A DNA stretch of 64,000 bases from Bacteroidota bacterium (GTDB lineage Bacteria > Bacteroidota > Bacteroidia > Chitinophagales > Chitinophagaceae). Shown piece by piece: positions 1-64,000 of the stretch. The notes under the pieces were generated by a model, which saw only the letters and a program-made list of their open reading frames with translations, was not told where the DNA came from and ran no database searches. The position numbers and the translations under genes are program-made. Every line of letters starts with the position of its first letter. Position 1 is the stretch's first letter. The stretch covers positions 62,001 to 126,000 of the forward strand of contig JAUZOD010000003.1 in NCBI GenBank assembly GCA_030706635.1. Reading direction: 5' to 3'.

Positions 1-60
1 TTGATCATCTACTTTTCGGTGGCCGTATTTATACTTAAAGGCAGTCTGCTCTAAGGAGAT

Positions 61-567
61 TTATTTGCTTTTATAAACAGGAACCGTACTGCAGGGTTCT
101 CCATACATAATGCTTTTAACTACCGGACGGAGCAGGCGGGTGATTTCCAGGTAAGCAAACTCTCCTATTGGTTTTTCGCCGCATCCCTTCACCACAACCC
201 TTTTGTCTTTATATTCTGACGGATCAATGGCTCCGATCCTTTTCAATAATATTTGCCGGAGCACCATTTGTTCATCCCCCTGAATAACGTCTTTGGCCAC
301 GGGCTGAAGATAGCTGGCTACCAGCATATAGGCCCATACCGGGATAACGGCATCGGCGGAACAGTAAACCCCTACGATCTGATCTTTATATTGATTCCAG
401 TCTGTACTCTGAAGTGCAGTACGAAAATCTTTTTCCTTAAGGATAAGCTCCATAAAAAGGAAAGATTTCAGATCAAACATCACGATCTTTTCTTCCGGGA
501 AGTATTTCTCCAGATCCAGGGTCAGCAGGGCGCTCTGACTTATCTTATTGACAATCTCTTCCTCCAT
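61..567 (-). CDS. DUF2480 family protein
   Basis: This 168-residue protein matches the DUF2480 family, a conserved small cytoplasmic family of Bacteroidota with no established function. The ends of the protein are the most recognisable parts: an N-terminal stretch reading EEEIVNKISQSALLTLDLE and a C-terminal VVVKGCGEKP followed by SIMYGEPCSTVPVYK. Two conserved cysteines (in GCG and EPCSTVP) and a CSAD motif in the middle could bind metal, but this is a guess. There is no signal peptide or membrane segment. A TACCTTTG element lies 19 bp upstream of the start. A hairpin repeat separates it from the ppiD-like gene, so it is probably transcribed on its own. Confidence 0.85.
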   Translation of the reverse strand: MEEEIVNKISQSALLTLDLEKYFPEEKIVMFDLKSFLFMELILKEKDFRTALQSTDWNQYKDQIVGVYCSADAVIPVWAYMLVASYLQPVAKDVIQGDEQMVLRQILLKRIGAIDPSEYKDKRVVVKGCGEKPIGEFAYLEITRLLRPVVKSIMYGEPCSTVPVYKSK

Positions 568-586
568 AATATGCCTGTATCACCCG

Positions 587-594
587 CAAAGGTA
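587..594 (-). promoter_or_regulatory. Bacteroidota -7 element for the DUF2480 gene
   Basis: The minus strand reads TACCTTTG, an exact match to TAnnTTTG, placed 19 bp before the start codon. I see no TTG at the usual 19-21 bp upstream, so only the -7 half is supported. Confidence 0.5.
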
Positions 595-606
595 AGTAGT
601 TCCGGG

Positions 607-724
607 GTTGACCGTTGACGGATTTCAGGTGTGAATCCGCAATTGACATCCGTCATCATGCTGCCCGATTTAAGTTTGAAGCCTGCACAGAAAGTCCGTC
701 AACGGTCATCCGTCAACCGTCAAC
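607..724. repeat. Dispersed 3'-end hairpin repeat, copy 1
   Basis: The left arm GTTGACCGTTGACGGAT can pair with the right arm, which contains TCCGTCAACGG and CCGTCAACCGTCAAC. The right arm runs up to the TAG stop of the ppiD-like gene. Between the arms is GTGTGAATCCGCA, containing the GAATnCGCA core shared with the other copies. This copy is longer than the rest, with about 70 bp between the arms. It may act as a terminator or as an mRNA 3'-end stabiliser. Confidence 0.75.
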
Positions 725-2865
725 TAAAGAAACTTGGCCCGGTTATCCTTCACTTTGGCCGTTTTTTCAAGCGCATCCACGGCCGCACGCTGGATGATCG
801 ACTCCTGGGTTTGCAACATGCTCTGGCGGATCTGTTCTATATCGCCGTTATAACTTGCTTTTGCTCCCACTTCTCTGATCTTAAGGACAAATACCCCTTC
901 GTTGCCACCTACGGGTTGCGAAACGGCCTTCCCCACGAGTTGTTTATCAAAAGCATATCCCACTACTTTGGGTTCTGGTCCAACATTGGGGATATAGGGA
1001 GAAGAAAACAAAAGGCTGTCCGCTTTGGCAACGGTCCGTCCCGTGGCAGCCGCAACGGCTTCCAGTGAAGTGGCAGACGCAATCTTTTGGGAGATCTGTT
1101 CCGCTTTTTTCTGATTTCTCAGAATGGGCTCAATGATTGGCCTTGCTTTGGCTTCAGTCATATCTCCCTTTTTATTGATCTCGGTTAGAATAGCTACTAC
1201 ATATTTATCTCCTACAGAAAAAGATTCGGAGACCTCGCCCAGCTTGGCATCGAAGATCCAGCGGACGAGGGAGCGGCTTGATCCAAGACCCGGAATGGTA
1301 AAATCTGTCGGGTGAATATCCTGAGCGGGGATTTTCTGGAGGTTTGCTTTTTTAACGTTTTCGTCAAAAGCGGCCTGGCTTCTGCTTTCGCCGGCAAACT
1401 GGCTGGCCAGTCCGGAAGCATTATCATCTGTCTCCGTACTGGGTTCAATTTTCCGGGCAAAATAAGCAATCTTATACGCGGGCTCAAAATTCTTCTGATC
1501 CTCGATCTCAATATAATGATATCCGAATTGGGTCTTAACTATCTTCCTTTCGCCCACCTTGCCGCTAAACACAAAATCCCCAAACTCCTTCACCATTTGT
1601 CCGGGTGCAAAATAACCCAGGTCGCCGCCTTTGATCCGGGTGCCCTCATCGTCAGAAAGATGGTATGCAACACTGTCAAACCGGGCGCCTTTATCAATCA
1701 GGTTTTTAATGCTGTCTATTTTCTTTTTTGCGGTACTGTCGTCCAGTGTTGGCTGATTCGTTTTCAGATTCACCGTGGCAACGAGTATATGACGGGCTCT
1801 CGCGGAGTCCGGCAATGTTTTAATATCCATGATCCGGGCAATAACATAATTCGGTCCATCCAGGTAAGGTCCGATAACGGATCCTTTGGGAAGCATGCTC
1901 AGCGAATCTTTTCTGGCTCCCGTTAATCTGGATTTGGGCGTATAGCCGTCATGATAATTGATTTCTGTGCCGTTGCGCGCCAGAAAACCTTCCACGTCTG
2001 CTGTTGTGCTGAATTCCTGTTTCAGATTCGTTACCTGTTGCTTTAGGGCATTACTGTCTGCCGCCGTAGGCGCTGCATTAAAAACCACATACCGGACGCT
2101 GCGGGAATCCTCCTGCTGATACTGATCCAGATGCTTGTCCAGATAGGATTCAATTTCCCCATCAGATATGCGGATTAAGCTATCCGGGATGGTTTGATAA
2201 GGCACATTTACGTAAGAAATGGAAGAGACCAGGCTGTTATCAGCGTTTGCCTTTTCAACCATCCATTTGGGGATATAAGAACTTTTGGCCAGTATGGAAA
2301 GATATTTGTCTTTCAATCTCATCTTGACGAACTGGGGCAGGGCCTGTTCAAAAAAGTTTTGGGCCATGGCATAGTTCTGGTCCGTCTTTCTGTTGCCTTT
2401 ATAAATTGTCCTTAGCTGATTTATTCTGGCAGCGGCCTGCTGAGGATCAAAAACACCCGTATTCGGATCTGTAAAGGCGCGCTTGATTTCCGGAAGGGCG
2501 TTCGGACCAACGAGCATGTCGTTCAACTCTTTGTCGCTTACGTCCAGGCCCAGTTTCTGGTACTCTGCCTTCAGCACGGCATCTTCTTTAAATTGTTTCC
2601 ATACCTCTTCCCGGATATTCTGTTGCATCATATCGTTCACCGGGTATCCCTGACTTTTATATTGGTCTTCACGTTCTGATATCTGTTTCTCGAAATTGCT
2701 GTAATCGAATTCTTCTCCATTTACAGAACCTACACTTCCTGAACTGGCAGCCAGACGGCTATTGCCAACGGAAGAATCCATCAGTAGAAATCCGATCAGG
2801 CTCACTCCAATCAGGCCAAAAACCAGCCATGCGGCTTTATCTCTGATTTGCTGAATAATAGACAT
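724..2865 (-). CDS. PpiD-type membrane-anchored peptidylprolyl isomerase / SurA N-domain protein
   Basis: This is a periplasmic folding chaperone of the PpiD type, 713 residues. One N-terminal transmembrane segment (about residues 14-36, WLVFGLIGVSLIGFLL) anchors it in the inner membrane. A SurA-like N-domain follows, then a parvulin (PPIC) domain at about 355-470, recognisable by RARHILVAT, GGDLGYFAPGQM and TQFGYHYIEI. The C-terminal part resembles the second, often degenerate, rotamase-like region of PpiD. I chose the start MSIIQQIRDK because it places the basic residues directly before the membrane helix; the open frame extends 39 codons further upstream but that stretch has no family resemblance. 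The role in outer-membrane protein folding is inferred from the family. A hairpin repeat abuts the stop codon. Confidence 0.85.
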   Translation of the reverse strand: MSIIQQIRDKAAWLVFGLIGVSLIGFLLMDSSVGNSRLAASSGSVGSVNGEEFDYSNFEKQISEREDQYKSQGYPVNDMMQQNIREEVWKQFKEDAVLKAEYQKLGLDVSDKELNDMLVGPNALPEIKRAFTDPNTGVFDPQQAAARINQLRTIYKGNRKTDQNYAMAQNFFEQALPQFVKMRLKDKYLSILAKSSYIPKWMVEKANADNSLVSSISYVNVPYQTIPDSLIRISDGEIESYLDKHLDQYQQEDSRSVRYVVFNAAPTAADSNALKQQVTNLKQEFSTTADVEGFLARNGTEINYHDGYTPKSRLTGARKDSLSMLPKGSVIGPYLDGPNYVIARIMDIKTLPDSARARHILVATVNLKTNQPTLDDSTAKKKIDSIKNLIDKGARFDSVAYHLSDDEGTRIKGGDLGYFAPGQMVKEFGDFVFSGKVGERKIVKTQFGYHYIEIEDQKNFEPAYKIAYFARKIEPSTETDDNASGLASQFAGESRSQAAFDENVKKANLQKIPAQDIHPTDFTIPGLGSSRSLVRWIFDAKLGEVSESFSVGDKYVVAILTEINKKGDMTEAKARPIIEPILRNQKKAEQISQKIASATSLEAVAAATGRTVAKADSLLFSSPYIPNVGPEPKVVGYAFDKQLVGKAVSQPVGGNEGVFVLKIREVGAKASYNGDIEQIRQSMLQTQESIIQRAAVDALEKTAKVKDNRAKFL

Positions 2866-3427
2866 ATTATATTTGTAGGGTTTTTGAAAGGATGGCAAAA
2901 ATAGTTGAAAAATGGTTATGAACAAATTGTGGAAAACAGGGAAAGGCACAGCCATCCTCATTTTAAGCGCATCGTTTGACAATGTCTGGTTAAATCTTCC
3001 GGAATTTAACCCGGCCCTCGTGAAACAACGGTAAAACAGTGGAACACATGCTAACAGGCCCTGGTGAATAAACCCTATTTATTGGTGTAAAACACAGATT
3101 TTTAACCCGGATTTCTGTGAAAGGAATGAGAGTAGAATTTATAATGAAGGCGTCGTTTTTGGTTTCCGGTGAACAAACAACTACTTGTTCCGTTTTTTAT
3201 TATATAAGTGTTATTAAATACTTATCCTGAACCCGGAATGGCTGATCGTTTGTGAATCAGGAAGAAATGCAATACAGGCGTGGATTTAAGGGTGTGGGTT
3301 GGATGTGGATAGCGGTGGACAATAAAATATTTATTCAAAAGCAATAATATTCTGGTAGCGTTTTCCACTAATTCAGGTCTATAATAGTAATAGATCTATT
3401 TAAATAAATAATGTATTATTATATATT
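2866..3427. other. Gene-free region with DnaA-box-like cluster (candidate oriC)
   Basis: No gene is visible here. GTGG-centred sites recur at 3280, 3294, 3305 and 3315, that is 14, 11 and 10 bp apart. The best, TGTGGATAG at 3304-3312, matches 8 of 9 positions of the DnaA box TGTGGATAA; GGTGGACAA at 3314-3322 matches 7. Outlying sites are TGTGGAAAA at 2938-2946 (8 of 9), TTATCCTGA at 3232-3240 (7 of 9) and TTTTCCACT at 3361-3369 (7 of 9). The next 100 bp towards nadA is extremely AT-rich and could serve as an unwinding element. The parS sites 3-4 kb away support an origin-proximal position. No dnaA gene is present, so this remains a candidate. Confidence 0.4.
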
Positions 3428-4438
3428 ATGGCAGTTATAAACATTGATGATGCCAGGATGAAAGTTAACCGGAAGGGATTCCTTGATATACCGGTTGATC
3501 CGGAGTTGGATCTTTTTAAAGAGATAGACCGGCTGAAAAAAGAAAAAAATGCCGTGTTGCTGGCGCATTATTATCAGGATGCCGATATTCAGGATGTGGC
3601 GGATTTCATCGGGGATAGCCTTGGGCTGGCGCAGGAAGCCGCCCGGACCAAAGCGGATATCATTGTATTTGCAGGAGTTCATTTTATGGCGGAAACGGCA
3701 AAAATTCTGAATCCGGATAAAAAAGTGTTGCTTCCGGACCTGAACGCAGGCTGTTCCCTGGCGGACTCTGCGCCGGCCCCTCTGTTCCGGGTATTTAAAG
3801 AGAAATACCCTGATCACCTGGTGATTTCCTACATCAACTGCTCCGCTGAAATTAAAGCCCTTAGCGATATCATCTGTACTTCCTCCAATGCGCAGAAAAT
3901 TATAGAAAGCCTTCCGCAGGATCAGAAAATAATATTTGCGCCGGATAAGAACCTCGGGGCTTATCTGAAAAAGAAGACCGGTCGGGATATGGTGCTCTGG
4001 AACGGCGCCTGCATGGTGCATGAAATTTTCAGTGTGCAAAAGATAATGGAATTAAAAGCGAGGAATCCGAAGGCTAAATTTATTGCCCATCCGGAATGTG
4101 AAGAGGCTATTCTGCGGATGGCCGATTTTATCGGATCAACTACGGCCTTATTGAAGTTTTCTCAAACGGATCCGGCCATGGAATTTATTGTGGGTACGGA
4201 ATCCGGTATTTTGCATCAGATGAAACTGGCTTCACCGGAAAAACTATTTATTCCGGGGCCGCCGGAAACCAATTGTGCCTGCAACGATTGTCCGCACATG
4301 AAATTGAATACCCTGGAAAAACTGTATTTGTGTATGGCTTACGAAACGCCGGAGATCCGGATGGAGAAGCCTTTGCTGGATGCGGCCAGAAAGCCGATCG
4401 ACCGGATGCTGGAGATCAGCAAACGTTACGGACTCTGA
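3428..4438 (+). CDS. nadA: Quinolinate synthase NadA
   Basis: NadA condenses iminoaspartate with dihydroxyacetone phosphate to quinolinate in de novo NAD synthesis. The 336-residue length is normal for the family. The motif [19 protein letters not shown] near residue 40 is typical. The three ligands expected for the [4Fe-4S] cluster are visible as C109 (NAGCSLAD), C195 (NGACMVHE) and C288 in a CxCxxCPHM motif, with extra cysteines at 283 and 285. The gene follows the AT-rich candidate origin region. Its TGA stop directly abuts the stop of mnmG on the other strand, the two together forming the palindrome TGATCA, so there is no room for a terminator between them. nadD lies a few kilobases away; nadB and nadC are not in the window. 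Confidence 0.97.
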
Positions 4439-6301
4439 TCATCTGCCCATGAAGACCATTAGAATTTGAATATCTGTTGGGTTGACGCCACTGATCCGGC
4501 TGGCCTGTCCCAACGTTCTCGGTTTTATTTTTTTGAATTTAATCAGCGCTTCGGTGGAAAGTGCTGAAAGGCGGTCATAATCGAAGGTTTCAGGAATAGA
4601 AAGTTGTTCCAGCTGTGAAATCCTTTTTACCAGTTCTTTTTCTTTTTTTATATAGACATCGTACTTCAGCTGAATTTCTGCCTGCTCCAGGCTGTCCGGG
4701 CTGAATGGCTTCAGTTTTTCCTTTAATGCGGGAACTCCTTCGCTTATGATGGAAATGCTCACGTTGGGCCTTAAAAGCAGGCTGGCTGCTTTTTGCTTTT
4801 GAAGCATGGGTGATAGATTCATTTCACTTAGGAAAGGCTCCGCCAGCTCGGGAGCAATGGAAAAATCGTTCAAAATTCCGGAAATTGATTTAACCTCATT
4901 TTTCTTGATATCTACTGCTTTTAGTCTTTCCGCGGAAGCCAGACCCAGGCGGTGGCTCTTCTCAGTCAGGCGGAGGTCTGCGTTGTCCTGGCGCAGCAGG
5001 GTACGAAATTCTGCTCTTGAGGTAAACATCCGGTAGGGTTCTTCGGTGCCTTTGCTGATGAGGTCATCTATCAGGACGCCGATATAGGCTTCGCTCCGGT
5101 CTAAAATAACGTGATCAAGATAATTGATTTTTTGATGGGCATTAATACCCGCCATTAATCCCTGGCAGGCTGCTTCTTCGTAACCCGTAGTTCCGTTTAT
5201 CTGACCGGCGAGAAAGAGATTATTCAGGATTTTGGTTTCGAGATTGTGTTTTAACTGAGTGGGCGGAAAATAATCGTATTCGATGGCATATCCAGGCCTG
5301 AACGCTTTGAAATGCTCGAATCCTTTTATCATACGAAGCGCTTCGTATTGCACTTCTTCCGGCAGAGAAGTACTGAAACCATTTACATATATTTCTATAG
5401 TATTCCATCCTTCGGGCTCAATAAATAGCTGGTGCCTGTCTTTATCTGCAAAGCGGTTTAATTTGTCTTCTATGCTCGGGCAGTATCTTGGACCTGTTCC
5501 GTCGATCCTGCCGGCAAACATGGGGCTCCGGTCAAAACCCGTTTTGAGGATATCATGCACCTGCGGATTGGTATAGGTAATCCAGCAACTTTTTTGTTTG
5601 GAGGGTAATGGTACGTTGAGGTAGGAAAAGCCGGTTGGATGTTCATCCCCGGGCTGTTCTTCCATTTTGCTGTAGTCCAGGCTTCTTCCGTCAATTCGGG
5701 GCGGAGTGCCGGTTTTCAGGCGGCTGCTTTCAAACCCCAGGCTTCGCAACTGTTCTGTGATTCCGGTGGCGGCTTTTTCTGCCATCCGTCCTCCCCCAAA
5801 TTGTTTTTCCCCTATATGAATGATGCCATTCAGAAAGGTTCCGTTGGTTAGCACGACCGATCTGGATTTAATGCGGTTCCCCATGCCGGTGATTACGCCG
5901 GTCACCGACTGGTCTTCTATCAGAAGTCCGGTTACCATGTCCTGATAGAAATCGACGTTCGGGGTGTTCTCAAGCATATTACGCCAAACTGCCGCAAACA
6001 ACATTCTGTCATTCTGAGCTCTTGGGCTCCACATCGCCGGCCCCTTTGACTTGTTCAGCATCCTGAACTGGATCATGCTTTTATCCGTAACAATTCCAGA
6101 ATAGCCACCCATAGCGTCTATTTCCCTCACGATCTGACCCTTGGCAACGCCGCCCATGGCCGGATTGCAGCTCATTTGCGCAATGGTTTGGAGGTTCATG
6201 CTCACCAGCAATACCTTGGAGCCCATATTGGCTGCCGCTGCTGCAGCCTCACAACCGGCATGACCAGCTCCCACGACAATGACGTCATACGATGAAAACA
6301 T
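4439..6301 (-). CDS. mnmG: tRNA uridine-5-carboxymethylaminomethyl(34) synthesis enzyme MnmG (GidA)
   Basis: MnmG is the FAD-dependent partner of MnmE that installs the carboxymethylaminomethyl group at U34 of certain tRNAs. The 620-residue length is typical. The N-terminus carries the dinucleotide-binding motif GAGHAGCEAA (residues 12-21), followed by CNPAMGGVAKGQIVREIDAMGG. The motif RYCPSIEDK and the late motif TGYEEAACQGLMAGINA are family hallmarks. In many bacteria this gene lies close to the replication origin, and the adjacent parS sites agree with that. A TACCTTTG promoter element sits only 4 bp before the ATG, which implies an mRNA with little or no leader. Confidence 0.97.
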   Translation of the reverse strand: MFSSYDVIVVGAGHAGCEAAAAAANMGSKVLLVSMNLQTIAQMSCNPAMGGVAKGQIVREIDAMGGYSGIVTDKSMIQFRMLNKSKGPAMWSPRAQNDRMLFAAVWRNMLENTPNVDFYQDMVTGLLIEDQSVTGVITGMGNRIKSRSVVLTNGTFLNGIIHIGEKQFGGGRMAEKAATGITEQLRSLGFESSRLKTGTPPRIDGRSLDYSKMEEQPGDEHPTGFSYLNVPLPSKQKSCWITYTNPQVHDILKTGFDRSPMFAGRIDGTGPRYCPSIEDKLNRFADKDRHQLFIEPEGWNTIEIYVNGFSTSLPEEVQYEALRMIKGFEHFKAFRPGYAIEYDYFPPTQLKHNLETKILNNLFLAGQINGTTGYEEAACQGLMAGINAHQKINYLDHVILDRSEAYIGVLIDDLISKGTEEPYRMFTSRAEFRTLLRQDNADLRLTEKSHRLGLASAERLKAVDIKKNEVKSISGILNDFSIAPELAEPFLSEMNLSPMLQKQKAASLLLRPNVSISIISEGVPALKEKLKPFSPDSLEQAEIQLKYDVYIKKEKELVKRISQLEQLSIPETFDYDRLSALSTEALIKFKKIKPRTLGQASRISGVNPTDIQILMVFMGR

Positions 6302-6305
6302 CCCG

Positions 6306-6313
6306 CAAAGGTA
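6306..6313 (-). promoter_or_regulatory. -7 element of mnmG, leaderless spacing
   Basis: The minus strand reads TACCTTTG, then CGGG, then the mnmG ATG. In Bacteroidota the start of transcription usually falls a few bases after this element, so the mRNA should start at or very near the start codon. Confidence 0.55.
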
Positions 6314-6369
6314 TATCAGAAGGCGAGTTTTGGGAGAGATGATTTTGAGAAACCCGGCGCGCGCCTTCC

Positions 6370-6387
6370 GTGTTCCACGTGGAACAC
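6370..6387. promoter_or_regulatory. parS site 1 (ParB-binding palindrome)
   Basis: An 18-bp perfect palindrome contains TGTTCCACGTGGAACA, which fits the widespread chromosomal parS consensus TGTTnCACGTGnAACA. ParB spreads from such sites and recruits the segregation and condensin machinery. Chromosomal parS sites normally lie near the origin of replication. Confidence 0.85.
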
Positions 6388-6706
6388 AGGGTGCGGTTGT
6401 ATTTATAACTAGGGAGGGTTTTTAGGCAGCCATTCCCCCCGATTCAGGATGGAGTTCCTGTTTCTCTTTCACTCGTGCCCTGGTGAGCTTTTTACATGGC
6501 CCTTTGATGTAGAAAATCCTTTTCCAGGAAGAACCATTCCGGCACCAACCTTACCCTGAAAGGATCCGTTGGTGTCATTGATCAATTTACCCGTGAGGAG
6601 TAGAGAATCTCAAAATATACATTTTGATATTGAATCGCAGTGAATGTAAAATGTATAAAAAACTAATGAAGTTTTAATTAAATAGATAAAGAAATGGGGC
6701 GTTACC

Positions 6707-6750
6707 TGCGTTTTGTCCGCGTTTAATCTGCGTTTAGTCTTCGTTTTGTC
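6707..6750. repeat. Four tandem 11-bp repeats between the parS sites
   Basis: Four exactly adjacent units read TGCGTTTTGTC, CGCGTTTAATC, TGCGTTTAGTC and TTCGTTTTGTC, with consensus TGCGTTTnGTC. An 11-bp period is about one helical turn, so a protein binding each unit would lie on one face of the DNA. The units do not match the DnaA box or parS. Confidence 0.7.
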
Positions 6751-7006
6751 TGTTCTATATAAGATGTCTTTTCTCTTCATATTATTCGCTGCGAGGATAG
6801 AATCTCGGCTTCTTGGTATCCACTCTTTTCGAACGCTTTACAATTTGTGGCTGATCATAGAATAAAAGATGTTCGTTTCCGGGCTATTCGGAATCTCTGT
6901 TTATTAGCCTGGGTAGGAGAATGATCATAAAGGTTGTCTCTAATAGCGGTGGGTTAAGTTAAGTGCAGTTATAATCAAAAAAGAAAAGCTGGGTTTATTC
7001 TGTTGT

Positions 7007-7022
7007 TGTTTCACGTGGAACA
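7007..7022. promoter_or_regulatory. parS site 2
   Basis: The sequence TGTTTCACGTGGAACA fits the parS consensus, with one half in the TTTC form and the other in the CCAC/GGAA form. It ends exactly where the stop codon of ybeY begins. Confidence 0.82.
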
Positions 7023-7460
7023 TCATTTAAAATATCGGATTAAGCAATCATCCTCTTTGCGTCTCATCCGGGCCTGCTCTTTTCTTGTCTTATCCTTATA
7101 GTGGCACAGATGCAGGGCTCCGTGGAAGATTACTCTGTGAATTTCCTCCCGGAATGAGGAATTGTGGACTTTTGCATTTTCGCGGACCCGCTCCACGCTA
7201 ATGTAGATCTCTCCGGAGACCTTGTTGTCCTTGCTCTTTGAGCCGGGAAAGCTGAGTATGTCGGTATAATAGTCGTGTTTTAGAAATCTGCGATTGAGAT
7301 CCAGGAGGTAATCGTCATCGCAAAACACATAAGAAAGGTCCGTCAGCTTGTACGACTCCTCCTGGAAAAGAGAATGGAGAAACAGCTTAAGCTTCTTCCG
7401 CTGTGGAAGTTTGAAAGGGATAAGAAAATGAAAGCTTATCTGGGTTTTGGTCTGCATCAT
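7023..7460 (-). CDS. ybeY: Endoribonuclease YbeY (rRNA maturation)
   Basis: YbeY is a zinc-dependent endoribonuclease involved in 16S rRNA 3'-end processing and ribosome quality control. The metal-binding region is visible as HGALHLCHYKDKT, the Bacteroidota form of the HGxLHLxGYDH motif, and the upstream DILSFP and GEIYISVERV motifs also match. I take the start at MMQTKTQISF, giving about 145 residues, because the frame upstream of it would run through the promoter shared with feoA. The second of the two adjacent ATGs is equally possible. The gene ends directly at parS site 2. It is transcribed divergently from feoA, with overlapping -7 elements in between. Confidence 0.92.
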   Translation of the reverse strand: MMQTKTQISFHFLIPFKLPQRKKLKLFLHSLFQEESYKLTDLSYVFCDDDYLLDLNRRFLKHDYYTDILSFPGSKSKDNKVSGEIYISVERVRENAKVHNSSFREEIHRVIFHGALHLCHYKDKTRKEQARMRRKEDDCLIRYFK

Positions 7461-7492
7461 GCCATTTCCGAAAATCGTAAAGTCTATTGAAA

Positions 7493-7512
7493 GAACAAAG
7501 CTACTTTTGTTC
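7493..7512. promoter_or_regulatory. Overlapping divergent promoter/palindrome between ybeY and feoA
   Basis: The arms GAACAAA and TTTGTTC flank GCTACT. The plus strand contains TACTTTTG (7502-7509) towards feoA, and the minus strand contains TAGCTTTG (7503-7496) towards ybeY. The two elements share the central TA. The feoA start lies 9 bp after its element, implying a very short leader. Confidence 0.55.
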
Positions 7513-7518
7513 CTACAC

Positions 7519-7749
7519 ATGAAACGACTTTCGGAGTTAAGAACCGGATCAAGAGCCAGAATTCATTCGTTCGAAAAAAATGACCTCTTCCTGAAATTGA
7601 TGGAAATGGGCTGTGTTCCGGGCGAAATCATAAAAGTGGAAAAGGTAGCTCCCCTGGGCGATCCGATCTCTATTGCGGTGGCCGGGTATCACCTGAGCCT
7701 GAGACTTGATGAAGCAGAAAATATCTTTGTGGATCCCATATTCTCCTGA
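7519..7749 (+). CDS. feoA: FeoA-family ferrous iron transport protein
   Basis: This 76-residue protein is a stand-alone FeoA domain, an SH3-like fold associated with the FeoB iron permease. Family features visible are the N-terminal MKRLSELRTGSRARI, the central LMEMGCVPGEIIKVEKVAPLGDP and the terminal AVAGYHLSLRLDEAENI. The start at MKRLSEL is chosen because the family begins here and because the divergent promoter lies immediately upstream. FeoB is not adjacent in this window, so FeoA may act with a distant FeoB or in another regulatory role. It lies between ybeY and nadD. Confidence 0.88.
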   Translation: MKRLSELRTGSRARIHSFEKNDLFLKLMEMGCVPGEIIKVEKVAPLGDPISIAVAGYHLSLRLDEAENIFVDPIFS

Positions 7750-7788
7750 AGGCGGGTTTATAATATGGTTTATTAATTATATGTTTAA

Positions 7789-7796
7789 TACATTTG
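7789..7796 (+). promoter_or_regulatory. -7 element of nadD
   Basis: TACATTTG matches TAnnTTTG and lies 15 bp before the nadD start codon. No TTG is present at the expected upstream distance. Confidence 0.45.
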
Positions 7797-7811
7797 TCTA
7801 TAATTAATTAA

Positions 7812-8384
7812 ATGAAGGTTGGATTATATTTTGGGTCGTTTAATCCAGTTCATCATGGCCATTTGATCATTGCCAATCATGTGGTCCAGTCAACGGATCT
7901 GGACCAGGTCTGGTTCATTGTTTCTCCGCAGAATCCGCTCAAACCGGCCAAAGGTCTTCTTAATGAATATCACCGGTTGTTCCTGATAAAGGCAGCCATA
8001 GAAGGGGAAAAGCACCTCAGGGCCTCAGATATCGAATTCAGGTTACCCAGGCCATCCTATAGCATTGATACCCTCACGTACATCAGCGAGAAGTATCCGC
8101 AGCATGAGTTCTCGATCATCATGGGGAGTGATGGGTATCAGAATCTCTCAAAATGGAAGAATTATCAGCAGCTGCTGATAACGGTCCCTTTTTATATTTA
8201 TATCCGGGCGGGATACGAAACGCTCCCGGAATATGCTGGTGCCCGGACCCACATATTGGACTCGCCGCTGCTGCAGATTTCGGCTACCCATATCCGCAAT
8301 ATGGTCAGGGAGGGGAAATCAATCCGGTACCTGGTTCCTGATGTGGTGAAGGAGGAAATAGAAAACAACCGCTACTATTTATGA
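7812..8384 (+). CDS. nadD: Nicotinate-nucleotide adenylyltransferase NadD
   Basis: NadD transfers AMP from ATP to nicotinate mononucleotide to give deamido-NAD. The 190-residue length is normal. The nucleotidyltransferase motif GLYFGSFNPVHHGHLIIA is at the N-terminus, and the second signature ISATHIRNMVREGKSIRYLVP is near the C-terminus. PQNPLKP and the MGSDGYQNLSKWKNY region also match the family. It has its own TACATTTG element. Its last bases overlap the 3' end of the convergent MmcQ/YjbR gene by 10 bp. Together with nadA it covers two steps of NAD synthesis, though the two are not in one operon. Confidence 0.96.
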   Translation: MKVGLYFGSFNPVHHGHLIIANHVVQSTDLDQVWFIVSPQNPLKPAKGLLNEYHRLFLIKAAIEGEKHLRASDIEFRLPRPSYSIDTLTYISEKYPQHEFSIIMGSDGYQNLSKWKNYQQLLITVPFYIYIRAGYETLPEYAGARTHILDSPLLQISATHIRNMVREGKSIRYLVPDVVKEEIENNRYYL

Positions 8385-8734
8385 GTATCAAGTTTTTTTC
8401 GCTCTTTCAGGGGGAGCGATTTTACAACCAGTAAATAAGAGGCATCAATCATTTCCCAGACCAGACGGGCCGGAACATTGCCATTCAGCAGAATGGTATT
8501 CCAGTGTTTCTTGTTCATGTGAAATGCGGGAATCACAGAGGAATATTCTTCCCGAAAGTTTTCTGCCTGCTCCGGATCACATTTCACATTGAACTGCAGG
8601 GGAACACTATCCAGCGCCAGCAGTAAAAATATTTTTCCGCTCACTTTAAAAACCAGGGTCGATTCTCCGAAGGGAAAAGATTCTGTCACGGATTTTTTCT
8701 TCAGGCAATATTTTCTAATGATCTCCGGATCCAT
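8375..8734 (-). CDS. MmcQ/YjbR family protein
   Basis: This 119-residue cytoplasmic protein belongs to the MmcQ/YjbR family, which has a double-wing DNA-binding fold; the actual biological role is not established. The recognisable parts are the N-terminal ESFPFGESTLVFKVSGKIFLLL, the central FNVKCDPEQAENFREEY and HMNKKHWNTILLNG before the C-terminal ASYLLVVKSLP. The length is usual. The gene runs convergently into nadD, with a 10-bp overlap of the 3' ends, and its start lies close to that of the divergent dipeptidase gene. Confidence 0.88.
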   Translation of the reverse strand: MDPEIIRKYCLKKKSVTESFPFGESTLVFKVSGKIFLLLALDSVPLQFNVKCDPEQAENFREEYSSVIPAFHMNKKHWNTILLNGNVPARLVWEMIDASYLLVVKSLPLKERKKLDTHK

Positions 8735-8782
8735 ATCAGGTCAAATGATTTACATTTAAAGTTCCGAATAAATTCTTTAACT

Positions 8783-9964
8783 ATGAGATGCGTGGCCGGC
8801 CTGTTGTTTATTCTTCTTCATTATACCGGCGCGGCACAATCCTATCAAAAAATTCACGCGCGGGCGATCATGATTGACACGCACAATGATTTCCTGAGCA
8901 AGGCCGTGGAGAATCATTACGCTTTTGACAGCAACCTTCAGGGGATAACCAATTCTGATCTGGCCAGGATGAAAACAGGCGGGGTGGATGTGCAGGTTTT
9001 TTCTATTTTTTGCGATGAACATTATGGTAAAGGATCCGCTTTTGCGTATGCGAACCAGGAACTCGATTCTTTGTATGCGGTCGCAGGCCGTAATCCGTAC
9101 CGGATGCAGATCGTATATAATTACAGGCAGTTGATGAGCGCTGTGAAACATCATAAGCTGGCGGCATTATCCGGCGTGGAAGGCGGACATATGATTGAAG
9201 ATGACCTGTCTTATCTCGACAGCTTTTATAAGCGGGGTGTGCGTTATATGACACTGACCTGGAACAACAGCACATCCTGGGCCACTTCGGCCTCCGATGA
9301 ATCAAAACACGCGTTTGTTGTGACCCCTTACGGGTTGAATGAATTTGGGAAACAGGTGGTAAAAAAAATGAATGAAATGGGTATGATGGTCGATGTATCC
9401 CATGTTGGCGAAAAGACTTTCTGGGATGTGATTCAGACAACGACTAAACCCATCATCGCGTCGCACAGTTCAGTGTATGCAATTTGCCCTGTTTTTCGCA
9501 ATCTGAAAGATGACCAGATAAAGGCCATTGCAAAAAATGGCGGCGTGATCCAGGTTAATTTCTATTCGGGTTTTGTGGACAGTAACTATATGCCACGATT
9601 AAATCAGTTTTTAAAACTTCATAAGATGCAGCAGGATTCACTGGCGGCGCTTAAGAAGCCGCATGATGAAATCCTGGACTATTTGTTTTCACATTATAAA
9701 CAGGAGATGGAAGCCCTTCGGCCACCGCTGTCCCTGCTCATAGACCACATTGATTATATTGTGAAGCTGGTGGGTGTTGATTACGTAGGCATCGGCGCTG
9801 ATTTTGATGGCAGTGAATCGGCGCCGCAGGGAATGGATGGGGTTCAGGATTATCCGAAGATCACACAGGCCCTGGTTCAGCGCGGGTACAGTAAACAGGA
9901 TATATTCAAAATCCTCGGGGGAAATTTTTTGCGGGTTTTTAAAGCGAATGAAGTGATTCACTAA
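8783..9964 (+). CDS. Membrane/renal-type dipeptidase (peptidase M19), exported
   Basis: This is a zinc dipeptidase of family M19, 393 residues, with an N-terminal signal peptide (CVAGLLFILLHYTGAAQS). Metal-binding motifs are IDTHNDF near residue 34, the bridging glutamate in GVEGGH, DVSHVGEKTFWDV, and IASHSS. The C-terminal motif GIGADFDG and the late GGNFLRVF are characteristic. It probably cleaves dipeptides, including those with D-residues, in the periplasm. It stands alone between divergent and convergent neighbours. Confidence 0.94.
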   Translation: MRCVAGLLFILLHYTGAAQSYQKIHARAIMIDTHNDFLSKAVENHYAFDSNLQGITNSDLARMKTGGVDVQVFSIFCDEHYGKGSAFAYANQELDSLYAVAGRNPYRMQIVYNYRQLMSAVKHHKLAALSGVEGGHMIEDDLSYLDSFYKRGVRYMTLTWNNSTSWATSASDESKHAFVVTPYGLNEFGKQVVKKMNEMGMMVDVSHVGEKTFWDVIQTTTKPIIASHSSVYAICPVFRNLKDDQIKAIAKNGGVIQVNFYSGFVDSNYMPRLNQFLKLHKMQQDSLAALKKPHDEILDYLFSHYKQEMEALRPPLSLLIDHIDYIVKLVGVDYVGIGADFDGSESAPQGMDGVQDYPKITQALVQRGYSKQDIFKILGGNFLRVFKANEVIH

Positions 9965-10010
9965 CGGTCCGGGCTGAATGCTCCGGAGAAAGGAATGCAT
10001 TCTGTCTCCC

Positions 10011-12062
10011 TCAGAAATCCAGGAGTTTTTGTATGGTTTTTTCCAGGCGTGCATTCGCCAGAAAATTTTTCTCCAGGTCACGGTTAAAAGGGACCGGCGT
10101 ATCCAGGGAGGCACAACGAGCAACCGGGGCATCGAGGGCTTCAAAACAGTGTTCTCCGATCCAGGCACTGATCTCTCCACCAAGGCCGCCGGTCAGCGTG
10201 TCTTCATGCAGGATCAATACTTTTCCGGTTTTTAAAACGGCCTGCCGTATGCCTTCATAGTCCAGTGGCAGCAGGGTTCTCAGGTCAAGAATATGAAAGG
10301 AAACACCGGCTTGTTTTTCTGCAGCAGCGGTTGCCCAGTAAACGCCGGCACCATAGGTAATGATGCTGATGTCTGTTCCCTCCCTGATAACTTTTGCTTT
10401 CCCGATTTCCGTAGCGTAATAGTTTTCCGGCAGGGCGCCGAGGGTACTTCTGTAAAGGCCCTTGTGTTCAAAAAAAAGAACCGGGTTGGGATCATTGATG
10501 GCCGCAATCAGCAAGCCTTTCGCATCTTCCGGGTTGGAAGGATATACTACTTTTAGTCCGGGAACATGGGTAAACCAGGCTTCATTGCTCTGGGAATGAA
10601 AAGGACCCGCTCCCACTCCGGCGCCTGTTGGCATACGGATCACCACATCGGCATTTTGTTTCCATCGGTAATGGATCTTGGCCAGATTATTTACGATCTG
10701 GTTAAAGCCCACCGTTACAAAATCGGCGAACTGCATTTCCATCACGGATTTAAATCCCTCCAGGCTCAGCCCCAGCGCAGCGCCCACGATGGCACTCTCG
10801 CATAGGGGTGTATTGCGTACCCTTTCCCTACCAAATTTTTCCAGAAAACCCTCGGTGATTTTGAAGGCGCCTCCATACTCGGCAATATCCTGCCCCATCA
10901 GGATCAGGTTTTCGTGCAGCTCCATGCTTTGCATGAGGCCTTCCCGGATAGCGTCTATCATCCTTTTTTCCGTTTTGCCCCCCGAAGCTTGAGCGGAAGA
11001 GGGTGGGTCTTCGGAGGTTTCAGCGGATTGGCCCTCCTTCGCTAAAGGTGCGGAGGATGGGAGGCCCCCCTTCGCTGAAGCTTTGGGGGGCGAAGCATAA
11101 CAATCCGCCAGTTCTTTTACGCTATCGGCAACAATTGGTTTCTCCACAACATCTATCGCCTGTTCAATTTCCCTGCGGAACACATCCCGGATCCGGTTTA
11201 TCTTATCTGAATCCAGAACGCCTTGCTGCAGCAGGAACATTTCGTAGGAGGATAGCGGATCTTTCTGGCCCCAGCGTTCAAACAACTCAGCCGGAATGTA
11301 TTTTGTTCCGCTGGCTTCCTCATGGCCCCGCATCCGGAAGGTCATGCATTCAATCAGATAGGGTTTTTTTTTGCGTATGCAGAATTCACGTACGCCCTGA
11401 AGCGTGTCATAAACTGTGAGGATATTATTTCCGTCAATCTGTACCGATTCCATTCCATACCCTTTTCCTTTTTCCGCCAGGCTGCTGCAGCGGTATTGCT
11501 CAGACACCGGCGTGCTTAATCCATAACCGTTGTTTTCAATAACAAAGATCACCGGGAGATCCCAGACGGCAGCCAGATTCAGGGCCTCGTGAAAGTCCCC
11601 CTCACTGGTTCCGCCTTCGCCGGTGAAGGCCAGGGCAACTTTATTTTCTGCTTTCAGTTTGTAGGCTAGCGCCACCCCGTCTGCCACCGCGAGCTGCGGT
11701 CCAAGGTGTGAGATCATTCCGCAAATATGGTGTTCCGCTGATCCGAAATGAAAACTTCTTTCCCGTCCCTGGCTGTACCCGGCCTCGCTGCCCTGCCATT
11801 GTAAAAAAAGTTTTTGCAGTGGCATGTGCCGGCCCGTAAATATTCCCAGGTTCCTGTGCAGGGGCATGATCCATTCGTCCTGCTGTAAAGCGGACACAAC
11901 GCCCGCGGATATTGCTTCCTGCCCTATGCCGCTGAACCATTTGCTGATTCTGCCCTGCCTGAGCAGGACGAGCATTTTCTCTTCGATGAGCCGCGGGTAC
12001 AACATAGTTTCGTAGAGCCCGGTCAGCTGGTCGTCAGATAAGTCTTTACGGTCAAATTGCAT
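10011..12062 (-). CDS. Fused 2-oxoacid dehydrogenase E1 (alpha and beta subunits in one chain)
   Basis: This 683-residue chain joins the E1 alpha and E1 beta subunits of a thiamine diphosphate-dependent 2-oxoacid dehydrogenase, probably the branched-chain type. Residues 1-320 are alpha, with the cofactor motif TGEGGTSEGDFHEAL ending in VIENNGYGLST, and FRMRGHEEASG. Residues about 365-683 are beta, with MGQDIAEYGGAFK, TPLCESAIVGAALG and MQFADF. This fused arrangement is known in Bacteroidota. The linker at about residues 324-362 is unusual: it is rich in Ser, Pro, Ala, Gly and Lys and is encoded by a GC-rich palindromic element. E2 and E3 are not nearby, so the substrate cannot be fixed from context. 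Confidence 0.92.
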   Translation of the reverse strand: MQFDRKDLSDDQLTGLYETMLYPRLIEEKMLVLLRQGRISKWFSGIGQEAISAGVVSALQQDEWIMPLHRNLGIFTGRHMPLQKLFLQWQGSEAGYSQGRERSFHFGSAEHHICGMISHLGPQLAVADGVALAYKLKAENKVALAFTGEGGTSEGDFHEALNLAAVWDLPVIFVIENNGYGLSTPVSEQYRCSSLAEKGKGYGMESVQIDGNNILTVYDTLQGVREFCIRKKKPYLIECMTFRMRGHEEASGTKYIPAELFERWGQKDPLSSYEMFLLQQGVLDSDKINRIRDVFRREIEQAIDVVEKPIVADSVKELADCYASPPKASAKGGLPSSAPLAKEGQSAETSEDPPSSAQASGGKTEKRMIDAIREGLMQSMELHENLILMGQDIAEYGGAFKITEGFLEKFGRERVRNTPLCESAIVGAALGLSLEGFKSVMEMQFADFVTVGFNQIVNNLAKIHYRWKQNADVVIRMPTGAGVGAGPFHSQSNEAWFTHVPGLKVVYPSNPEDAKGLLIAAINDPNPVLFFEHKGLYRSTLGALPENYYATEIGKAKVIREGTDISIITYGAGVYWATAAAEKQAGVSFHILDLRTLLPLDYEGIRQAVLKTGKVLILHEDTLTGGLGGEISAWIGEHCFEALDAPVARCASLDTPVPFNRDLEKNFLANARLEKTIQKLLDF
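10977..11091. repeat. In-frame GC-rich palindromic element inside the fused E1 gene
   Basis: The ends GCCCCCCGAAGCTT and AAGCTTTGGGGGGC pair with one mismatch in 14. The pairing continues imperfectly inwards, with GAGCGGAAGAGGG against CCCCCCTTCGCTG. An inner pair CTCCTTCGC/GCGGAGGA adds a second stem. The element keeps the reading frame and contains no stop, adding about 38 residues to the linker between the E1 alpha and beta halves. It resembles in principle the palindromic elements that insert into coding genes of Rickettsia, but the sequence is unrelated as far as I can see. Confidence 0.6.
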
Positions 12063-12108
12063 ATAAGGCCTTCTGGGTTAATGAATGTGCACGTGATCCG
12101 GAAGAACG

Positions 12109-12456
12109 CTAATCATTCTTTTTCACGGATGTTTTGTAGAAAAAGGAGGTTAGTACCGACAGCAGTAAACTGAACAGCAGGGCCCACCAGAATCCATCCA
12201 CCCGGAAGCCGCTTACGAATTTTGCCGCTAATAATATGATCAGTGCATTGATCACAAATAAGAACAACCCGAATGTAAAAAGAGTTATCGGCAGGGTGAG
12301 AATGATCAGGATGGGCTTGACAAAAACATTCAGCAGTCCCAACACGATAGCGAGCAGGAATGCTGTAACAAAAGAATTTATGTGAACGCCGCTGAGGACA
12401 TAAGACAATCCAAAAGCAACGACAGCAGAAATGACAATTCTCAGGAGTATGTTCAT
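12109..12456 (-). CDS. Phage holin family 4-type (YvlD-like) membrane protein
   Basis: This 115-residue protein is almost entirely membrane-spanning, with about four helices. It resembles the family often named phage holin family 4 superfamily IV, which also contains YvlD-like bacterial proteins. The motif LLGLLNVFVKPILIILTLPIT-like stretch (residues 40-60) and a central FVINALIILLAAKF fit. The name comes from the family label; nothing around it is phage-derived. Function is unknown; membrane stress roles have been proposed for relatives. The C-terminus is short and basic (KTSVKKND). Confidence 0.8.
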   Translation of the reverse strand: MNILLRIVISAVVAFGLSYVLSGVHINSFVTAFLLAIVLGLLNVFVKPILIILTLPITLFTFGLFLFVINALIILLAAKFVSGFRVDGFWWALLFSLLLSVLTSFFYKTSVKKND

Positions 12457-12497
12457 GACCGCAAATTTGTATAAGTGAAAATACAGATTTTAGTCAC

Positions 12498-13781
12498 TTA
12501 TATTACGACCAGCTCATAAAAATCATCCGGCTTCAGGTATTTATTGGCGAGTTCCTGAAGATCCCTGGGGGTAACGGTTTTGATCACATCCACGCTGCCG
12601 TAGAAATAGTCTTCGGTGAGTCCGTTCAACACCAGGCTTTTCCATCTTCCGGCCACCTGAAAAGGACCGTCCAGATCACCCAATAAAGTGCCAATCATGA
12701 AATTCCGGGAGGTTTGAAGTTCATCATCAGGCACCGGATCATCGCAGAGGCGTTTCATTTCGTAATAGACTTCTTTTATGGTGGCTTCAGACACTTCCTT
12801 TCCTGCCTCCGTGGAAATCATCAGATCGCTTTCCTGAATCAGGTTGGTCAGATAGCTGTGGATACCGTAGGTGTATCCCTTGTCTTCCCGGATATTGGCC
12901 ATCAGCCGGGATCCGAAAAAGCCACCGAAGAGATTATTTAAAACCAGCATTTTCTGAAAATCCGGATGGTGCCTGTTGGGGAAGTTGCGGGATATCCGGA
13001 TGGCGCCCTGAACTCCGTCCGGGTCATTGGTTATCCTGTATTTTTTTTGCTTCGCAGGTTGCAGGGAAAATTCCGGAAGATCCGGTCTGACCGATCCCCG
13101 GAGCGGCAGTCCGCCAAAATATTTTTCAAGCTGTGCCTGAATGTTTTCAGGAAGCAGTCCGGCGACAAAGATCATGCAGCGCCCCTGCTGATAAAAGGTT
13201 TTATAGAAATCCCTTACCTGCTCCACCTGCAGGGCCTCATATTCTGCCATAGAGCTGTATCTGCCATAAGGGTGGGATTCACCAAAAAGATAAGTATCTA
13301 TGAGTCTGCTGGCGACGAAATCATTTTTCCGGAGATTGACCTGAAGCCGTTGCTGCATATTTTTTTTGTAGATGGCCAGCTCTTCCTCCGGTAAAACGGA
13401 GTCGCTGATCAGCTCAGCCACTGCGGGCAGCAATTCATCAACATGTTTATTCAGACAATGAAGGGTGAGCTCTGCAGTTTCGTGAGCGGCATGCCGGCTC
13501 AGATAGGCTCCGTAGTATTCAAAGTACTCATTGATTTCGTAAGCGGTTTTAGACCGGGTACCATTTTTCAACAGAAAGTTGGCGGCAGATGCAACCAGGT
13601 TGACCGGCTCAAAATAGTTTCCTGCATAAAAAACAATATTCATCATCAGGGTATCCAGGGTGCCCATGTTCACCAGAAAGACATCCACGCCATTGCTGAG
13701 CGAAATTTTTTCGTGCGGTGGCAGGTCAAGGTGAAATTTTACCGCGTCTGTAATTCCCGGCGCAGTTTTTCTGTTCAACAT
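12498..13781 (-). CDS. M16 peptidase family protein lacking the zinc site
   Basis: This 427-residue protein has the two-lobed insulinase-like fold of family M16 but lacks the HxxEH zinc motif; the equivalent place reads AANFLLKNGTRS. The rest is well preserved, including SGNLKY-like linkers and the R-Y pair region FFGSRLMANIREDKGYTYGIHS in the C-terminal half. Such inactive subunits pair with an active M16 subunit, and the active partner is encoded 20 bp upstream on the same strand. The two therefore probably form a heterodimeric protease, as in mitochondrial processing peptidase. No signal peptide is seen. Confidence 0.9.
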   Translation of the reverse strand: MLNRKTAPGITDAVKFHLDLPPHEKISLSNGVDVFLVNMGTLDTLMMNIVFYAGNYFEPVNLVASAANFLLKNGTRSKTAYEINEYFEYYGAYLSRHAAHETAELTLHCLNKHVDELLPAVAELISDSVLPEEELAIYKKNMQQRLQVNLRKNDFVASRLIDTYLFGESHPYGRYSSMAEYEALQVEQVRDFYKTFYQQGRCMIFVAGLLPENIQAQLEKYFGGLPLRGSVRPDLPEFSLQPAKQKKYRITNDPDGVQGAIRISRNFPNRHHPDFQKMLVLNNLFGGFFGSRLMANIREDKGYTYGIHSYLTNLIQESDLMISTEAGKEVSEATIKEVYYEMKRLCDDPVPDDELQTSRNFMIGTLLGDLDGPFQVAGRWKSLVLNGLTEDYFYGSVDVIKTVTPRDLQELANKYLKPDDFYELVVI

Positions 13782-13800
13782 TCAGTATTCAGTTAAAAGG

Positions 13801-15042
13801 TTAATTGTTGCTGCAATAAAACAGGGTACTGCTGTTTTTTTCGTCAAAGATTGACATGCTGGCATCCAGGATTTCTTCCCGGGTCACGTCCTTGTATTTC
13901 TGAAGTTCCGTATTCATGAATTCCGCATCTCCCATCAGTTCATACATGGCGAGGTTCGATGCCCTGTTCATCAGGCTCATGTCTTCAAAAAGAATGGCTG
14001 ATTCGGTTTTGTTTTTTACCTTGATCAGTTCTTTTTCTTCAATTTTACCAGACTGTAATTTTTGAAGTTCTTCATCAACTGCTTTATCTGCATCCTCCAT
14101 CCGGACGCCTTTAATGAGCTTGCCTTCAATCACGAGCAAACCGGGGTCGGTTGATCCGAGATGATAACATTCTATATTACTGAAAAGTTTTTTCTCTTTG
14201 ATCAGGGCCTGAAAAAGCCGCGAAGATCCGCCGCCCCCCAATAACTCTGAAATGAGGTCCATGGCGTAATATCCTTTATCCGTTCTGGAACCCACATGAT
14301 ATGCCTTATATAAAGCATCCAGGGGCACATCCGCTTTGACGTCCATTTTGCGGGCGGCAACCTGGGTAGGTTCTGCGGGAATCTGCCGGTTGTATTTTTC
14401 GCCCGCGGGAATGCTGCCGAACCATTTTTCTGCAAGCTCCAGCGCTTTTTCCGTCTTTATATTGCCCGCAATAACCAGGATGGCATTGGCAGGACAGTAA
14501 TGTTTGAAAAAGAAACGTTTTACATCACTGAGTTTTGCATTTTCTATATGCGAAAGTTCCTTGCCGATGGTCATCCAACGGTAAGGATGTACTTTGTAAG
14601 TCAGTTCCCTGAGTTTGAACCAAACATCACCATAGGGCTGGTTAATATAATGTTCCTTGAATTCCTCTGACACCACTTTGCGTTGCACATCGAGGCTTTT
14701 TTCACTGAAAGCGAGGGATAACATGCGATCACTTTCCAGCCAGAAAGCAGTTTCAATATTTTCGGCCGGAATCTGGATATAATAGTTCGTGAGGTCATTG
14801 GTGGTAAAGGCATTGTTTTCACCACCGGCCATCTGCAGCGGAGTTTCAAAGTCCTTAATGTTCACCGAACCGCCGAACATCAGATGTTCAAATAAATGAG
14901 CAAATCCCGTCTGCGCGGGGTCTTCGTCACGCGCTCCCACATCATATAATACGTTCAGCACAGCCATGGGCGTGGAGTGGTCTTCGTGCACAACAAAACG
15001 CAGGCCATTGCTTAACGTAAATTTCTTAAATTGAATCGGCAT
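13801..15042 (-). CDS. M16 zinc peptidase, active subunit
   Basis: This 413-residue protein carries the inverted zinc motif HLFEH (in GFAHLFEHLMFGG) and the distal glutamate in VVSEEFKEHYINQPYG, so it should be the catalytic subunit. The C-terminal half holds LGGGGSSRLFQALIKEKKLF. I chose the start MPIQFKKFTLSNGL because family members begin there; the open frame continues 15 codons upstream without resemblance. It lies directly upstream of the inactive paralogue and is probably cotranscribed with it. No export signal is visible, so it may act in the cytoplasm on peptides. Confidence 0.92.
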   Translation of the reverse strand: MPIQFKKFTLSNGLRFVVHEDHSTPMAVLNVLYDVGARDEDPAQTGFAHLFEHLMFGGSVNIKDFETPLQMAGGENNAFTTNDLTNYYIQIPAENIETAFWLESDRMLSLAFSEKSLDVQRKVVSEEFKEHYINQPYGDVWFKLRELTYKVHPYRWMTIGKELSHIENAKLSDVKRFFFKHYCPANAILVIAGNIKTEKALELAEKWFGSIPAGEKYNRQIPAEPTQVAARKMDVKADVPLDALYKAYHVGSRTDKGYYAMDLISELLGGGGSSRLFQALIKEKKLFSNIECYHLGSTDPGLLVIEGKLIKGVRMEDADKAVDEELQKLQSGKIEEKELIKVKNKTESAILFEDMSLMNRASNLAMYELMGDAEFMNTELQKYKDVTREEILDASMSIFDEKNSSTLFYCSNN

Positions 15043-15113
15043 GAATTGTTCTTTCGTTTCTGTTGAAAAGAAGGTGCAAGTTAACAAGACTTCAATAACC
15101 GGAAAGGAAAGAT

Positions 15114-16349
15114 TTAGAGTATGCTCTTGATCTTCATGGTCAGTTCTACCAGGCCTTCGGGTCTGCTGACGATGAATTTAATTTTGCTGCCCGCGTCCTG
15201 CATCATGGATTTATAAACCTGGAGATTCTGAGAGGTATTATTGTTGATGCTGATCACCACATCGTCAACCTTGAATCCGGCCAGTTCAGCAGGGGAATCT
15301 TTCATCACGTCCCCAACCCGGATTGCTCCGTCGGTCCAGTACAAGGCCAATCCCGTATAGGAATAATCAAAAGGCTCCCGAAAACGGGTATTTGGCATCA
15401 GGTAGAGTATTTTTTTGTCGTAGTTCAGAATGACGTTAAATCTGCGCAGCAGATCGTTGCCAATGAGGCCGCCGAGATAAGGATAGGAAGTGATGTTGTA
15501 TTCATCGCCAAAAACATGGGTGGGTACATTCCTGAAATGGTATGGGCCCAACCGGAATTCCTTTACGGTCGTGATCTTCATATCGGCTTTGCCCCCCATA
15601 CCCTGGGCCTGGGTGGGCCACATCCTTTTACCCGGGTTGAAAATAGAACTGTCGTTTGCAAAATCAGAAGAAAGCAAGAGGCAAAGCCCGGCACCGGTGT
15701 CGAAATAAAAACGGCTATGACTTTCTGCTCCATCTTTGAGGTAGGCCGGCTCTACAGGGATGTTTACAATGGAAGGTTTTAAATAAAAGCCGCCCTTTGG
15801 ATATTTGAAACTGCCCCGGGTATAGATGGAAACAAGATTACTGTCGTAATCAATCTTAACGATGTATCTGGAAAAAAAGCTAAAACCGATGATCCCGTCT
15901 ATCCGGTCGCCATAAACGCTGCTCAGCACACCGTAGTCGCTTACATGAAAGTTCAGACTGTCCACCTTTAATGATCCGATATTTATGGCCTGATTATAAA
16001 TAAACTTCACTTTCCGGACGCCTCCAATCCCAATGATAAACCGGTCGGTGGGTGTGGGAACAATATTCAGCCGCTGACAGGCCATTGAGTCCAGCGAAAT
16101 GCCTCCGCTACCGGTGTCCATGATAAAATTGAGGGTATCCGGGTAACCCGCCAGCTGCATTTTGATGACCACAACCCCGCCGGTGAATGTGGTAAAAGGA
16201 ACCTGGGTAATTAACCGGGAACGCGTTGCCGGCAGGGGTTTCTGGGCCGAAACAGGAAGACAGTAAAAGTGCAGCAGTAAAAACAGGCTGGCGATTTTCC
16301 GGCAGGCAGCAACTGGAAATTTTGGATAGTGCCGATTGTGGATGCTCAT
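15114..16349 (-). CDS. Exported retropepsin-like aspartyl protease with PDZ domain
   Basis: This 411-residue protein has a signal peptide (IASLFLLLHFYCLPVSAQ). Two aspartyl protease-like lobes follow, each with a catalytic motif: DTGSG near residue 78 and DTGAG near residue 216. Within them are HGLIGFSFF-like and GGLIGNDLLRRFNVILNYD stretches, the latter typical of bacterial pepsin/retropepsin-like domains. A PDZ domain occupies about residues 330-405 (DSPAELAGFKVDDVVISINN). This two-lobe plus PDZ architecture is common in Bacteroidota; substrates are unknown. The protein is probably periplasmic or surface-exposed. Confidence 0.9.
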   Translation of the reverse strand: MSIHNRHYPKFPVAACRKIASLFLLLHFYCLPVSAQKPLPATRSRLITQVPFTTFTGGVVVIKMQLAGYPDTLNFIMDTGSGGISLDSMACQRLNIVPTPTDRFIIGIGGVRKVKFIYNQAINIGSLKVDSLNFHVSDYGVLSSVYGDRIDGIIGFSFFSRYIVKIDYDSNLVSIYTRGSFKYPKGGFYLKPSIVNIPVEPAYLKDGAESHSRFYFDTGAGLCLLLSSDFANDSSIFNPGKRMWPTQAQGMGGKADMKITTVKEFRLGPYHFRNVPTHVFGDEYNITSYPYLGGLIGNDLLRRFNVILNYDKKILYLMPNTRFREPFDYSYTGLALYWTDGAIRVGDVMKDSPAELAGFKVDDVVISINNNTSQNLQVYKSMMQDAGSKIKFIVSRPEGLVELTMKIKSIL

Positions 16350-16474
16350 ATAGGTAAAAGCAGATCTCTCTGAAAAAGGCCGGGAAAACGAATCCGCTTC
16401 CGTATAAATCTACATAATTTTTGCGTGGCGTCCTTGTCGCTCATATAAATTATAGAATTAAAAAAGGCCTGCCA

Positions 16475-16482
16475 TACCTTTG
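16475..16482 (+). promoter_or_regulatory. -7 element of mqnC
   Basis: TACCTTTG lies 23 bp before the mqnC start codon. No good TTG is seen at the usual upstream distance. Confidence 0.5.
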
Positions 16483-16505
16483 CAGATTCAACAAGCAAAG
16501 GGATC

Positions 16506-17630
16506 ATGGATTTGTCAAACTTATATTCGAAAGCGCTGGACTTCGGATTCTTAACCGTGGAAGAAGGGGTTATTCTTTTCAAACTATCGCCCCTGACCGA
16601 ACTGATGTTTGTAGCCGATGAACTTCGGAAAAAGCAGGTCACGCACGAAAAAGTAACCTGGCAGATTGACCGTAATGTGAATACGACCAACGTGTGTATT
16701 GCGAATTGCAAATTTTGTAATTTTTACAGAATACCGGGCCATCCTGATGCTTATATAACCGATATAGAGACCTATAAGAGAAAAATCGAGGAAACTTTTC
16801 GCTGGGGTGGAGACCAGTTATTGCTGCAAGGTGGCCATCATCCAAAGCTCGGGCTGGACTTTTATACGGACCTGTTCCGACGGCTGAAGACCCTTTATCC
16901 CCGATTAAAACTACACACCCTCGGACCCCCGGAAATAGCCCATGTCTGCAAGCTGGAAAAAAAGTCGCACCGCGAAGTGATTGCGGCTCTCCGGCAGGCC
17001 GGAATGGATTCGTTGCCGGGAGCGGGTGCTGAGATTCTGGTTGACCGGGTGAGACGTCTGGTAAGTAAGGGCAAATGCGGAGCCCAGGAATGGCTGGACA
17101 TTATGCAGGAGGCGCATCAACAGCGCATTACTACGTCGGCGACCATGATGTTCGGGCATGTGGAGACAATTGAAGAGCGGTTTGAGCACCTGGTAAAGAT
17201 CAGGGAAGTGCAGTCCAGGAAACCGGAGGATGCCAAGGGGTTTCTGGCTTTCATACCCTGGACATTCCAGGATGCCGACACCCTGCTGGCCAGGATCCGG
17301 GGCATTCATAATCTCACAACACCGGAAGAATATATAAGAATGATTGCCATGAGCCGGATCATGCTGCCCAATATTAAGAACATACAGGCTTCCTGGCTCA
17401 CCGTCGGGAAGGAGACCGCCCAGATTTGCCTTCACGCAGGAGCCAATGATTTTGGGAGTATTATGCTGGAAGAGAATGTGGTGAGTGCGGCCGGGGCACC
17501 TCACCGGTTCACCAGCAAAACGATCCAGCATGCCATCCGGGAAGCCGGATTTGAACCGCAGTTGCGAAATCAGCAATATGAGTTCAGGCAATTGCCCGCC
17601 GTAATGGAAGAACAGGTGATTGATTACTAG
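16506..17630 (+). CDS. mqnC: Cyclic dehypoxanthinyl futalosine synthase MqnC
   Basis: MqnC is a radical SAM enzyme that cyclises dehypoxanthine futalosine in the futalosine route to menaquinone. The 374-residue length is usual. The cluster motif CxxxCxxC is at C64, C68 and C71 (CIANCKFCNFYR). Other matching parts are GGDQLLLQGGHHPKLGL, LPGAGAEILVDRVR, TSATMMFGHVET and the late NVVSAAGAPH. Its presence indicates menaquinone synthesis by the futalosine route. Other mqn genes are not in the window. A strong hairpin follows it. Confidence 0.95.
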   Translation: MDLSNLYSKALDFGFLTVEEGVILFKLSPLTELMFVADELRKKQVTHEKVTWQIDRNVNTTNVCIANCKFCNFYRIPGHPDAYITDIETYKRKIEETFRWGGDQLLLQGGHHPKLGLDFYTDLFRRLKTLYPRLKLHTLGPPEIAHVCKLEKKSHREVIAALRQAGMDSLPGAGAEILVDRVRRLVSKGKCGAQEWLDIMQEAHQQRITTSATMMFGHVETIEERFEHLVKIREVQSRKPEDAKGFLAFIPWTFQDADTLLARIRGIHNLTTPEEYIRMIAMSRIMLPNIKNIQASWLTVGKETAQICLHAGANDFGSIMLEENVVSAAGAPHRFTSKTIQHAIREAGFEPQLRNQQYEFRQLPAVMEEQVIDY

Positions 17631-17664
17631 AGATTCCCCACCAATGAACAACAGGGATCCGGAT

Positions 17665-17686
17665 CGCTAAGGGAATACCCTTAGCG
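17665..17686 (+). terminator. Hairpin terminator after mqnC
   Basis: CGCTAAGGG pairs perfectly with CCCTTAGCG around an AATA loop. It lies about 35 bp after the mqnC stop. The following sequence is A/T-rich but has no clean T-run, so termination strength is uncertain. Confidence 0.6.
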
Positions 17687-17746
17687 CTCATTAAAAAGAT
17701 TGAATTTTTGCCGCTCAAATAAGTTAAAATCATCATTTCTGCGTTA

Positions 17747-17762
17747 AAAGGATGAATCCTTT
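17747..17762 (+). promoter_or_regulatory. Palindrome just before the hybrid kinase start
   Basis: AAAGGAT and ATCCTTT are separated by GA and end 3 bp before the start codon. The left half (AAAGGA) could serve as a ribosome-binding site, so the palindrome could hide it in a hairpin, or it could be an operator. Confidence 0.35.
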
Positions 17763-17765
17763 ACC

Positions 17766-20700
17766 ATGCAGAGCCCCTTCAGGAAGCTAGTACGAATATC
17801 CATTGTATTATTTGCCATCGTTTTATTGTGTAATTTCTTTGGGTATTACCTGGGACATAAGAAATCGGCAGAGAACGAGCAATTTGCAACAGCCCGGACC
17901 ATCTCGGGGCGGCAGCAAACGCTCAGTCAGACGATCGCTAAACAGGTAGTCCTCATTGGAGGATCGGTCTATGGGTATTCTGAAACCCAGCGCGTCCGCG
18001 ACAGCCTGGCCGTTGTGCTGAACCTGTTTAAGAATCAGCAGGAAGATCTTCAGGCCAGGATTGATCAATCTCCGATGCCGTTTCCTGCGAAGGTGTTCAA
18101 AGTCAGGCTTTTACTTTCCTATATCAACCCCTATTACAAGGGAATTCTCAAAACAGCGCACCAGGTGCTGGTGGAAGACTCCACGATCCTCCAGATCAAC
18201 AAACGGATGTACCTGCAGCAATTGTTGGAAAATGAAGCCAGGTTCCTCCCTCTCATGAGAGAGATCACGGGCCAGTACGCCGTGATCCTGAATGAAAAAA
18301 CGGAAGAAGCCTCCGCCATTGAAGCCGGGAAATTCATTTCTCTGATTATAGCCATCGTTTGCCTGATCATCCTGGTGCTCGAGCCGGCATTCAAGCGCGG
18401 AGAAAAAAATTTCCAGGATCTGCAGTCCGCAAAAAATGAATTGCTGGTAGAAAAGAAACACCTGGACTCCCTGCTACAATCGCAAACCAACTATCTGATC
18501 CGGATCGACCGGGAAGGCAAGTTCACCTATTCCAATCAGGCCTTCCTGAAAGCTTTCGGCTACCAGGAGGAAGAAATTCTGAACACATTGTTTTTTGCGA
18601 CGATATTCCAGAAAGATATGATCCGGTGCCGTCAGGTAGCCAACGACTGCTGGAACAATCCCGGAAAAATTGTCAAATTACTAATCCGCAAACCATTCAA
18701 GAATTCCAAATTGTTTGTATGGACAGACTGGGAGTTTCTGGCATTGAGTGATGAAACCGGTGAGGTAAAGGAAATACAGGGTATCGGATCGAACGTAACG
18801 GATAAGGTGATCGCGCAGGAAGTAAAGGAAGAAGCTATCCAGACCTTGTCTTTTGCCATGACCTATGCAAAAATGGGATCGTGGAAGGTTGATTTTGAAG
18901 GACAGGTCATTGTTCTCAGTAACGAATTCAAGGCCTTACTGGTGATTGAAGAAGAGCCGGCGGAAAAAATGTCGCTGCAGTCTTTTCTGGATGAATTTGT
19001 GGTGCCGGAGGATCAGGTTCTGGTAAAGGATAGGTTCGATGAAATTTTCCTGAATAAAAATAATATCGGATTTGAGATCACTTTCTCTTTCCGGGTAATA
19101 ACGCGCCATGGCTGGATGAGATATCTTTTTCTGAAGGGAAAAGTGCTGGATAAAAATGGTTGTTTTGGTATCACACAGGACATTACCGCCCAAAAGGAAT
19201 CTGAAAATGCGCTGATCAACAGCGAACAGAAGTTCCGTCTCCTGGCAGAAAATTCGGAGGATATCATTAGTGTTCATGCAGCTGACGGCACCGTTTGGTA
19301 TCTCTCGCCTTCGGTAACCCATGTACTCGGTTATGAAGTGGAAGAAGTGATTGGAGGCGCCATTCTGAATTATGTGCATCCGGATGACCGGCATAAGTTT
19401 TTCAAACAGCAGAAACCCGGAACGCTTCAGAATAGAGAATCCATTATTGTCCGTTACCGGATCTGTAAAAAGGATGAAAGTTATTTATGGCTTGAAACAA
19501 TTATCAAACCGATTGTAGATCAAAACGAAGTCATTAAACTCATCTGTACTTCCAGAAACATCACGGGTCAGCGGATAGCCCAGGAAAAACTAAAAAAGAA
19601 AGATCAGCTGCTGTATGCCGTTTCCCAGGCTACGCACCTGCTGCTGAGTAATACCGATCTGAAACAAGCCATAAATTCCAGTATCGAAATACTGGGAACG
19701 AAAACATTGGTAGACCGGGCCTATGTTTTCAAGAATAAATACAACGCGGAAAACAATCGTTGGTATACCGGGATCATCAATGAATGGAATGCAGACAGCA
19801 GAGCCAGCCGGCTGGGGATGCCGCAAATGCAGCAACTTGATTTTGAAGACATTTCAACCATTATCGGACCATTGAGGGAAAATAAACCCTTTGTAGGTTA
19901 TGAGTGGAAAGAGACAAACGAAGAGTTGCTGACCATTTTTGAAAAACAGGGAGTGCGGGCCACGCTTTCCATTCCCATTTTTATAAAAGATTTTTTCTGG
20001 GGTTTTGTCGGATTTGACGAATTCGATAATCAAAGGGAATGGACCGAAGGGGAGTTCTCTATTCTTCAGTCATTCGCTTCTTCTCTCGGCGCGGCCATTG
20101 AACGGAAAACTATCGAGGATGAATTGGTGCAGGCCAAGGAAGTGGCGGAATCAGCCAGTCGCACGAAAAGTGAATTCCTGGCGAATATGAGCCATGAACT
20201 GCGCACACCGATGAACGGCATCATTGGATTTACCGACCTCGTACTGACCACTGAACTTCAGAAGACGCAGCGGGATTATTTGAAGAATGTAAAAAAATCG
20301 GCTTACGGACTGTTGGAAATCATCAATGATATCCTGGATTTCTCCCGGATTGAAGCAGGCAAACTGATTATCGATAATACCCTGTTCAAACTGGACGAGC
20401 TGGTTGAAGAAACAATAGATATACTCACGCTGAAAGCGTTTGAGAAAAAACTGGAAATGCTTTACCGGGTGGATCACGATATTCCTTCCCAGCTCATGGG
20501 CGACCCGGTGCGCATTCGTCAAATCATTGTGAACCTGCTGGGAAACGCCATCAAGTTCACCCGGGAAGGAGAGATTTATGTTTCGATCCGAAAGGAAGGA
20601 GACGTGTACTGGCATGAAGGAAAGAAATATCTGAATTTTGTGATCCAGGTGAAAGACACCGGGATCGGCATTCCCAAAGAAAAGCTTCAGAAAATTTTTG

Positions 20701-21716
20701 AAAGCTTCACCCAGGCCGATAATTCCACTACCCGCAAGTACGGTGGTACAGGGCTCGGGCTCGCCATCTCCAAAAGCCTGGCGGAACTCATGCACGGAAA
20801 TCTTTTGGTGGAAAGCGAACCGGGTTCGGGCAGCGTGTTTTCCCTTTGCCTGCCTTTGGAAGTGGCCAACGATCAGCCGGAGATACAGATTCAGCCAAAA
20901 CCTTTATTGAAGAAAGTGCTCGTGGTGGATGATAACATCACAAACCTCCACCTGATGGAGGAAACGCTTGGCTATTTTCAGATATATTGTGAAACCTGTG
21001 CGAGTGGTCAGGATGCCCTGGAGAAAATTGAAATAGCAAACGCATCAGGAGAACCGTTTGACCTGATCATCACTGACCATCATATGCCGGGTATGGATGG
21101 AATTCACCTGGTGAAGGAAATCAAACGATCCATTCCGGGCGCCAGGCAGCCTTTTATACTAATGCTTTCTTCCCTGGAGAAAAGCCTTTATCAAAATGAA
21201 GCCGATAAAACCGGCATCGATAAATTTATTTCGAAACCGGTGAAGCTGCATGAATTGAACAGCACCCTGCTTTCCCTCTTTGAAAAGAATATGCAGAATG
21301 ACATGCTTCATCCGTCTTTCGATTCCATTGAGAGAATCTCCCAGGCTGCCAGCATCCTGGTAGTAGATGATGATCCCGTAAATATGTTGCTGATTTCAGA
21401 AGTGCTGAAAAGAATGGGCTTTGACATCATCCAGATGCAAAACGGCAAGGAGGTGATTGAGATGCTTCCACATTACGAACCAGTTTTGATTTTTATGGAT
21501 GTCAACATGCCGGAAATGGATGGGTACACAACCACCCGGATCATCCGGAAAATGCAAACAGCCCAGTCCAGGATTCCCATCATTGCCCTCACGGCCGATG
21601 CCATGAAAGGGGATAAGGAAAGATGCCTTGATGCAGGGATGAATAATTATATATCCAAGCCGTTTAAGCTGGAGGAGATCGAAGCGGTGTTGAGGGAATA
21701 TGTGCTCCTGGTATAA
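17766..21716 (+). CDS. Hybrid sensor histidine kinase with PAS, GAF and two receiver domains
   Basis: This 1316-residue membrane kinase has two transmembrane helices (about residues 10-28 and 182-202) enclosing a periplasmic sensor of about 150 residues rich in helix, resembling type IV pili methyl-accepting sensors. A short coiled coil leads to three PAS-like domains (about 232-345, 360-470, 485-610), a GAF domain (620-780), HisKA with H810 in [10 protein letters not shown], and an ATPase domain with NLLGNAIKF and GTGLGLAIS. Two receivers follow with phosphoacceptors D1104 ([10 protein letters not shown]) and D1245 ([10 protein letters not shown]). No Hpt domain is present, so output requires a separate phosphotransfer protein. 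No partner regulator is adjacent. A palindrome overlaps the ribosome-binding region. Confidence 0.95.
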
Positions 21717-21719
21717 GGG

Positions 21720-22289
21720 TTACTGGATAGCTACAGCAACACTCTCTATTTTGTCTCCGTCGTAAACATGCAGTTTGACTTTCCAGGAAGCCAGGTCTTT
21801 TTCCAGGCTGAGTTCAATGCGGAGACTCTTCATATCACCGACCGCAGGAAGCAATTCAAAGGCAATGGTATTCCGGTCTCTTATTTCCGTGGGGGTCCGG
21901 TACTGGCCGCTCAGAATAAAAGGTTTCTGCCCATCCACTTTTATGATGGTATTCTCGATCTGCTCGTAGATCTCTTTAAACTTTCCCCTTGCCGTGATGA
22001 AATCCTTTGTATGGAGGGCCGTGCAGCTCCAGCTGTAAGTATCACTGCTGGAGATGTTGTATTTGGAAACGGTACAGGAGCTGGCTCCCGGAACCACAAT
22101 GGTAGATTTGTATTCCGTCGTATTCGCATGTTGGGAGATCATTTCTCCCTTTATGTTATGGAAACGGTTGGGATAGTCCCTGATCACTTTCTCCAGCGCC
22201 TGGTTGGTTTTGTTTGAAAAGACATCATCCTGGGCAAAGAGGCTGGCAGTGGCCAGCATCAGCGGGATAGTAAATAATATACTTCTCAT
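21720..22289 (-). CDS. Small secreted protein of unknown function
   Basis: I do not recognise this 189-residue protein. It has a clear signal peptide (MRSILFTIPLMLATASLFAQ). The mature part has a Ser/Thr-rich stretch with two cysteines (SSCTVSKYNISSSDTYSWSC-like, about residues 68-88) that could form a disulfide, and a C-terminus predicted to be beta-rich (SLRIELSLEKDLASWKVKLHVYD). The start at MRSILF is chosen because the signal peptide begins there; the open frame extends 40 codons upstream without sense. It ends 3 bp from the convergent kinase stop, with no terminator between. Confidence 0.7.
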   Translation of the reverse strand: MRSILFTIPLMLATASLFAQDDVFSNKTNQALEKVIRDYPNRFHNIKGEMISQHANTTEYKSTIVVPGASSCTVSKYNISSSDTYSWSCTALHTKDFITARGKFKEIYEQIENTIIKVDGQKPFILSGQYRTPTEIRDRNTIAFELLPAVGDMKSLRIELSLEKDLASWKVKLHVYDGDKIESVAVAIQ

Positions 22290-22434
22290 GGAATGGATTT
22301 GGGGTCTAATGTAATGAAAAACTGATGGAAGTACAATAGCAAAAATACGGGGATGGTTTAACATCATTTTACATAATAAACCGGCCTGGTTCACGTTAAA
22401 ATGTTCCATATTTACTTTCTAGACCTATTTTCTA

Positions 22435-22599
22435 ATGAAAACACAAATCAAACTGGAGACCCAGCGGACCTGGGTTTACCGGAAGAGTTACCGGCCCTCG
22501 GGCAATATTTATCATTTCCTCAAAACGGTTATGGTCGTTCTGGTGGAAGGGCAATCTCCCTATGGGGCTTCCCATCCTTATTCCCGAAAGAAAAAGTAA
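22435..22599 (+). CDS. Possible small basic protein (54 residues)
   Basis: An ATG-initiated frame of 54 codons begins MKTQIKLETQRTWVYRKSYR and ends in SRKKK. It occupies the gap between the secreted protein gene and the 3' end of the outer-membrane barrel gene. It is basic, with a short hydrophobic stretch (FLKTVMVVLVEG). An AT-rich region precedes it, with TACTTTCT as a weak promoter-like element. I recognise no family, and chance occurrence is possible; codon usage looks similar to neighbouring genes by eye. Confidence 0.35.
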   Translation: MKTQIKLETQRTWVYRKSYRPSGNIYHFLKTVMVVLVEGQSPYGASHPYSRKKK

Positions 22600-22636
22600 C
22601 CTCCTTTTTCAAGCCTTATTCAGATCGCCCGAAGTT

Positions 22637-25579
22637 TTATGGATTTGCGGCTTTAGCTGGCGGAGCAGGCGCCGGTTCCGGCTTTAACTGCTGCAGCTGA
22701 TGCTGCATATTTCTGGGCATTCCCGGCATCCCACTCCTTTTTGCACTGGCGCCGGCGCGGTTTAGATTATACGTGAAGGTCAGCATGAAATACTGCATGA
22801 GTACGGTGGATCGAGTATCCAGGGTATAATTGTCACCAATGGTGCGGGTTATGCTTTGATTCTGGTTCAGGATATCATTCACCGACAGCTTGATTTCCGC
22901 ATTCTTTTTTTTCAGGATCTCGCGGGCAATGCTGGCATTCCACAAGGGAATGGTCTGATTGAACCCTGCCGTGCGCCCGCTATTGATATACTCGTTGAAA
23001 TCGGTGTAAACGACCCAGTCCCTGATAAAATACCAGGATATGTCTGCTGTATAAGTCTGTTGATAGTAGGTGCTGTTCTGGCTTGCCTGCGCGGAATAGT
23101 TCACCTGATTATAGGACAGGCTGCCATTCAGCCCCAGGTTAAGCTTATCATTGAAATCCAGATTCACACCGGCTGTCTGGGTAATCACGAGCGTGGAAGA
23201 ATAATTCGGTTGTCCGTAGAGGAGACTGGGTGTATGATTAAAGGAAACGGAGTTGTTGAAATTGAAATTGCTGCCTTTGAATTTTCCTTTCAGGGGAATC
23301 CCCAGGGTAATGAAAGACCTTCCGGAATAAGTTCCGCTCATGTTTACGGGTTTAGTTATCAGTACGCCCGGCCGCAGAGAATCTATGCTGTTCACGATAT
23401 TATTATATTGGTTGTCGAGGATGATATTGACGGACAAGAACTTGTAGGTAGACGGGTTAAAAGTATTGTACCGGATGTTCAGATTATTCTCGAACTCTTC
23501 CTTCAGCGCGGGATTACCCGTCTTGATCTGCAGGGGATTTGAGACGTCCTCCACATTCTGCAGCTGGGCGATACTGGGCTGGTTCGTGTGACCCCGGTAA
23601 CTGATGCGGAGGTTCTGCGTTCTGCTGAACTTGTAGTTGAAATTGGCGACAGGAAAGAGATTGACAAAATTTTGCCTGATGGTTGTGTCTTTTGCTGTCA
23701 ATGCCTGTATGGTATGGCTCTTGAGATCGGAAAACTGCACACCCATGCCCAACTGGAAATTATATTTTGTTTTCACCACCCGGAAGTTCAGGCCGACACG
23801 GTTGGCATAAAAGCCATTTCCAAAATAATTGGTCAGCGGCGCATTGATGGCTGTATATTTTTTTGAAGTCGAATCGTAGTTGAACGCTTTATTATCCGAA
23901 GTCCCGTAATTATTGGTATAGGCGTAATTCAATTCAAGCAGCTTGCCGGCGCCCAACGGCTCCGTGTAGGATACACTGAGCACATTATTATTTGCCCGGG
24001 TGAGCTGTGAATTTTGCAGGTCCTGCAGGAGCGTGCTGTCGAAACTGCCATCGGTGTGGTAAAACTGGAGCGGGGAGAAATTGGTTCCGTTTCCCTGGCT
24101 GTGGTTGATGGTATTGTTCAGACCGAGCGTAAGGGTACGGCCAAGTGTGTGAAACCGGTGGCGTAGCAGTAATTGCTGGTTGAAGCTTGTTCCGTTCTTT
24201 ACGCTGCTGTTATTTGTATAGCCCTGATTGGCCAGGTAGTTCAGGGAATCCTTCATCGCCTGGGTAAACAGCGTATCATAATTATTAGACTCGGAATGTT
24301 GCAGGGTCAAACTGGGGATATACAATAGAGACGTATTGCTGTCCAGTGTGTACTCCAGTCTGAGGTTGAGCCGATGGTTCCGGTTGATGTTCTCGCTCGT
24401 GCTGTTCTGCGTGGCGTTGGTGGCCGAATCGCCATCGTTCGTAAAGAAGCTATGCTGGAAGCTGGATTGGCCGACGCTGTTATCTGTGTTGGAATAGAAA
24501 TAACTGCCTGTTATCTGCAGCTTTTCGCCGATCTTATCGGTATAATTGAGACCGCCGGAAATGGCTCTGGTGATTCCGGTCTGGCTGGTGCCGCTGCCCA
24601 AAGACACGGTGTTGCCACGGCCTCCGCCACGGTAACCTCCGCCAAAACCGCCATTTAAATTGATGCCCCCACCACCCGCACCGCGGGACCCGTAACCGCC
24701 CATGGATGTGACGATATCGGAGAAATTGAAGCCCTGAACGTTGATATTATTGGCTGCACCGATTACCGAGAAGCGCTGATCTTCCCTGAATTTGTTGAAG
24801 GTGAGCGTGCTCTGGTAACGCCCGTCCGTACCAAAGCCGCCTACGCCGCGCCCGAAATAGCCCTTCTTTTTGTCTTTTTTTAATTTGATATTGAGTGCCT
24901 TCTGACGGCTTCCATCGTCGATTTTTGTAAATTTCGCCTGATCGCTCATGTCATCAAAAACCTGAACGGATTCGATCATGTCTGCGGTGATGTTTTTTGT
25001 GGCCAGCTTGGGGTCGGTGCCGAAGAATTCTTTTCCGTCCACATAAACCTTTTGTATCTGTTCGCCCTGGGCCGTAACATTTCCGTCTTTGTCCACCTGC
25101 ACGCCTGGAAGTTTTTTCAGCAGATCCTCGGCAAAGGCATTGGGTTTTACCTTAAAAGCCCCGGCATTGTATTCGACGGTATCCTCCTTTATTTCAATAG
25201 GCGGTCTTTCCACAATAACCGCATCCAGCACCTCGCTGGACCTTTTTAAAAATAATTTACCCAGGTTTATTTGGGGATGCGCATCATCCAGGGTGAATCT
25301 TCTCACAATGTGGTCGTATCCGAGAAAACTGATCGTGACGCGGTAAGAGCCGTAGCGGAGATCCTGTATCTGGAAATTTCCCGACCGGTCTGTAATAGTG
25401 AAACCTGAAATACTCGAGTCGGATGTGCTCTTTACCGTAACCGAGGCGTCGGAGAGCACTTGACGGGATGAAGAATCGGAAAGCTGGCCTTTGACCAGTC
25501 CGGAAGGGCCTTGCTGTGCGTAGCCGGAAACAAAAAAACCCGGTAACAAAGCCAAAAGCAGCAGGAAACGGGTATTCAT
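22637..25579 (-). CDS. TonB-receptor-like outer-membrane beta-barrel protein
   Basis: This 980-residue exported protein (signal peptide MNTRFLLLLALLPGFFVSGYA) starts with a carboxypeptidase regulatory-like domain (about 27-115), then a plug-like region (about 125-235, DLLKKLPGVQVDKDGNV and YVDGKEFFGTDPK), then a long outer-membrane barrel. It belongs to the outer-membrane beta-barrel family common in Bacteroidota that resembles SusC/TonB receptors. Two oddities stand out. Residues about 288-326 are extremely glycine-rich (GGYGSRGAGGGG and GGFGGGYRGGGRG). A 35-residue Met/Pro/Ala tail follows what looks like the last barrel strand (MLTFTYNLN). No partner SusD is adjacent and the ligand is unknown. 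Confidence 0.85.
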   Translation of the reverse strand: MNTRFLLLLALLPGFFVSGYAQQGPSGLVKGQLSDSSSRQVLSDASVTVKSTSDSSISGFTITDRSGNFQIQDLRYGSYRVTISFLGYDHIVRRFTLDDAHPQINLGKLFLKRSSEVLDAVIVERPPIEIKEDTVEYNAGAFKVKPNAFAEDLLKKLPGVQVDKDGNVTAQGEQIQKVYVDGKEFFGTDPKLATKNITADMIESVQVFDDMSDQAKFTKIDDGSRQKALNIKLKKDKKKGYFGRGVGGFGTDGRYQSTLTFNKFREDQRFSVIGAANNINVQGFNFSDIVTSMGGYGSRGAGGGGINLNGGFGGGYRGGGRGNTVSLGSGTSQTGITRAISGGLNYTDKIGEKLQITGSYFYSNTDNSVGQSSFQHSFFTNDGDSATNATQNSTSENINRNHRLNLRLEYTLDSNTSLLYIPSLTLQHSESNNYDTLFTQAMKDSLNYLANQGYTNNSSVKNGTSFNQQLLLRHRFHTLGRTLTLGLNNTINHSQGNGTNFSPLQFYHTDGSFDSTLLQDLQNSQLTRANNNVLSVSYTEPLGAGKLLELNYAYTNNYGTSDNKAFNYDSTSKKYTAINAPLTNYFGNGFYANRVGLNFRVVKTKYNFQLGMGVQFSDLKSHTIQALTAKDTTIRQNFVNLFPVANFNYKFSRTQNLRISYRGHTNQPSIAQLQNVEDVSNPLQIKTGNPALKEEFENNLNIRYNTFNPSTYKFLSVNIILDNQYNNIVNSIDSLRPGVLITKPVNMSGTYSGRSFITLGIPLKGKFKGSNFNFNNSVSFNHTPSLLYGQPNYSSTLVITQTAGVNLDFNDKLNLGLNGSLSYNQVNYSAQASQNSTYYQQTYTADISWYFIRDWVVYTDFNEYINSGRTAGFNQTIPLWNASIAREILKKKNAEIKLSVNDILNQNQSITRTIGDNYTLDTRSTVLMQYFMLTFTYNLNRAGASAKRSGMPGMPRNMQHQLQQLKPEPAPAPPAKAANP

Positions 25580-25680
25580 ACTTCCAACTTATATTTCCAA
25601 GATAAGAAGAATAGGAAGGCGGGAAAGAGAAAGTAGGACTAGAGGTTGAAAACAGGCGGCAACGGGTGAATGGAAAATCA

Positions 25681-28600
25681 TTAACTAAACAGATATTCCA
25701 CATCTTCCCGGGAAAGGCTTTTCACGAAGCCGTCGTCGTCGGCAATGAGGTCTTTGGCCAGCAGCCGTTTTCTGTCCTGCAGCTGAAGAATCTTATCTTC
25801 AATACTGTCTTTACAGATCATACGGTAGGCAAAGATGTTTTTCGTCTGGCCAATACGATGGGTACGGTCAATGGCCTGCTGTTCCACGGCCGGATTCCAC
25901 CAGGGATCTACGATATACACGTAGTCTGCGGCCGTCAGGTTAAGCCCGACGCCGCCGGCTTTGAGGGAGATCAGGAATACCCGGCAGCTTTCATTATCCT
26001 GAAAGGAGCGAATGGCTTTTTCCCTGTCCACGGCGGTGGTACTGCCATCGAAATATTCGTATTCGATATCCAGGGCAGTCAGTTTTTCCCGGATCAGGGC
26101 GAGCATTCCCAGGAACTGCGAAAAGATGAGGGCCTTGTGATTTCCTATGTTTTCCGAAATTTCCCGGGACAGTTCATCGAGTTTGATGGAATGATTAGGG
26201 TATTTTTCCGTTTCATTCAGGATTGCCGGGGAATCGCAGATCTGCCTGAGTTTCATCAGGCCCTGCAATATGGTGAGCTGGGATTTTTGAATGCCCTGGG
26301 ACTCGATGGTTCCGAGAATTTTATCGCGGTAGTCATTCCGATAAGCATCATATACTTTCCGTTGTTCCTCTTCCATCTCGCAGAACAGGATGGTTTCGGT
26401 TTTTTCCGGAAGATCGCGGGCCACCTGTTCTTTAGTTCTCCTGAGGATAAACGGATATAATAATTTCCGCAGATGATCTTTCCGGTCGGGTTCCCCAAAT
26501 TTATCAATGGGGATGGCAAATTCCTGCCGGAAAAACTCAATGCTCCCCAGCATGCCCGGGTTCAGAAAATTCATCTGCGCAAAAATGTCGAACGTATTAT
26601 TCTGCAGAGGGGTACCGCTCATGCACAACCGATGTTTGGCGCGGAGCAGGCAGGCTGCTTTGGTTACTTTGCTGGAAGGATTCTTAATGGCCTGGGACTC
26701 ATCCAGTACCACATAATCAAAGGGTATGTCCATGAGCAACTTGATGTCGCTCCGCAGGGTACCATAGGTGGTGATGAGTACTTCAAACCCATTCAGCGAT
26801 TCCTTGTTCCGGAGTCTTTCGCCACCATGGTGAATGCGATAGGTAAGACTGGGTGCAAATTTTTTAATCTCGTTTTCCCAGTTAAAAATCAGGGTTGTGG
26901 GGCAGACGACCATGGCCCTCAGGTGACCGTAATGCTGTTTGTAATGATGTAGAAAAGAAAGCGCCTGTATGGTTTTACCCAGTCCCATATCATCAGCCAG
27001 TATTCCTCCCCAGTTCACTTCGTGCAAATAATTCAGCCAGTGAAAGCCATGCACCTGATAGGGGCGGAGAACATGGGCGAGGTGTTCCGGCGGATCAATC
27101 TCCCTGATGGTTTTAAATTCTTTGAGCTGTTCGTATTTTTTTTCCAGGTGAATGATCAGCTCTTCTTCATTCCTGTTTTCATACAGCTCGTCGATCACGC
27201 TCAGGTGATAACGGGAGAGCCGCAACTCGTTGCTTTTGCCTTCCCCCACCCGGAAAAGCAAAGCGTATCGTTTTACCCATTCATCCGGAAGAACACCCAG
27301 GGTGCCATCATTCAAAGGCACAAATTGTTGTTTATTGGCCAGTGCTTTTTTAACATCGGCAATGGTCACTTTCTGGTCCCCAAAGAGAATGTCCACCCGC
27401 GCATCGAACCAGTCGGTACTGCTGCTGATGTGAATTTTTGTTTGCGGGCGGGACGTGTTGAACCGAAAATTTTTAAGGGCATCAAATCCCTGCACGGTTA
27501 CTTTCATATCCTGCATGGCATCCATGAACAGAAAGAACCAGTTGTTTTTCAGCACATCGCCGCCGCGTAGTGCCAGCCCTGCCGAACCCTGGGGTTGTAT
27601 GAACTGGGAATGCAGGGACTGAAGCTGGGCAAGGAAGGCGGATTCTTTTTCTTTGTTGCGCTGAATGAGCAGGACCTTATCTCCGTCTGCCACCACCAGT
27701 TCATCTTTACCGGTTGCTGTGGTTTCAAATCCTTTGTAAACAAAAATCGGTTGAAACAGGAGATAGTCACCCTTTTCCTGAAGCAGGATTTTTTTCTCGG
27801 GATCTCCGCTCTTGACCTCTTTTACGAGTTCGCTGTCAAATTCTACATGATATTCCTTTTGAAGCGGGAGTACGGTTTTGCGTAGCTGCACGGGCCATTC
27901 GGATTTCGGGATTACCAGCTTTCCCTCTTTGAATCCCGAAAGGACGGCTATATCCTCCGGTTTATTCCACAGATATAAATTGTTATTATAAAAGAACAGT
28001 ACGTGACTGCTGCATTTGTTCAGATTCAGGTCAATGGATTGTCCGGTAATACGGGTATAGCATTTTACTTCCACCTGATTTTTTTGAACAGACACCTTAA
28101 AAAAAGGTGTTAGGGCATCCGGAGAAATATTTACCGACTCGAGATTAACCGACTTGAACGGCTTGTGTCCGTTCAGGAAAAAAATAAAAGGATTCTCGTA
28201 AAGCTCGGAAAACAGTTTCCTGAATTTGGGATGGAGGTATTCAATGATGAGCGCCTTGGTGTCATCCGGTAACTCTTCTCCTTCAGCATGAATAATATTT
28301 TCCCACATACCACTGAAGGGAGAATTGCGGTTGAGGTACTTATTCACTTCCTGCTCCTGGGTTTTCCGGATGGCGTAGACCAGTTGACGATCGGTCTCAT
28401 TGAATTTCTCCGTATTGACAAATTTTGCCAGTTCCAGTTTCTCCACCTTGCCGACATAAGCTGTTTGCTGATCATTGCTTTCTCCCGATACGGCTTCCAG
28501 CAGAAACCCGGGATAAGGAGCATGGTTAAAATTAAACACCACGCCAAGCCGCTGCGCTGAACCGGCATTGGTTTCCGGCTCCATCACCTCTGCGACCACT

Positions 28601-29433
28601 TCCTTTTCCGTCCGGATCTTCGGCCTGGACAGGAAAGCGGGGTTCACCCTTTTGATGCTGATATCGAGCAGCCGTAAAAAGGGTTTTCCTTCTTTATAGG
28701 TAAACTCAAATTTTCCACTCAGATCATCTGACAGGGAATAGCCATAGGCCTCCAGTAATTTATTTTTTTCTTTATCCCAATTGCGGATCGTATCAAAATA
28801 ATACGGGCCGTGGGTCTGTAATAATTGCAGAAAGAGAATCACTTTTGGAAGGCCAAGCGGGTGGCTGCTGTCAGGATAAGAAGAGCTGGTATCAAAATTG
28901 CGTTCTTCATTTTTTCGGATGAGAACGGGATAATCCACGCCCTGAATATGAACCTGTGCTTTTACCGTTTCATCGGCAGCATGCTCTATGGTAGCCTTTT
29001 GAGATTGCAAATATTCTCCTGCTTCTTCATAAACCTCCGGAGAACAAAGCAGCCGGATGGTTTTGAGATCAATGGCCTTCATCTTTACCACGGTGTGCGA
29101 CTGGTCGTAATGAACTTCCTCGGCTTTCAGCATGTTACGGTCCAGCAATTCCTGTAACTGAATGAGTGCCGCCGCTTCGTGCCGGCAGATATCGCCCAGG
29201 TTATAAGGGCAACTGCATCTTACCGAGAGGGATTTTGCATCGCGGAACTTTTGAACAAACACTTTATAATATGTGGCGTAGCTGTCGTCTTTTATCCGGA
29301 AGGTTACAGATTCAAACAACTCATCGTATTCAATGAGCTCAACGTATCCTATGGCGTGGATTTTTTTTCCCCGCCGGATCACTTCATCGGTACCGTTGGT
29401 GTATACGTATTTAATCAGGTGCGGTAGCGCCAT
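25681..29433 (-). CDS. SWIM zinc finger and SNF2-family helicase
   Basis: This 1250-residue protein is a bacterial Swi2/Snf2-type DNA translocase. Near residues 70-90 it has a SWIM zinc finger (RCSCPYNLGDICRHEAAAL). A long middle region follows, and the ATPase lies in the last 500 residues: motif I DDMGLGKTIQAL near residue 815, motif II DESQAIKNP near 909, and motif VI VEQQAIDRTHRIGQ near the end. The C-terminal helicase lobe carries FSQFLGML and YFDGSTTAVDRE. Such proteins are common in Bacteroidota and may remodel RNA polymerase or nucleoprotein, but the exact role is unknown. Confidence 0.94.
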   Translation of the reverse strand: MALPHLIKYVYTNGTDEVIRRGKKIHAIGYVELIEYDELFESVTFRIKDDSYATYYKVFVQKFRDAKSLSVRCSCPYNLGDICRHEAAALIQLQELLDRNMLKAEEVHYDQSHTVVKMKAIDLKTIRLLCSPEVYEEAGEYLQSQKATIEHAADETVKAQVHIQGVDYPVLIRKNEERNFDTSSSYPDSSHPLGLPKVILFLQLLQTHGPYYFDTIRNWDKEKNKLLEAYGYSLSDDLSGKFEFTYKEGKPFLRLLDISIKRVNPAFLSRPKIRTEKEVVAEVMEPETNAGSAQRLGVVFNFNHAPYPGFLLEAVSGESNDQQTAYVGKVEKLELAKFVNTEKFNETDRQLVYAIRKTQEQEVNKYLNRNSPFSGMWENIIHAEGEELPDDTKALIIEYLHPKFRKLFSELYENPFIFFLNGHKPFKSVNLESVNISPDALTPFFKVSVQKNQVEVKCYTRITGQSIDLNLNKCSSHVLFFYNNNLYLWNKPEDIAVLSGFKEGKLVIPKSEWPVQLRKTVLPLQKEYHVEFDSELVKEVKSGDPEKKILLQEKGDYLLFQPIFVYKGFETTATGKDELVVADGDKVLLIQRNKEKESAFLAQLQSLHSQFIQPQGSAGLALRGGDVLKNNWFFLFMDAMQDMKVTVQGFDALKNFRFNTSRPQTKIHISSSTDWFDARVDILFGDQKVTIADVKKALANKQQFVPLNDGTLGVLPDEWVKRYALLFRVGEGKSNELRLSRYHLSVIDELYENRNEEELIIHLEKKYEQLKEFKTIREIDPPEHLAHVLRPYQVHGFHWLNYLHEVNWGGILADDMGLGKTIQALSFLHHYKQHYGHLRAMVVCPTTLIFNWENEIKKFAPSLTYRIHHGGERLRNKESLNGFEVLITTYGTLRSDIKLLMDIPFDYVVLDESQAIKNPSSKVTKAACLLRAKHRLCMSGTPLQNNTFDIFAQMNFLNPGMLGSIEFFRQEFAIPIDKFGEPDRKDHLRKLLYPFILRRTKEQVARDLPEKTETILFCEMEEEQRKVYDAYRNDYRDKILGTIESQGIQKSQLTILQGLMKLRQICDSPAILNETEKYPNHSIKLDELSREISENIGNHKALIFSQFLGMLALIREKLTALDIEYEYFDGSTTAVDREKAIRSFQDNESCRVFLISLKAGGVGLNLTAADYVYIVDPWWNPAVEQQAIDRTHRIGQTKNIFAYRMICKDSIEDKILQLQDRKRLLAKDLIADDDGFVKSLSREDVEYLFS

Positions 29434-29500
29434 TCAACTTGTCTGTTTACCATCAACCTTTTACAAATGAGGGTAATTCCATTCAGAAAAGGTTAATCTG

Positions 29501-29508
29501 CAAAAGTA
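29501..29508 (-). promoter_or_regulatory. -7 element candidate for the SNF2 gene
   Basis: The minus strand reads TACTTTTG, 67 bp before the start codon. No clear -33 TTG is found. Confidence 0.4.
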
Positions 29509-29543
29509 ACGAAAAAATCTTTGCGGTAAAAGTTTTCGGAGGC

Positions 29544-31007
29544 TTAACCTTCACGAGAAGGCTGGTCCTGACCGTCAACCCGGGGGATTCCGGGTTTTTG
29601 GTGAACCGGCTTTTTTTGCAAAAGGATAAGCGCTGTTAAAGCCACTATGCCGGCGCCGATAAATAAATATTTTTTTGGGAAATAGGTATGCCGGGAATGC
29701 AGAGCACCTGTGCCCGGGGATTCACGGGCCCCTATATCCGAAGCTTCACCTGCGGGACGCGGAATGCCTTCTATGTCTGTTTTGATAAAAGGCTCCGGAA
29801 CAGCCTGGTCAATGGCAGATCCGGAAGGGTTTAAACGGCAATCCACCGTATCTGATAAAATGCCGGATGTTATGGGATCTTTTGTGTAGATATTATTACT
29901 GGTGTCTGTTAACTGATCTCCGGTATTTTGTTTTATCAGAGGATTTGCATTATCGGTGATGTTGTTAAAGCTCAGATTATTTCGCACCTCCAGAGAATAG
30001 CCATTTTGCGAATAGAATTGACCGGCGACCACCAGCACGGAAACGTAATGAGTTGCGTTCCTTTTATTTCCGGTCGTATTATTTAATACATGCATATTTC
30101 CCCCGCGGCAAAAAGGGACGCTGTTGCCCGTAGTGGTGTCGCCGGCGGAAATCCGGGTGTCGATCGTACCGTAGGCATCGGTGCTCAAATCGATGCAGTT
30201 ATACATATAGCTGTTTGCCCGGCCATTCAGACCCACATTCCATATACGCCATAAATAGCCAAAGCCCCCACGGCGATAAATATTCCGCAAGGTTCCGTTG
30301 CCCGTCATCTGGAAAATACCTGCATCGTGTTTACCGTTGGGGCAGGGGCCCGTAATCCGCCAATCGCTTGCGAGCATCCGGTAAATGGATTGCCCGAGAA
30401 CCTGGCAAACGTCGCTGCCGGTGGAATCAACGATTATCTTCAGGAATGCAATGCTGTCCACGACGTTCTGAAAGCTGGTGGTGGAAGCCCAGCTGCCGAC
30501 AAACAAAGCTCCGGAATGGATCAGTTTCTGATCCGATATAGTGGTTTTATATAAAGCCATGGTTGCAGTATCTCCGTTATAGCTGGTAAAAAAATGACTG
30601 GCGTCCAGCGCATTTCCATCCAGGTTCCTGTATTCACAAAAGGAAATGGATAAATGGTTGCAGGGCGCTTCCAGGAAGAAAGCATTGCCTTTCATATTTT
30701 GAAAACGTATTCCGTATTTCAGTCCGGCAAAGCCGGCGCCGCAAATAGTTACATGCGTCAGGTTTCCGATATAAACGGATTGGCCAAAGTACAGGGCACC
30801 TCCGGAATTGATGATCGTTATGTATTTCAGATTGGAAAAAGATCCGCCTTTCTCATAATGGCCGGAAAGAATGGCCAGCGTATCTCCGGGATGAAGCCCG
30901 TTCATGTCTTTTTTGATGACAGCACCGGATCCGGTTCCGATATAAAAGGTGTTTGAAAGTGCCTCCTGAAAAACAAATAAAAGCAAAAAGCTGTAAAAGA
31001 GTTTCAT
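29544..31007 (-). CDS. Exported right-handed beta-helix protein with C-terminal membrane anchor
   Basis: This 487-residue protein has a signal peptide (LFYSFLLLFVFQEALS). The body contains repeating short hydrophobic turns (ITIINSGGALYFG, LTHVTICGAGFAG, NHLSISFCEYRNL) typical of a parallel beta-helix. Near the end of the body is a DIGARE motif (PAGEASDIGARE), like the DIGAYE motif of choice-of-anchor Q proteins. A transmembrane helix (YLFIGAGIVALTALILLQ) and a short basic tail close the chain, an arrangement that would hold the protein in a membrane. A polysaccharide-binding or lyase role is possible, but no catalytic residues can be assigned. Confidence 0.75.
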   Translation of the reverse strand: MKLFYSFLLLFVFQEALSNTFYIGTGSGAVIKKDMNGLHPGDTLAILSGHYEKGGSFSNLKYITIINSGGALYFGQSVYIGNLTHVTICGAGFAGLKYGIRFQNMKGNAFFLEAPCNHLSISFCEYRNLDGNALDASHFFTSYNGDTATMALYKTTISDQKLIHSGALFVGSWASTTSFQNVVDSIAFLKIIVDSTGSDVCQVLGQSIYRMLASDWRITGPCPNGKHDAGIFQMTGNGTLRNIYRRGGFGYLWRIWNVGLNGRANSYMYNCIDLSTDAYGTIDTRISAGDTTTGNSVPFCRGGNMHVLNNTTGNKRNATHYVSVLVVAGQFYSQNGYSLEVRNNLSFNNITDNANPLIKQNTGDQLTDTSNNIYTKDPITSGILSDTVDCRLNPSGSAIDQAVPEPFIKTDIEGIPRPAGEASDIGARESPGTGALHSRHTYFPKKYLFIGAGIVALTALILLQKKPVHQKPGIPRVDGQDQPSREG

Positions 31008-31109
31008 GCCCCGGGGATATATTGTAAAGTAACTGTAATTTCAGGCAGGCGTCCAAATCAATCGCCCGGAAAGTATAAAAATTCCTTTTTGAATGCGGAT
31101 TTATACTTT

Positions 31110-31139
31110 TTGGAATAGCATTTGCCAGACATACCTTTG
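31110..31139 (+). promoter_or_regulatory. Promoter of the M28 peptidase gene
   Basis: TTG at 31110-31112 and TACCTTTG at 31132-31139 are separated by 19 bp, which fits the Bacteroidota -33/-7 promoter well. The start codon is 29 bp downstream. Confidence 0.65.
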
Positions 31140-31168
31140 TTCCCGGAATTCTTCGTAAAACGAACTCC

Positions 31169-32824
31169 ATGACGCGAAGCTTTTTTCTCTTTCTTCCTTT
31201 TTTGTTTGCTTCTCTCCCGCATGTGCATGCACAAAAACTCCGGAAGGCTGACCGGCAGATGCTGACAGAAATTCAAACGGATATTCAGTATTTGTCCGGC
31301 AACAAACTGGAAGGAAGAAGAGCCGGTACCCCCGGCGAAAAACTGGCTTCCGATTACATCATTTCTTCCTTTGAAAAAACAGGGTTAACGCCATTGGGTG
31401 ATCAGGGGAGCTGGCTTCAGGGCTTTGAAATCTATGATGGTAAAGACATCAGCCGCAGTCGTTTTTCCATCAACAACGCAGCGCTAGTTTTGAACAGGGA
31501 TTATTTTCCCCTGGATTTCAGTGCGAATCAAAAAGTAACGGGTTCTCCGGCGGTTGCCCTTCAGGAAAGTGGTTCACCCTGGTTCTATGATCTGAAAGAG
31601 ATTATAGAGTCAACGCAGAATAATCCGCATTTCGACATGGAAAAAGCGTTGCGGGAAAAAACAAAAAACTTCGCTGCGAAGGGGGCCACAGCGGTTATTT
31701 TTTACAATAGTTCAAAGTCGGATGATGGCGTTGAGTTTAATCCGGCGGAAGGTATTGCGCCGGAAGGGATTCCGGTTATTTATGTTACCCATGCGGGAAG
31801 AAAGAAGTACCTGACAGATATTTCCCAGACGCTTGATGTGGATATTGACATCAACATGGAGGAGAAAAAAAGATGGGGCCATAACGTGATCGGATATCTG
31901 GACAGGGGTGCCCCCTATACTGTGGTTATCGGTGCGCATTACGATCATCTGGGATACGGAGAAGACGGAAGCTCGCTGTATCGCGGAACGGAAAAGATGA
32001 TCCATCCCGGAGCGGATGATAATGCCAGCGGAACGGCAGCGTTGATGGAACTTGCCCGTATGCTGCATAAAACCAAATCATTGAAAAGCAATTATCTTTT
32101 TATTGCTTTTTCCGGTGAGGAGTCGGGATTGCTGGGGTCGAAGTATTTTACACTGCATCCGGAATTGGATTTGTCCAGGATCAGCTATATGATGAATATG
32201 GATATGATCGGGAGATTGAATGATAGTTCACACACCCTCATTATCGGGGGTTTTGGCAGCTCCCCGCAATGGGCTTCCCTGATCAGCAGTACCGTCAACA
32301 AAAAAATATTTTCCATCCGGGAAGATTCCAGCGGAGTTGGCCCGAGTGACCATACTTCTTTTTATCTTAAAAATATCCCTGTCCTGTTTTTCTTTACCGG
32401 GATCCATCCGGATTATCACAGACCCACAGACGAGGCTGACAAAATCAATTATAATGGCGAGCTGCAGGTGGTGAAATTGATTTACAGCATGGCGGAGAAA
32501 ATGGACGGCATGAATAAACCAGTTTTCGCCAAAACCCGGGATGCGCAATATGGTGAAACCCCTGCCTTCAATGTTACGCTTGGATTTATGCCTGATTACA
32601 GTTTTAATGGCAACGGGGTTCGCATTGATGTGATCAGTACCGGAAGACCTGCCGAGAAAGCCGGAATGCAGGCGGGGGATGTTATTATCCGCCTGGGAAA
32701 ATATCCGGTGAAGTCACTCCAGACCTATATGGAGGCCTTATCCAAATTTAACCGCGATGATAAAACGACAGTGGAGTACAACCGCGGGACGGAAGTGAAA
32801 ACGGCGGATGTTCAATTTAATTAA
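31169..32824 (+). CDS. Exported M28 aminopeptidase with PDZ domain
   Basis: This 551-residue zinc peptidase has a signal peptide (MTRSFFLFLPFLFASLPHVHA). A protease-associated-like insert precedes the M28 catalytic domain. Zinc and catalytic motifs are GAHYDHLG, GADDNASG, SGEESGLLGSKYF, NMDMIGR and GPSDHTSFY, so the metal centre appears complete. A PDZ domain covers about 470-548 (RPAEKAGMQAGDVIIRLG). It is probably a periplasmic or outer-membrane aminopeptidase acting on peptides. The following IPExxxVDY gene starts 11 bp after its stop and is probably cotranscribed. Confidence 0.94.
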   Translation: MTRSFFLFLPFLFASLPHVHAQKLRKADRQMLTEIQTDIQYLSGNKLEGRRAGTPGEKLASDYIISSFEKTGLTPLGDQGSWLQGFEIYDGKDISRSRFSINNAALVLNRDYFPLDFSANQKVTGSPAVALQESGSPWFYDLKEIIESTQNNPHFDMEKALREKTKNFAAKGATAVIFYNSSKSDDGVEFNPAEGIAPEGIPVIYVTHAGRKKYLTDISQTLDVDIDINMEEKKRWGHNVIGYLDRGAPYTVVIGAHYDHLGYGEDGSSLYRGTEKMIHPGADDNASGTAALMELARMLHKTKSLKSNYLFIAFSGEESGLLGSKYFTLHPELDLSRISYMMNMDMIGRLNDSSHTLIIGGFGSSPQWASLISSTVNKKIFSIREDSSGVGPSDHTSFYLKNIPVLFFFTGIHPDYHRPTDEADKINYNGELQVVKLIYSMAEKMDGMNKPVFAKTRDAQYGETPAFNVTLGFMPDYSFNGNGVRIDVISTGRPAEKAGMQAGDVIIRLGKYPVKSLQTYMEALSKFNRDDKTTVEYNRGTEVKTADVQFN

Positions 32825-32835
32825 GCGGAAGATTT

Positions 32836-33270
32836 ATGAAGCTCAGGCTGGACAATGAGTATCTGGAATGTGACTTTTTTGAAGGTTCCCGGTTATTGGG
32901 CATTGTGGCTCCGGTAAAAGGTTATCGTTTTTGCTGGCAGCTGAACCGGCAAATGAGGTTGGATTTCCGGATCACCAACCAGATAGAGATAAAACTTGCA
33001 AAAAAAAACCGGGAGTATTTTTTTACGGTTTATGAATGCGTCCAACCAAACAAAACGCTTGTTCACTATCTCTATAATAATCAGAATGACGGGGAGTACC
33101 TGCTGCCCGAATTCAGGCATCTCGATTTCTTCTGGTTGCTGAAAGGAGATTCGGTGTCAGACGAATTAATGAATGAGCTTCTGGGCAATATCCGGTCCAT
33201 CACCGGCGTACAGCTGGTAACCGAATTAACCCAGACAAAAATAAAACACAGAGAACACCTGATATTCTGA
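32836..33270 (+). CDS. IPExxxVDY family protein
   Basis: This 144-residue cytoplasmic protein matches a Bacteroidota family named after its IPExxxVDY motif, present here in the variant LPEFRHLDFFWLL near residue 93. The N-terminal LDNEYLECDFFEGSRLLGI and the family-typical LCWQLN-like region also agree. The function is not known. It is placed directly after the M28 gene, with a short spacer, and meets rho convergently with no gap. Confidence 0.8.
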   Translation: MKLRLDNEYLECDFFEGSRLLGIVAPVKGYRFCWQLNRQMRLDFRITNQIEIKLAKKNREYFFTVYECVQPNKTLVHYLYNNQNDGEYLLPEFRHLDFFWLLKGDSVSDELMNELLGNIRSITGVQLVTELTQTKIKHREHLIF

Positions 33271-35046
33271 TCAGCTGTTCATGCTGGCCAGAAACTCCTC
33301 ATTGCTTTTTGTACCGCGAAGCCTTTTCAGCAATTCATTCATTGCTTCTTCCGTATTCATATCGTTGAGGTATACCCGCAGCAGATTCATTCTCTGCAGA
33401 ACTTCTCTCTCCAGCAGAAGATCATCTCTCCGGGTAGAGGAGGCCACCAGATCAATGGCGGGGAAGATGCGACGATTCGCCAGACGCCTGTCCAGTTGCA
33501 ATTCCATATTACCCGTACCCTTGAATTCTTCAAAAATCACTTCATCCATTTTAGAGCCGGTATCTATGAGTGCTGTTGCCAGGATGGTCAGAGATCCGCC
33601 GTTTTCAATCTTTCTGGCAGCGCCAAAAAACTGTTTGGGTTTTTGCATGGCGTTGGCTTCCACACCACCGCTCAGCACTTTTCCGGAGGCCGGGGCAACG
33701 GTATTGTGTGCACGGGCCAAACGGGTAATGGAATCCAGCAGGATCACCACATCGTGACCGCACTCGACCAGCCGTTTTGCTTTCTGCAGCGCAACGGTGG
33801 AAACTTTCACATGTTTTTCTGCAGGTTCATCAAAAGTGGAGGCGATAACTTCCGCCCGCACGCTGCGCTCCATGTCGGTAACTTCTTCCGGACGTTCATC
33901 CACCAGAACGATCATCAGATAACATTCCGGGTGATTTACGGCTATGGCGTTGGCGACTGCTTTCAGCAGCATGGTCTTACCCGTTTTGGGCTGAGACACA
34001 ATTAATCCGCGCTGGCCTTTACCAATTGGAGTGAACAAATCTATGATGCGGGTAGAAAATTCGCTGGGGCTTACAAAAAGGTTCAGTTTTTCGAACGGAA
34101 ACAGAGGAGTAAGATAGTCGAATGGTACACGGTCGCGCACTTCTTCAGGTGACTTGTTGTTTATGGTCTCCACCTTAAGCAGGGCAAAGTATTTTTCTCC
34201 TTCCTTGGGAGGACGCACCGAACCGTAAACGGTGTCGCCTGTTTTTAATCCGAAAAGTTTTATCTGCGAGGGAGAAACATAAACATCATCCGGCGAAGAA
34301 AGGTAGTTATAATCACTGCTGCGCAGGAAACCATATCCGTCGGGCATCATTTCAAGTACACCCTCTGCCTGAATCACGCCATCGAATTCGATATTAAACA
34401 CATCGTTCCGGCGTTGGGGATATACCTTATTCTGCTGCTGGTCACCGCTGTTCTGACGGTTTGATTCAGATGCCGATTCATTCTCCTCAGCATTTGATTC
34501 GTTGGAGCTTCCGGATTCTTCTTCCTGCGATTCCCCGTCCTGTTCGGAAGCCCTTCCCTGATTGTTTCTCTGGGCATCTCTTGGAGCGTCTCTGTGGGAA
34601 TCTCTGTGCGCATCTCTCGGGCTGCCTCGTTGAGGATCTCTCTGCGCGTCCTTTTGAGGTTCTCCTGGTGAATCTCCATCGGAGGCGGAATCCTGACCGG
34701 GTTCCTCTTCGTCTCTTTTCCTGAGTTTTTTTACTATGGGCTTATCCTCTTTTTTCTTAATGTCTTTTTTAGGCTCCGGTTTTTTAGCTTTGGGAGCGGG
34801 ATCGCCACTTTCCACATAAGCTTCTTCGCTGGAATTGGCTGTTGTGGTTTTTACGATGCGCTTGCGCTGTTTGGGATTATCGTCTTTAACATCCGGGTTT
34901 TCGCTGGAAACCACGGCTTGTTTATCCAGAATTTTATAAACGAGCTCCTGCTTGCCGAGTTTTTTTGGGCTGGGGATTTTCAATTGCTCAGCAATATCGA
35001 GCAGTTCGGGAACGAGCATGTCGTTTAGTTGAAGTATGTCGTACAT
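33271..35046 (-). CDS. rho: Transcription termination factor Rho
   Basis: Rho is the hexameric RNA helicase that ends transcription at unstructured C-rich RNA. The protein is 591 residues, longer than the approximately 420 of E. coli because of an insert of about 155 residues between the N-terminal helix-turn region ([19 protein letters not shown]) and the RNA-binding OB domain ([15 protein letters not shown]). The insert is highly charged and holds a repeat of Arg-Asp units ([17 protein letters not shown]). The ATPase core is intact: [28 protein letters not shown] and [11 protein letters not shown]. Long charged inserts are known in Rho of Bacteroidota and Actinobacteria and may add RNA affinity. 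Confidence 0.97.
34571..34660. repeat. Short repeats coding for Arg-Asp units in rho
   Basis: The sequence is made of degenerate 12-bp units on the minus strand (roughly AGAGATGCxCxC), translating to RDAxRDxxRDA. It lies inside the disordered insert. The copy number may vary between strains. Confidence 0.6.
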
Positions 35047-35236
35047 AGTAAGGCTTGAGAATTACGGCAGTATATAGACTGCACTGAAGAAAGGATTTGT
35101 GAAAAAATGTATTTTGATTAGGACGAGCGGAATGACAAAAACTGATGGTTTGCGAGCAAAGGATAAGAACGAATCAGCCCGATTCCGGTGCAATGTTAGC
35201 ATAAAAACGGAAAAAGCAAAAAAATATTTCAAGGAT

Positions 35237-35244
35237 TATCTTTG
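35237..35244 (+). promoter_or_regulatory. -7 element of asnS
   Basis: TATCTTTG matches TAnnTTTG and lies 33 bp before the start codon. A clear -33 element is not seen. Confidence 0.5.
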
Positions 35245-35277
35245 CCGATCATTTATCAGAAAGCCTAAAATAACGCA

Positions 35278-36714
35278 ATGTTCAATAAAAGGGTCAAAAT
35301 CAGGGAAGCTGTTCAGATGGACGCCGGAAAAGAGGAAATCACGGTGATGGGTTGGGTTCGTACTTTCCGGAACAACCAGTTTATTGCCCTGAACGACGGT
35401 TCTTCCAACGATCAGCTTCAGGTGGTTCTGGAATTGGGGAGGTTTGATGACACGCTATTGAAGAGAATCAGCACCGGAGCATCCATTAAAGCTACCGGAT
35501 TGTTGATTGACTCACCCGGAAAGGGTCAGAAAGTGGAATTAAAAGCCAGTTCGGTGCTGATTCTGGGAGAAAGTGACCCTGAGAAGTTCCCCCTGCAACC
35601 CAAAAAACACAGCCTCGAGTTTTTAAGGGAGATAGCGCATCTGCGGTTTCGTACAAATACGTTCGGCTCTGTTTTCAGGGTCAGGCATGGGCTTGCTTAT
35701 GCAACACATCAGTTTTTTCATGAAAGGGGCTTTGTTTACCTGCATACGCCCGTGATCACCGCTTCAGATGCGGAAGGGGCCGGGGAAATGTTTAAAGTGA
35801 CCACGCTGCCCTTCGATAATACGCCGAGAAATGAGGCCGGCGAGGTGAATTTTAAGGATGATTTTTTCGGTCGTGCCACCAATCTCACGGTGAGCGGACA
35901 GTTGGAAGGCGAGCTCGCCGCCATGGGTTTTGGGGAAATTTATACATTCGGCCCCACTTTCCGTGCGGAGAATTCCAATACAGCCCGGCACCTGGCGGAA
36001 TTCTGGATGATTGAACCCGAAATGGCTTTTTATGATCTCGAAGACAATATGGACCTTGCCGAGGCTTTTATCCGTTATCTGATCAGCTATTCCCTGAAGA
36101 ACAACCGGGCCGATCTGGAGTTCCTTGATCAGCGTCTGGCAGAGGAGGAGAAACAAAAACCCCAGGCCGAACGTAGCGAGCAGGGTTTGATACAGAAACT
36201 GGAATGGGTGGTCAGCCAGGATTTCCAGCGCATCACCTACACAGAAGCCATTGATATTTTGTTGCAGTCTCCTGCATATAAGAAGAAAAAATTCAAATAT
36301 GATGTAGCCTGGGGCATTGACCTGCAAAGCGAACACGAACGCTATCTGGTAGAAAAACATTTTAAAAAGCCGGTCATCGTTACCGGTTATCCAAAAGACA
36401 TCAAAGCATTCTACATGCGTCAGAACGAAGACGGAAAAACTGTTGCCGCCATGGATATCCTGGCCCCCGGCATCGGGGAGATTGTGGGTGGTTCTCAAAG
36501 GGAAGAAAGGCTGGATAAGCTGGAAGCGCGCATGCGCGAAATGCATATTCCCATTGAGCAGATGTGGTGGTATCTGGATACGCGCCGCTTTGGATCCGTT
36601 CCCCATGCAGGCTTTGGGCTTGGATTTGAACGGATGGTTCAGTTTGTGACGGGGATGACGAATATAAGGGATGTGATCCCTTTCCCCCGTACGCCAAAGA
36701 ACGCTGAGTTTTGA
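35278..36714 (+). CDS. asnS: Asparaginyl-tRNA synthetase
   Basis: AsnRS charges tRNA-Asn. The 478-residue protein has the N-terminal OB anticodon-binding domain ([19 protein letters not shown]) and a class II core: motif 2 [25 protein letters not shown], and motif 3 [16 protein letters not shown]. The start at [12 protein letters not shown] fits the family. An insertion at about residues 275-325 ([11 protein letters not shown]) is common in bacterial AsnRS. A TATCTTTG element lies upstream, and hairpin repeat copy 2 follows 30 bp after the stop. Confidence 0.97.
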
Positions 36715-36743
36715 CCGCATTTTTCAGGTCCGGGGAAATTATA

Positions 36744-36823
36744 GGTTGACGGATGACGGTTGACGGATTTTAGTTTTGAATTCGCACCTGAATCCGGTCA
36801 ACGGTCATGCGTCAACCGTCAAC
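36744..36823. repeat. Dispersed 3'-end hairpin repeat, copy 2
   Basis: The left arm GGTTGACGGATGACGGTTGA pairs with the right arm, which contains GGTCAACGG and GCGTCAACCGTCAAC. The central part carries TTGAATTCGCACC, with the GAATnCGCA core. It begins 30 bp after the asnS stop. Confidence 0.75.
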
Positions 36824-36903
36824 TGGATATTACCATTCAACCCCATCAGATACCGGTCATCCTATTTATTCTATCCGTCAATCCTTTTCAATTTGATAGT
36901 ATA

Positions 36904-36951
36904 ATATTCATAGTGAATATGTTATAACTAAATGCCTATAGTGGTTATAGG
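36904..36951. promoter_or_regulatory. Possible PadR operator inverted repeats
   Basis: Two inverted repeats lie 30-80 bp upstream of the padR promoter. PadR regulators often repress their own operon by binding such dyads. This is inferred from position only. Confidence 0.35.
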
Positions 36952-36981
36952 AAGTTAGTTCATTAAATATGGTACTTTGTC

Positions 36982-37012
36982 TTGCATAGTACTAAATAGT
37001 TTCTTACCTTTG
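36982..37012 (+). promoter_or_regulatory. Promoter of the padR-pspC operon
   Basis: TTG at 36982-36984 and TACCTTTG at 37005-37012 are 20 bp apart, a full match to the Bacteroidota promoter pattern. The padR start lies 62 bp downstream. Confidence 0.7.
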
Positions 37013-37074
37013 ATTCAGCAAGCGGATATAAGCGAATTTCAATAAAGGTTAAACGCGATATAAAAATCAAAGAC

Positions 37075-37425
37075 ATGAATATAGAAAACACACAGAGCCA
37101 GATGCGAAAAGGGATTCTGGAATTCTGTATTCTATCCATCATCCGGCGTGGAGAAGCTTACCCATCAGATATCGTGGAAGAAATGAAACGGGCGAATCTT
37201 CGCATTTTGGAAGGAACCCTATACCCCTTATTAACCAGGTTAAAAAATGCGGACATGCTCACGTATCGCTGGGTGGAAAGTAATTCGGGTCCCCCCCGGA
37301 AATATTTTTCCCTCACGGAAAAAGGCCTGGCATTTTATCGTGAGCTGGAAATGACGTGGAAGGAGTTGGCGGATGCGGTGGATACCCTGGCGAATAAAAG
37401 CGAAAGAATGTCTGAAAATTCATAA
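37075..37425 (+). CDS. PadR family transcriptional regulator
   Basis: This 116-residue protein is a winged-helix regulator of the PadR family, subfamily with short C-terminus. The N-terminal MRKGILEFCILSIIRRGEAYPSDI and the wing region LEGTLYPLLTRLKNADML are typical. The following gene, a PspC-domain membrane protein, starts 29 bp after its stop, so the pair is probably an operon. A full promoter lies upstream with possible operator dyads, consistent with self-repression. The paired PadR/PspC arrangement occurs in other bacteria. Confidence 0.93.
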   Translation: MNIENTQSQMRKGILEFCILSIIRRGEAYPSDIVEEMKRANLRILEGTLYPLLTRLKNADMLTYRWVESNSGPPRKYFSLTEKGLAFYRELEMTWKELADAVDTLANKSERMSENS

Positions 37426-37454
37426 TAATCGATCAATCCTCAAATAAGCATACA

Positions 37455-39578
37455 ATGAAAAAGATTATCAACATAAACTTTCACAGCCGGGTTATTCCGA
37501 TCGAGGAAACAGCGTACGAAATTCTGCAGAACTACATGGATAGTTTACGTAAGCACTTCTTGTCGGAAGAAGGGGGCGATGAAATTGTCAATGACATCGA
37601 AAACCGGTTTGCCGAATTGTTTTCTGAAAGATTGAAAAACGGAGCCAGCTGTATTACGGATGATGACGTGAATGCCACGATCACCAATATGGGCCGGCCT
37701 GAAGATTTCGATGATGAGGAAAGCGGCAGGTCAACCGGAACAACTTCAAATACAGCCGGCGCCGGTACTTATACCGAGGCAAAAGCAGAGGAACCGCACC
37801 GCAGTTTGTACCGTTCAGAGAACGACAAAATGCTGGGAGGTGTTTGCGGGGGACTTGCAGCTTATTTGCGCATCGACTCCTCTGTGATGCGTATTATATA
37901 TGCCCTGCTCATTTTCGCAAGTTTTGGGACGGCCCTGCTTTTATACATCATTCTTTGGCTGGTACTTCCGCCTAAATCCATGGTGACCGAAATCAAGAAA
38001 AGATTATACAGGAACCCGGATCAACGGGTCATTGGCGGTGTGGCCAGCGGACTCGCTGCTTATTTTAATATTGAAATCTGGATTCCCCGGTTGATTTTTG
38101 CTCTTCCGCTGATCATCGGATTTCTGACCTCTATTTTCCGTCACGTATGGTTTGATCTTGATAACGGGCCCGTATTTTTTACGGGAGGCTTTGGCGGAAC
38201 CTTATTTGTTACCTATATCATTCTTTGGATTGTATTACCGGAAGCCAATACCGCGTCGGAAAAGCTGGAAATGCGTGGTGAGAAAATAGATCTTGAATCC
38301 ATCAAGAATACCATTAAAGGAGATCTGGAAGGTTTCAAACAAAAGGCCAGCCAGGTAGGTGATGAAATGAAAAAGCAGGCACAGCAATTCGGTACGCAGA
38401 TCAGGAATAAATCCGCAGATTTTAGCAGGAACATGTCTTCCGGCCGGTCCCCGCGCCGTGGCATCGGGCATGCGATAGGCGTTTTATTTAAAGCATTCTT
38501 TCTTTTTATCGCGGTCATATTCACCTTTGCCCTGGTCATGGCCCTGATCGGGTTGATCTTCACCGGTGCCGGTGTGCTCCCCCTGAAAAACTTTATCATT
38601 GGCGGATTCTGGCAGAATATTCTGGCCTGGGGAGCCGTTCTGCTCTTCCTCATTTTACCGGTCGTTGGTCTGCTCACCTGGCTGATCCGCCGCATCATCG
38701 GCGCGCGCAAAGGCAGTAATTACCTGGGTTATATTTTTGGCAGTCTTTGGATCATCGGCCTGATCTGTATGTTGTCACTCATTGCCTCTGTTTCAGGTGA
38801 TTTCAGAACGCGTGCAGGCGTGAGCGAAGAGATAAAGATTTCTGCCCCGGCGAATGGCAAGCTCATCGTAAAAATGAACGATATAAAGCCGGTTGTTTAC
38901 GAATCTGACTGGATGGACATTAACTGGCAGCACAATTCACCTTTTTTTGAGGTTACCGAGGATAGCCTGGTGCTGAATACCGTTCGCGTTGATGTAGTGA
39001 AAAGCGCTGACAGCAGCTGGCATATGCGCCAGGAAAAACTAAGCCGGGGAAATACTGTAGCTGCTGCGCGGAGCCTGGCCTCCCAGATTGACTTTAATGT
39101 AGAGCAAAGAGACAGCTCACTTTATCTGCCTTCCGGGTTCTCCATCAGGCCCAAACAGCAATTCCGGAATCAGCAGGTAATGATTGTGATTGAACTGCCC
39201 ATAGGAAAAAAGATCAGAATGGACAGAAGTCTGGAAGATTTTCACTGGTTCGATTTCAACCGCAACTGGCGTCACCATGGCGTTGATTTCAATTGGGACG
39301 ATAACTTTGAGAATAATAATAATTCCCTGGAGAGTGACGTGGATTATACCATGACCGATCACGGCCTGGAAAGAAGTTCAGGCAGTATGCGGCAGGAGGA
39401 TCCTAAAAACCAGGATGAAGATCAACCTGGCAACGATGATCAAAAAGAGAATGCCCCCAAAGATGGGTACCGGTATCACAAAAAAGAAGTAAAAAAGGCT
39501 AACAAGGTAGTTTCTGCAGAATGCAGCAAGGATTGTGAAAACTTTTCTCCGCTGATTTTGTTTACGGGATGGAGCTGA
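37455..39578 (+). CDS. Membrane protein with two PspC domains
   Basis: This 707-residue protein starts with a soluble region (1-85) containing a helical stretch, followed by two PspC domains at about 120-180 (MLGGVCGGLAAYL) and 185-260 (VIGGVASGLAAYF), each with a membrane hairpin. A basic amphipathic stretch follows, then further helices (about 345-460), then an extracytoplasmic beta-rich domain and an acidic C-terminus. PspC domains belong to the envelope-stress response. The tandem PspC arrangement is typical of Bacteroidota homologues and probably links to membrane stress sensing. It is likely controlled by the PadR protein encoded upstream. Confidence 0.9.
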   Translation: MKKIININFHSRVIPIEETAYEILQNYMDSLRKHFLSEEGGDEIVNDIENRFAELFSERLKNGASCITDDDVNATITNMGRPEDFDDEESGRSTGTTSNTAGAGTYTEAKAEEPHRSLYRSENDKMLGGVCGGLAAYLRIDSSVMRIIYALLIFASFGTALLLYIILWLVLPPKSMVTEIKKRLYRNPDQRVIGGVASGLAAYFNIEIWIPRLIFALPLIIGFLTSIFRHVWFDLDNGPVFFTGGFGGTLFVTYIILWIVLPEANTASEKLEMRGEKIDLESIKNTIKGDLEGFKQKASQVGDEMKKQAQQFGTQIRNKSADFSRNMSSGRSPRRGIGHAIGVLFKAFFLFIAVIFTFALVMALIGLIFTGAGVLPLKNFIIGGFWQNILAWGAVLLFLILPVVGLLTWLIRRIIGARKGSNYLGYIFGSLWIIGLICMLSLIASVSGDFRTRAGVSEEIKISAPANGKLIVKMNDIKPVVYESDWMDINWQHNSPFFEVTEDSLVLNTVRVDVVKSADSSWHMRQEKLSRGNTVAAARSLASQIDFNVEQRDSSLYLPSGFSIRPKQQFRNQQVMIVIELPIGKKIRMDRSLEDFHWFDFNRNWRHHGVDFNWDDNFENNNNSLESDVDYTMTDHGLERSSGSMRQEDPKNQDEDQPGNDDQKENAPKDGYRYHKKEVKKANKVVSAECSKDCENFSPLILFTGWS

Positions 39579-39582
39579 AAAG

Positions 39583-39668
39583 GGTTGATGGTTGATAGTT
39601 GATGGTTGATGGCCTTTTGATGCGGATTCGCACCAGAAGGCCATCAACCATCAACTAACAATCATCAA
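39583..39668. repeat. Dispersed 3'-end hairpin repeat, copy 3
   Basis: This copy uses the GTTGATGG form: GGTTGATGGTTGATAGTTGA pairs with CCATCAACCATCAAC and neighbours. The centre reads GCGGATTCGCACC, whose reverse strand holds the GAATnCGCA core. It begins 5 bp after the pspC stop. Confidence 0.78.
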
Positions 39669-39720
39669 TGTTAAATGCTTATTTTCGCCCTTAAATCCCG
39701 CAAAACTTTATCTGCCTTAG

Positions 39721-40809
39721 ATGAAAAATACAGCCTTTACGCAAAAACATCTGGATCTTGGTGCGAAAATGACAGAATTTGCCGGTTATCTGATGCCGGT
39801 GAGTTATACCGGCATTAATGACGAACATCTGGCCGTGCGCTCCAATGCCGGCCTGTTTGACGTGAGTCATATGGGTGAGTTTTTACTGAAGGGCCCGCAG
39901 GCGCTGGATCTCATTCAGCGCGTCACTTCCAACGATGCGTCAAAACTGACCGATGGAAAGGCCCAATATAGTTGCCTTCCTAATATATCCGGAGGCATAG
40001 TGGATGATCTCCTGGTTTACTGCATAAAAGAAAATGCACTGTATATGCTTGTGGTGAATGCATCCAATATTCAGAAAGACTGGGATTGGATCAGCAGCTA
40101 TAATACCCGGGGGGTGGCCATGGAGGATATTTCCGACAGAACCTGCCTGCTCGCCATTCAGGGACCGAATGCAACGAAAATATTGCAACCACTAACGGAG
40201 ATGGATATCCTGAACCTGCCTTATTATCATTTTGTGAAAGGAAAGTTTGCAGGTATTGATAATGTATTGGTTAGTGCCACCGGTTATACCGGAGCCGGCG
40301 GCGTCGAAATATATTTTGAAGACAAGGAAGGATCTGCCGATAAAATATGGGGTGCTATTTTTGAAGCCGGTTCATCGCAAGGGCTCAAACCCGCCGGTTT
40401 GGGAGCAAGAGACACGCTGAGGCTCGAAATGGGCTATTGCTTATATGGCAATGATATAGATGATCACAGTTCTCCCTTGTCTGCCGGTTTAGGATGGATC
40501 ACCAAGTTCAGCAAGGATTTTGTTGGCCGTCCGGTGATTGAACAACAAAAAAAGGAGGGGTTAAAGAGAAGGCTGGTTGGTTTTGAAATGCTGGATCGAG
40601 GAATTCCCCGGCACGGATATGAGATTACGGATTCTTCCGGAACAGTTATCGGAGAAGTGACTTCCGGAACCCAATCCCCGTCCCTGGGTAAAGCCATCGG
40701 ACTGGGATATGTTGACCAGGCGTTCTCCCCTTTGGGTTCCAGGATTCATATTAAAGTAAGGGATAAACTATTGCAGGCTCTGGTAGTTAAACTTCCGTTC
40801 TTATCCTGA
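39721..40809 (+). CDS. gcvT: Aminomethyltransferase (glycine cleavage T protein)
   Basis: GcvT transfers the methylene group from the lipoyl H protein to tetrahydrofolate in the glycine cleavage system. The 362-residue length is normal. The N-terminal [34 protein letters not shown] and [16 protein letters not shown] are hallmarks, and [19 protein letters not shown] completes the folate-binding core. gcvH and gcvP are not in the window. A strong hairpin lies between its stop and comB. Confidence 0.96.
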
Positions 40810-40812
40810 TCT

Positions 40813-40855
40813 GAACAATCGCCGACCTCAGGAAGCCGCCTGAGGGATTCTGTTC
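40813..40855 (+). terminator. Nested hairpin between gcvT and comB
   Basis: The core CCTCAGG pairs with CCTGAGG around AAGCCG, and the outer arms GAACA and TGTTC extend it. It begins a few bases after the gcvT stop. An A/T-rich stretch with eight T residues lies about 17 bp further on, right before the comB start. Confidence 0.6.
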
Positions 40856-40878
40856 ATTCACAGGAAATTATTTTTTTT

Positions 40879-41610
40879 ATGCATGATTCAAAACCTTTAT
40901 TGCATACCTGTGCGTCCCCGGCTCTCCTTCATTTATATGATGTTGCCCAGGCCACCGTCGTTATTATTGATGTGTTGCGGGCAACCTCCACCATCGCAAC
41001 GGCCTTATTCAATGGCGCCAGATATATTATTCCGGTGGACAGTGTAGCCAAGTGCATAGAACTGGGCAGGCAGATCAGCTGCGTTACAGCTGGTGAACGA
41101 GACGGGAAAATTGCCGAAGGACTGCTTCATGGGAATTCCCCTTTTGAATATGCCCGGCCTTTTATTGAAAATAAGATTCTGGTGCTGACCACCACAAACG
41201 GCACGCGTCTTCTGCATATGGGGCTGGAAAAGGGTGCACGTGAGATCATCACCGGCTCCTTCTCTAATCTCAGCGCGGTGAGTAACTACCTGATCAATCA
41301 AAAGAATGATATTATCCTGGCCTGTGCGGCGTGGAAGGACCGGGTGAATATTGAAGATTTATTATTTGCCGGTGCGCTGATTGAGCGGGTCAAAGATCAT
41401 TTCTCCATTCCCTGCGATTCATCTCATATTGCTGAAACGCTGTATAAGAAGGCCAGTCATGATTTGTTTGGATTTATGAAATCAAATCATGCTTCGCATT
41501 ATGACCGGCTGATGGATTACGGGCTTGAAAAAGATATCCGGTATTGTATGGAGCAGGATCTGGCCAATGTACTTCCGATCTATGAGAACGGGAAACTCAG
41601 GGTTTACTGA
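40879..41610 (+). CDS. comB: Probable 2-phosphosulfolactate phosphatase (ComB family)
   Basis: ComB removes phosphate from 2-phosphosulfolactate. The 243-residue protein has the family motifs IDVLRATSTIATALFNGA, TAGERDGKIAEGL, LTTTNGTRLLHMG and ACAAWKDRVNIEDLLFAGAL. In archaea the enzyme serves coenzyme M synthesis; in bacteria its role is uncertain, with sulfolactate or other organosulfonate metabolism suggested. No other sulfolactate genes are nearby. Its end overlaps the convergent DUF885 gene by 7 bp. Confidence 0.88.
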   Translation: MHDSKPLLHTCASPALLHLYDVAQATVVIIDVLRATSTIATALFNGARYIIPVDSVAKCIELGRQISCVTAGERDGKIAEGLLHGNSPFEYARPFIENKILVLTTTNGTRLLHMGLEKGAREIITGSFSNLSAVSNYLINQKNDIILACAAWKDRVNIEDLLFAGALIERVKDHFSIPCDSSHIAETLYKKASHDLFGFMKSNHASHYDRLMDYGLEKDIRYCMEQDLANVLPIYENGKLRVY

Positions 41611-43412
41611 TGCATTTCCCAGGCGTCCATTTTTCTTTCGAATATATCGAGGGGCATGCATCCGTCTTTCAGCACTTCATCATGAAATGCTGAAAGATTA
41701 AAATAGGGTCCCATTTCATAGGCGTACCGGTTTCTCAGTTCGCGGATTTTCATGGCCCCTGTTTTATAACTCAGCGCCTGGGCCGGAATCGCGATGTATC
41801 TTTCTATCGCCGCAGTGGCATCCTCTTCGGTGATGGCCTCATTGTCCGTCATGTATTTGATCGCCTGTTCACGGGTCATTTTTTTCTGGTGCATGGCTAC
41901 ATCAACAACCAGGCGAATGGCCCGTTCAATCTCATCCCTCAGAGCGCCCATGTACTGATAAGGATCCGTATATAATCCCAATTCCCTGCCCAGGGATTCA
42001 CAATAGAGCGCCCAGCCTTCGCCGTAAGCGCCGTACCATGCAAATCTCCTGAAATCGGGCAGGAGCGTGTCTTCCATCTGCAAAGAGATCTGATAATGAT
42101 GTCCTGGAATGGCCTCGTGCAGAAAAAGCGATTCCATACCGGAAGTAGTATTGAATTTAGTGGCATCCGGTATCGGCACATAGAATATTCCCGGGCGTGA
42201 TCCGTGAGGATCGCCCGGATAGTATTCCGCACTGGCGCTGGCAGCCCGGAAAGCCTCCGTCTGGCGGATCTCAAAATCCATTTTAGGAGTATGTCCGAAA
42301 AGATTCTTCAGGTTAGGGTCAATCGTCCGCTGAATTTTCCTGAAAGCACCCAATACTTCGTCCGGTGTCTTAAATGGCATAAAACGCGGATTGGTTCTCA
42401 TGTAAGTAAAAAAAGAATCAAGATTGTCAGGGAAACCCGTTTTTGCTTTTGTCAATTCCATTTCTCCCCGAATACGTTTCACTTCGGATAAACCCGTTTG
42501 ATAAATTTCTTCCGGCGTTTTATTGGTCGTTGTCCAATACCGGATCAGGTAGTTGTACAAAGTATTCCCGTTCGGAAGATCATCAAATCCAATGCTGCTA
42601 CGGGATTTGGGTAGGTATTCATTTTGCAGGAAATCAGCCAGTCTTTTGTAAGCAGGGGACAGGATATCCCGTATGAGCTTTACCAGATCCCCGGTCACCC
42701 TTGCTTTATCCGGAGCGCTGAACGAAGCGGGTATAAGATTTGCAGGTCCGTAAAAAAGGCTTTTTGTAACATCACTGGTTACCATAGCTTCCATCTGCGG
42801 AATCATTTTGATCACAAGGCACCTGGGGAGCAGATATCCATTTGCAATGCCTTTTCTGAAATAGACAATAGCACTGTCTGTCCAGGCCGCAAATGCACTT
42901 GCACGACGTATCCAGTGATCATAATCCGTAACCGTTTTAAATGGCTGAATACCGGTGCCACTGCCCATCTGCCCCAGAAGCAGGGGTATGCCCTCAAATT
43001 GGTTAAAAGGCATGTATTGGAGATTGGGCATGATAACGGTATTGACAGAGAAACGGAGGTCGACCCCTTCCAGGCTGATTTCCATTTCTCTTTCAAAAAT
43101 ATCATAGCTGATCTGATCGTTTTCGCTCAGCATATCGCGGTTAAATTGCCTGATTCTATTCAGGTAATTGGAGTAAAAAAGTCGCAGCGTGTCCAGATAG
43201 TCATCGGTAAATTCTATCGGAAGCACATCATTGTACCGATTATTCCCATTCTGGGTAGCTTCGATGGGAATTATTCTACATCTGTCTTCGTAATAATTGT
43301 TAAAGACAATAGATAATTGCTTGTTATCCTGCATCGAATGCTGTGTATTCATGAGTTTGCATGAGGAAAATACGCAAACGATCAAGGCTGTCCGCAGAAT
43401 GGAATTTGGCAT
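41604..43412 (-). CDS. DUF885 family lipoprotein (putative metallopeptidase)
   Basis: This 602-residue protein belongs to the DUF885 family. The HEAIPGHH motif near residue 430 suggests a zinc peptidase, and downstream WALYCESLGRELG could supply a further metal-binding glutamate. The N-terminus has a lipoprotein signal (LIVCVFSSC, lipid-bound at C18). It is probably anchored in the outer membrane or periplasm. Family members occur widely but their substrates are unknown. It meets comB convergently. Confidence 0.88.
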   Translation of the reverse strand: MPNSILRTALIVCVFSSCKLMNTQHSMQDNKQLSIVFNNYYEDRCRIIPIEATQNGNNRYNDVLPIEFTDDYLDTLRLFYSNYLNRIRQFNRDMLSENDQISYDIFEREMEISLEGVDLRFSVNTVIMPNLQYMPFNQFEGIPLLLGQMGSGTGIQPFKTVTDYDHWIRRASAFAAWTDSAIVYFRKGIANGYLLPRCLVIKMIPQMEAMVTSDVTKSLFYGPANLIPASFSAPDKARVTGDLVKLIRDILSPAYKRLADFLQNEYLPKSRSSIGFDDLPNGNTLYNYLIRYWTTTNKTPEEIYQTGLSEVKRIRGEMELTKAKTGFPDNLDSFFTYMRTNPRFMPFKTPDEVLGAFRKIQRTIDPNLKNLFGHTPKMDFEIRQTEAFRAASASAEYYPGDPHGSRPGIFYVPIPDATKFNTTSGMESLFLHEAIPGHHYQISLQMEDTLLPDFRRFAWYGAYGEGWALYCESLGRELGLYTDPYQYMGALRDEIERAIRLVVDVAMHQKKMTREQAIKYMTDNEAITEEDATAAIERYIAIPAQALSYKTGAMKIRELRNRYAYEMGPYFNLSAFHDEVLKDGCMPLDIFERKMDAWEMHQ

Positions 43413-43723
43413 TAAAATGGAGTTTGCAAACTAAAGCTAAACCATTTCGAAACTTCATTTAACAGGCTTAAATAAAAATTTCGTTGACGGAATGCGCTGG
43501 GTTTTTCATTTTTGATATATATTCGCGGAGAATTCACGCAAAACCTACCCCCTGTTAAATACCAGCCTTACCTTATGTTATCAGACTAGTTATCCATGAA
43601 AATGTAATATTGTTGAATAAAGTTCGCACTGGTAGCGGATTGGTACAACAATTGCTATTGCGATAATATATTTTTCTAAGGCGTATAGATCTATTCATTA
43701 ACTCTCAATTAAAAATGATTCTT
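43413..43723. other. Gene-free region between the DUF885 and ompA genes
   Basis: No gene is visible. The stretch is AT-rich, and its right half probably contains the ompA promoter. I find no exact TAnnTTTG on either strand close to a start codon. Confidence 0.5.
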
Positions 43724-44599
43724 ATGAAGTTTAGGCAAATTCTACTTTTCGCGTTTTCCTCATTGCTGCTCTTTTCCTGCGTGAGCACCAAAAAATTCAA
43801 AGCTGCCCAGGCTGCTGCGCAAGCCCGTTTTGATTCCTTAAGCGCTGAATACGCAAAGCTCCAGGGAGACCTGAAGAATTGTAATACCCAGACAGCAGAC
43901 CTGACAAGCCAAAAAAATACGCTTCAGGGACAGGTTGATGACCTGAACAAGCAGGTTGCTTTCCTGAAGGACAATAATACACAGGCATTGAAACAAATGG
44001 AAGATCTTTCGGTGATTTCCAGTGCTCAGGCTGAAAGCATCAGAAAATCGCTGGAGAATATCGGTGCTAAGGATGCTTATATCCGGGATCTTCAAACGGC
44101 TATGGCCCGCAAGGATTCCCTGAATATGGCGCTTGTGATGAATCTGAAAGGGGCTATGGCCGACGTTTCCGATTCCGATGTAAATATTAAAATTGACAAG
44201 GGTGTTGTGTTCATTGACATCTCCGACAAATTACTTTTCAAAACAGGGAGTTCAACTGTTTCCAGCCGCGCCAAAACTGTGCTGGGTAAAGTAGCTAATG
44301 TGTTGAAGAATCAACCCGATATCGAATTTATGGTTGAAGGCCATACTGACAATGTTCCTTATAAAGGAAAAGGAATGGACAACTGGGATCTGAGCGTTCA
44401 ACGCGCTGTTTCCGTAGTGCATATCCTGCAACATAAATACAATATTCCTCCTGCAAAAATGATTGCTGCAGGTCGTGGCGAATATGTTCCGGTTACCACC
44501 AATGACACTAAAGCGGGTCGGGCTGCCAACCGCCGTACAAGAATCGTGATCCTTCCGTTACTGGATCAGTTCTTCAATCTGCTGGAAAGAAAAGGATAA
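43724..44599 (+). CDS. OmpA family lipoprotein
   Basis: This 291-residue protein has a lipobox ending at C19 (FSSLLLFSC), a coiled-coil region of about 100 residues (DLKNCNTQTADLTSQKN and following), and a C-terminal OmpA-like peptidoglycan-binding domain (about 155-275) with VEGHTDNVPYKG and GRAANRRTRIVILP. It should tether the outer membrane to peptidoglycan. I chose the start MKFRQILL, three codons inside the longest frame, because it puts the basic residues directly before the signal. A clear terminator follows. Confidence 0.92.
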   Translation: MKFRQILLFAFSSLLLFSCVSTKKFKAAQAAAQARFDSLSAEYAKLQGDLKNCNTQTADLTSQKNTLQGQVDDLNKQVAFLKDNNTQALKQMEDLSVISSAQAESIRKSLENIGAKDAYIRDLQTAMARKDSLNMALVMNLKGAMADVSDSDVNIKIDKGVVFIDISDKLLFKTGSSTVSSRAKTVLGKVANVLKNQPDIEFMVEGHTDNVPYKGKGMDNWDLSVQRAVSVVHILQHKYNIPPAKMIAAGRGEYVPVTTNDTKAGRAANRRTRIVILPLLDQFFNLLERKG

Positions 44600-44621
44600 T
44601 AATTTCATACGAATCAATTTT

Positions 44622-44652
44622 AAAGGCTCTGCATTTTGCGGAGCCTTTTTTT
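44622..44652 (+). terminator. Rho-independent terminator after the ompA-like gene
   Basis: AAAGGCTCTGC pairs with GCGGAGCCTTT across a short loop, followed by a run of T residues. It begins about 22 bp after the stop. Confidence 0.85.
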
Positions 44653-44843
44653 GTGGATGGTATATGGTTTTATAGTGTATGGATGAACATGAAGGATCCG
44701 GCTCCCTGACTGAGGGCAATAGGGGCCTGACATGAATTGCCGGAATATAGGGGTATTAAAAGTAAGGGAGATTAATGCATACACGCAGGAAGGTAAATGC
44801 CAAACAGGGTCGTCTATCCACTATCCACCATATACTATCCACC
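44653..44843. repeat. Variant 3'-end hairpin repeat (copy 6)
   Basis: The left arm contains GGATGGTATATGG and ATAGTGTATGG; the right arm contains TATCCACCATATACTATCCACC and abuts the TAG stop of the purF-like gene. The arms pair imperfectly over about 30 bp, with a 130-bp interior lacking the GAATnCGCA core. The layout is like that of copies 1 and 4, but the unit sequence differs, so membership in the family is tentative. Confidence 0.45.
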
Positions 44844-46691
44844 CTAGTATCCCCTGACGTTCTTTCCTTCGATATAATTGATGAAGGCTTTATTCACCAC
44901 ACGATTACCACCAGGCGTGGGGTAGTTGCCAGTAAAATACCAGTCGCCGGTATTGGTGGGACAGGCTTCGTGAAGTGATTCAATGGTCTGATAGATGACC
45001 TGAACGGGAGTCTGAATTTCCGGGGGTGTGATCAGTTGCGCAATCTTGTCTGATATCTCCTGTGTGGTAAATGGTTTATATACCTGCCGAACGATATTTT
45101 CGGTATGCAACTGACCTAATCGTTCGAGTTCTTTACAGTGCTCATACAGTTCCGTGAGGCATTTTTCTTTTCCTCTTTCTTTCATGAGTTCAATGGCTGC
45201 ACGGAAGGCGATGAAATCTTTCAGTTTACTCATGTCTATGCCATAACAATCCGGATACCGGATCTGGGGCGCAGAAGATACAATAATTATTTTTTTAGGC
45301 TCCAGCCTGGCCAGCATTCTTACGATGCTTTCCCGGAGTGTTGTGCCTCTTACAATGGAATCATCAATTACCACCAGCGTATCCAAACCTTTTTGCACGG
45401 TACCATAGGTAATGTCGTAAACGTGCTGCACCATTTCGTTGCGGCTTACATCTGAGGTAATGAAAGTGCGCATCTTGACATCCTTGATCGCAATTTTCTC
45501 AATCCGGATTTTCCGGTTGATCATCTGGGAAAGTTTCTCTTCCGTAACTTCATTTCCCCAGGAGAGAATGCGCTGGATCATGACTTTTTTCAAATAGTCG
45601 TCCAGTCCTTTCCACAGGCCGTAAAAGGCTACTTCCGCGGTATTCGGAATAAAGGAGAAAATACTATTCTTTAAATCCTGGTTGATAGCGGTTAGTATCT
45701 GTTCGCTGAGGTTATAACCAAGGGCAATCCTTTCCCTGTATATCTTTTCGTCACTTCCACGCGAAAAATAGATGCGCTCAAAACTGCAGGCCCTGCGTTC
45801 CCGCGGCGCCAGTATCTGATCTATGGAATATTTCCCATTTGATTTTACGATTAATGCGTTGCCCGGCATGAGTTCAAGAACCTCATTTTCGCCCACATTA
45901 AAAACGGTCCGTATAGCGGAACGCTCTGAAGCCGCCACAATAACGTCGTCACTAACATAATAATAAGCAGGACGGATTCCGTGACCATCACGAAAAACAA
46001 ATCCATCTCCATTTCCGATCAAACCGCCTACCGTAAAACCCCCGTCAAATAAAGGAAGCGCTTTCTGAAGCACTTTCTTTACATCCAGTTGCGCCGGCGA
46101 CTCCTCATCAGCCTGCACAATGAAATGGTGAATAACTTCCATCATCGCGGCAAGATCGCTCTGCTTCTGAAACTCACCTGGTTCGATGTTGATCAGCGCG
46201 AACAATTCATCAGTATTTACCAGATTGAAATTGCCCGCGAGTGCAAGATTGCGCGCCGGCAGCGTATTTCTTTTAATAAATGGGTGACAGAATTCCACAT
46301 TGTTTCTTCCCTGGGTTCCGTAGCGGAGATGACCCAGGAGCAATTCTCCCATCATGGAAATATGGCCTTTTAACAGTCCGGGATGACGCGTAATATCGGG
46401 TTGGTATTTTTCGAGGTCACTCACCTCCGTGTGAATTTTCGAAAAGATATCTGAAATGGGCTGATTGTTATTACTTCTTAACCGGTGAAGGAACGGATAA
46501 CCGGGCTCTACATCAAGCTTTACTGAAGCTACGCCAGCCCCATCCTGACCGCGGTTATGCTGCTTTTCCATGAGCAGGTAAAGCTTGTTTAAGCCATACA
46601 ATGCCGTACCATATTTTTGGAGATAATAAGAGAAAGGTTTGCGAAGCCGGATGAATGCCATTCCGCATTCATGTTTAATTTCGTCGCTCAA
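44844..46691 (-). CDS. Long amidophosphoribosyltransferase-like protein (PurF homologue)
   Basis: This 615-residue protein combines a class II glutamine amidotransferase domain (about 9-260) with a phosphoribosyltransferase domain (about 300-520) carrying the PRPP motif VVIDDSIVRGTT. Ordinary PurF is about 470-510 residues. The nucleophile would be C9 in HECGMAFI, after an eight-residue leader resembling a propeptide. The C-terminal 100 residues contain CPTNTGDWYFTGNYPTPGG, a feature of long Bacteroidota homologues. Whether it catalyses the first step of purine synthesis or has a related role is not clear. A TACCTTTG element lies 62 bp upstream. Confidence 0.85.
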   Translation of the reverse strand: MSDEIKHECGMAFIRLRKPFSYYLQKYGTALYGLNKLYLLMEKQHNRGQDGAGVASVKLDVEPGYPFLHRLRSNNNQPISDIFSKIHTEVSDLEKYQPDITRHPGLLKGHISMMGELLLGHLRYGTQGRNNVEFCHPFIKRNTLPARNLALAGNFNLVNTDELFALINIEPGEFQKQSDLAAMMEVIHHFIVQADEESPAQLDVKKVLQKALPLFDGGFTVGGLIGNGDGFVFRDGHGIRPAYYYVSDDVIVAASERSAIRTVFNVGENEVLELMPGNALIVKSNGKYSIDQILAPRERRACSFERIYFSRGSDEKIYRERIALGYNLSEQILTAINQDLKNSIFSFIPNTAEVAFYGLWKGLDDYLKKVMIQRILSWGNEVTEEKLSQMINRKIRIEKIAIKDVKMRTFITSDVSRNEMVQHVYDITYGTVQKGLDTLVVIDDSIVRGTTLRESIVRMLARLEPKKIIIVSSAPQIRYPDCYGIDMSKLKDFIAFRAAIELMKERGKEKCLTELYEHCKELERLGQLHTENIVRQVYKPFTTQEISDKIAQLITPPEIQTPVQVIYQTIESLHEACPTNTGDWYFTGNYPTPGGNRVVNKAFINYIEGKNVRGY

Positions 46692-46753
46692 TTTTATCTT
46701 TTTAATGGTGCGACGGAGCTTACGGTTCGTCGCTCATAGAAGAAAATGAAGCG

Positions 46754-46761
46754 CAAAGGTA
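46754..46761 (-). promoter_or_regulatory. -7 element of the purF-like gene
   Basis: The minus strand reads TACCTTTG, 62 bp before the start. No TTG is seen at the usual distance upstream. Confidence 0.5.
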
Positions 46762-46793
46762 ATTCAATTAACAGAAAGCGGAAAGCGGAGGTT

Positions 46794-47429
46794 TCAGATA
46801 TAGGTTGACCGGGTATTCATAAAGTTCACCAGGGAAGCCGAGTTCTTGAGTTTCAGCTTCTTGAGGATATTATGGCGGTGTACTTCCACCGTTTTCAGCG
46901 ATATTTGCAGGGCATTGGATATTTCTTTGGAAGAATGACCCTTTTTAATCAGATTAATGATTTCCATCTCCCGTTCTGTTACCGAGTTAATTGCGGCTAA
47001 AGCCATGGGTTTCCGCTCCGCCTGATCCGACATAATATCCTTGATTTCACTGCAGATGTATTTATTTCCTTCGTGAACCTTCACGATGGCCTCCATCATT
47101 TCTTCCCGGGAAGAGTTTTTGGTCACATATCCGCTGGCCCCGATCTGCAGCATTTTTCTGGCATAAGATGGCTGGGAATGCATGGTAACGCCAATAATCC
47201 TGGATTGCGGCCATACTTCCCGTATCCTCCGGGTGGCTTCCATTCCTGAGAAAGGAGTCATATTGATATCCATCAGGATTACGTCCGGATGTTTTTGCCG
47301 GGTTAGCTTGATGGCATCCTCCGCATTTTCACAAGATGCTACCACTTTGAACCTTACGTCGTTATTAAGGATGTACGTCCAGGTTTCTCTAATCAGTTTG
47401 TGATCATCCGCTATTAAAATACTTATCAT
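46794..47429 (-). CDS. NarL/LuxR-type response regulator
   Basis: This 211-residue protein has a receiver domain with phosphoacceptor D54 (VILMDINMTPFSG) and acidic residues D8-D9, then a LuxR-type helix-turn-helix (TEREMEIINLIKKGHSSKEISNALQISLKTVEVH). It is a typical two-component transcription regulator. No sensor kinase is adjacent, so the partner must be elsewhere. Confidence 0.94.
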   Translation of the reverse strand: MISILIADDHKLIRETWTYILNNDVRFKVVASCENAEDAIKLTRQKHPDVILMDINMTPFSGMEATRRIREVWPQSRIIGVTMHSQPSYARKMLQIGASGYVTKNSSREEMMEAIVKVHEGNKYICSEIKDIMSDQAERKPMALAAINSVTEREMEIINLIKKGHSSKEISNALQISLKTVEVHRHNILKKLKLKNSASLVNFMNTRSTYI

Positions 47430-47583
47430 ATTCGCGGGGTATTAATAATTGGGTTAAATAGGGTGATTTTACGAATAAAACGCGTGTTCAGGGCTTTATA
47501 TATATTTGTAATATACTTATAAGTGGGATGAAAATATAGCAGGAAGACCTGTATTTTGAAGGTACTAGGTGTTTACACTTATA

Positions 47584-48945
47584 TTAATTGGCAGTTGCGA
47601 ATTGCCGGGTTTCCCATTTAGCCAGGTTGGGGCAATGCTGATAGTCCTTGTCAATCATGATGTAATAGGTGCTGATCCTGGCCTGGAACCACTTTTGGAG
47701 GGCGTTATTTTTCTTTTCTTCCAGCGCCCGCTGGGCTATAAAGTTATAGTCATCCCTGAAATTCTCTTTGTGGGGCTCCGTTTTGGACAGCAGGTAAACA
47801 ATGCGAACGGCTTTTTTGCCCCTCTCGTCGGTATATAGCGTGGGTTTGGAGTACTGACCGGGTTTCAGATTTGCGTTTTTTAACAGGAGAACCATACCCT
47901 TATCCAGATTATCAAATTCCAAATAGTTTGAGCCATCCGGGGCCAGGATCATTCCTGCCGTATATTTCGCCATATCATCTTCGCTGTATCTGGCAACCGC
48001 TTCTCCAAAACTGAGGGTTCCCGCTTCGAGTTTATTCCGGATGGAGTCCAGATGGGCAATAGCCTCATTGGATTCTGTTTCGGTTATCTGGGGAATACGG
48101 AGAATATGACGGATGATGGCATCATCACCTGAGCGACTCACCATCTGGATGATGTGATAACCGAACTTCGATTTTATTACCGGGGAAATCTGTCCCTCCT
48201 TTAAGCGGAATGCATTGGACAGGAACACAGGATCCCATTGTTTATCATTTTTATTCAGCGAATAGGTACCTCCATTGTTTTTGGTTCCCGGATCATCGGA
48301 ATACAGGCTTTCAAGCGTTTCAAATTTCCTGCTTCCGTCTTCCACCTGTTTCTTATAGCCGTTCAGTTCCTCAATGGCGAGCAGTTCAATATCCCGGCTG
48401 GCTTTCGGGTAAACGACGATTTGGCCGATCTGCATTTTTGAATCAAAAAACAACAGGCTGTCCTTGGGAATTTTATCGAAATATTCCCTGACTTCGGTGG
48501 GCGTGATTTTAATACCATCTACAATTTTGCTGCGCATACCGGCCGCCATCCTTTGTTCCTTGATGGGCTGACGAAAATCTTCCCGCATCTGATAAATGGA
48601 TCTGCCGGAAATCTGTTCCAGGGCTTCCTTGCTTCCGTATTGTTGTACAAAATAACGGATGCGCTGGTCTATTTCCGCTTCCACCTCTTCATCGGTTACC
48701 GGGATGGAATCCTTTTGAGCCTGCAGCACCAGCGCCTTTTGGGTAAGCATACCATCGAGTAGGGCGCAATCACTTTGCTCCTGCCCCCCCTGTCTTTTGA
48801 TATCTTCATTGGCTATAAAGATCTCCGATTTCAGCACGATCTTGTCTCCAACGATACCAATGATCTTGTCTGCCACCACTCTTTGCTGGCTAAAGCCAAC
48901 AAATGCCAGGAGTATCGTAATGCCGGTTAGTAATATATTTTTCAT
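47584..48945 (-). CDS. SurA-like exported peptidylprolyl isomerase
   Basis: This 453-residue protein has a signal peptide (ILLTGITILLAFVGFSQQ), a SurA N-terminal chaperone domain (about 24-165), and two parvulin-type regions: a first at about 170-280 (GGTYSLNKNDKQWDP, SKFGYHIIQM) and a partial second. It should help fold outer-membrane proteins in the periplasm. Together with the PpiD-type protein it gives the window two foldases. The CAAAAATA on the plus strand close to the start could be its TATTTTTG -7 element. Confidence 0.92.
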   Translation of the reverse strand: MKNILLTGITILLAFVGFSQQRVVADKIIGIVGDKIVLKSEIFIANEDIKRQGGQEQSDCALLDGMLTQKALVLQAQKDSIPVTDEEVEAEIDQRIRYFVQQYGSKEALEQISGRSIYQMREDFRQPIKEQRMAAGMRSKIVDGIKITPTEVREYFDKIPKDSLLFFDSKMQIGQIVVYPKASRDIELLAIEELNGYKKQVEDGSRKFETLESLYSDDPGTKNNGGTYSLNKNDKQWDPVFLSNAFRLKEGQISPVIKSKFGYHIIQMVSRSGDDAIIRHILRIPQITETESNEAIAHLDSIRNKLEAGTLSFGEAVARYSEDDMAKYTAGMILAPDGSNYLEFDNLDKGMVLLLKNANLKPGQYSKPTLYTDERGKKAVRIVYLLSKTEPHKENFRDDYNFIAQRALEEKKNNALQKWFQARISTYYIMIDKDYQHCPNLAKWETRQFATAN

Positions 48946-49040
48946 AAACGGGAGCTAAGACGTTCAAAAATACGCCTGTTGGAAGATGTTAAAAGCCACC
49001 CAGGGGGATTTAACAAAATATTGCTGGTGCTTAAAATTCA

Positions 49041-49128
49041 GTTGACGGTTGACAGTTGACGGTTGACCGGCTCCAGTTGTGAATGCGCACATAAAAGTCC
49101 GTCAACTGTCAACCGTCATCGGTCAACC
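49041..49128. repeat. Dispersed 3'-end hairpin repeat, copy 4
   Basis: The left arm GTTGACGGTTGACAGTTGAC pairs with the right arm containing GTCAACTGTCAACCGTCATC. The single change GACAG in the left arm is matched by CTGTC in the right arm. The middle holds GTGAATGCGCAC with the GAATnCGCA core. It ends 4 bp before the TAG stop of infB. Confidence 0.8.
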
Positions 49129-49132
49129 TCTT

Positions 49133-51940
49133 CTAAAGCGTTCTTTTTACTTCTTCTTCTTCGTATGCTTCAACGATATCACCCACATGGACATCGCTGT
49201 AATTTTTTATGGTCAGTCCGCATTCCATACCGGAAGGCACTTCCTTGGCGTCATCCTTGAAGCGTTTCAGGGAAGCCAATTCAGCCGTGGCGCCTTCGCC
49301 AATAGGATAGATCACGATGCCATCGCGAACCAGTCTGATCTTGGAATTCCGGTAGATCTTGCCGTCCAATACATAACAGCCCGCAACGGTTGCCTTATCA
49401 AATTTGAATACGTTCCGGATCTCCACATTGGCAACCACTTTTTCCTGAATCTTGGGTTCGAGCATCCCTTCCATCGCACTCTTCACTTCTTCGATGGCAT
49501 TATAAATGATGGAGTAGGTTTTAATCTGCACGCCTTCATTCTCTGCCAGCTTACCGGCCTGCATGGAAGCCCGCACGTTAAAGCCGACCACGACCGCATC
49601 TGATGCAGTTGCCAGCAGCACATCGCTTTCCGTAATGGCCCCAACGGCCTTGTGTACCACGCGGACCGCAATTTCTTCTGTAGATAGTTTCTGAAGCGAA
49701 TCACTCAGGGCTTCTACGGAACCATCCACATCACCTTTAATGATGAGGTTGAGTTCCTTAAAGTTACCGAGTGCGAGGCGCCGGCCGATTTCATCCAGGG
49801 TAATATGCTTCTTGGTACGGATACCCTGCTCACGAAGCAACTGCGCGCGTTTATTGGCCACCTCCTTGGCTTCTGCTTCCTCTTCATATACCCGGAACTT
49901 TTCACCCGCCTGCGGCGCACCATTCAATCCCAGGATGAGTACGGGAGAAGAAGGGGGAGCATCTTCCACTTTTTTATTTCGCTCATTGAACATGGCCTTC
50001 ACCCGGCCATAATACTGGCCGGAAACGACCAGGTCGCCATTTGCCAGGGTTCCGCCCTGAACCAGCACCGTAGCCACGTAACCACGGCCTTTATCGAGGG
50101 ATGCTTCAATGATGGTTCCGGAAGCTTCCCTGTCGGGATTGGATTTCAGGTCAAGAATTTCGGCTTCCAGCAATATTTTTTCGAGGAGAAGATCAATATT
50201 CAATCCTTTTTTGGCTGATATTTCCTGGCTCTGGTATTTTCCACCCCAGTCTTCCACCAGGAGATTCATACCCGCCAGCTGTTCTTTTATCTTTTCCGGA
50301 TTGGCTCCGTCTTTATCAATTTTATTGATGGCAAATACCATGGGAAGCCCTGCAGCCTGTGCATGCGAGATGGCTTCTTTTGTCTGCGGCATGATGGCGT
50401 CATCCGCCGCGATCACGATCACGGCAATGTCGGCCGCCTTGGCACCACGGGCACGCATGGCTGTAAAAGCTTCATGACCCGGAGTATCAAGGAATGTGAT
50501 TTTTTTACTGTTTGCCGTCGTCACCTGGTAAGCGCCGATATGCTGGGTAATACCTCCGGCTTCACCTGCCACCACATTGGCGGCGCGGATATGATCCAGC
50601 AGGGAAGTTTTACCATGATCCACGTGGCCCATGATGGTTACAACAGGAGATCTGGGCAGGAGTTCCTCCGGAAGATCTTCAATTTCATCTTCTTCCAATT
50701 CCAGGGCGTCGTCAATACCGATAAATTCCACTTTATATCCGAATTCGCCGGCTACCAGTTCAATTACGTCGGCCTCCAGCCGCTGATTGATGGATACCAT
50801 CATGCCCAGGCTCATACACTTGCCAATGATGTCAGCATAACTCACGTCGATCAGGTTGGCCAGTTCACTTACACTTACAAATTCGGTTACCTGCAGTTTG
50901 TTGTCTTCCGGTATTTCCGCACCGGCATGCTCGGCATTTTCTTCCCGTCTTGCCCTGCGGTATTTGGCTTTCAGGCTTTTTCCGCGCCCTCCGGTACCTG
51001 CAAGCTTGGCCTGCGTTTCCCGGATCTTTTCCTGAATTTCTTTTTTATCAATTTCTTTTTGTTCGCGGGGCGTCGCATTACTTCTGTTTCCGGTGCCGGG
51101 ACCCCTCAGGTCACGGCGTAATATAGGCCGTCCGGCGGCGCCAGGTCTGGCCTCCCGTTGTACCGGAGTTCCGGGGCTGGCGGCAGGCCGGCCCGTATCC
51201 CTCTTTTCAATCGGAATCCTTTTTCTTTTTCTTTTCTCGTCAATCTGTCTGGGCTTCTCTGTTTCTACGGGCAGTTCAATTTTACCCAGGATGCGCGGAC
51301 CTTCAATCTTTTCCGCGCGGATATTTTCTATTGTGCCTGTTTCATCGGTCTTCCCGGTTTCGACTTCTGCAACGGGTTCCACCACCGGGTTCTGCTCTTC
51401 TGCCGGAGCAGATTCTTCTTTGGGGACAGGCGGCTCTGTCGTTTTTTTCTTCGATGTTTTTTTAGGTCTGGTAGAGGAATCTATGCTGGAGAGGTCAATC
51501 TTGTCTATTATCTTCGGGCCTTCAATATCCGGAATCTCAATTTTCGTGATCTCAGGTTCTTTTTTAGGTTCTTCCGCTTTCGGCTTTTTAGGCTCTTCCG
51601 CCTTTACGACTTTCGGTTCTTCCACCACCGGAGCAGCGGGTTCTTCTTTCACCACCGTCTTTTTGGGGTCTTTCCGGAAAAGAACGGCCTCATCCTCTTT
51701 CTTCCTTTTGGCTTCCACGCTGCCTTTGGGAAGATCAATCTGATTGCTCTTGATCTTGGCCACCTTATCTCCCTGAAACTCCTGCTGAAGGGAATGATAC
51801 ATGTCTTCCGTCAGCTTGGCCGTTGGTTTCAGATCGTCTTTACTAAATCCCTTACCTGCAAGAAAATCAATCAGCGTATCCCTGCCGATATTGAATTCCT
51901 TGGCGGCTGCCATTAACCTGGGTGTTGTCGTTTCTGCCAT
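49133..51940 (-). CDS. infB: Translation initiation factor IF-2
   Basis: IF-2 brings formyl-Met-tRNA to the ribosome. The 935-residue protein has an N-terminal helical IF2 domain, a long charged region of Lys/Glu/Pro repeats (about 80-320, [16 protein letters not shown]), a second IF2_N domain, then the GTPase with [10 protein letters not shown] near residue 437, [16 protein letters not shown] and NKIDKDGA, and the C-terminal domains. It is the last gene of the rimP-nusA-infB unit. The 103-bp gap to nusA contains no obvious promoter or terminator. Confidence 0.97.
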
Positions 51941-52043
51941 ATTAAATTAATCCATGAACAGCCGGTCCGTTCATGGACCGTGGTCATGCGGTGATAAATA
52001 TTTTATAATGAAAACCCATAATCATATAGCCATGATGTACAGG

Positions 52044-53291
52044 TTATTCTTTTTCGAATTCTTCTTTCAGTACCCGGCGCACTTCTTCAATGGTTTCCTT
52101 TTCCAGATCAGTTCTCCGTTCCAGCTCCTCCACGGTCAGATCCAGCACGCTGTGCGCAGTATCACATCCTATGCGTTTCAGTTCATCAATAACCCAGGTT
52201 TCAATTTCATCGCTGAATTCATCGAGGTCGATATCGAATTCCGTGGTTTCTCCTTCATTATCGCGGAACACATCTATGGAATACCCCGTAAGTTCCTGGG
52301 CCAGTTTAATATTCACGCCTTTTCTGCCGATGGCCAGGGAAACCTGATCGGGTTTTAAATAGACATTTGCGTGCAGCTTTTCGCTGTCTATGTCCATACT
52401 TGTTATTTTCGAAGGGGTGAGTGAACGCTGAAGCAGAAGCTGGATATTATTGGTCCAGTTAATCACATCAATGTTCTCATTCTTCAATTCCCGTACGATG
52501 CCATGGATCCGGCTTCCCTTCATGCCCACGCAGGCGCCCACGGGATCGATCCGGTCATCATAGGATTCTACGGCCACTTTAGCTCTTTCACCCGGCTCGC
52601 GAACGATTTTCTTAATTACGATCAGCCCGTCAAAAATTTCCGGTACTTCTATTTCCAGCAGCTTGGATAGAAAAGAGGGGCTGGTTCTGGAAAGAATGAT
52701 CACCGGGGAATTATTCTTCATATCTACTTTCTTCACCACGGAACGTATGCTCTCCCCTTTTTTAAAATAGTCCTGCGGTATCTGCTCGGATTTTGGAAGA
52801 ATGAGTTCGTTGCCTTCTTCGTCCAGCAGGAGGATCTCTTTTTTCCAAACCTGGTACACTTCAGCACTGATGATCTCACCGATACGCTCGCCGTATTTCT
52901 TTACCAGAACATTTTTTTTCAGATCGCCAATACGGCTGGCCAGGGTTTGTTTGGCAGCTAAGATGGCCCGGCGGCCAAAATCGAGGATCTCTATTTCCTC
53001 ATACAAATCCTCTCCCACTTCGTAATCCGGTTCTATTTTAACCGCATCATTGTAAGCGATCTGGGCAAGGGGATCTTCCACCGCGCCATTCTCCACAATC
53101 GTCCGCCTCCGCATGATTTCAAGGTCGCCTTTTTCGGCATTCACAATTACGTCAAAATTTTCATCACTGCCGTATTTTTTACGGAGCAGGGTTTTGAAAA
53201 CGTCTTCCACCACCTTCATCATGGTAGGGCGGTCAATATTTTCGGCCTCCTTGAAATCCTGGAAAGCTTCGATCAGATTGATACTTGCCAT
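52044..53291 (-). CDS. nusA: Transcription factor NusA
   Basis: NusA modulates RNA polymerase pausing, termination and antitermination. The 415-residue protein has the N-terminal polymerase-binding domain (1-130), an S1 domain (about 135-200), and KH domains with VGACVGMKGSRIHGIVREL and SLAIGRKGVNIKLAQELTGY. It is shorter than E. coli NusA and lacks the long acidic repeats, as usual in Bacteroidota. It follows rimP by 21 bp. Confidence 0.96.
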   Translation of the reverse strand: MASINLIEAFQDFKEAENIDRPTMMKVVEDVFKTLLRKKYGSDENFDVIVNAEKGDLEIMRRRTIVENGAVEDPLAQIAYNDAVKIEPDYEVGEDLYEEIEILDFGRRAILAAKQTLASRIGDLKKNVLVKKYGERIGEIISAEVYQVWKKEILLLDEEGNELILPKSEQIPQDYFKKGESIRSVVKKVDMKNNSPVIILSRTSPSFLSKLLEIEVPEIFDGLIVIKKIVREPGERAKVAVESYDDRIDPVGACVGMKGSRIHGIVRELKNENIDVINWTNNIQLLLQRSLTPSKITSMDIDSEKLHANVYLKPDQVSLAIGRKGVNIKLAQELTGYSIDVFRDNEGETTEFDIDLDEFSDEIETWVIDELKRIGCDTAHSVLDLTVEELERRTDLEKETIEEVRRVLKEEFEKE

Positions 53292-53312
53292 AACGGATCT
53301 TTTTATATCCAG

Positions 53313-53804
53313 TTAAAAAACTACCTGGACTTTTGTTGATTTTATATTGTTGAATAAATAGATATGATTACTCAGTTCCTGTTTTTTGGCGACGGCTTTT
53401 CCCGGAGAAGCTTTACCGGAAGATTCTTCCAGCACAACCCCCTCTTCATTTACCTCCTTCAGCTTTCCTTCTTTCCGGCTGCCATCCTGAAGTATGATTT
53501 CAACCGGACGACCCATATTCTTTTTGTACTGCCGGAACGACTTGAGCGGCTCATCCAAACCGGCGGAAGAAACTTCGAGCGAAAAATCACCCGCGGGAAA
53601 CAGCCCGGTTTCTTCTATTTTCTTATACAAAGCCCGGTTCACCTGAACACATTTTTCGATGGTAATCCCCAGATCCCCGTCTAAAAAAATTTTCAGATTC
53701 TGGATGGGTTTTACCCTGATCTCCACCAGGAAATAGGCCGGGTCAGCAGCCAGTATTTCCGCCACCATAGATTTAACCGTCTCCGTCAGCGTTTCATTAT
53801 GCAT
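53313..53804 (-). CDS. rimP: Ribosome maturation factor RimP
   Basis: RimP is needed for 30S subunit assembly. The 163-residue protein has the family pattern: an N-terminal domain with YFLVEIRVKP and the LEVSSAGLDEPLKS motif, and a C-terminal SH3-like part (GRPVEIILQDGSRKEGKLKEV). The order rimP-nusA-infB is conserved in bacteria. Its promoter and a leader hairpin lie immediately upstream. Confidence 0.93.
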   Translation of the reverse strand: MHNETLTETVKSMVAEILAADPAYFLVEIRVKPIQNLKIFLDGDLGITIEKCVQVNRALYKKIEETGLFPAGDFSLEVSSAGLDEPLKSFRQYKKNMGRPVEIILQDGSRKEGKLKEVNEEGVVLEESSGKASPGKAVAKKQELSNHIYLFNNIKSTKVQVVF

Positions 53805-53814
53805 ACGAAATAAA

Positions 53815-53838
53815 GAAGGGAACGATTGCGTTCCCTTC
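53815..53838 (-). promoter_or_regulatory. Hairpin in the leader of the rimP-nusA-infB operon
   Basis: GAAGGGAACG pairs perfectly with CGTTCCCTTC around ATTG, ending 10 bp before the rimP start. The transcript from the upstream promoter would carry this 10-bp stem in a leader of roughly 50 bases, next to the ribosome-binding region. It could be a control site or a protective 5' structure. Confidence 0.6.
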
Positions 53839-53861
53839 CTGTTGTATCACTTTTCCGGATG

Positions 53862-53893
53862 CAAATTTAACGGATTTAATTTATTCTTTCCAA
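53862..53893 (-). promoter_or_regulatory. Promoter of rimP-nusA-infB
   Basis: On the minus strand TTG and TAAATTTG are separated by 21 bp, an excellent match to the Bacteroidota promoter. It is the strongest promoter candidate in this part of the window. Confidence 0.72.
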
Positions 53894-53949
53894 AAATGCT
53901 GTTTTAAATTGTAGTTGCCTTTTTAACAGGCTTTTTGGGTCTTCTGCCT

Positions 53950-53957
53950 TAATTTTG
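53950..53957 (+). promoter_or_regulatory. -7 element of the DUF4834 gene, leaderless spacing
   Basis: TAATTTTG lies 7 bp before the start codon, so transcription would begin at or next to the ATG. Confidence 0.5.
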
Positions 53958-53964
53958 CCGCTCC

Positions 53965-54216
53965 ATGAATGTACTTTTTTTAGCCATTCTTTTTTACCTC
54001 CTGTATCGCTTTGTTACAGGATTCCTGATCCCTGTTTTCCGGACCACCCGCCACGTCCGTCAGCAGTTCAATCAGATGAATGGCCAGGCCGGTGGAAAGC
54101 CGCCGGGGAGTCCGGAAGGGGCCACGCGAGATGCTTCCGGGAATCCCCATAGGGATACTTCTCATCCTGATACCTCGAAAGTTGGAGAATATATTGATTT
54201 TGAGGAAGTTAAATAG
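53965..54216 (+). CDS. DUF4834 family small membrane protein
   Basis: This 83-residue protein has an N-terminal membrane helix (VLFLAILFYLLYRFVTGFLI) and a hydrophilic tail ending in GEYIDFEEVK, which is the signature of the Bacteroidota DUF4834 family. The function is unknown. The gene lies divergent to rimP and has its own -7 element directly before the start. Confidence 0.75.
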   Translation: MNVLFLAILFYLLYRFVTGFLIPVFRTTRHVRQQFNQMNGQAGGKPPGSPEGATRDASGNPHRDTSHPDTSKVGEYIDFEEVK

Positions 54217-54262
54217 TTAAATAACAACCCCATCGGTTCATAGCCCACCTGGCAGGAAGCGG

Positions 54263-54877
54263 TTACCAGTGGATATCGTTTATGCTCATCGCCGGGGGTA
54301 AATACAAGCCTTGCAGGCCGGCCCGGATTGCGCCCTCCACATTAATATACCCGTCATCCACGAAAAGTGTCTCTGCCGGATCAAGCTGGTTTTCCCGGAC
54401 GATGATTTCGAATCCGGTTTTATCGGGTTTGCGGTGTCCGAGTGTATGGGAGTAATAAGCTTTTTCAAAATGGTCATCCAATCCCCGGCCCGGGAAAGCA
54501 CCGCGGTAAATTTGCATGAACCTTTTATGGTGGATGGCATTCGTGTTACTGAAAAGAAAGATACGGTATTTTTTCTTTATCTCATCCAGCAGGGCAATCC
54601 GTTCAGGAGGGAAATGCAGCAACAATGCATTCCAGGCCTCAGTCACCAATTCATCGGACACATCCAGCCGGATCTCTTCTTTTATTTTTTGTATAAAAGC
54701 TGCATCGCTGATCTTTCCGGCCTCATGGTCTTTGAAGAAAGAGGCCGCGAAACCATGACCGAAATAATCGTTTATGTTTTTTACGCCCATCTCCGTGAAA
54801 GCTTTTTGGGTTTTCCTCACGTCGATGTCCATGATGACGCCGCCGAGATCGAAGATGATGTTTTTGATTTTATCCAT
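54263..54877 (-). CDS. HAD family hydrolase (subfamily IA)
   Basis: This 204-residue protein has the HAD nucleophile motif (IIFDLGGVIMDID), motif II (FLFSNTNAIHH), a lysine near KTGFEI and motif IV (LFVDDGYINVEGA). It is a subfamily IA phosphatase, probably acting on a small phosphorylated metabolite. The start MDKIKNII is chosen because the upstream extension of the frame runs through a truncated hairpin repeat. It follows the GH3 gene and might belong to the same operon. Confidence 0.88.
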   Translation of the reverse strand: MDKIKNIIFDLGGVIMDIDVRKTQKAFTEMGVKNINDYFGHGFAASFFKDHEAGKISDAAFIQKIKEEIRLDVSDELVTEAWNALLLHFPPERIALLDEIKKKYRIFLFSNTNAIHHKRFMQIYRGAFPGRGLDDHFEKAYYSHTLGHRKPDKTGFEIIVRENQLDPAETLFVDDGYINVEGAIRAGLQGLYLPPAMSINDIHW

Positions 54878-54889
54878 TCCTTGGGGTTT

Positions 54890-54914
54890 GTTGATGGTTG
54901 ATAGTTCCATCAAC
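54890..54914. repeat. Truncated 3'-end hairpin repeat, copy 5
   Basis: GTTGATGGTTGATAGTTCCATCAAC has the GTTGATGG type arms and a short complementary end but lacks the core. It lies 5 bp after the stop of the GH3 gene and reaches almost to the HAD start. Confidence 0.55.
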
Positions 54915-54918
54915 GAAA

Positions 54919-57189
54919 TTAGCGTATACCGTTAAGAGTAATCTCCAAAACATCCCTCGAATTCCCACCCACAAAAACCTTAAACGCTCCGGGCTCGTAA
55001 ACCCAGTGCAGCTGGCTGTTGACGAACTTCAGGTCGTCTGTATTCAAAGTAAAAACAACTTCCTTGCTTTCTCCTTTTTTCAGCCAGACTTTCTGAAATT
55101 TTTTCAGCTCCTTCACGGGCTGGGTAACACTGGCCACCATATCGCGTATGTATAACTGTACGGTTTCTTCTCCATCATAATTTCCGGTGTTGCTCACCGT
55201 TAGCTTGACCTGTATGGGGTGCCTGGGGGAAATCTGTGTGTGGTCCGGAACCAGCCCGCTATAGGAAAAATGGGTGTAGCTAAGGCCGTATCCAAAGGGA
55301 TAGAGGGGATCATTGGGAATGTCCAGATAGTCGGACTTGAATTTGGGACTTCCTTTTCCATCGTAAGGACGACCGGTATTTTTTGCGTTGTAATACACAG
55401 GGATCTGTCCTACGCTTACCGGGAACGACATAGATAATTTTCCGGATGGGTTGTAATCGCCAAACAATACATCGGCGATGGCATTGCCGGCTTCCGTTCC
55501 GCCAAACCAGGCGTCGAGAATAGCATTCACGTGCTGATTTTCCCATTCAAGCGTCAGTGGCCTTCCGTTGAAAAGCACCAGCACAACAGGCTTTCCGGTT
55601 TTCACCAGGGCTTTCAGCAGGGTTTCCTGACTTTCGGGTATTGAGATATCCGCACGGCTGGACGACTCACCGGTCATGTCTGCGGCTTCACCGAGTACGG
55701 CCACTACTACATCTGATTTTTCTGCAGCTGCTACCGCTTCATTCAGCATGTCTTCAGGCTTGCGCGTTTCGGGTTCGATCTCCGGTCCAAATACATTGGT
55801 GTGGGCAACCAGAACGCTATCGTCTGAGATATTTGCTCCTTTGGCATACAATATATTAACGCTTGTGCCTGCAACATTCTTTATTCCTTCCAGTACAGAA
55901 ACAGATTTTGACGGGTCCCCTGCAACGCTCCAGGTGCCCAGCATGTTGCGGTGGTTGCTGGCCAGCGGACCGATCAGCGCAATGGTTCCTGATTTTTTCA
56001 GCGGGAGCACCTGTTCTCCATTCTTTAGCAATACAAAACTGTGTTCAGCCGTTTCTCTCGCTGCGTTGCGATTTGTTGCCGAGAGAATTTCTGCAGACGC
56101 GCGTTCTGCATTCATCCGGCGATAAGGATCGGTGAAAAGTCCAAGCTTGTATTTTGCTTCCAACACCCTGCGGCACGCCTGATCAACTTGTTTCTCTGTT
56201 ACACGACCTTTTTTTAGGGATTGTTTTAAGGTGGTCAGGTATCCTTCAGCCACCATATCCATGTCCAGTCCGGCATTCATCGCCAGAGCCGAAACGGTTT
56301 GGAGATCGCCCATGCCGTGCGCAGTCATTTCACTCAACGAAGTATAATCAGAAACGACAAGTCCTTTGAACTTCCATTCGTTGCGTAAAAGGTCCGTCAG
56401 CAGCCATTTGTTACCCGTTGCCGGAATACCATCGATTTCGTTGAAAGAGGTCATGACACTTCCCACTCCGGCATCCACCGCGGCTTTGTAAGGCGGGAGA
56501 TAATATTGATACATTTTAATGCGGCTCATGTCAACAGTATTGTATTCCCTCCCGGCTTCTGCCGCGCCATACAGGGCAAAATGTTTTACGCAAGCCATCA
56601 GCGCATCCTTTTGGGCGAGATCTTTTCCCTGATATCCGCGGACCATGGCAGCGGCAATGGCGGATCCCAGGCAGGGATCTTCGCCCGAGCCTTCGGCAAC
56701 CCTGCCCCAGCGGGGATCGCGGGCAATGTCTACCATGGGGGAGAATGTCCAGTCCAGGCCATCCGCACTGGCTTCGGCTGCAGCGATCCGGGCACTTTTT
56801 TGAATGAGCACAGTATCCCAGGTGCAGGACATGGCCAGCGGAATGGGAAACACTGTTTCAAGGCCATGAATTACATCCAGCCCGAATAACAATGGGATAT
56901 GAAGCCTGCTATGTTGCACGGCAATGTCCTGGGCCTGCCTCACTTTCTCCGGTCCGGTAATTCCGAACAGGCCGCCTACTTTCCCCTGGCGGATCTTTTC
57001 ATCCACGTCCTGGCTTACCACGGAGCCCGTGACGGCACCTCCGGGGGTTACCAGATTGAGCTGACCAATTTTTTCATCCACCGTCATTTTGCTCATCAGC
57101 GTACTGATGAACCCATTCATCTTGTTGTCCTGCGCCTGAATGTGGATTGCGGCGATCAGCAGGAAACAGGCCATAAATTGTTTTCTCAT
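54919..57189 (-). CDS. Exported GH3 beta-glucosidase (BglX-like)
   Basis: This 756-residue glycoside hydrolase of family 3 has a signal peptide (FMACFLLIAAIHIQAQ), the N-terminal barrel with the nucleophile in GLVVSDYTSL, KHFALYGAAEAGREYN and WTFSPMVDIARDPRWGRVAEG, the middle sandwich domain (NGRPLTLEWE) and a C-terminal fibronectin III-like domain. It removes glucose from beta-linked oligosaccharides. In this locus the substrates are probably the products of the three GH144-type enzymes. The start MRKQF is chosen for the signal peptide. It lies 13 bp downstream of the SGNH gene stop. Confidence 0.93.
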   Translation of the reverse strand: MRKQFMACFLLIAAIHIQAQDNKMNGFISTLMSKMTVDEKIGQLNLVTPGGAVTGSVVSQDVDEKIRQGKVGGLFGITGPEKVRQAQDIAVQHSRLHIPLLFGLDVIHGLETVFPIPLAMSCTWDTVLIQKSARIAAAEASADGLDWTFSPMVDIARDPRWGRVAEGSGEDPCLGSAIAAAMVRGYQGKDLAQKDALMACVKHFALYGAAEAGREYNTVDMSRIKMYQYYLPPYKAAVDAGVGSVMTSFNEIDGIPATGNKWLLTDLLRNEWKFKGLVVSDYTSLSEMTAHGMGDLQTVSALAMNAGLDMDMVAEGYLTTLKQSLKKGRVTEKQVDQACRRVLEAKYKLGLFTDPYRRMNAERASAEILSATNRNAARETAEHSFVLLKNGEQVLPLKKSGTIALIGPLASNHRNMLGTWSVAGDPSKSVSVLEGIKNVAGTSVNILYAKGANISDDSVLVAHTNVFGPEIEPETRKPEDMLNEAVAAAEKSDVVVAVLGEAADMTGESSSRADISIPESQETLLKALVKTGKPVVLVLFNGRPLTLEWENQHVNAILDAWFGGTEAGNAIADVLFGDYNPSGKLSMSFPVSVGQIPVYYNAKNTGRPYDGKGSPKFKSDYLDIPNDPLYPFGYGLSYTHFSYSGLVPDHTQISPRHPIQVKLTVSNTGNYDGEETVQLYIRDMVASVTQPVKELKKFQKVWLKKGESKEVVFTLNTDDLKFVNSQLHWVYEPGAFKVFVGGNSRDVLEITLNGIR

Positions 57190-57202
57190 GAAAGGCCATT
57201 TA

Positions 57203-57859
57203 TTATTTGAATAGATAAGGGGCGATTTCTTTTTGCCAGATGGCATATCCCTTAGGTCTCATGTGGAGCATATCATCCCGGTAAAGATCTTTTCTCAATG
57301 TGCCGTCCGCATTCAGCATCTTATGATAGACATCAACAAAATGCGCGTGGGTCTGGATAGAAAGATAGGTTTTGATGAGCAGGTTGGCTTCTTCCATTTC
57401 TGGCAGCAGGTTTTCCCTGCTGGGGCTCGGTTTCAGCGAAACGAAAACAATATCTTCTCCCGGCATTTTTGAACGGATGAGTTCAAACAAGGTCTTGAAC
57501 CGCTCAAAAACAGTTTTGCCGGTAACGGTATCTGCCCCGGCCAGATCATTCTCTCCGCAATAGATCACGATCTGCCTGGGTTGATAGGGAAAGATAATCT
57601 CATCAGCATACCGGATTACATCCGGGAGGGAAGATCCGCCGAATCCGCGGTTGATGATCGTATATCCGGGAAAATAATTACTTACATCCTGCCAGAAACG
57701 GAAAGAAGAACTGCCGACAAAAAGAATCGCATCCTTTGGCGGGAAGCGGATGCTGTCCTGTTTTTTAAATTGTCCGATCTCATCGGAAAAAGGCTGGGTC
57801 ATGGCAACGGAAACGGACAGCGAGATCAGGATCAGCAAAAAGACTCTGTATAGTTTCAT
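57203..57859 (-). CDS. Exported SGNH/GDSL hydrolase
   Basis: This 218-residue protein has a signal peptide (VFLLILISLSVSVAMTQ) and the SGNH blocks: FVGSSSFRFW, NRGFGGSSLPD, GENDLAGADT and DMLHMRPKGY. It is a serine esterase or acyl hydrolase. In this locus it may remove acyl (for example succinyl or acetyl) groups from glucan, since cyclic beta-1,2-glucans are often substituted, but this is inference. Confidence 0.9.
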   Translation of the reverse strand: MKLYRVFLLILISLSVSVAMTQPFSDEIGQFKKQDSIRFPPKDAILFVGSSSFRFWQDVSNYFPGYTIINRGFGGSSLPDVIRYADEIIFPYQPRQIVIYCGENDLAGADTVTGKTVFERFKTLFELIRSKMPGEDIVFVSLKPSPSRENLLPEMEEANLLIKTYLSIQTHAHFVDVYHKMLNADGTLRKDLYRDDMLHMRPKGYAIWQKEIAPYLFK

Positions 57860-57964
57860 GATGATTATTTTAATTTTTATTTTACTTCCCGTGCTTTCAT
57901 CCCCGAATCTCCGGATCCATTGATGGCAAATTTACCAGTGGCATGTGACGATCCGGCCTGCGGT

Positions 57965-59395
57965 TTAATGCAATGATTGCAGGAACGGACTTTCAAATCC
58001 GAGTTTTTTTAAACCGGCACGGATATCCGGAATTTGCATAAAGAGTTTCCACAACAATCCGCTTCTGTAATTTTCTATCATCACCACAATCGGAGCTTCA
58101 TCAATGGCGAGGTGTGTTTTGGCATACCAATGATGGGTTTCGCTGAAGCCGTCGGCAAAGCCGTATGGCCCCCAGATCCTGTCTCCAAGATCGTAATAAA
58201 AATGTTTCAGGGCCTGCATGGAATATTCAGGGGTATAAGGAAATGAAGAAAGCGCCGCGGTAGGCTGTATGACGCCCAGATCAACCTGTGGACAATGGGC
58301 CACGTATCCCTTGTAACTGTCCCCCGCTGTAAGTCCCCAGCAGTTCTCTCCATATCCGGCATATTTTTTTGGATTCTCTATGCAGTAAGCTCTGTTTATT
58401 AAGGTATGGTTTTTTACCTGTTCCCAATAGTCAATGCCGTGCTGGTCGGTGAGCTTCCGGGGGTCTATCCCCATGTAGGTGTATTGCTCAAAAAAAAGCG
58501 GACCGCCTTTATCAAAATTACCCAACGGTAATGGATAACCGTAGTATGATTTACCATTTTTCCAGCTTGCGCTTTTTACCCAGGTGTTTGTATAAGCATC
58601 CGCTGAAATGGGGTGGGAATGGGAAGAAGCGGCAACGATATAGGTAATTAGCGCTTCATCATAGCCATACACCGGGAAATTCATGTCAAATCCATTATTT
58701 GGACTCCAGTGCCAGTATAGTAGTTTATTGTCATTTTTTGTATGCCAGTCCCAGTTCGCGTTTTCCCACATCTCACTGACCCGCTTTTGAAAATATCGCT
58801 CGGGCAGGGTATTGCCGTTGAAATATTCTTTGGCTGCCAGCATGCCCATCATCAGGTAAGACGTTTCCACGATATCCGCGCCATCGTCCAGCCTCCCGAA
58901 CGGAATGGTTTTTCCGGTAATCCCATTGATAAAATGCGGATAGATTCCATGAAAGCAATCGGCCTTCGTGAGGAAATCCGCGATCTGAATAAGCCTTCTC
59001 AAAGCTGTATCCCTGCCAATCCATCCGCGGTTGACGGCTACCACGGTAGCCATGATACCAAAACCCGTTCCTCCGGTGGCGCAGGCATCCGGTCCGAATT
59101 CATCTTTACTCAGATTGGGCTCGTCGTCCGCTTCATTGATAAAGTCCCAATAGTATTCTGCTTTTACGGTATTGTCTCTTTCCAGGGCCATGCCGCTGTT
59201 TGGATGGGCATGATGCCAGAAATAACGAAAGGTTTGCCGTTGTATAATGTCCAGCAGTGCTGAGTCGGAAATATTGCGAATGATCCCGACCGGTATGATG
59301 GAATCTCCGGCCGTCGATGCCGTTTTCCGGCTTTGGGGAAATGCGAACGTTATGGCCAGCAGAAAAACAATCGTTTGGAATAGTCTTTTTTTCAT
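57965..59395 (-). CDS. Glycoamylase-fold hydrolase (GH144-type), copy A
   Basis: This 476-residue exported enzyme (signal peptide MKKRLFQTIVFLLAITFAFPQ) has the (alpha/alpha)6 glycoamylase domain, whose founding GH144 members cleave beta-1,2-glucan. Conserved stretches are DDGADIVETSYLMMG, HWSPNNGF, GYDEALITYIVAASSHS, GGPLFFEQYTYMGIDP and YGENCWGLTA. It differs from copies B and C by about 20 extra residues before ATGGTGFG and by several substitutions, so its cleavage mode may differ. A frame from a further upstream ATG overlaps the stop of copy B by ATGA; I prefer the internal start for the signal peptide. Confidence 0.87.
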   Translation of the reverse strand: MKKRLFQTIVFLLAITFAFPQSRKTASTAGDSIIPVGIIRNISDSALLDIIQRQTFRYFWHHAHPNSGMALERDNTVKAEYYWDFINEADDEPNLSKDEFGPDACATGGTGFGIMATVVAVNRGWIGRDTALRRLIQIADFLTKADCFHGIYPHFINGITGKTIPFGRLDDGADIVETSYLMMGMLAAKEYFNGNTLPERYFQKRVSEMWENANWDWHTKNDNKLLYWHWSPNNGFDMNFPVYGYDEALITYIVAASSHSHPISADAYTNTWVKSASWKNGKSYYGYPLPLGNFDKGGPLFFEQYTYMGIDPRKLTDQHGIDYWEQVKNHTLINRAYCIENPKKYAGYGENCWGLTAGDSYKGYVAHCPQVDLGVIQPTAALSSFPYTPEYSMQALKHFYYDLGDRIWGPYGFADGFSETHHWYAKTHLAIDEAPIVVMIENYRSGLLWKLFMQIPDIRAGLKKLGFESPFLQSLH

Positions 59396-59424
59396 ACGCT
59401 GTTTGTCAAATGTACTGCTGACCA

Positions 59425-60795
59425 TCATTTTTTCAGCCAGGGACTTTCGAACCCCAGCTTTTCTAATCCGGCCTTTACTTCAGGACAGCTCATAAACAAT
59501 CTCCATAATAAACCGGTTCTGTAATTTTCTATCATGGAAACGATCGGACCTTCGTCAATGGCAAGGTATTCGGTGGCATACCAGTTCTTTTCCTCACTGA
59601 AAGCATCCGTAAAACCAAACCCGCCCCATATTTTATTGCCCAGGTCGTTATAAAAATACCTTAATGCGTGCAGGGAATACTGCGGGGTATAAGGAAATGC
59701 CGAGAGCGCAGCCGTTGGCGTGATTACGCCCAGATCATTGGTTGGCGAATGCGCATCGTATCCTCTATAATCATCACTTGCCGTCAGGCCCCAGCAATTT
59801 TCTCCATAACCTTTGAAGTGATGGGGATTGATAACACAATGTTTGTAATTGATCAGCGTGTGGTTATAATTTTCTTCCCAGTAATCAGCGTATTGGTCTT
59901 TCAGTCCGTGCGGGTCGAGACCAATGAAAGAATACTGGGAGAAAAACAACGGCCCTCCGTAGTCAAATCCCAGGGGCAGCTTAACTCCATAAAATTCTTT
60001 ACCGTTATAAAAGTGATTGCTCTGCGCCCAGCAGTTATGATACACTTTTGCATTGATGGAATAAGTGGGTGAGGAGGCGGCAAGCACATAAGTGATCAGA
60101 CATTCATTCCAGCCCCGGATTTCGAAATTCATGCTCCAGCCGTTATTGGGACTCCAGTGCCAGTAGAGCAGGTCCAGCCCCCCGCGCGTATGCCAGTTCC
60201 ATTCCGCCTCTCTCCAGAGGGAGTTTATGCGGTTGCGCAATTCATTTTCTCCCGCGTTCTCCCGATTGAAATATTGTCGCGCGCAAAGCAATCCTTCAAA
60301 TAAATAAGAAGTTTCCACGATGTCTGCTCCATCGTCTTTTCTGCTGAACGGGATGGTTTTTCCCGTAGCGCCATTCATCCAGTGGGGGAAAATACCATGA
60401 TAGCTGGATGCTTTTGAAAGAAAGCGCGTTTCCTTTAATAAGAATCTTACTGCTGTATCCCGGGTAATCCATTTTCTCTCCGTGGCAACAATAATGGCCA
60501 TCACGCCGAATCCGCTTCCGCCGGTGGTAACCACTTCATCGCCATAATCAAACGATTTGTTGCTGCGCTCCCGGGCGAGGCCGCTGACGGGATGGGCGTA
60601 GTCCCAGAAATATTTAAAGGTCTGTTTTTGTACCAGGTCAAGCAGGGCGCTGTCTGACAAAACTTTTCTTTCTGAAACCTCAGGCCGGCTTTTGGAAAGG
60701 CTTTTTGCAGGCTGGGCATAGGAAGCTGAGACCGGCAGACTAAAGCAGACCCAGGCGAGGATTGCCGCCTTAAAAGAAAAGTATTTCATGCGCAT
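59425..60795 (-). CDS. Glycoamylase-fold hydrolase (GH144-type), copy B
   Basis: This 456-residue exported enzyme (signal peptide ILAWVCFSLPVSASYAQ) has the same domain as copy A. It shows DDGADIVETSYLFEGLLCA, HWSPNNGW, GWNECLITYVLAASS, GGPLFFSQYSFIGLDP and YGENCWGLTASDDYRG. It is closer to copy C, sharing VVTTGGSGFGVMAI, FPHWMNGATGKTIPF and HSPTNDLGVI. The start may be either of two close methionines. Its stop overlaps an upstream alternative start of copy A. Confidence 0.88.
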   Translation of the reverse strand: MRMKYFSFKAAILAWVCFSLPVSASYAQPAKSLSKSRPEVSERKVLSDSALLDLVQKQTFKYFWDYAHPVSGLARERSNKSFDYGDEVVTTGGSGFGVMAIIVATERKWITRDTAVRFLLKETRFLSKASSYHGIFPHWMNGATGKTIPFSRKDDGADIVETSYLFEGLLCARQYFNRENAGENELRNRINSLWREAEWNWHTRGGLDLLYWHWSPNNGWSMNFEIRGWNECLITYVLAASSPTYSINAKVYHNCWAQSNHFYNGKEFYGVKLPLGFDYGGPLFFSQYSFIGLDPHGLKDQYADYWEENYNHTLINYKHCVINPHHFKGYGENCWGLTASDDYRGYDAHSPTNDLGVITPTAALSAFPYTPQYSLHALRYFYNDLGNKIWGGFGFTDAFSEEKNWYATEYLAIDEGPIVSMIENYRTGLLWRLFMSCPEVKAGLEKLGFESPWLKK

Positions 60796-60799
60796 CGCT

Positions 60800-62470
60800 T
60801 TAATTCAGCTGAGGGCTCTGGAAACCGAGATTCTTCATTCCTGTTTTGATTTCCGGGCAACTCATAAAGAGATTCCATAAAAGGCCGGAACGGTAATTTT
60901 CGATCATGATGATTTCAGGACCCTGATCTATTGCAAGATAAGAATTGGCGAACCAAAGATTGCTGAGATTGAAGGCATCTGCAAAACCGTATTGTCCCCA
61001 GATCTTATCTCCCAGCTTATAATAGAAAAATTTCAGGGCGTTCATTGACTGAGTCGGTGTATAGGGCAGAGAAGAAATAGCAGCAGTAGGCGAAATAACG
61101 CCAATATCATTGGTTGGCGAGTGCGCCGAATAACCGGATGCGTTGTCGTCGCTGGCGCTGAGGCCCCAGCACAGATTGCTGTAGCCGTTGAAATGATCCG
61201 GATTGGCGACGCAGTAGCTGTAGTTGATCATGGTATGGGCTGTATCCTGGGTCCAGTAATTCGCATAGGCATCACTGAGGTTATGGGGATCAATACCGAG
61301 AAAAGAATAATGCGCAAAGAAAAGGGGACCTCCCTCAACAGGTCCCAGGGGTAAGACAATTCCGTAATAAGCAACGCCATTCTTCATGCCCCCGTTCTGC
61401 GCCCAGCCATTATCATAAACGATCTTTGGTATCCTGTTAGAATCTATCGCAGATGAAGCGGCAAGGGCATAAACGATCATCGCTTCATCCCATCCGCTGA
61501 TCTGCTGGCCGATAGCGAAATTAAAATCCGGACTCCAATGCCAGTACAAAACATTTTGTCCGTTTTGCCGGAACCAGTTCCATTCTACGCCATTGTATAT
61601 ACTGTTAATGTTTGTACGAAGAGAGATTTCATCCGGATCGGTTGTGCTGTTGAAGAATTGGCGAGCGCAGAGTAGTCCTTCGATCATGTACGATGTTTCA
61701 ACAAGATCCGCTCCATCATCCTGCGCGGTGAAGGGGATCGTTGCTCCGGTGGCGCCATTCATCCAGTGCGGAAAGGCGCCGTGGTATCGCTGGGCCTTGC
61801 TGATCAGAAAATTGACGATAAGGTTAATGCGCGCGAGACCTTCTGCGTGGGAAATGAAATTCCGTTGAATGCCAACCAGGATGGCCATGACACCGAAGCC
61901 GCTACCGCCGGTGGTTACAACATCAGCGGAGGAATTCCGTTCCCGCGCGAGGCCGGAAACAGGATGGCCGAAATCGTAAAAATATTTGAAGGTTTGCTGT
62001 TGCACGAGGGTGAGGAGCGCGCTGTCCGATATTTGAGGGAATTTATCGGTTGAATCCAGCGAGGTGACAAAACTTAGTTTGGCTACCGTCTTTAAAGCGG
62101 AATCCGCTACTGATTTTATGCCTACTACACTAACTGTATAATTGGTTAAATGATTTAATGCGGTGGTGGGTTGTATAATCAGGGAACTGTCCCCATTACT
62201 AAAAGAATAATTATTGGCCACAACAGTATTGCCGGATACGAAACCGATGTTTCCGGCGGCGGTTGATTTGTTTATGGGTGCGGAAAATGAGAATTTAATC
62301 ACGGGGTTAACAGCTAAGTTGTACAACGTCTTATTGGTTGACGGGCTATCGTTGGCGGTAGCCTTAACCAGGTTAAACGGATTGGTTCCGGGAGCGGGAT
62401 TGGAAGCTTTTTCTTTTTTGCAGGAGAGAAAGGTAAATATCGTCAGAGTAAGAATGAATATTTTTTTCAC
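60800..62470 (-). CDS. Lipoprotein glycoamylase-fold hydrolase (GH144-type), copy C
   Basis: This 556-residue enzyme starts at GTG, giving VKKIFILTLTIFTFLSC with the lipidated cysteine at 17. A longer frame continues upstream but runs through the terminator of the LamG gene, so GTG is preferred. An Ig-like domain (about 30-145) precedes the glycoamylase domain, with FTAQDDGADLVETSY, HWSPDFNFA, GWDEAMIVYALAASS and GGPLFFAHYSFLGIDP. It should be displayed on the cell surface and could make the first cut of the polysaccharide. It lies 4 bp from copy B. Confidence 0.88.
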   Translation of the reverse strand: MKKIFILTLTIFTFLSCKKEKASNPAPGTNPFNLVKATANDSPSTNKTLYNLAVNPVIKFSFSAPINKSTAAGNIGFVSGNTVVANNYSFSNGDSSLIIQPTTALNHLTNYTVSVVGIKSVADSALKTVAKLSFVTSLDSTDKFPQISDSALLTLVQQQTFKYFYDFGHPVSGLARERNSSADVVTTGGSGFGVMAILVGIQRNFISHAEGLARINLIVNFLISKAQRYHGAFPHWMNGATGATIPFTAQDDGADLVETSYMIEGLLCARQFFNSTTDPDEISLRTNINSIYNGVEWNWFRQNGQNVLYWHWSPDFNFAIGQQISGWDEAMIVYALAASSAIDSNRIPKIVYDNGWAQNGGMKNGVAYYGIVLPLGPVEGGPLFFAHYSFLGIDPHNLSDAYANYWTQDTAHTMINYSYCVANPDHFNGYSNLCWGLSASDDNASGYSAHSPTNDIGVISPTAAISSLPYTPTQSMNALKFFYYKLGDKIWGQYGFADAFNLSNLWFANSYLAIDQGPEIIMIENYRSGLLWNLFMSCPEIKTGMKNLGFQSPQLN

Positions 62471-62500
62471 AAGCTGAGCATTTACGTCACAAAAAAAATT

Positions 62501-62530
62501 AAAAGGCTGCCCGAAAGCAGGCAGCCTTTT
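62501..62530 (-). terminator. Rho-independent terminator after the LamG gene
   Basis: AAAAGGCTGCC and GGCAGCCTTTT form a stem with a short loop. On the minus strand it is followed by TTTTAATTTTTTTT. It separates the SusD/LamG genes from the three hydrolases, but may be read through. Confidence 0.8.
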
Positions 62531-62556
62531 AAAAGTCGGGTTCCTGAACAAATCAA

Positions 62557-63519
62557 TTACCGGCCTACCTTACCATTGAGGTACAAGCCTGCCACTTCGC
62601 CCTGCGACAAGGCCTTGTCGTAGACCCTTAAATCATCCATCTGGCCCAAAAAGCTTCCGTGGGCGCCGAGGGAGGACGAAACCCCATACAGGCCGGCTGG
62701 CCAGGTGCCGATGATGATGTTTGTAGGAGGATCGGAGGTGAAATTAATGGCGCCCAATAAGGCTGTTGCAGGTGACCCTGATCCGAGGGGAAGAGGACCG
62801 TCATACATGGTGGTGGGGGTAACATATCCACCGGATGACCAGGCCGAATTTACACCGATGGGAACTCCATTTTGATAAAAGACATAAGTAGATGATCCGG
62901 CATCATACGTCATAACGATATGTTCCCATTTAGCCACGGCATTGGTATCATAAGACTCCATCGTAAAGCCTTTATAATTTGGTGACCCGGGATCGGTGAA
63001 CCCATGATGTATTTTTACTGAATCTGTTCCTACCTGAGAAGGAGACGGTACGTCAGCTTCTAAAATAATTAAATTACCATCCTGGGCGGGAGTAGCTCCC
63101 GATAAGAAAAACATTCCGCCGGGTTCACCTGCAACTGGCAGTGCTGGTAAATTGTACCATACAGAAACGGAAAAACTACTTAAACTTGAAAATGCCGTAC
63201 CAGGTGTTAGCGTAGCGTAGGCTCCGGCAGCGCCCTGGTAGGCCTGCTTTCTGAGACCTGCCGTAAAGGTTGCACCCGTGGTTGTTGCAGTAAGACCCCC
63301 CTTCGCGTCGTTGGCATTGCCATCGAAAGGCCAGTAGGCAATTAAATCACTTGGAGCAACCGAATCGGAAGATGCGTACCCACCTAACAATATTACGGTT
63401 GTGTCACCAGGACCCGTAGGACCGGAACTGGATTTTTTGCTGCAGGAAGGGAGCATGCCAGCCACCAAAATGGCTATTCCTATCATGGACATACTGAATT
63501 TTAGATTTCTTGTTTTCAT
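62557..63519 (-). CDS. LamG domain lipoprotein
   Basis: This 320-residue lipoprotein has a signal ending at C26 (VAGMLPSC), a Ser/Gly/Pro linker, and one laminin G/concanavalin A-like domain (about 60-315; DLIAYWPFDGNANDAKG, FSVSVWYNL, DDLRVYDKALS). Such proteins beside SusD often act as surface glycan-binding proteins. It lies directly downstream of the susD gene and is followed by a terminator. Confidence 0.88.
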   Translation of the reverse strand: MKTRNLKFSMSMIGIAILVAGMLPSCSKKSSSGPTGPGDTTVILLGGYASSDSVAPSDLIAYWPFDGNANDAKGGLTATTTGATFTAGLRKQAYQGAAGAYATLTPGTAFSSLSSFSVSVWYNLPALPVAGEPGGMFFLSGATPAQDGNLIILEADVPSPSQVGTDSVKIHHGFTDPGSPNYKGFTMESYDTNAVAKWEHIVMTYDAGSSTYVFYQNGVPIGVNSAWSSGGYVTPTTMYDGPLPLGSGSPATALLGAINFTSDPPTNIIIGTWPAGLYGVSSSLGAHGSFLGQMDDLRVYDKALSQGEVAGLYLNGKVGR

Positions 63520-63572
63520 ACACTTGTTTTTATTTTAAAATTTACAATCTAACACGGTGATCCTACGGTTTC

Positions 63573-64000
63573 TTAGTAGTTGGGATTTTGAGTCAGCCTG
63601 CCTCCGCTCAATGCAATCTGGGTGCCTGGAATGGGCAATAATTCATTTTTACCTGCAACAAAATTTTTGCCAGCGGCCTGCATAACCTGCGCGGCGCGCC
63701 CCTGCCTAACAATATCGAAAAACCGGTCGTGTTCCAGGGCGAGTTCGATATGCCGTTCATTCCAGATGTCCATTTGGGTTGCCGATGTAGTAGTCAGCCC
63801 AACCCTTGCACGAACCATGGAAAGCGGCGTCATGGCGTCGCCGCCCACCTGCGTGGCCGCTTCGGCGTTCATTAACAGAACCTCGGCATACCGGAGAATA
63901 TGTACATTTTTATCTTTTCTGTCCCGGTTGCCAAAAAATGATTCCAGTTTTTCACTGTGGTAAGCCTTATAATTATAATAGGGTGACTGTACTCCCGTTC
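63573..64000 (-). CDS. SusD/RagB family outer-membrane protein (5' end beyond window)
   Basis: Only the last 142 codons are in the window. The frame is open to the window edge. The C-terminal signature is clear: HILRYAEVLLMNAEAA, WNERHIELALEHDRFFDIVR and KNELLPIPGTQI. SusD proteins sit on the outer surface and hand oligosaccharides to a SusC porin, which is probably encoded just outside the window to the right. It begins the polysaccharide utilisation locus. Confidence 0.93.
   Translation of the reverse strand, partial: TGVQSPYYNYKAYHSEKLESFFGNRDRKDKNVHILRYAEVLLMNAEAATQVGGDAMTPLSMVRARVGLTTTSATQMDIWNERHIELALEHDRFFDIVRQGRAAQVMQAAGKNFVAGKNELLPIPGTQIALSGGRLTQNPNY

Follow-up and report, generated by a model that had tools for sequence, protein, structure and literature searches.

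Heptad-armed intergenic palindromes: a clade-specific, REP/MITE-like repeat family in Chitinophagaceae

The palindromes found in the 64,000 nt stretch of DNA analyzed here (the window), taken from a Chitinophagaceae genome, belong to a real, sizeable and clade-specific family of palindromic repeats that is of a known, REP/MITE-like kind and has an unusual heptad-armed form. Each element is about 80 nt long, with approximately four GTTGAYN heptads per arm inverted around a conserved, asymmetric core of ~30 nt. The copies are best regarded as lineage-specific short palindromic intergenic repeats behaving like non-autonomous mobile DNA, similar to MITEs or REPs, a reading given a probability of roughly 0.6. 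An earlier note on the window had proposed that four hairpins share one design and carry no gene; both statements are borne out, as the copies form one family with mirrored arms and a core, and the arm unit it gave as 7–8 bp is indeed repeated but is 7 nt long (GTTGAYN). The genome-wide search it had suggested shows a family larger than those four copies (93 in 597 kb of stretches picked around matches).

Copies in the window and size of the family

All four copies listed earlier are present in the window, and a repeat search run without guidance recovers them as families D2 and D3. The first (607-724, minus strand; covariance model E 1.2e-8) is a composite element: its conserved core, in minus-strand orientation, and short arms lie within 607-657, its outer right arm (698-724) lies directly against the stop codon of a SurA/PPIase-like gene (724-2982, minus strand), and its middle is longer and composite in comparison to the other copies. 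Copy 2 (36745-36823, plus strand; E 6e-17) is a heptad-armed palindrome with GAC-type arms downstream of an asnS-like class II tRNA synthetase gene (35278-36714, plus strand), while copy 3 (39584-39666, plus strand; E 3e-21) has GAT-type arms, follows a PspC-domain gene (37455-39578, plus strand) and folds more stably than any of the other three (-62.9 kcal/mol, z -13.7). Copy 4 (49041-49128; E 8e-15) lies downstream of infB, encoding translation initiation factor IF-2 (49133-51940, minus strand), and its core orientation is ambiguous (72.3 vs 72.0 bits). All four genes were assigned using Pfam. The distances of 0–30 bp from the preceding stop codon given in the earlier note hold, as copy 1 takes in the final base of the SurA/PPIase-like TAG and copies 2, 3 and 4 lie 30, 5 and 5 bp past their genes. 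RNA folding z-scores of the full copies range from -2.4 to -13.8 over both strands.

A fifth item in the window, absent from the earlier list, is a minimal heptad hairpin at 54890-54914 (GTTGATGG-loop-CCATCAAC, assigned to neither strand; fold z -4.5), which has no core and is likely a remnant of the palindrome family; it is flanked by a HAD-hydrolase-like gene and a GH3 gene, both on the minus strand. The window also holds three 125-nt direct repeats (58818-58942, 60266-60390 and 61650-61774; family D1) that are 68-73% alike, lie inside coding sequence and are probably paralogous genes.

Allowing at most one mismatch, the window contains 18 heptad pairs of the form GTTGAYNGTTGAYNG where 0.19 are expected, a number reached by 0 of 100 shuffles; GAATNCGCA alone is not significant in the window (7 vs 2.89 expected, with 6 of 100 shuffles reaching 7). 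Two heptads together with GAATNCGCA give 63 matches in the window's own genome, overlaps counted, and the reversed-pattern control gives 0. A covariance model trained on 39 copies from three genomes finds at least 150 matches on the two strands of the own genome, corresponding to at least 81 places by the author's count, and 199 matches at E ≤0.01 on both strands of 61 sources. From these sources (597,313 bases), 93 distinct copies were parsed for the analysis of context. As the 61 sources are the window and 60 stretches picked around matches, absolute occupancy is inflated. The context table consists of the best 150 alignment rows plus weaker matches added by hand, leaving out L066:7292 and L080:4064, which lie beyond the best 150, and the weak matches L051:7836, L098:15234, L083:2756, L092:9794, L096:2199 and L093:167 (E 5e-5 to 1e-3); gene calls were made with the author's own dicodon script, not a published gene finder. 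Chance, or a simple-repeat artefact, is rejected by the empty reversed control, the conserved core and the mirror-arm tests described below.

The distribution of the family is narrow. Of 33 genomes from the genus, 3 match the strict core pattern, namely the own genome (G000), G007 and G027, and in a sample of 394 genomes of the taxonomic family only the own genome carries it. Heptad arms without a set core are found in 8 of these 394; the own genome has 68 matches on each strand, and the remaining ones have 1 to 3. A symmetric pattern scanned over 84,980 species genomes, a set that may omit records close to the own genome, matched 17 stretches, all from the Chitinophagaceae MAGs palsa_953 and CRAIB_MAG53. 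Within the genus, at least one copy with a recognizably related core is present in G013 (L133), and G005 has GTTGAC arms around a different core. A few plain heptad arrays also occur in the own genome; one, a GTTGACA array of ~12 units at C76:48680-48764, lies outside any parsed palindrome.

Mirrored arms and the asymmetric core

The commonest form of the core is GACTTTTATTGCGAATCCGCACCTGAAGTC, in which an inner TGCG/CGCA pair surrounds a 4-nt loop and an outer GACTT/AAGTC pair closes the structure; between the two pairs is a non-complementary stretch that is unlike on its two sides. The two half-cores differ in the kind of their central four bases in 54 of the 60 cores that could be classified (76 examined, 30 expected), and in all 30 of those classifiable in G027 (54 examined), with the qualification that these copies were found using the asymmetric consensus (≥16/30 matches), a mild bias to asymmetry. 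Outward of the arms, the flanks show a weak pattern that is similar at both ends: they are C/T-rich and G-poor, with C in the first position and A-T-C in positions 7-9, which perhaps indicates a target preference or the terminus of the element.

In contrast to the core, the arms mirror each other. Among 27 elements with 4+4 units, identical heptads face each other in register at 53 of 108 positions, where shuffling right arms among elements gives a mean of 19.8 and a maximum of 37 in 5000 trials; sliding the arms one unit out of register leaves 11/81 and 13/81. Rare heptads, in which either unit departs from GTTGAY, have the same partner in 11 of 45 cases (shuffled 2.3%, maximum 12%), with mirrored examples such as GTATATG, GACGACG, GTTCATA, GATGACG and GTTGGCG (for instance at L104:2534, L084:4759, L054:4045 and L065:4054). 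The excess is weaker for the seventh base alone, which agrees at 78 of 108 positions against 68.4 in shuffles, 28 of 5000 of them being as high. In the 39-sequence alignment from three genomes, the covariation score of 0.213 exceeds that of all 500 shuffles (0.147) and all slid versions, and 89% of cells pair, although the pairs at the seventh base are broken in 12, 12 and 17 of the 39 sequences.

The compensatory change between arms claimed in the earlier note is thus genuine but partial, as 34 of the 45 rare variants have no mirror partner, and its statement that each right arm matches its own left arm describes the in-register excess across the family but not copy 4, in which the best match between the arms is shifted by one heptad. 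It had further offered two explanations, selection of an RNA structure or regeneration of one arm from the other; mirrored rare heptads fit regeneration as well as they fit RNA selection. Variants that alter several bases and are mirrored are most simply accounted for by template switching across the hairpin, perhaps together with selection on the hairpin. Template switching is described as homogenizing the arms of inverted repeats and inverting their spacers (PMC8604942). Quasipalindrome correction of this type, as outlined in PMC8604942 and PMC7202029, equalizes arms and flips spacers, comparable to the mirrored heptads and mixed core orientation seen here; it is, however, a mutation process rather than an element, and the core described here stays asymmetric despite such correction. 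If the arms are equalized by copying, then the core either escapes copying or is maintained by selection. Caution is needed before covariation in intergenic hairpins of bacteria is taken as proof of a functional RNA, because selection on RNA structure and homogenization by template switching leave the same signal. For the same reason, the many natural copies, with mirror-image arm changes that can be traced across species, provide a test bed for separating the two processes.

Palindromes of similar architecture and different sequence are seen in congeners. Heptad types differ by genome: GTTGAYN in the own genome, CAAGGTA-, GTGAGAC- and GAACGCT-types in G024, and a GTAAGTG-like type in G020. 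Perfect mirrored palindromes built from other heptads occur in G024 (L140:17216-17278 and L142:15869-15960) and in G020 (L149:17305 onwards), and further mirrored heptad palindromes were observed in G024 at L143:6321-6389 and L112:1425-1489. In random 20-kb stretches, period-7 runs number 6 in 120 kb of G024, 7 in 100 kb of G013 and 2 in 80 kb of G020, with 1 each in G010 and G025 and none in G018, G001, G030 or G015; in G024, runs of period 8 are equally frequent (7 tandem runs in 120 kb). An exact 13-bp inverted repeat with period-7 arms is found 3 times in G024, once in G020, twice in the window and 0 times in the other seven genomes. This evidence from congener stretches is suggestive of a broader reading, itself rather doubtful, by which the family would be one member of a genus-wide class of heptad-armed palindromes: heptad and core would vary by genome with the mirror design kept, an active process (a hairpin-copying mobilizer or structure-specific repair) would rewrite the arms in concert, and the same gaps would be refilled, conserving position and architecture and not sequence.

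Placement between genes, stop codons and turnover

Nearly all copies are intergenic, and their placement is far from even. Elements occupy 30 convergent gaps (53 unoccupied), 51 same-direction gaps (281 unoccupied) and 12 divergent gaps (84 unoccupied), so that convergent gaps are favored over same-direction gaps (odds ratio 3.1, p 8e-5) and divergent gaps do not differ from them (odds ratio 0.79, p 0.62). In 42 of 50 cases within same-direction gaps, the element lies closer to the stop than to the start, with a median distance of 11.5 bp on the stop side and 43.5 bp on the start side. The location at gene 3' ends first suggested from the window is accordingly a strong preference and not a rule, as 12 of the 93 occupied gaps are divergent. 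The strand of the asymmetric core shows no preference relative to the genes (28 of 50 agree, p 0.48, once two copies spanned by a called gene are set aside), which argues against a strand-specific 3'-end RNA signal; a sense-strand 3' RNA element was rejected as a candidate when the orientation agreement seen in the window vanished genome-wide. A lagging-strand link was likewise unsupported, with core orientation following GC skew in 43 of 74 copies (p 0.14).

Arms sometimes supply the stop codon of the adjacent gene. Of 108 gene 3' ends lying inside or within 100 bp of an element in the sampled stretches, 31 have their stop codon within an arm, and 26 of these are TGA, compared to 184 of 509 among all called genes. 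All but one of the 26 (25) lie 5, 12 or 19 nt into the arm, corresponding to the GTTGA of the first, second or third heptad. As each heptad contains TGA and the 7-nt period is not divisible by 3, three heptads place a stop in every frame. At site 1 of L103, for example, the gene ends in ...ATCAGCAGATGA with its TGA within the arm, while G027 and G007 have a TAA stop at that place and no element, an ancestral-looking TAA that appears to have been replaced by the TGA of the arm. The TGA positions of the heptads show no visible excess of conservation over the remaining fixed heptad positions. If this interpretation is right, the 7-nt period of the arms stops translation in every frame, and an element can end genes at little cost.

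In comparing gaps between relatives, both empty and shared sites are seen. The infB gap, filled in the own genome, holds no element in G007, G027 or G015; two gaps of L103 are empty in G007 and G027, and a third is filled in G027 and unfilled in G015, the G007 contig ending before it. The polarity of these differences is inferred, and the empty gaps could be losses. The asnS gap of copy 2 holds GAT-type elements in G027 and G007 and none in G015; plain TTTTTAA heptad repeats were also noted downstream of asnS at L119:1832-1863 (G027) and in the matching part of L121 (G007). In the G027 gap matching copy 3, L119:4480-4700 contains a different hairpin, with GTTATGG-like heptad arms and a core of ~85 nt. 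Among 61 copies of G027 compared to G000, 22 share a matching gap, 3 have an empty gap there, 7 are matched on one side only and 29 have no match in the G000 stretches fetched. This sharing is high, chance being expected to give a few per cent of gaps according to the author's estimate from gene density. The copies in shared gaps, however, are no more alike than random ones: in 20 pairs (19 of the 22 shared gaps, without L202:2171, L214:817 and L137:3496, plus the one-sided case L179, and with loosely aligned flanks in L178, L206 and L209), cores agree at 19.4 vs 19.2 of 30 positions (P 0.31), arm type correlates at r 0.05 and orientation agrees in 13 of 20. Arms are mostly GAT in G027 (mean fraction 0.73) and mostly GAC in G000 (0.30 GAT). 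Either a few permissive gaps have been hit repeatedly, or old sites have been kept while their sequence turned over.

Proposed mechanism, alternatives and known repeat classes

Under the mobile-DNA reading, copies would have spread by a mobilizer other than a Y1/RAYT enzyme, for which the search with PF01797 was negative here, and this mobilizer may recognize the hairpin together with its lopsided core, in the form of single-stranded DNA or a cruciform. One arm would be rewritten from the other when the polymerase switches template across the hairpin, which could also flip the core. Copies would survive mainly between convergent genes and just past stops, with promoters and coding sequence spared. 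Genes running into a copy would end there, and insertion at a gene end would be nearly harmless because three heptads stop all frames from either side.

The leading alternative, although an unlikely one, is that the copies are RNA structures at transcript 3' ends, where the hairpin would block exonucleases, be cut by RNase III or act in bidirectional termination, and selection for pairing would produce the compensatory arms. The very stable folds predicted for both strands make some RNA role possible, and the covariation of the arms, the preference for convergent gaps and for sites near stops, and the gaps common to two species are all in its favor. The absence of strand preference for an asymmetric core is less easily explained, but as a near-symmetric hairpin could work both ways it is not decisive; the divergent gaps among those occupied also fit poorly. 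The hairpins do not resemble intrinsic terminators, in agreement with the earlier remark that they lack T-runs: 25 of 152 flanks (16%) contain TTTT in the nearest 12 nt, vs 12% of 16,554 background intergenic 12-mers, as do 15 of 87 sense-side flanks, and none of the 21 terminator-like sites in 36500-49400 coincides with copies 2-4. In L048, a distinct hairpin of ordinary appearance with a T-run lies after the copy, and the window has no Rfam match at the gathering score.

Less probable is an explanation in which the copies are DNA sites kept for a chromosomal function, with a protein that reads the core or the heptads (for nucleoid structure, supercoiling or recombination) and gaps that stay occupied as sequences turn over. 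Retention of the core asymmetry, dissimilar copies in the same gaps of two species and random orientation are in line with this idea, but several gaps are empty in close relatives, strict-core copies are restricted to 3 of 33 congeneric genomes and, as mentioned, orientation has no link to GC skew. It is very improbable that the copies are simple heptad microsatellites which arose by slippage and are inverted by accident. Runs of GTTGACA-type heptads do reach 12 units in the genome (C76:48680), and heptameric repeats are described in other bacteria (PMC4679880, in outline); the shared core, the modal 4+4 arms, the in-register mirror variants and the reversed-pattern control of 0 nevertheless contradict it. 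The non-autonomous mobile repeat remains the preferred reading, and it is the one compared to known classes below.

The literature search found no paper describing the family, with the qualification that isolated matches to longer sequence strings may remain. The suggestion in the earlier note that the elements are REP-like is a fair description of their kind, although the REP-associated tyrosine transposase was not found, there being no PF01797 (Y1, RAYT-type) match in G000 (99.93% complete), nor in G007 (80%) or G027 (86%). The domain is present in 4 of 10 genomes searched (G024, G020, G018 and G001), of which G018 and G001 lack the strict core. The RAYT-type REP was therefore rejected as a class. 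Like GTAG REPs and BIMEs with RAYT, the family consists of many short intergenic palindromes with a 3'-end preference and presence/absence among relatives, but no PF01797 protein was found in the three carriers searched and the arms are repeated heptads of ~28 nt; an unpaired GTAG tag was not seen in the flank listing or the base composition of the copies. CGTC-tagged REPs, as outlined by Di Nocera (2013, PMC3733652), have an 8-9 bp stem, a 4-5 nt loop, an unpaired CGTC tag and a CCA-like tail. They are likewise palindromic intergenic repeats without a dedicated transposase, Bacteroidetes are among their five phyla, and one family has a 4-nt loop like that of the core described here. In contrast, the stem of the present elements is formed by ~28 nt of heptads per side plus the core, and CGTC occurs only within paired heptads. 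The family is set apart from both RAYT-REPs and CGTC-REPs because the defining tests of these classes failed.

As for MITEs, the elements are short, non-coding and present in 93 copies with terminal inverted repeats, and the infB gap and two L103 gaps provide empty sites in G007 and G027. No target-site duplication was detected, with 0 of 76 copies having a direct repeat of at least 6 bp in 15-bp flanks (3.1 expected), although flanking direct matches of 3 bp (6 vs 1.9) and 4 bp (3 vs 0.85) are slightly commoner than in shuffles. BrickBuilt of Porphyromonas gingivalis, compared here by its abstract description (PMC4596501), is also a non-coding inverted-repeat element, a MITE containing a minisatellite; the present elements differ in the lack of a detected duplication, in their size of ~80 bp and in having tandem heptads that themselves form the inverted arms. 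A final comparison is with the heptamer direct repeats (TAACTGA) of Beggiatoaceae, Cyanobacteria and some Bacteroidetes, which according to the account in PMC4679880 mostly lie just upstream of start codons. These share the seven-base unit, the intergenic location, the three-frame stops and, sometimes, an overlap with a gene end. As described there, however, they are direct repeats, with one inverted exception in BOGUAY, and the family described here falls outside the definition of such arrays, as its heptads form inverted arms mirrored around a conserved core.
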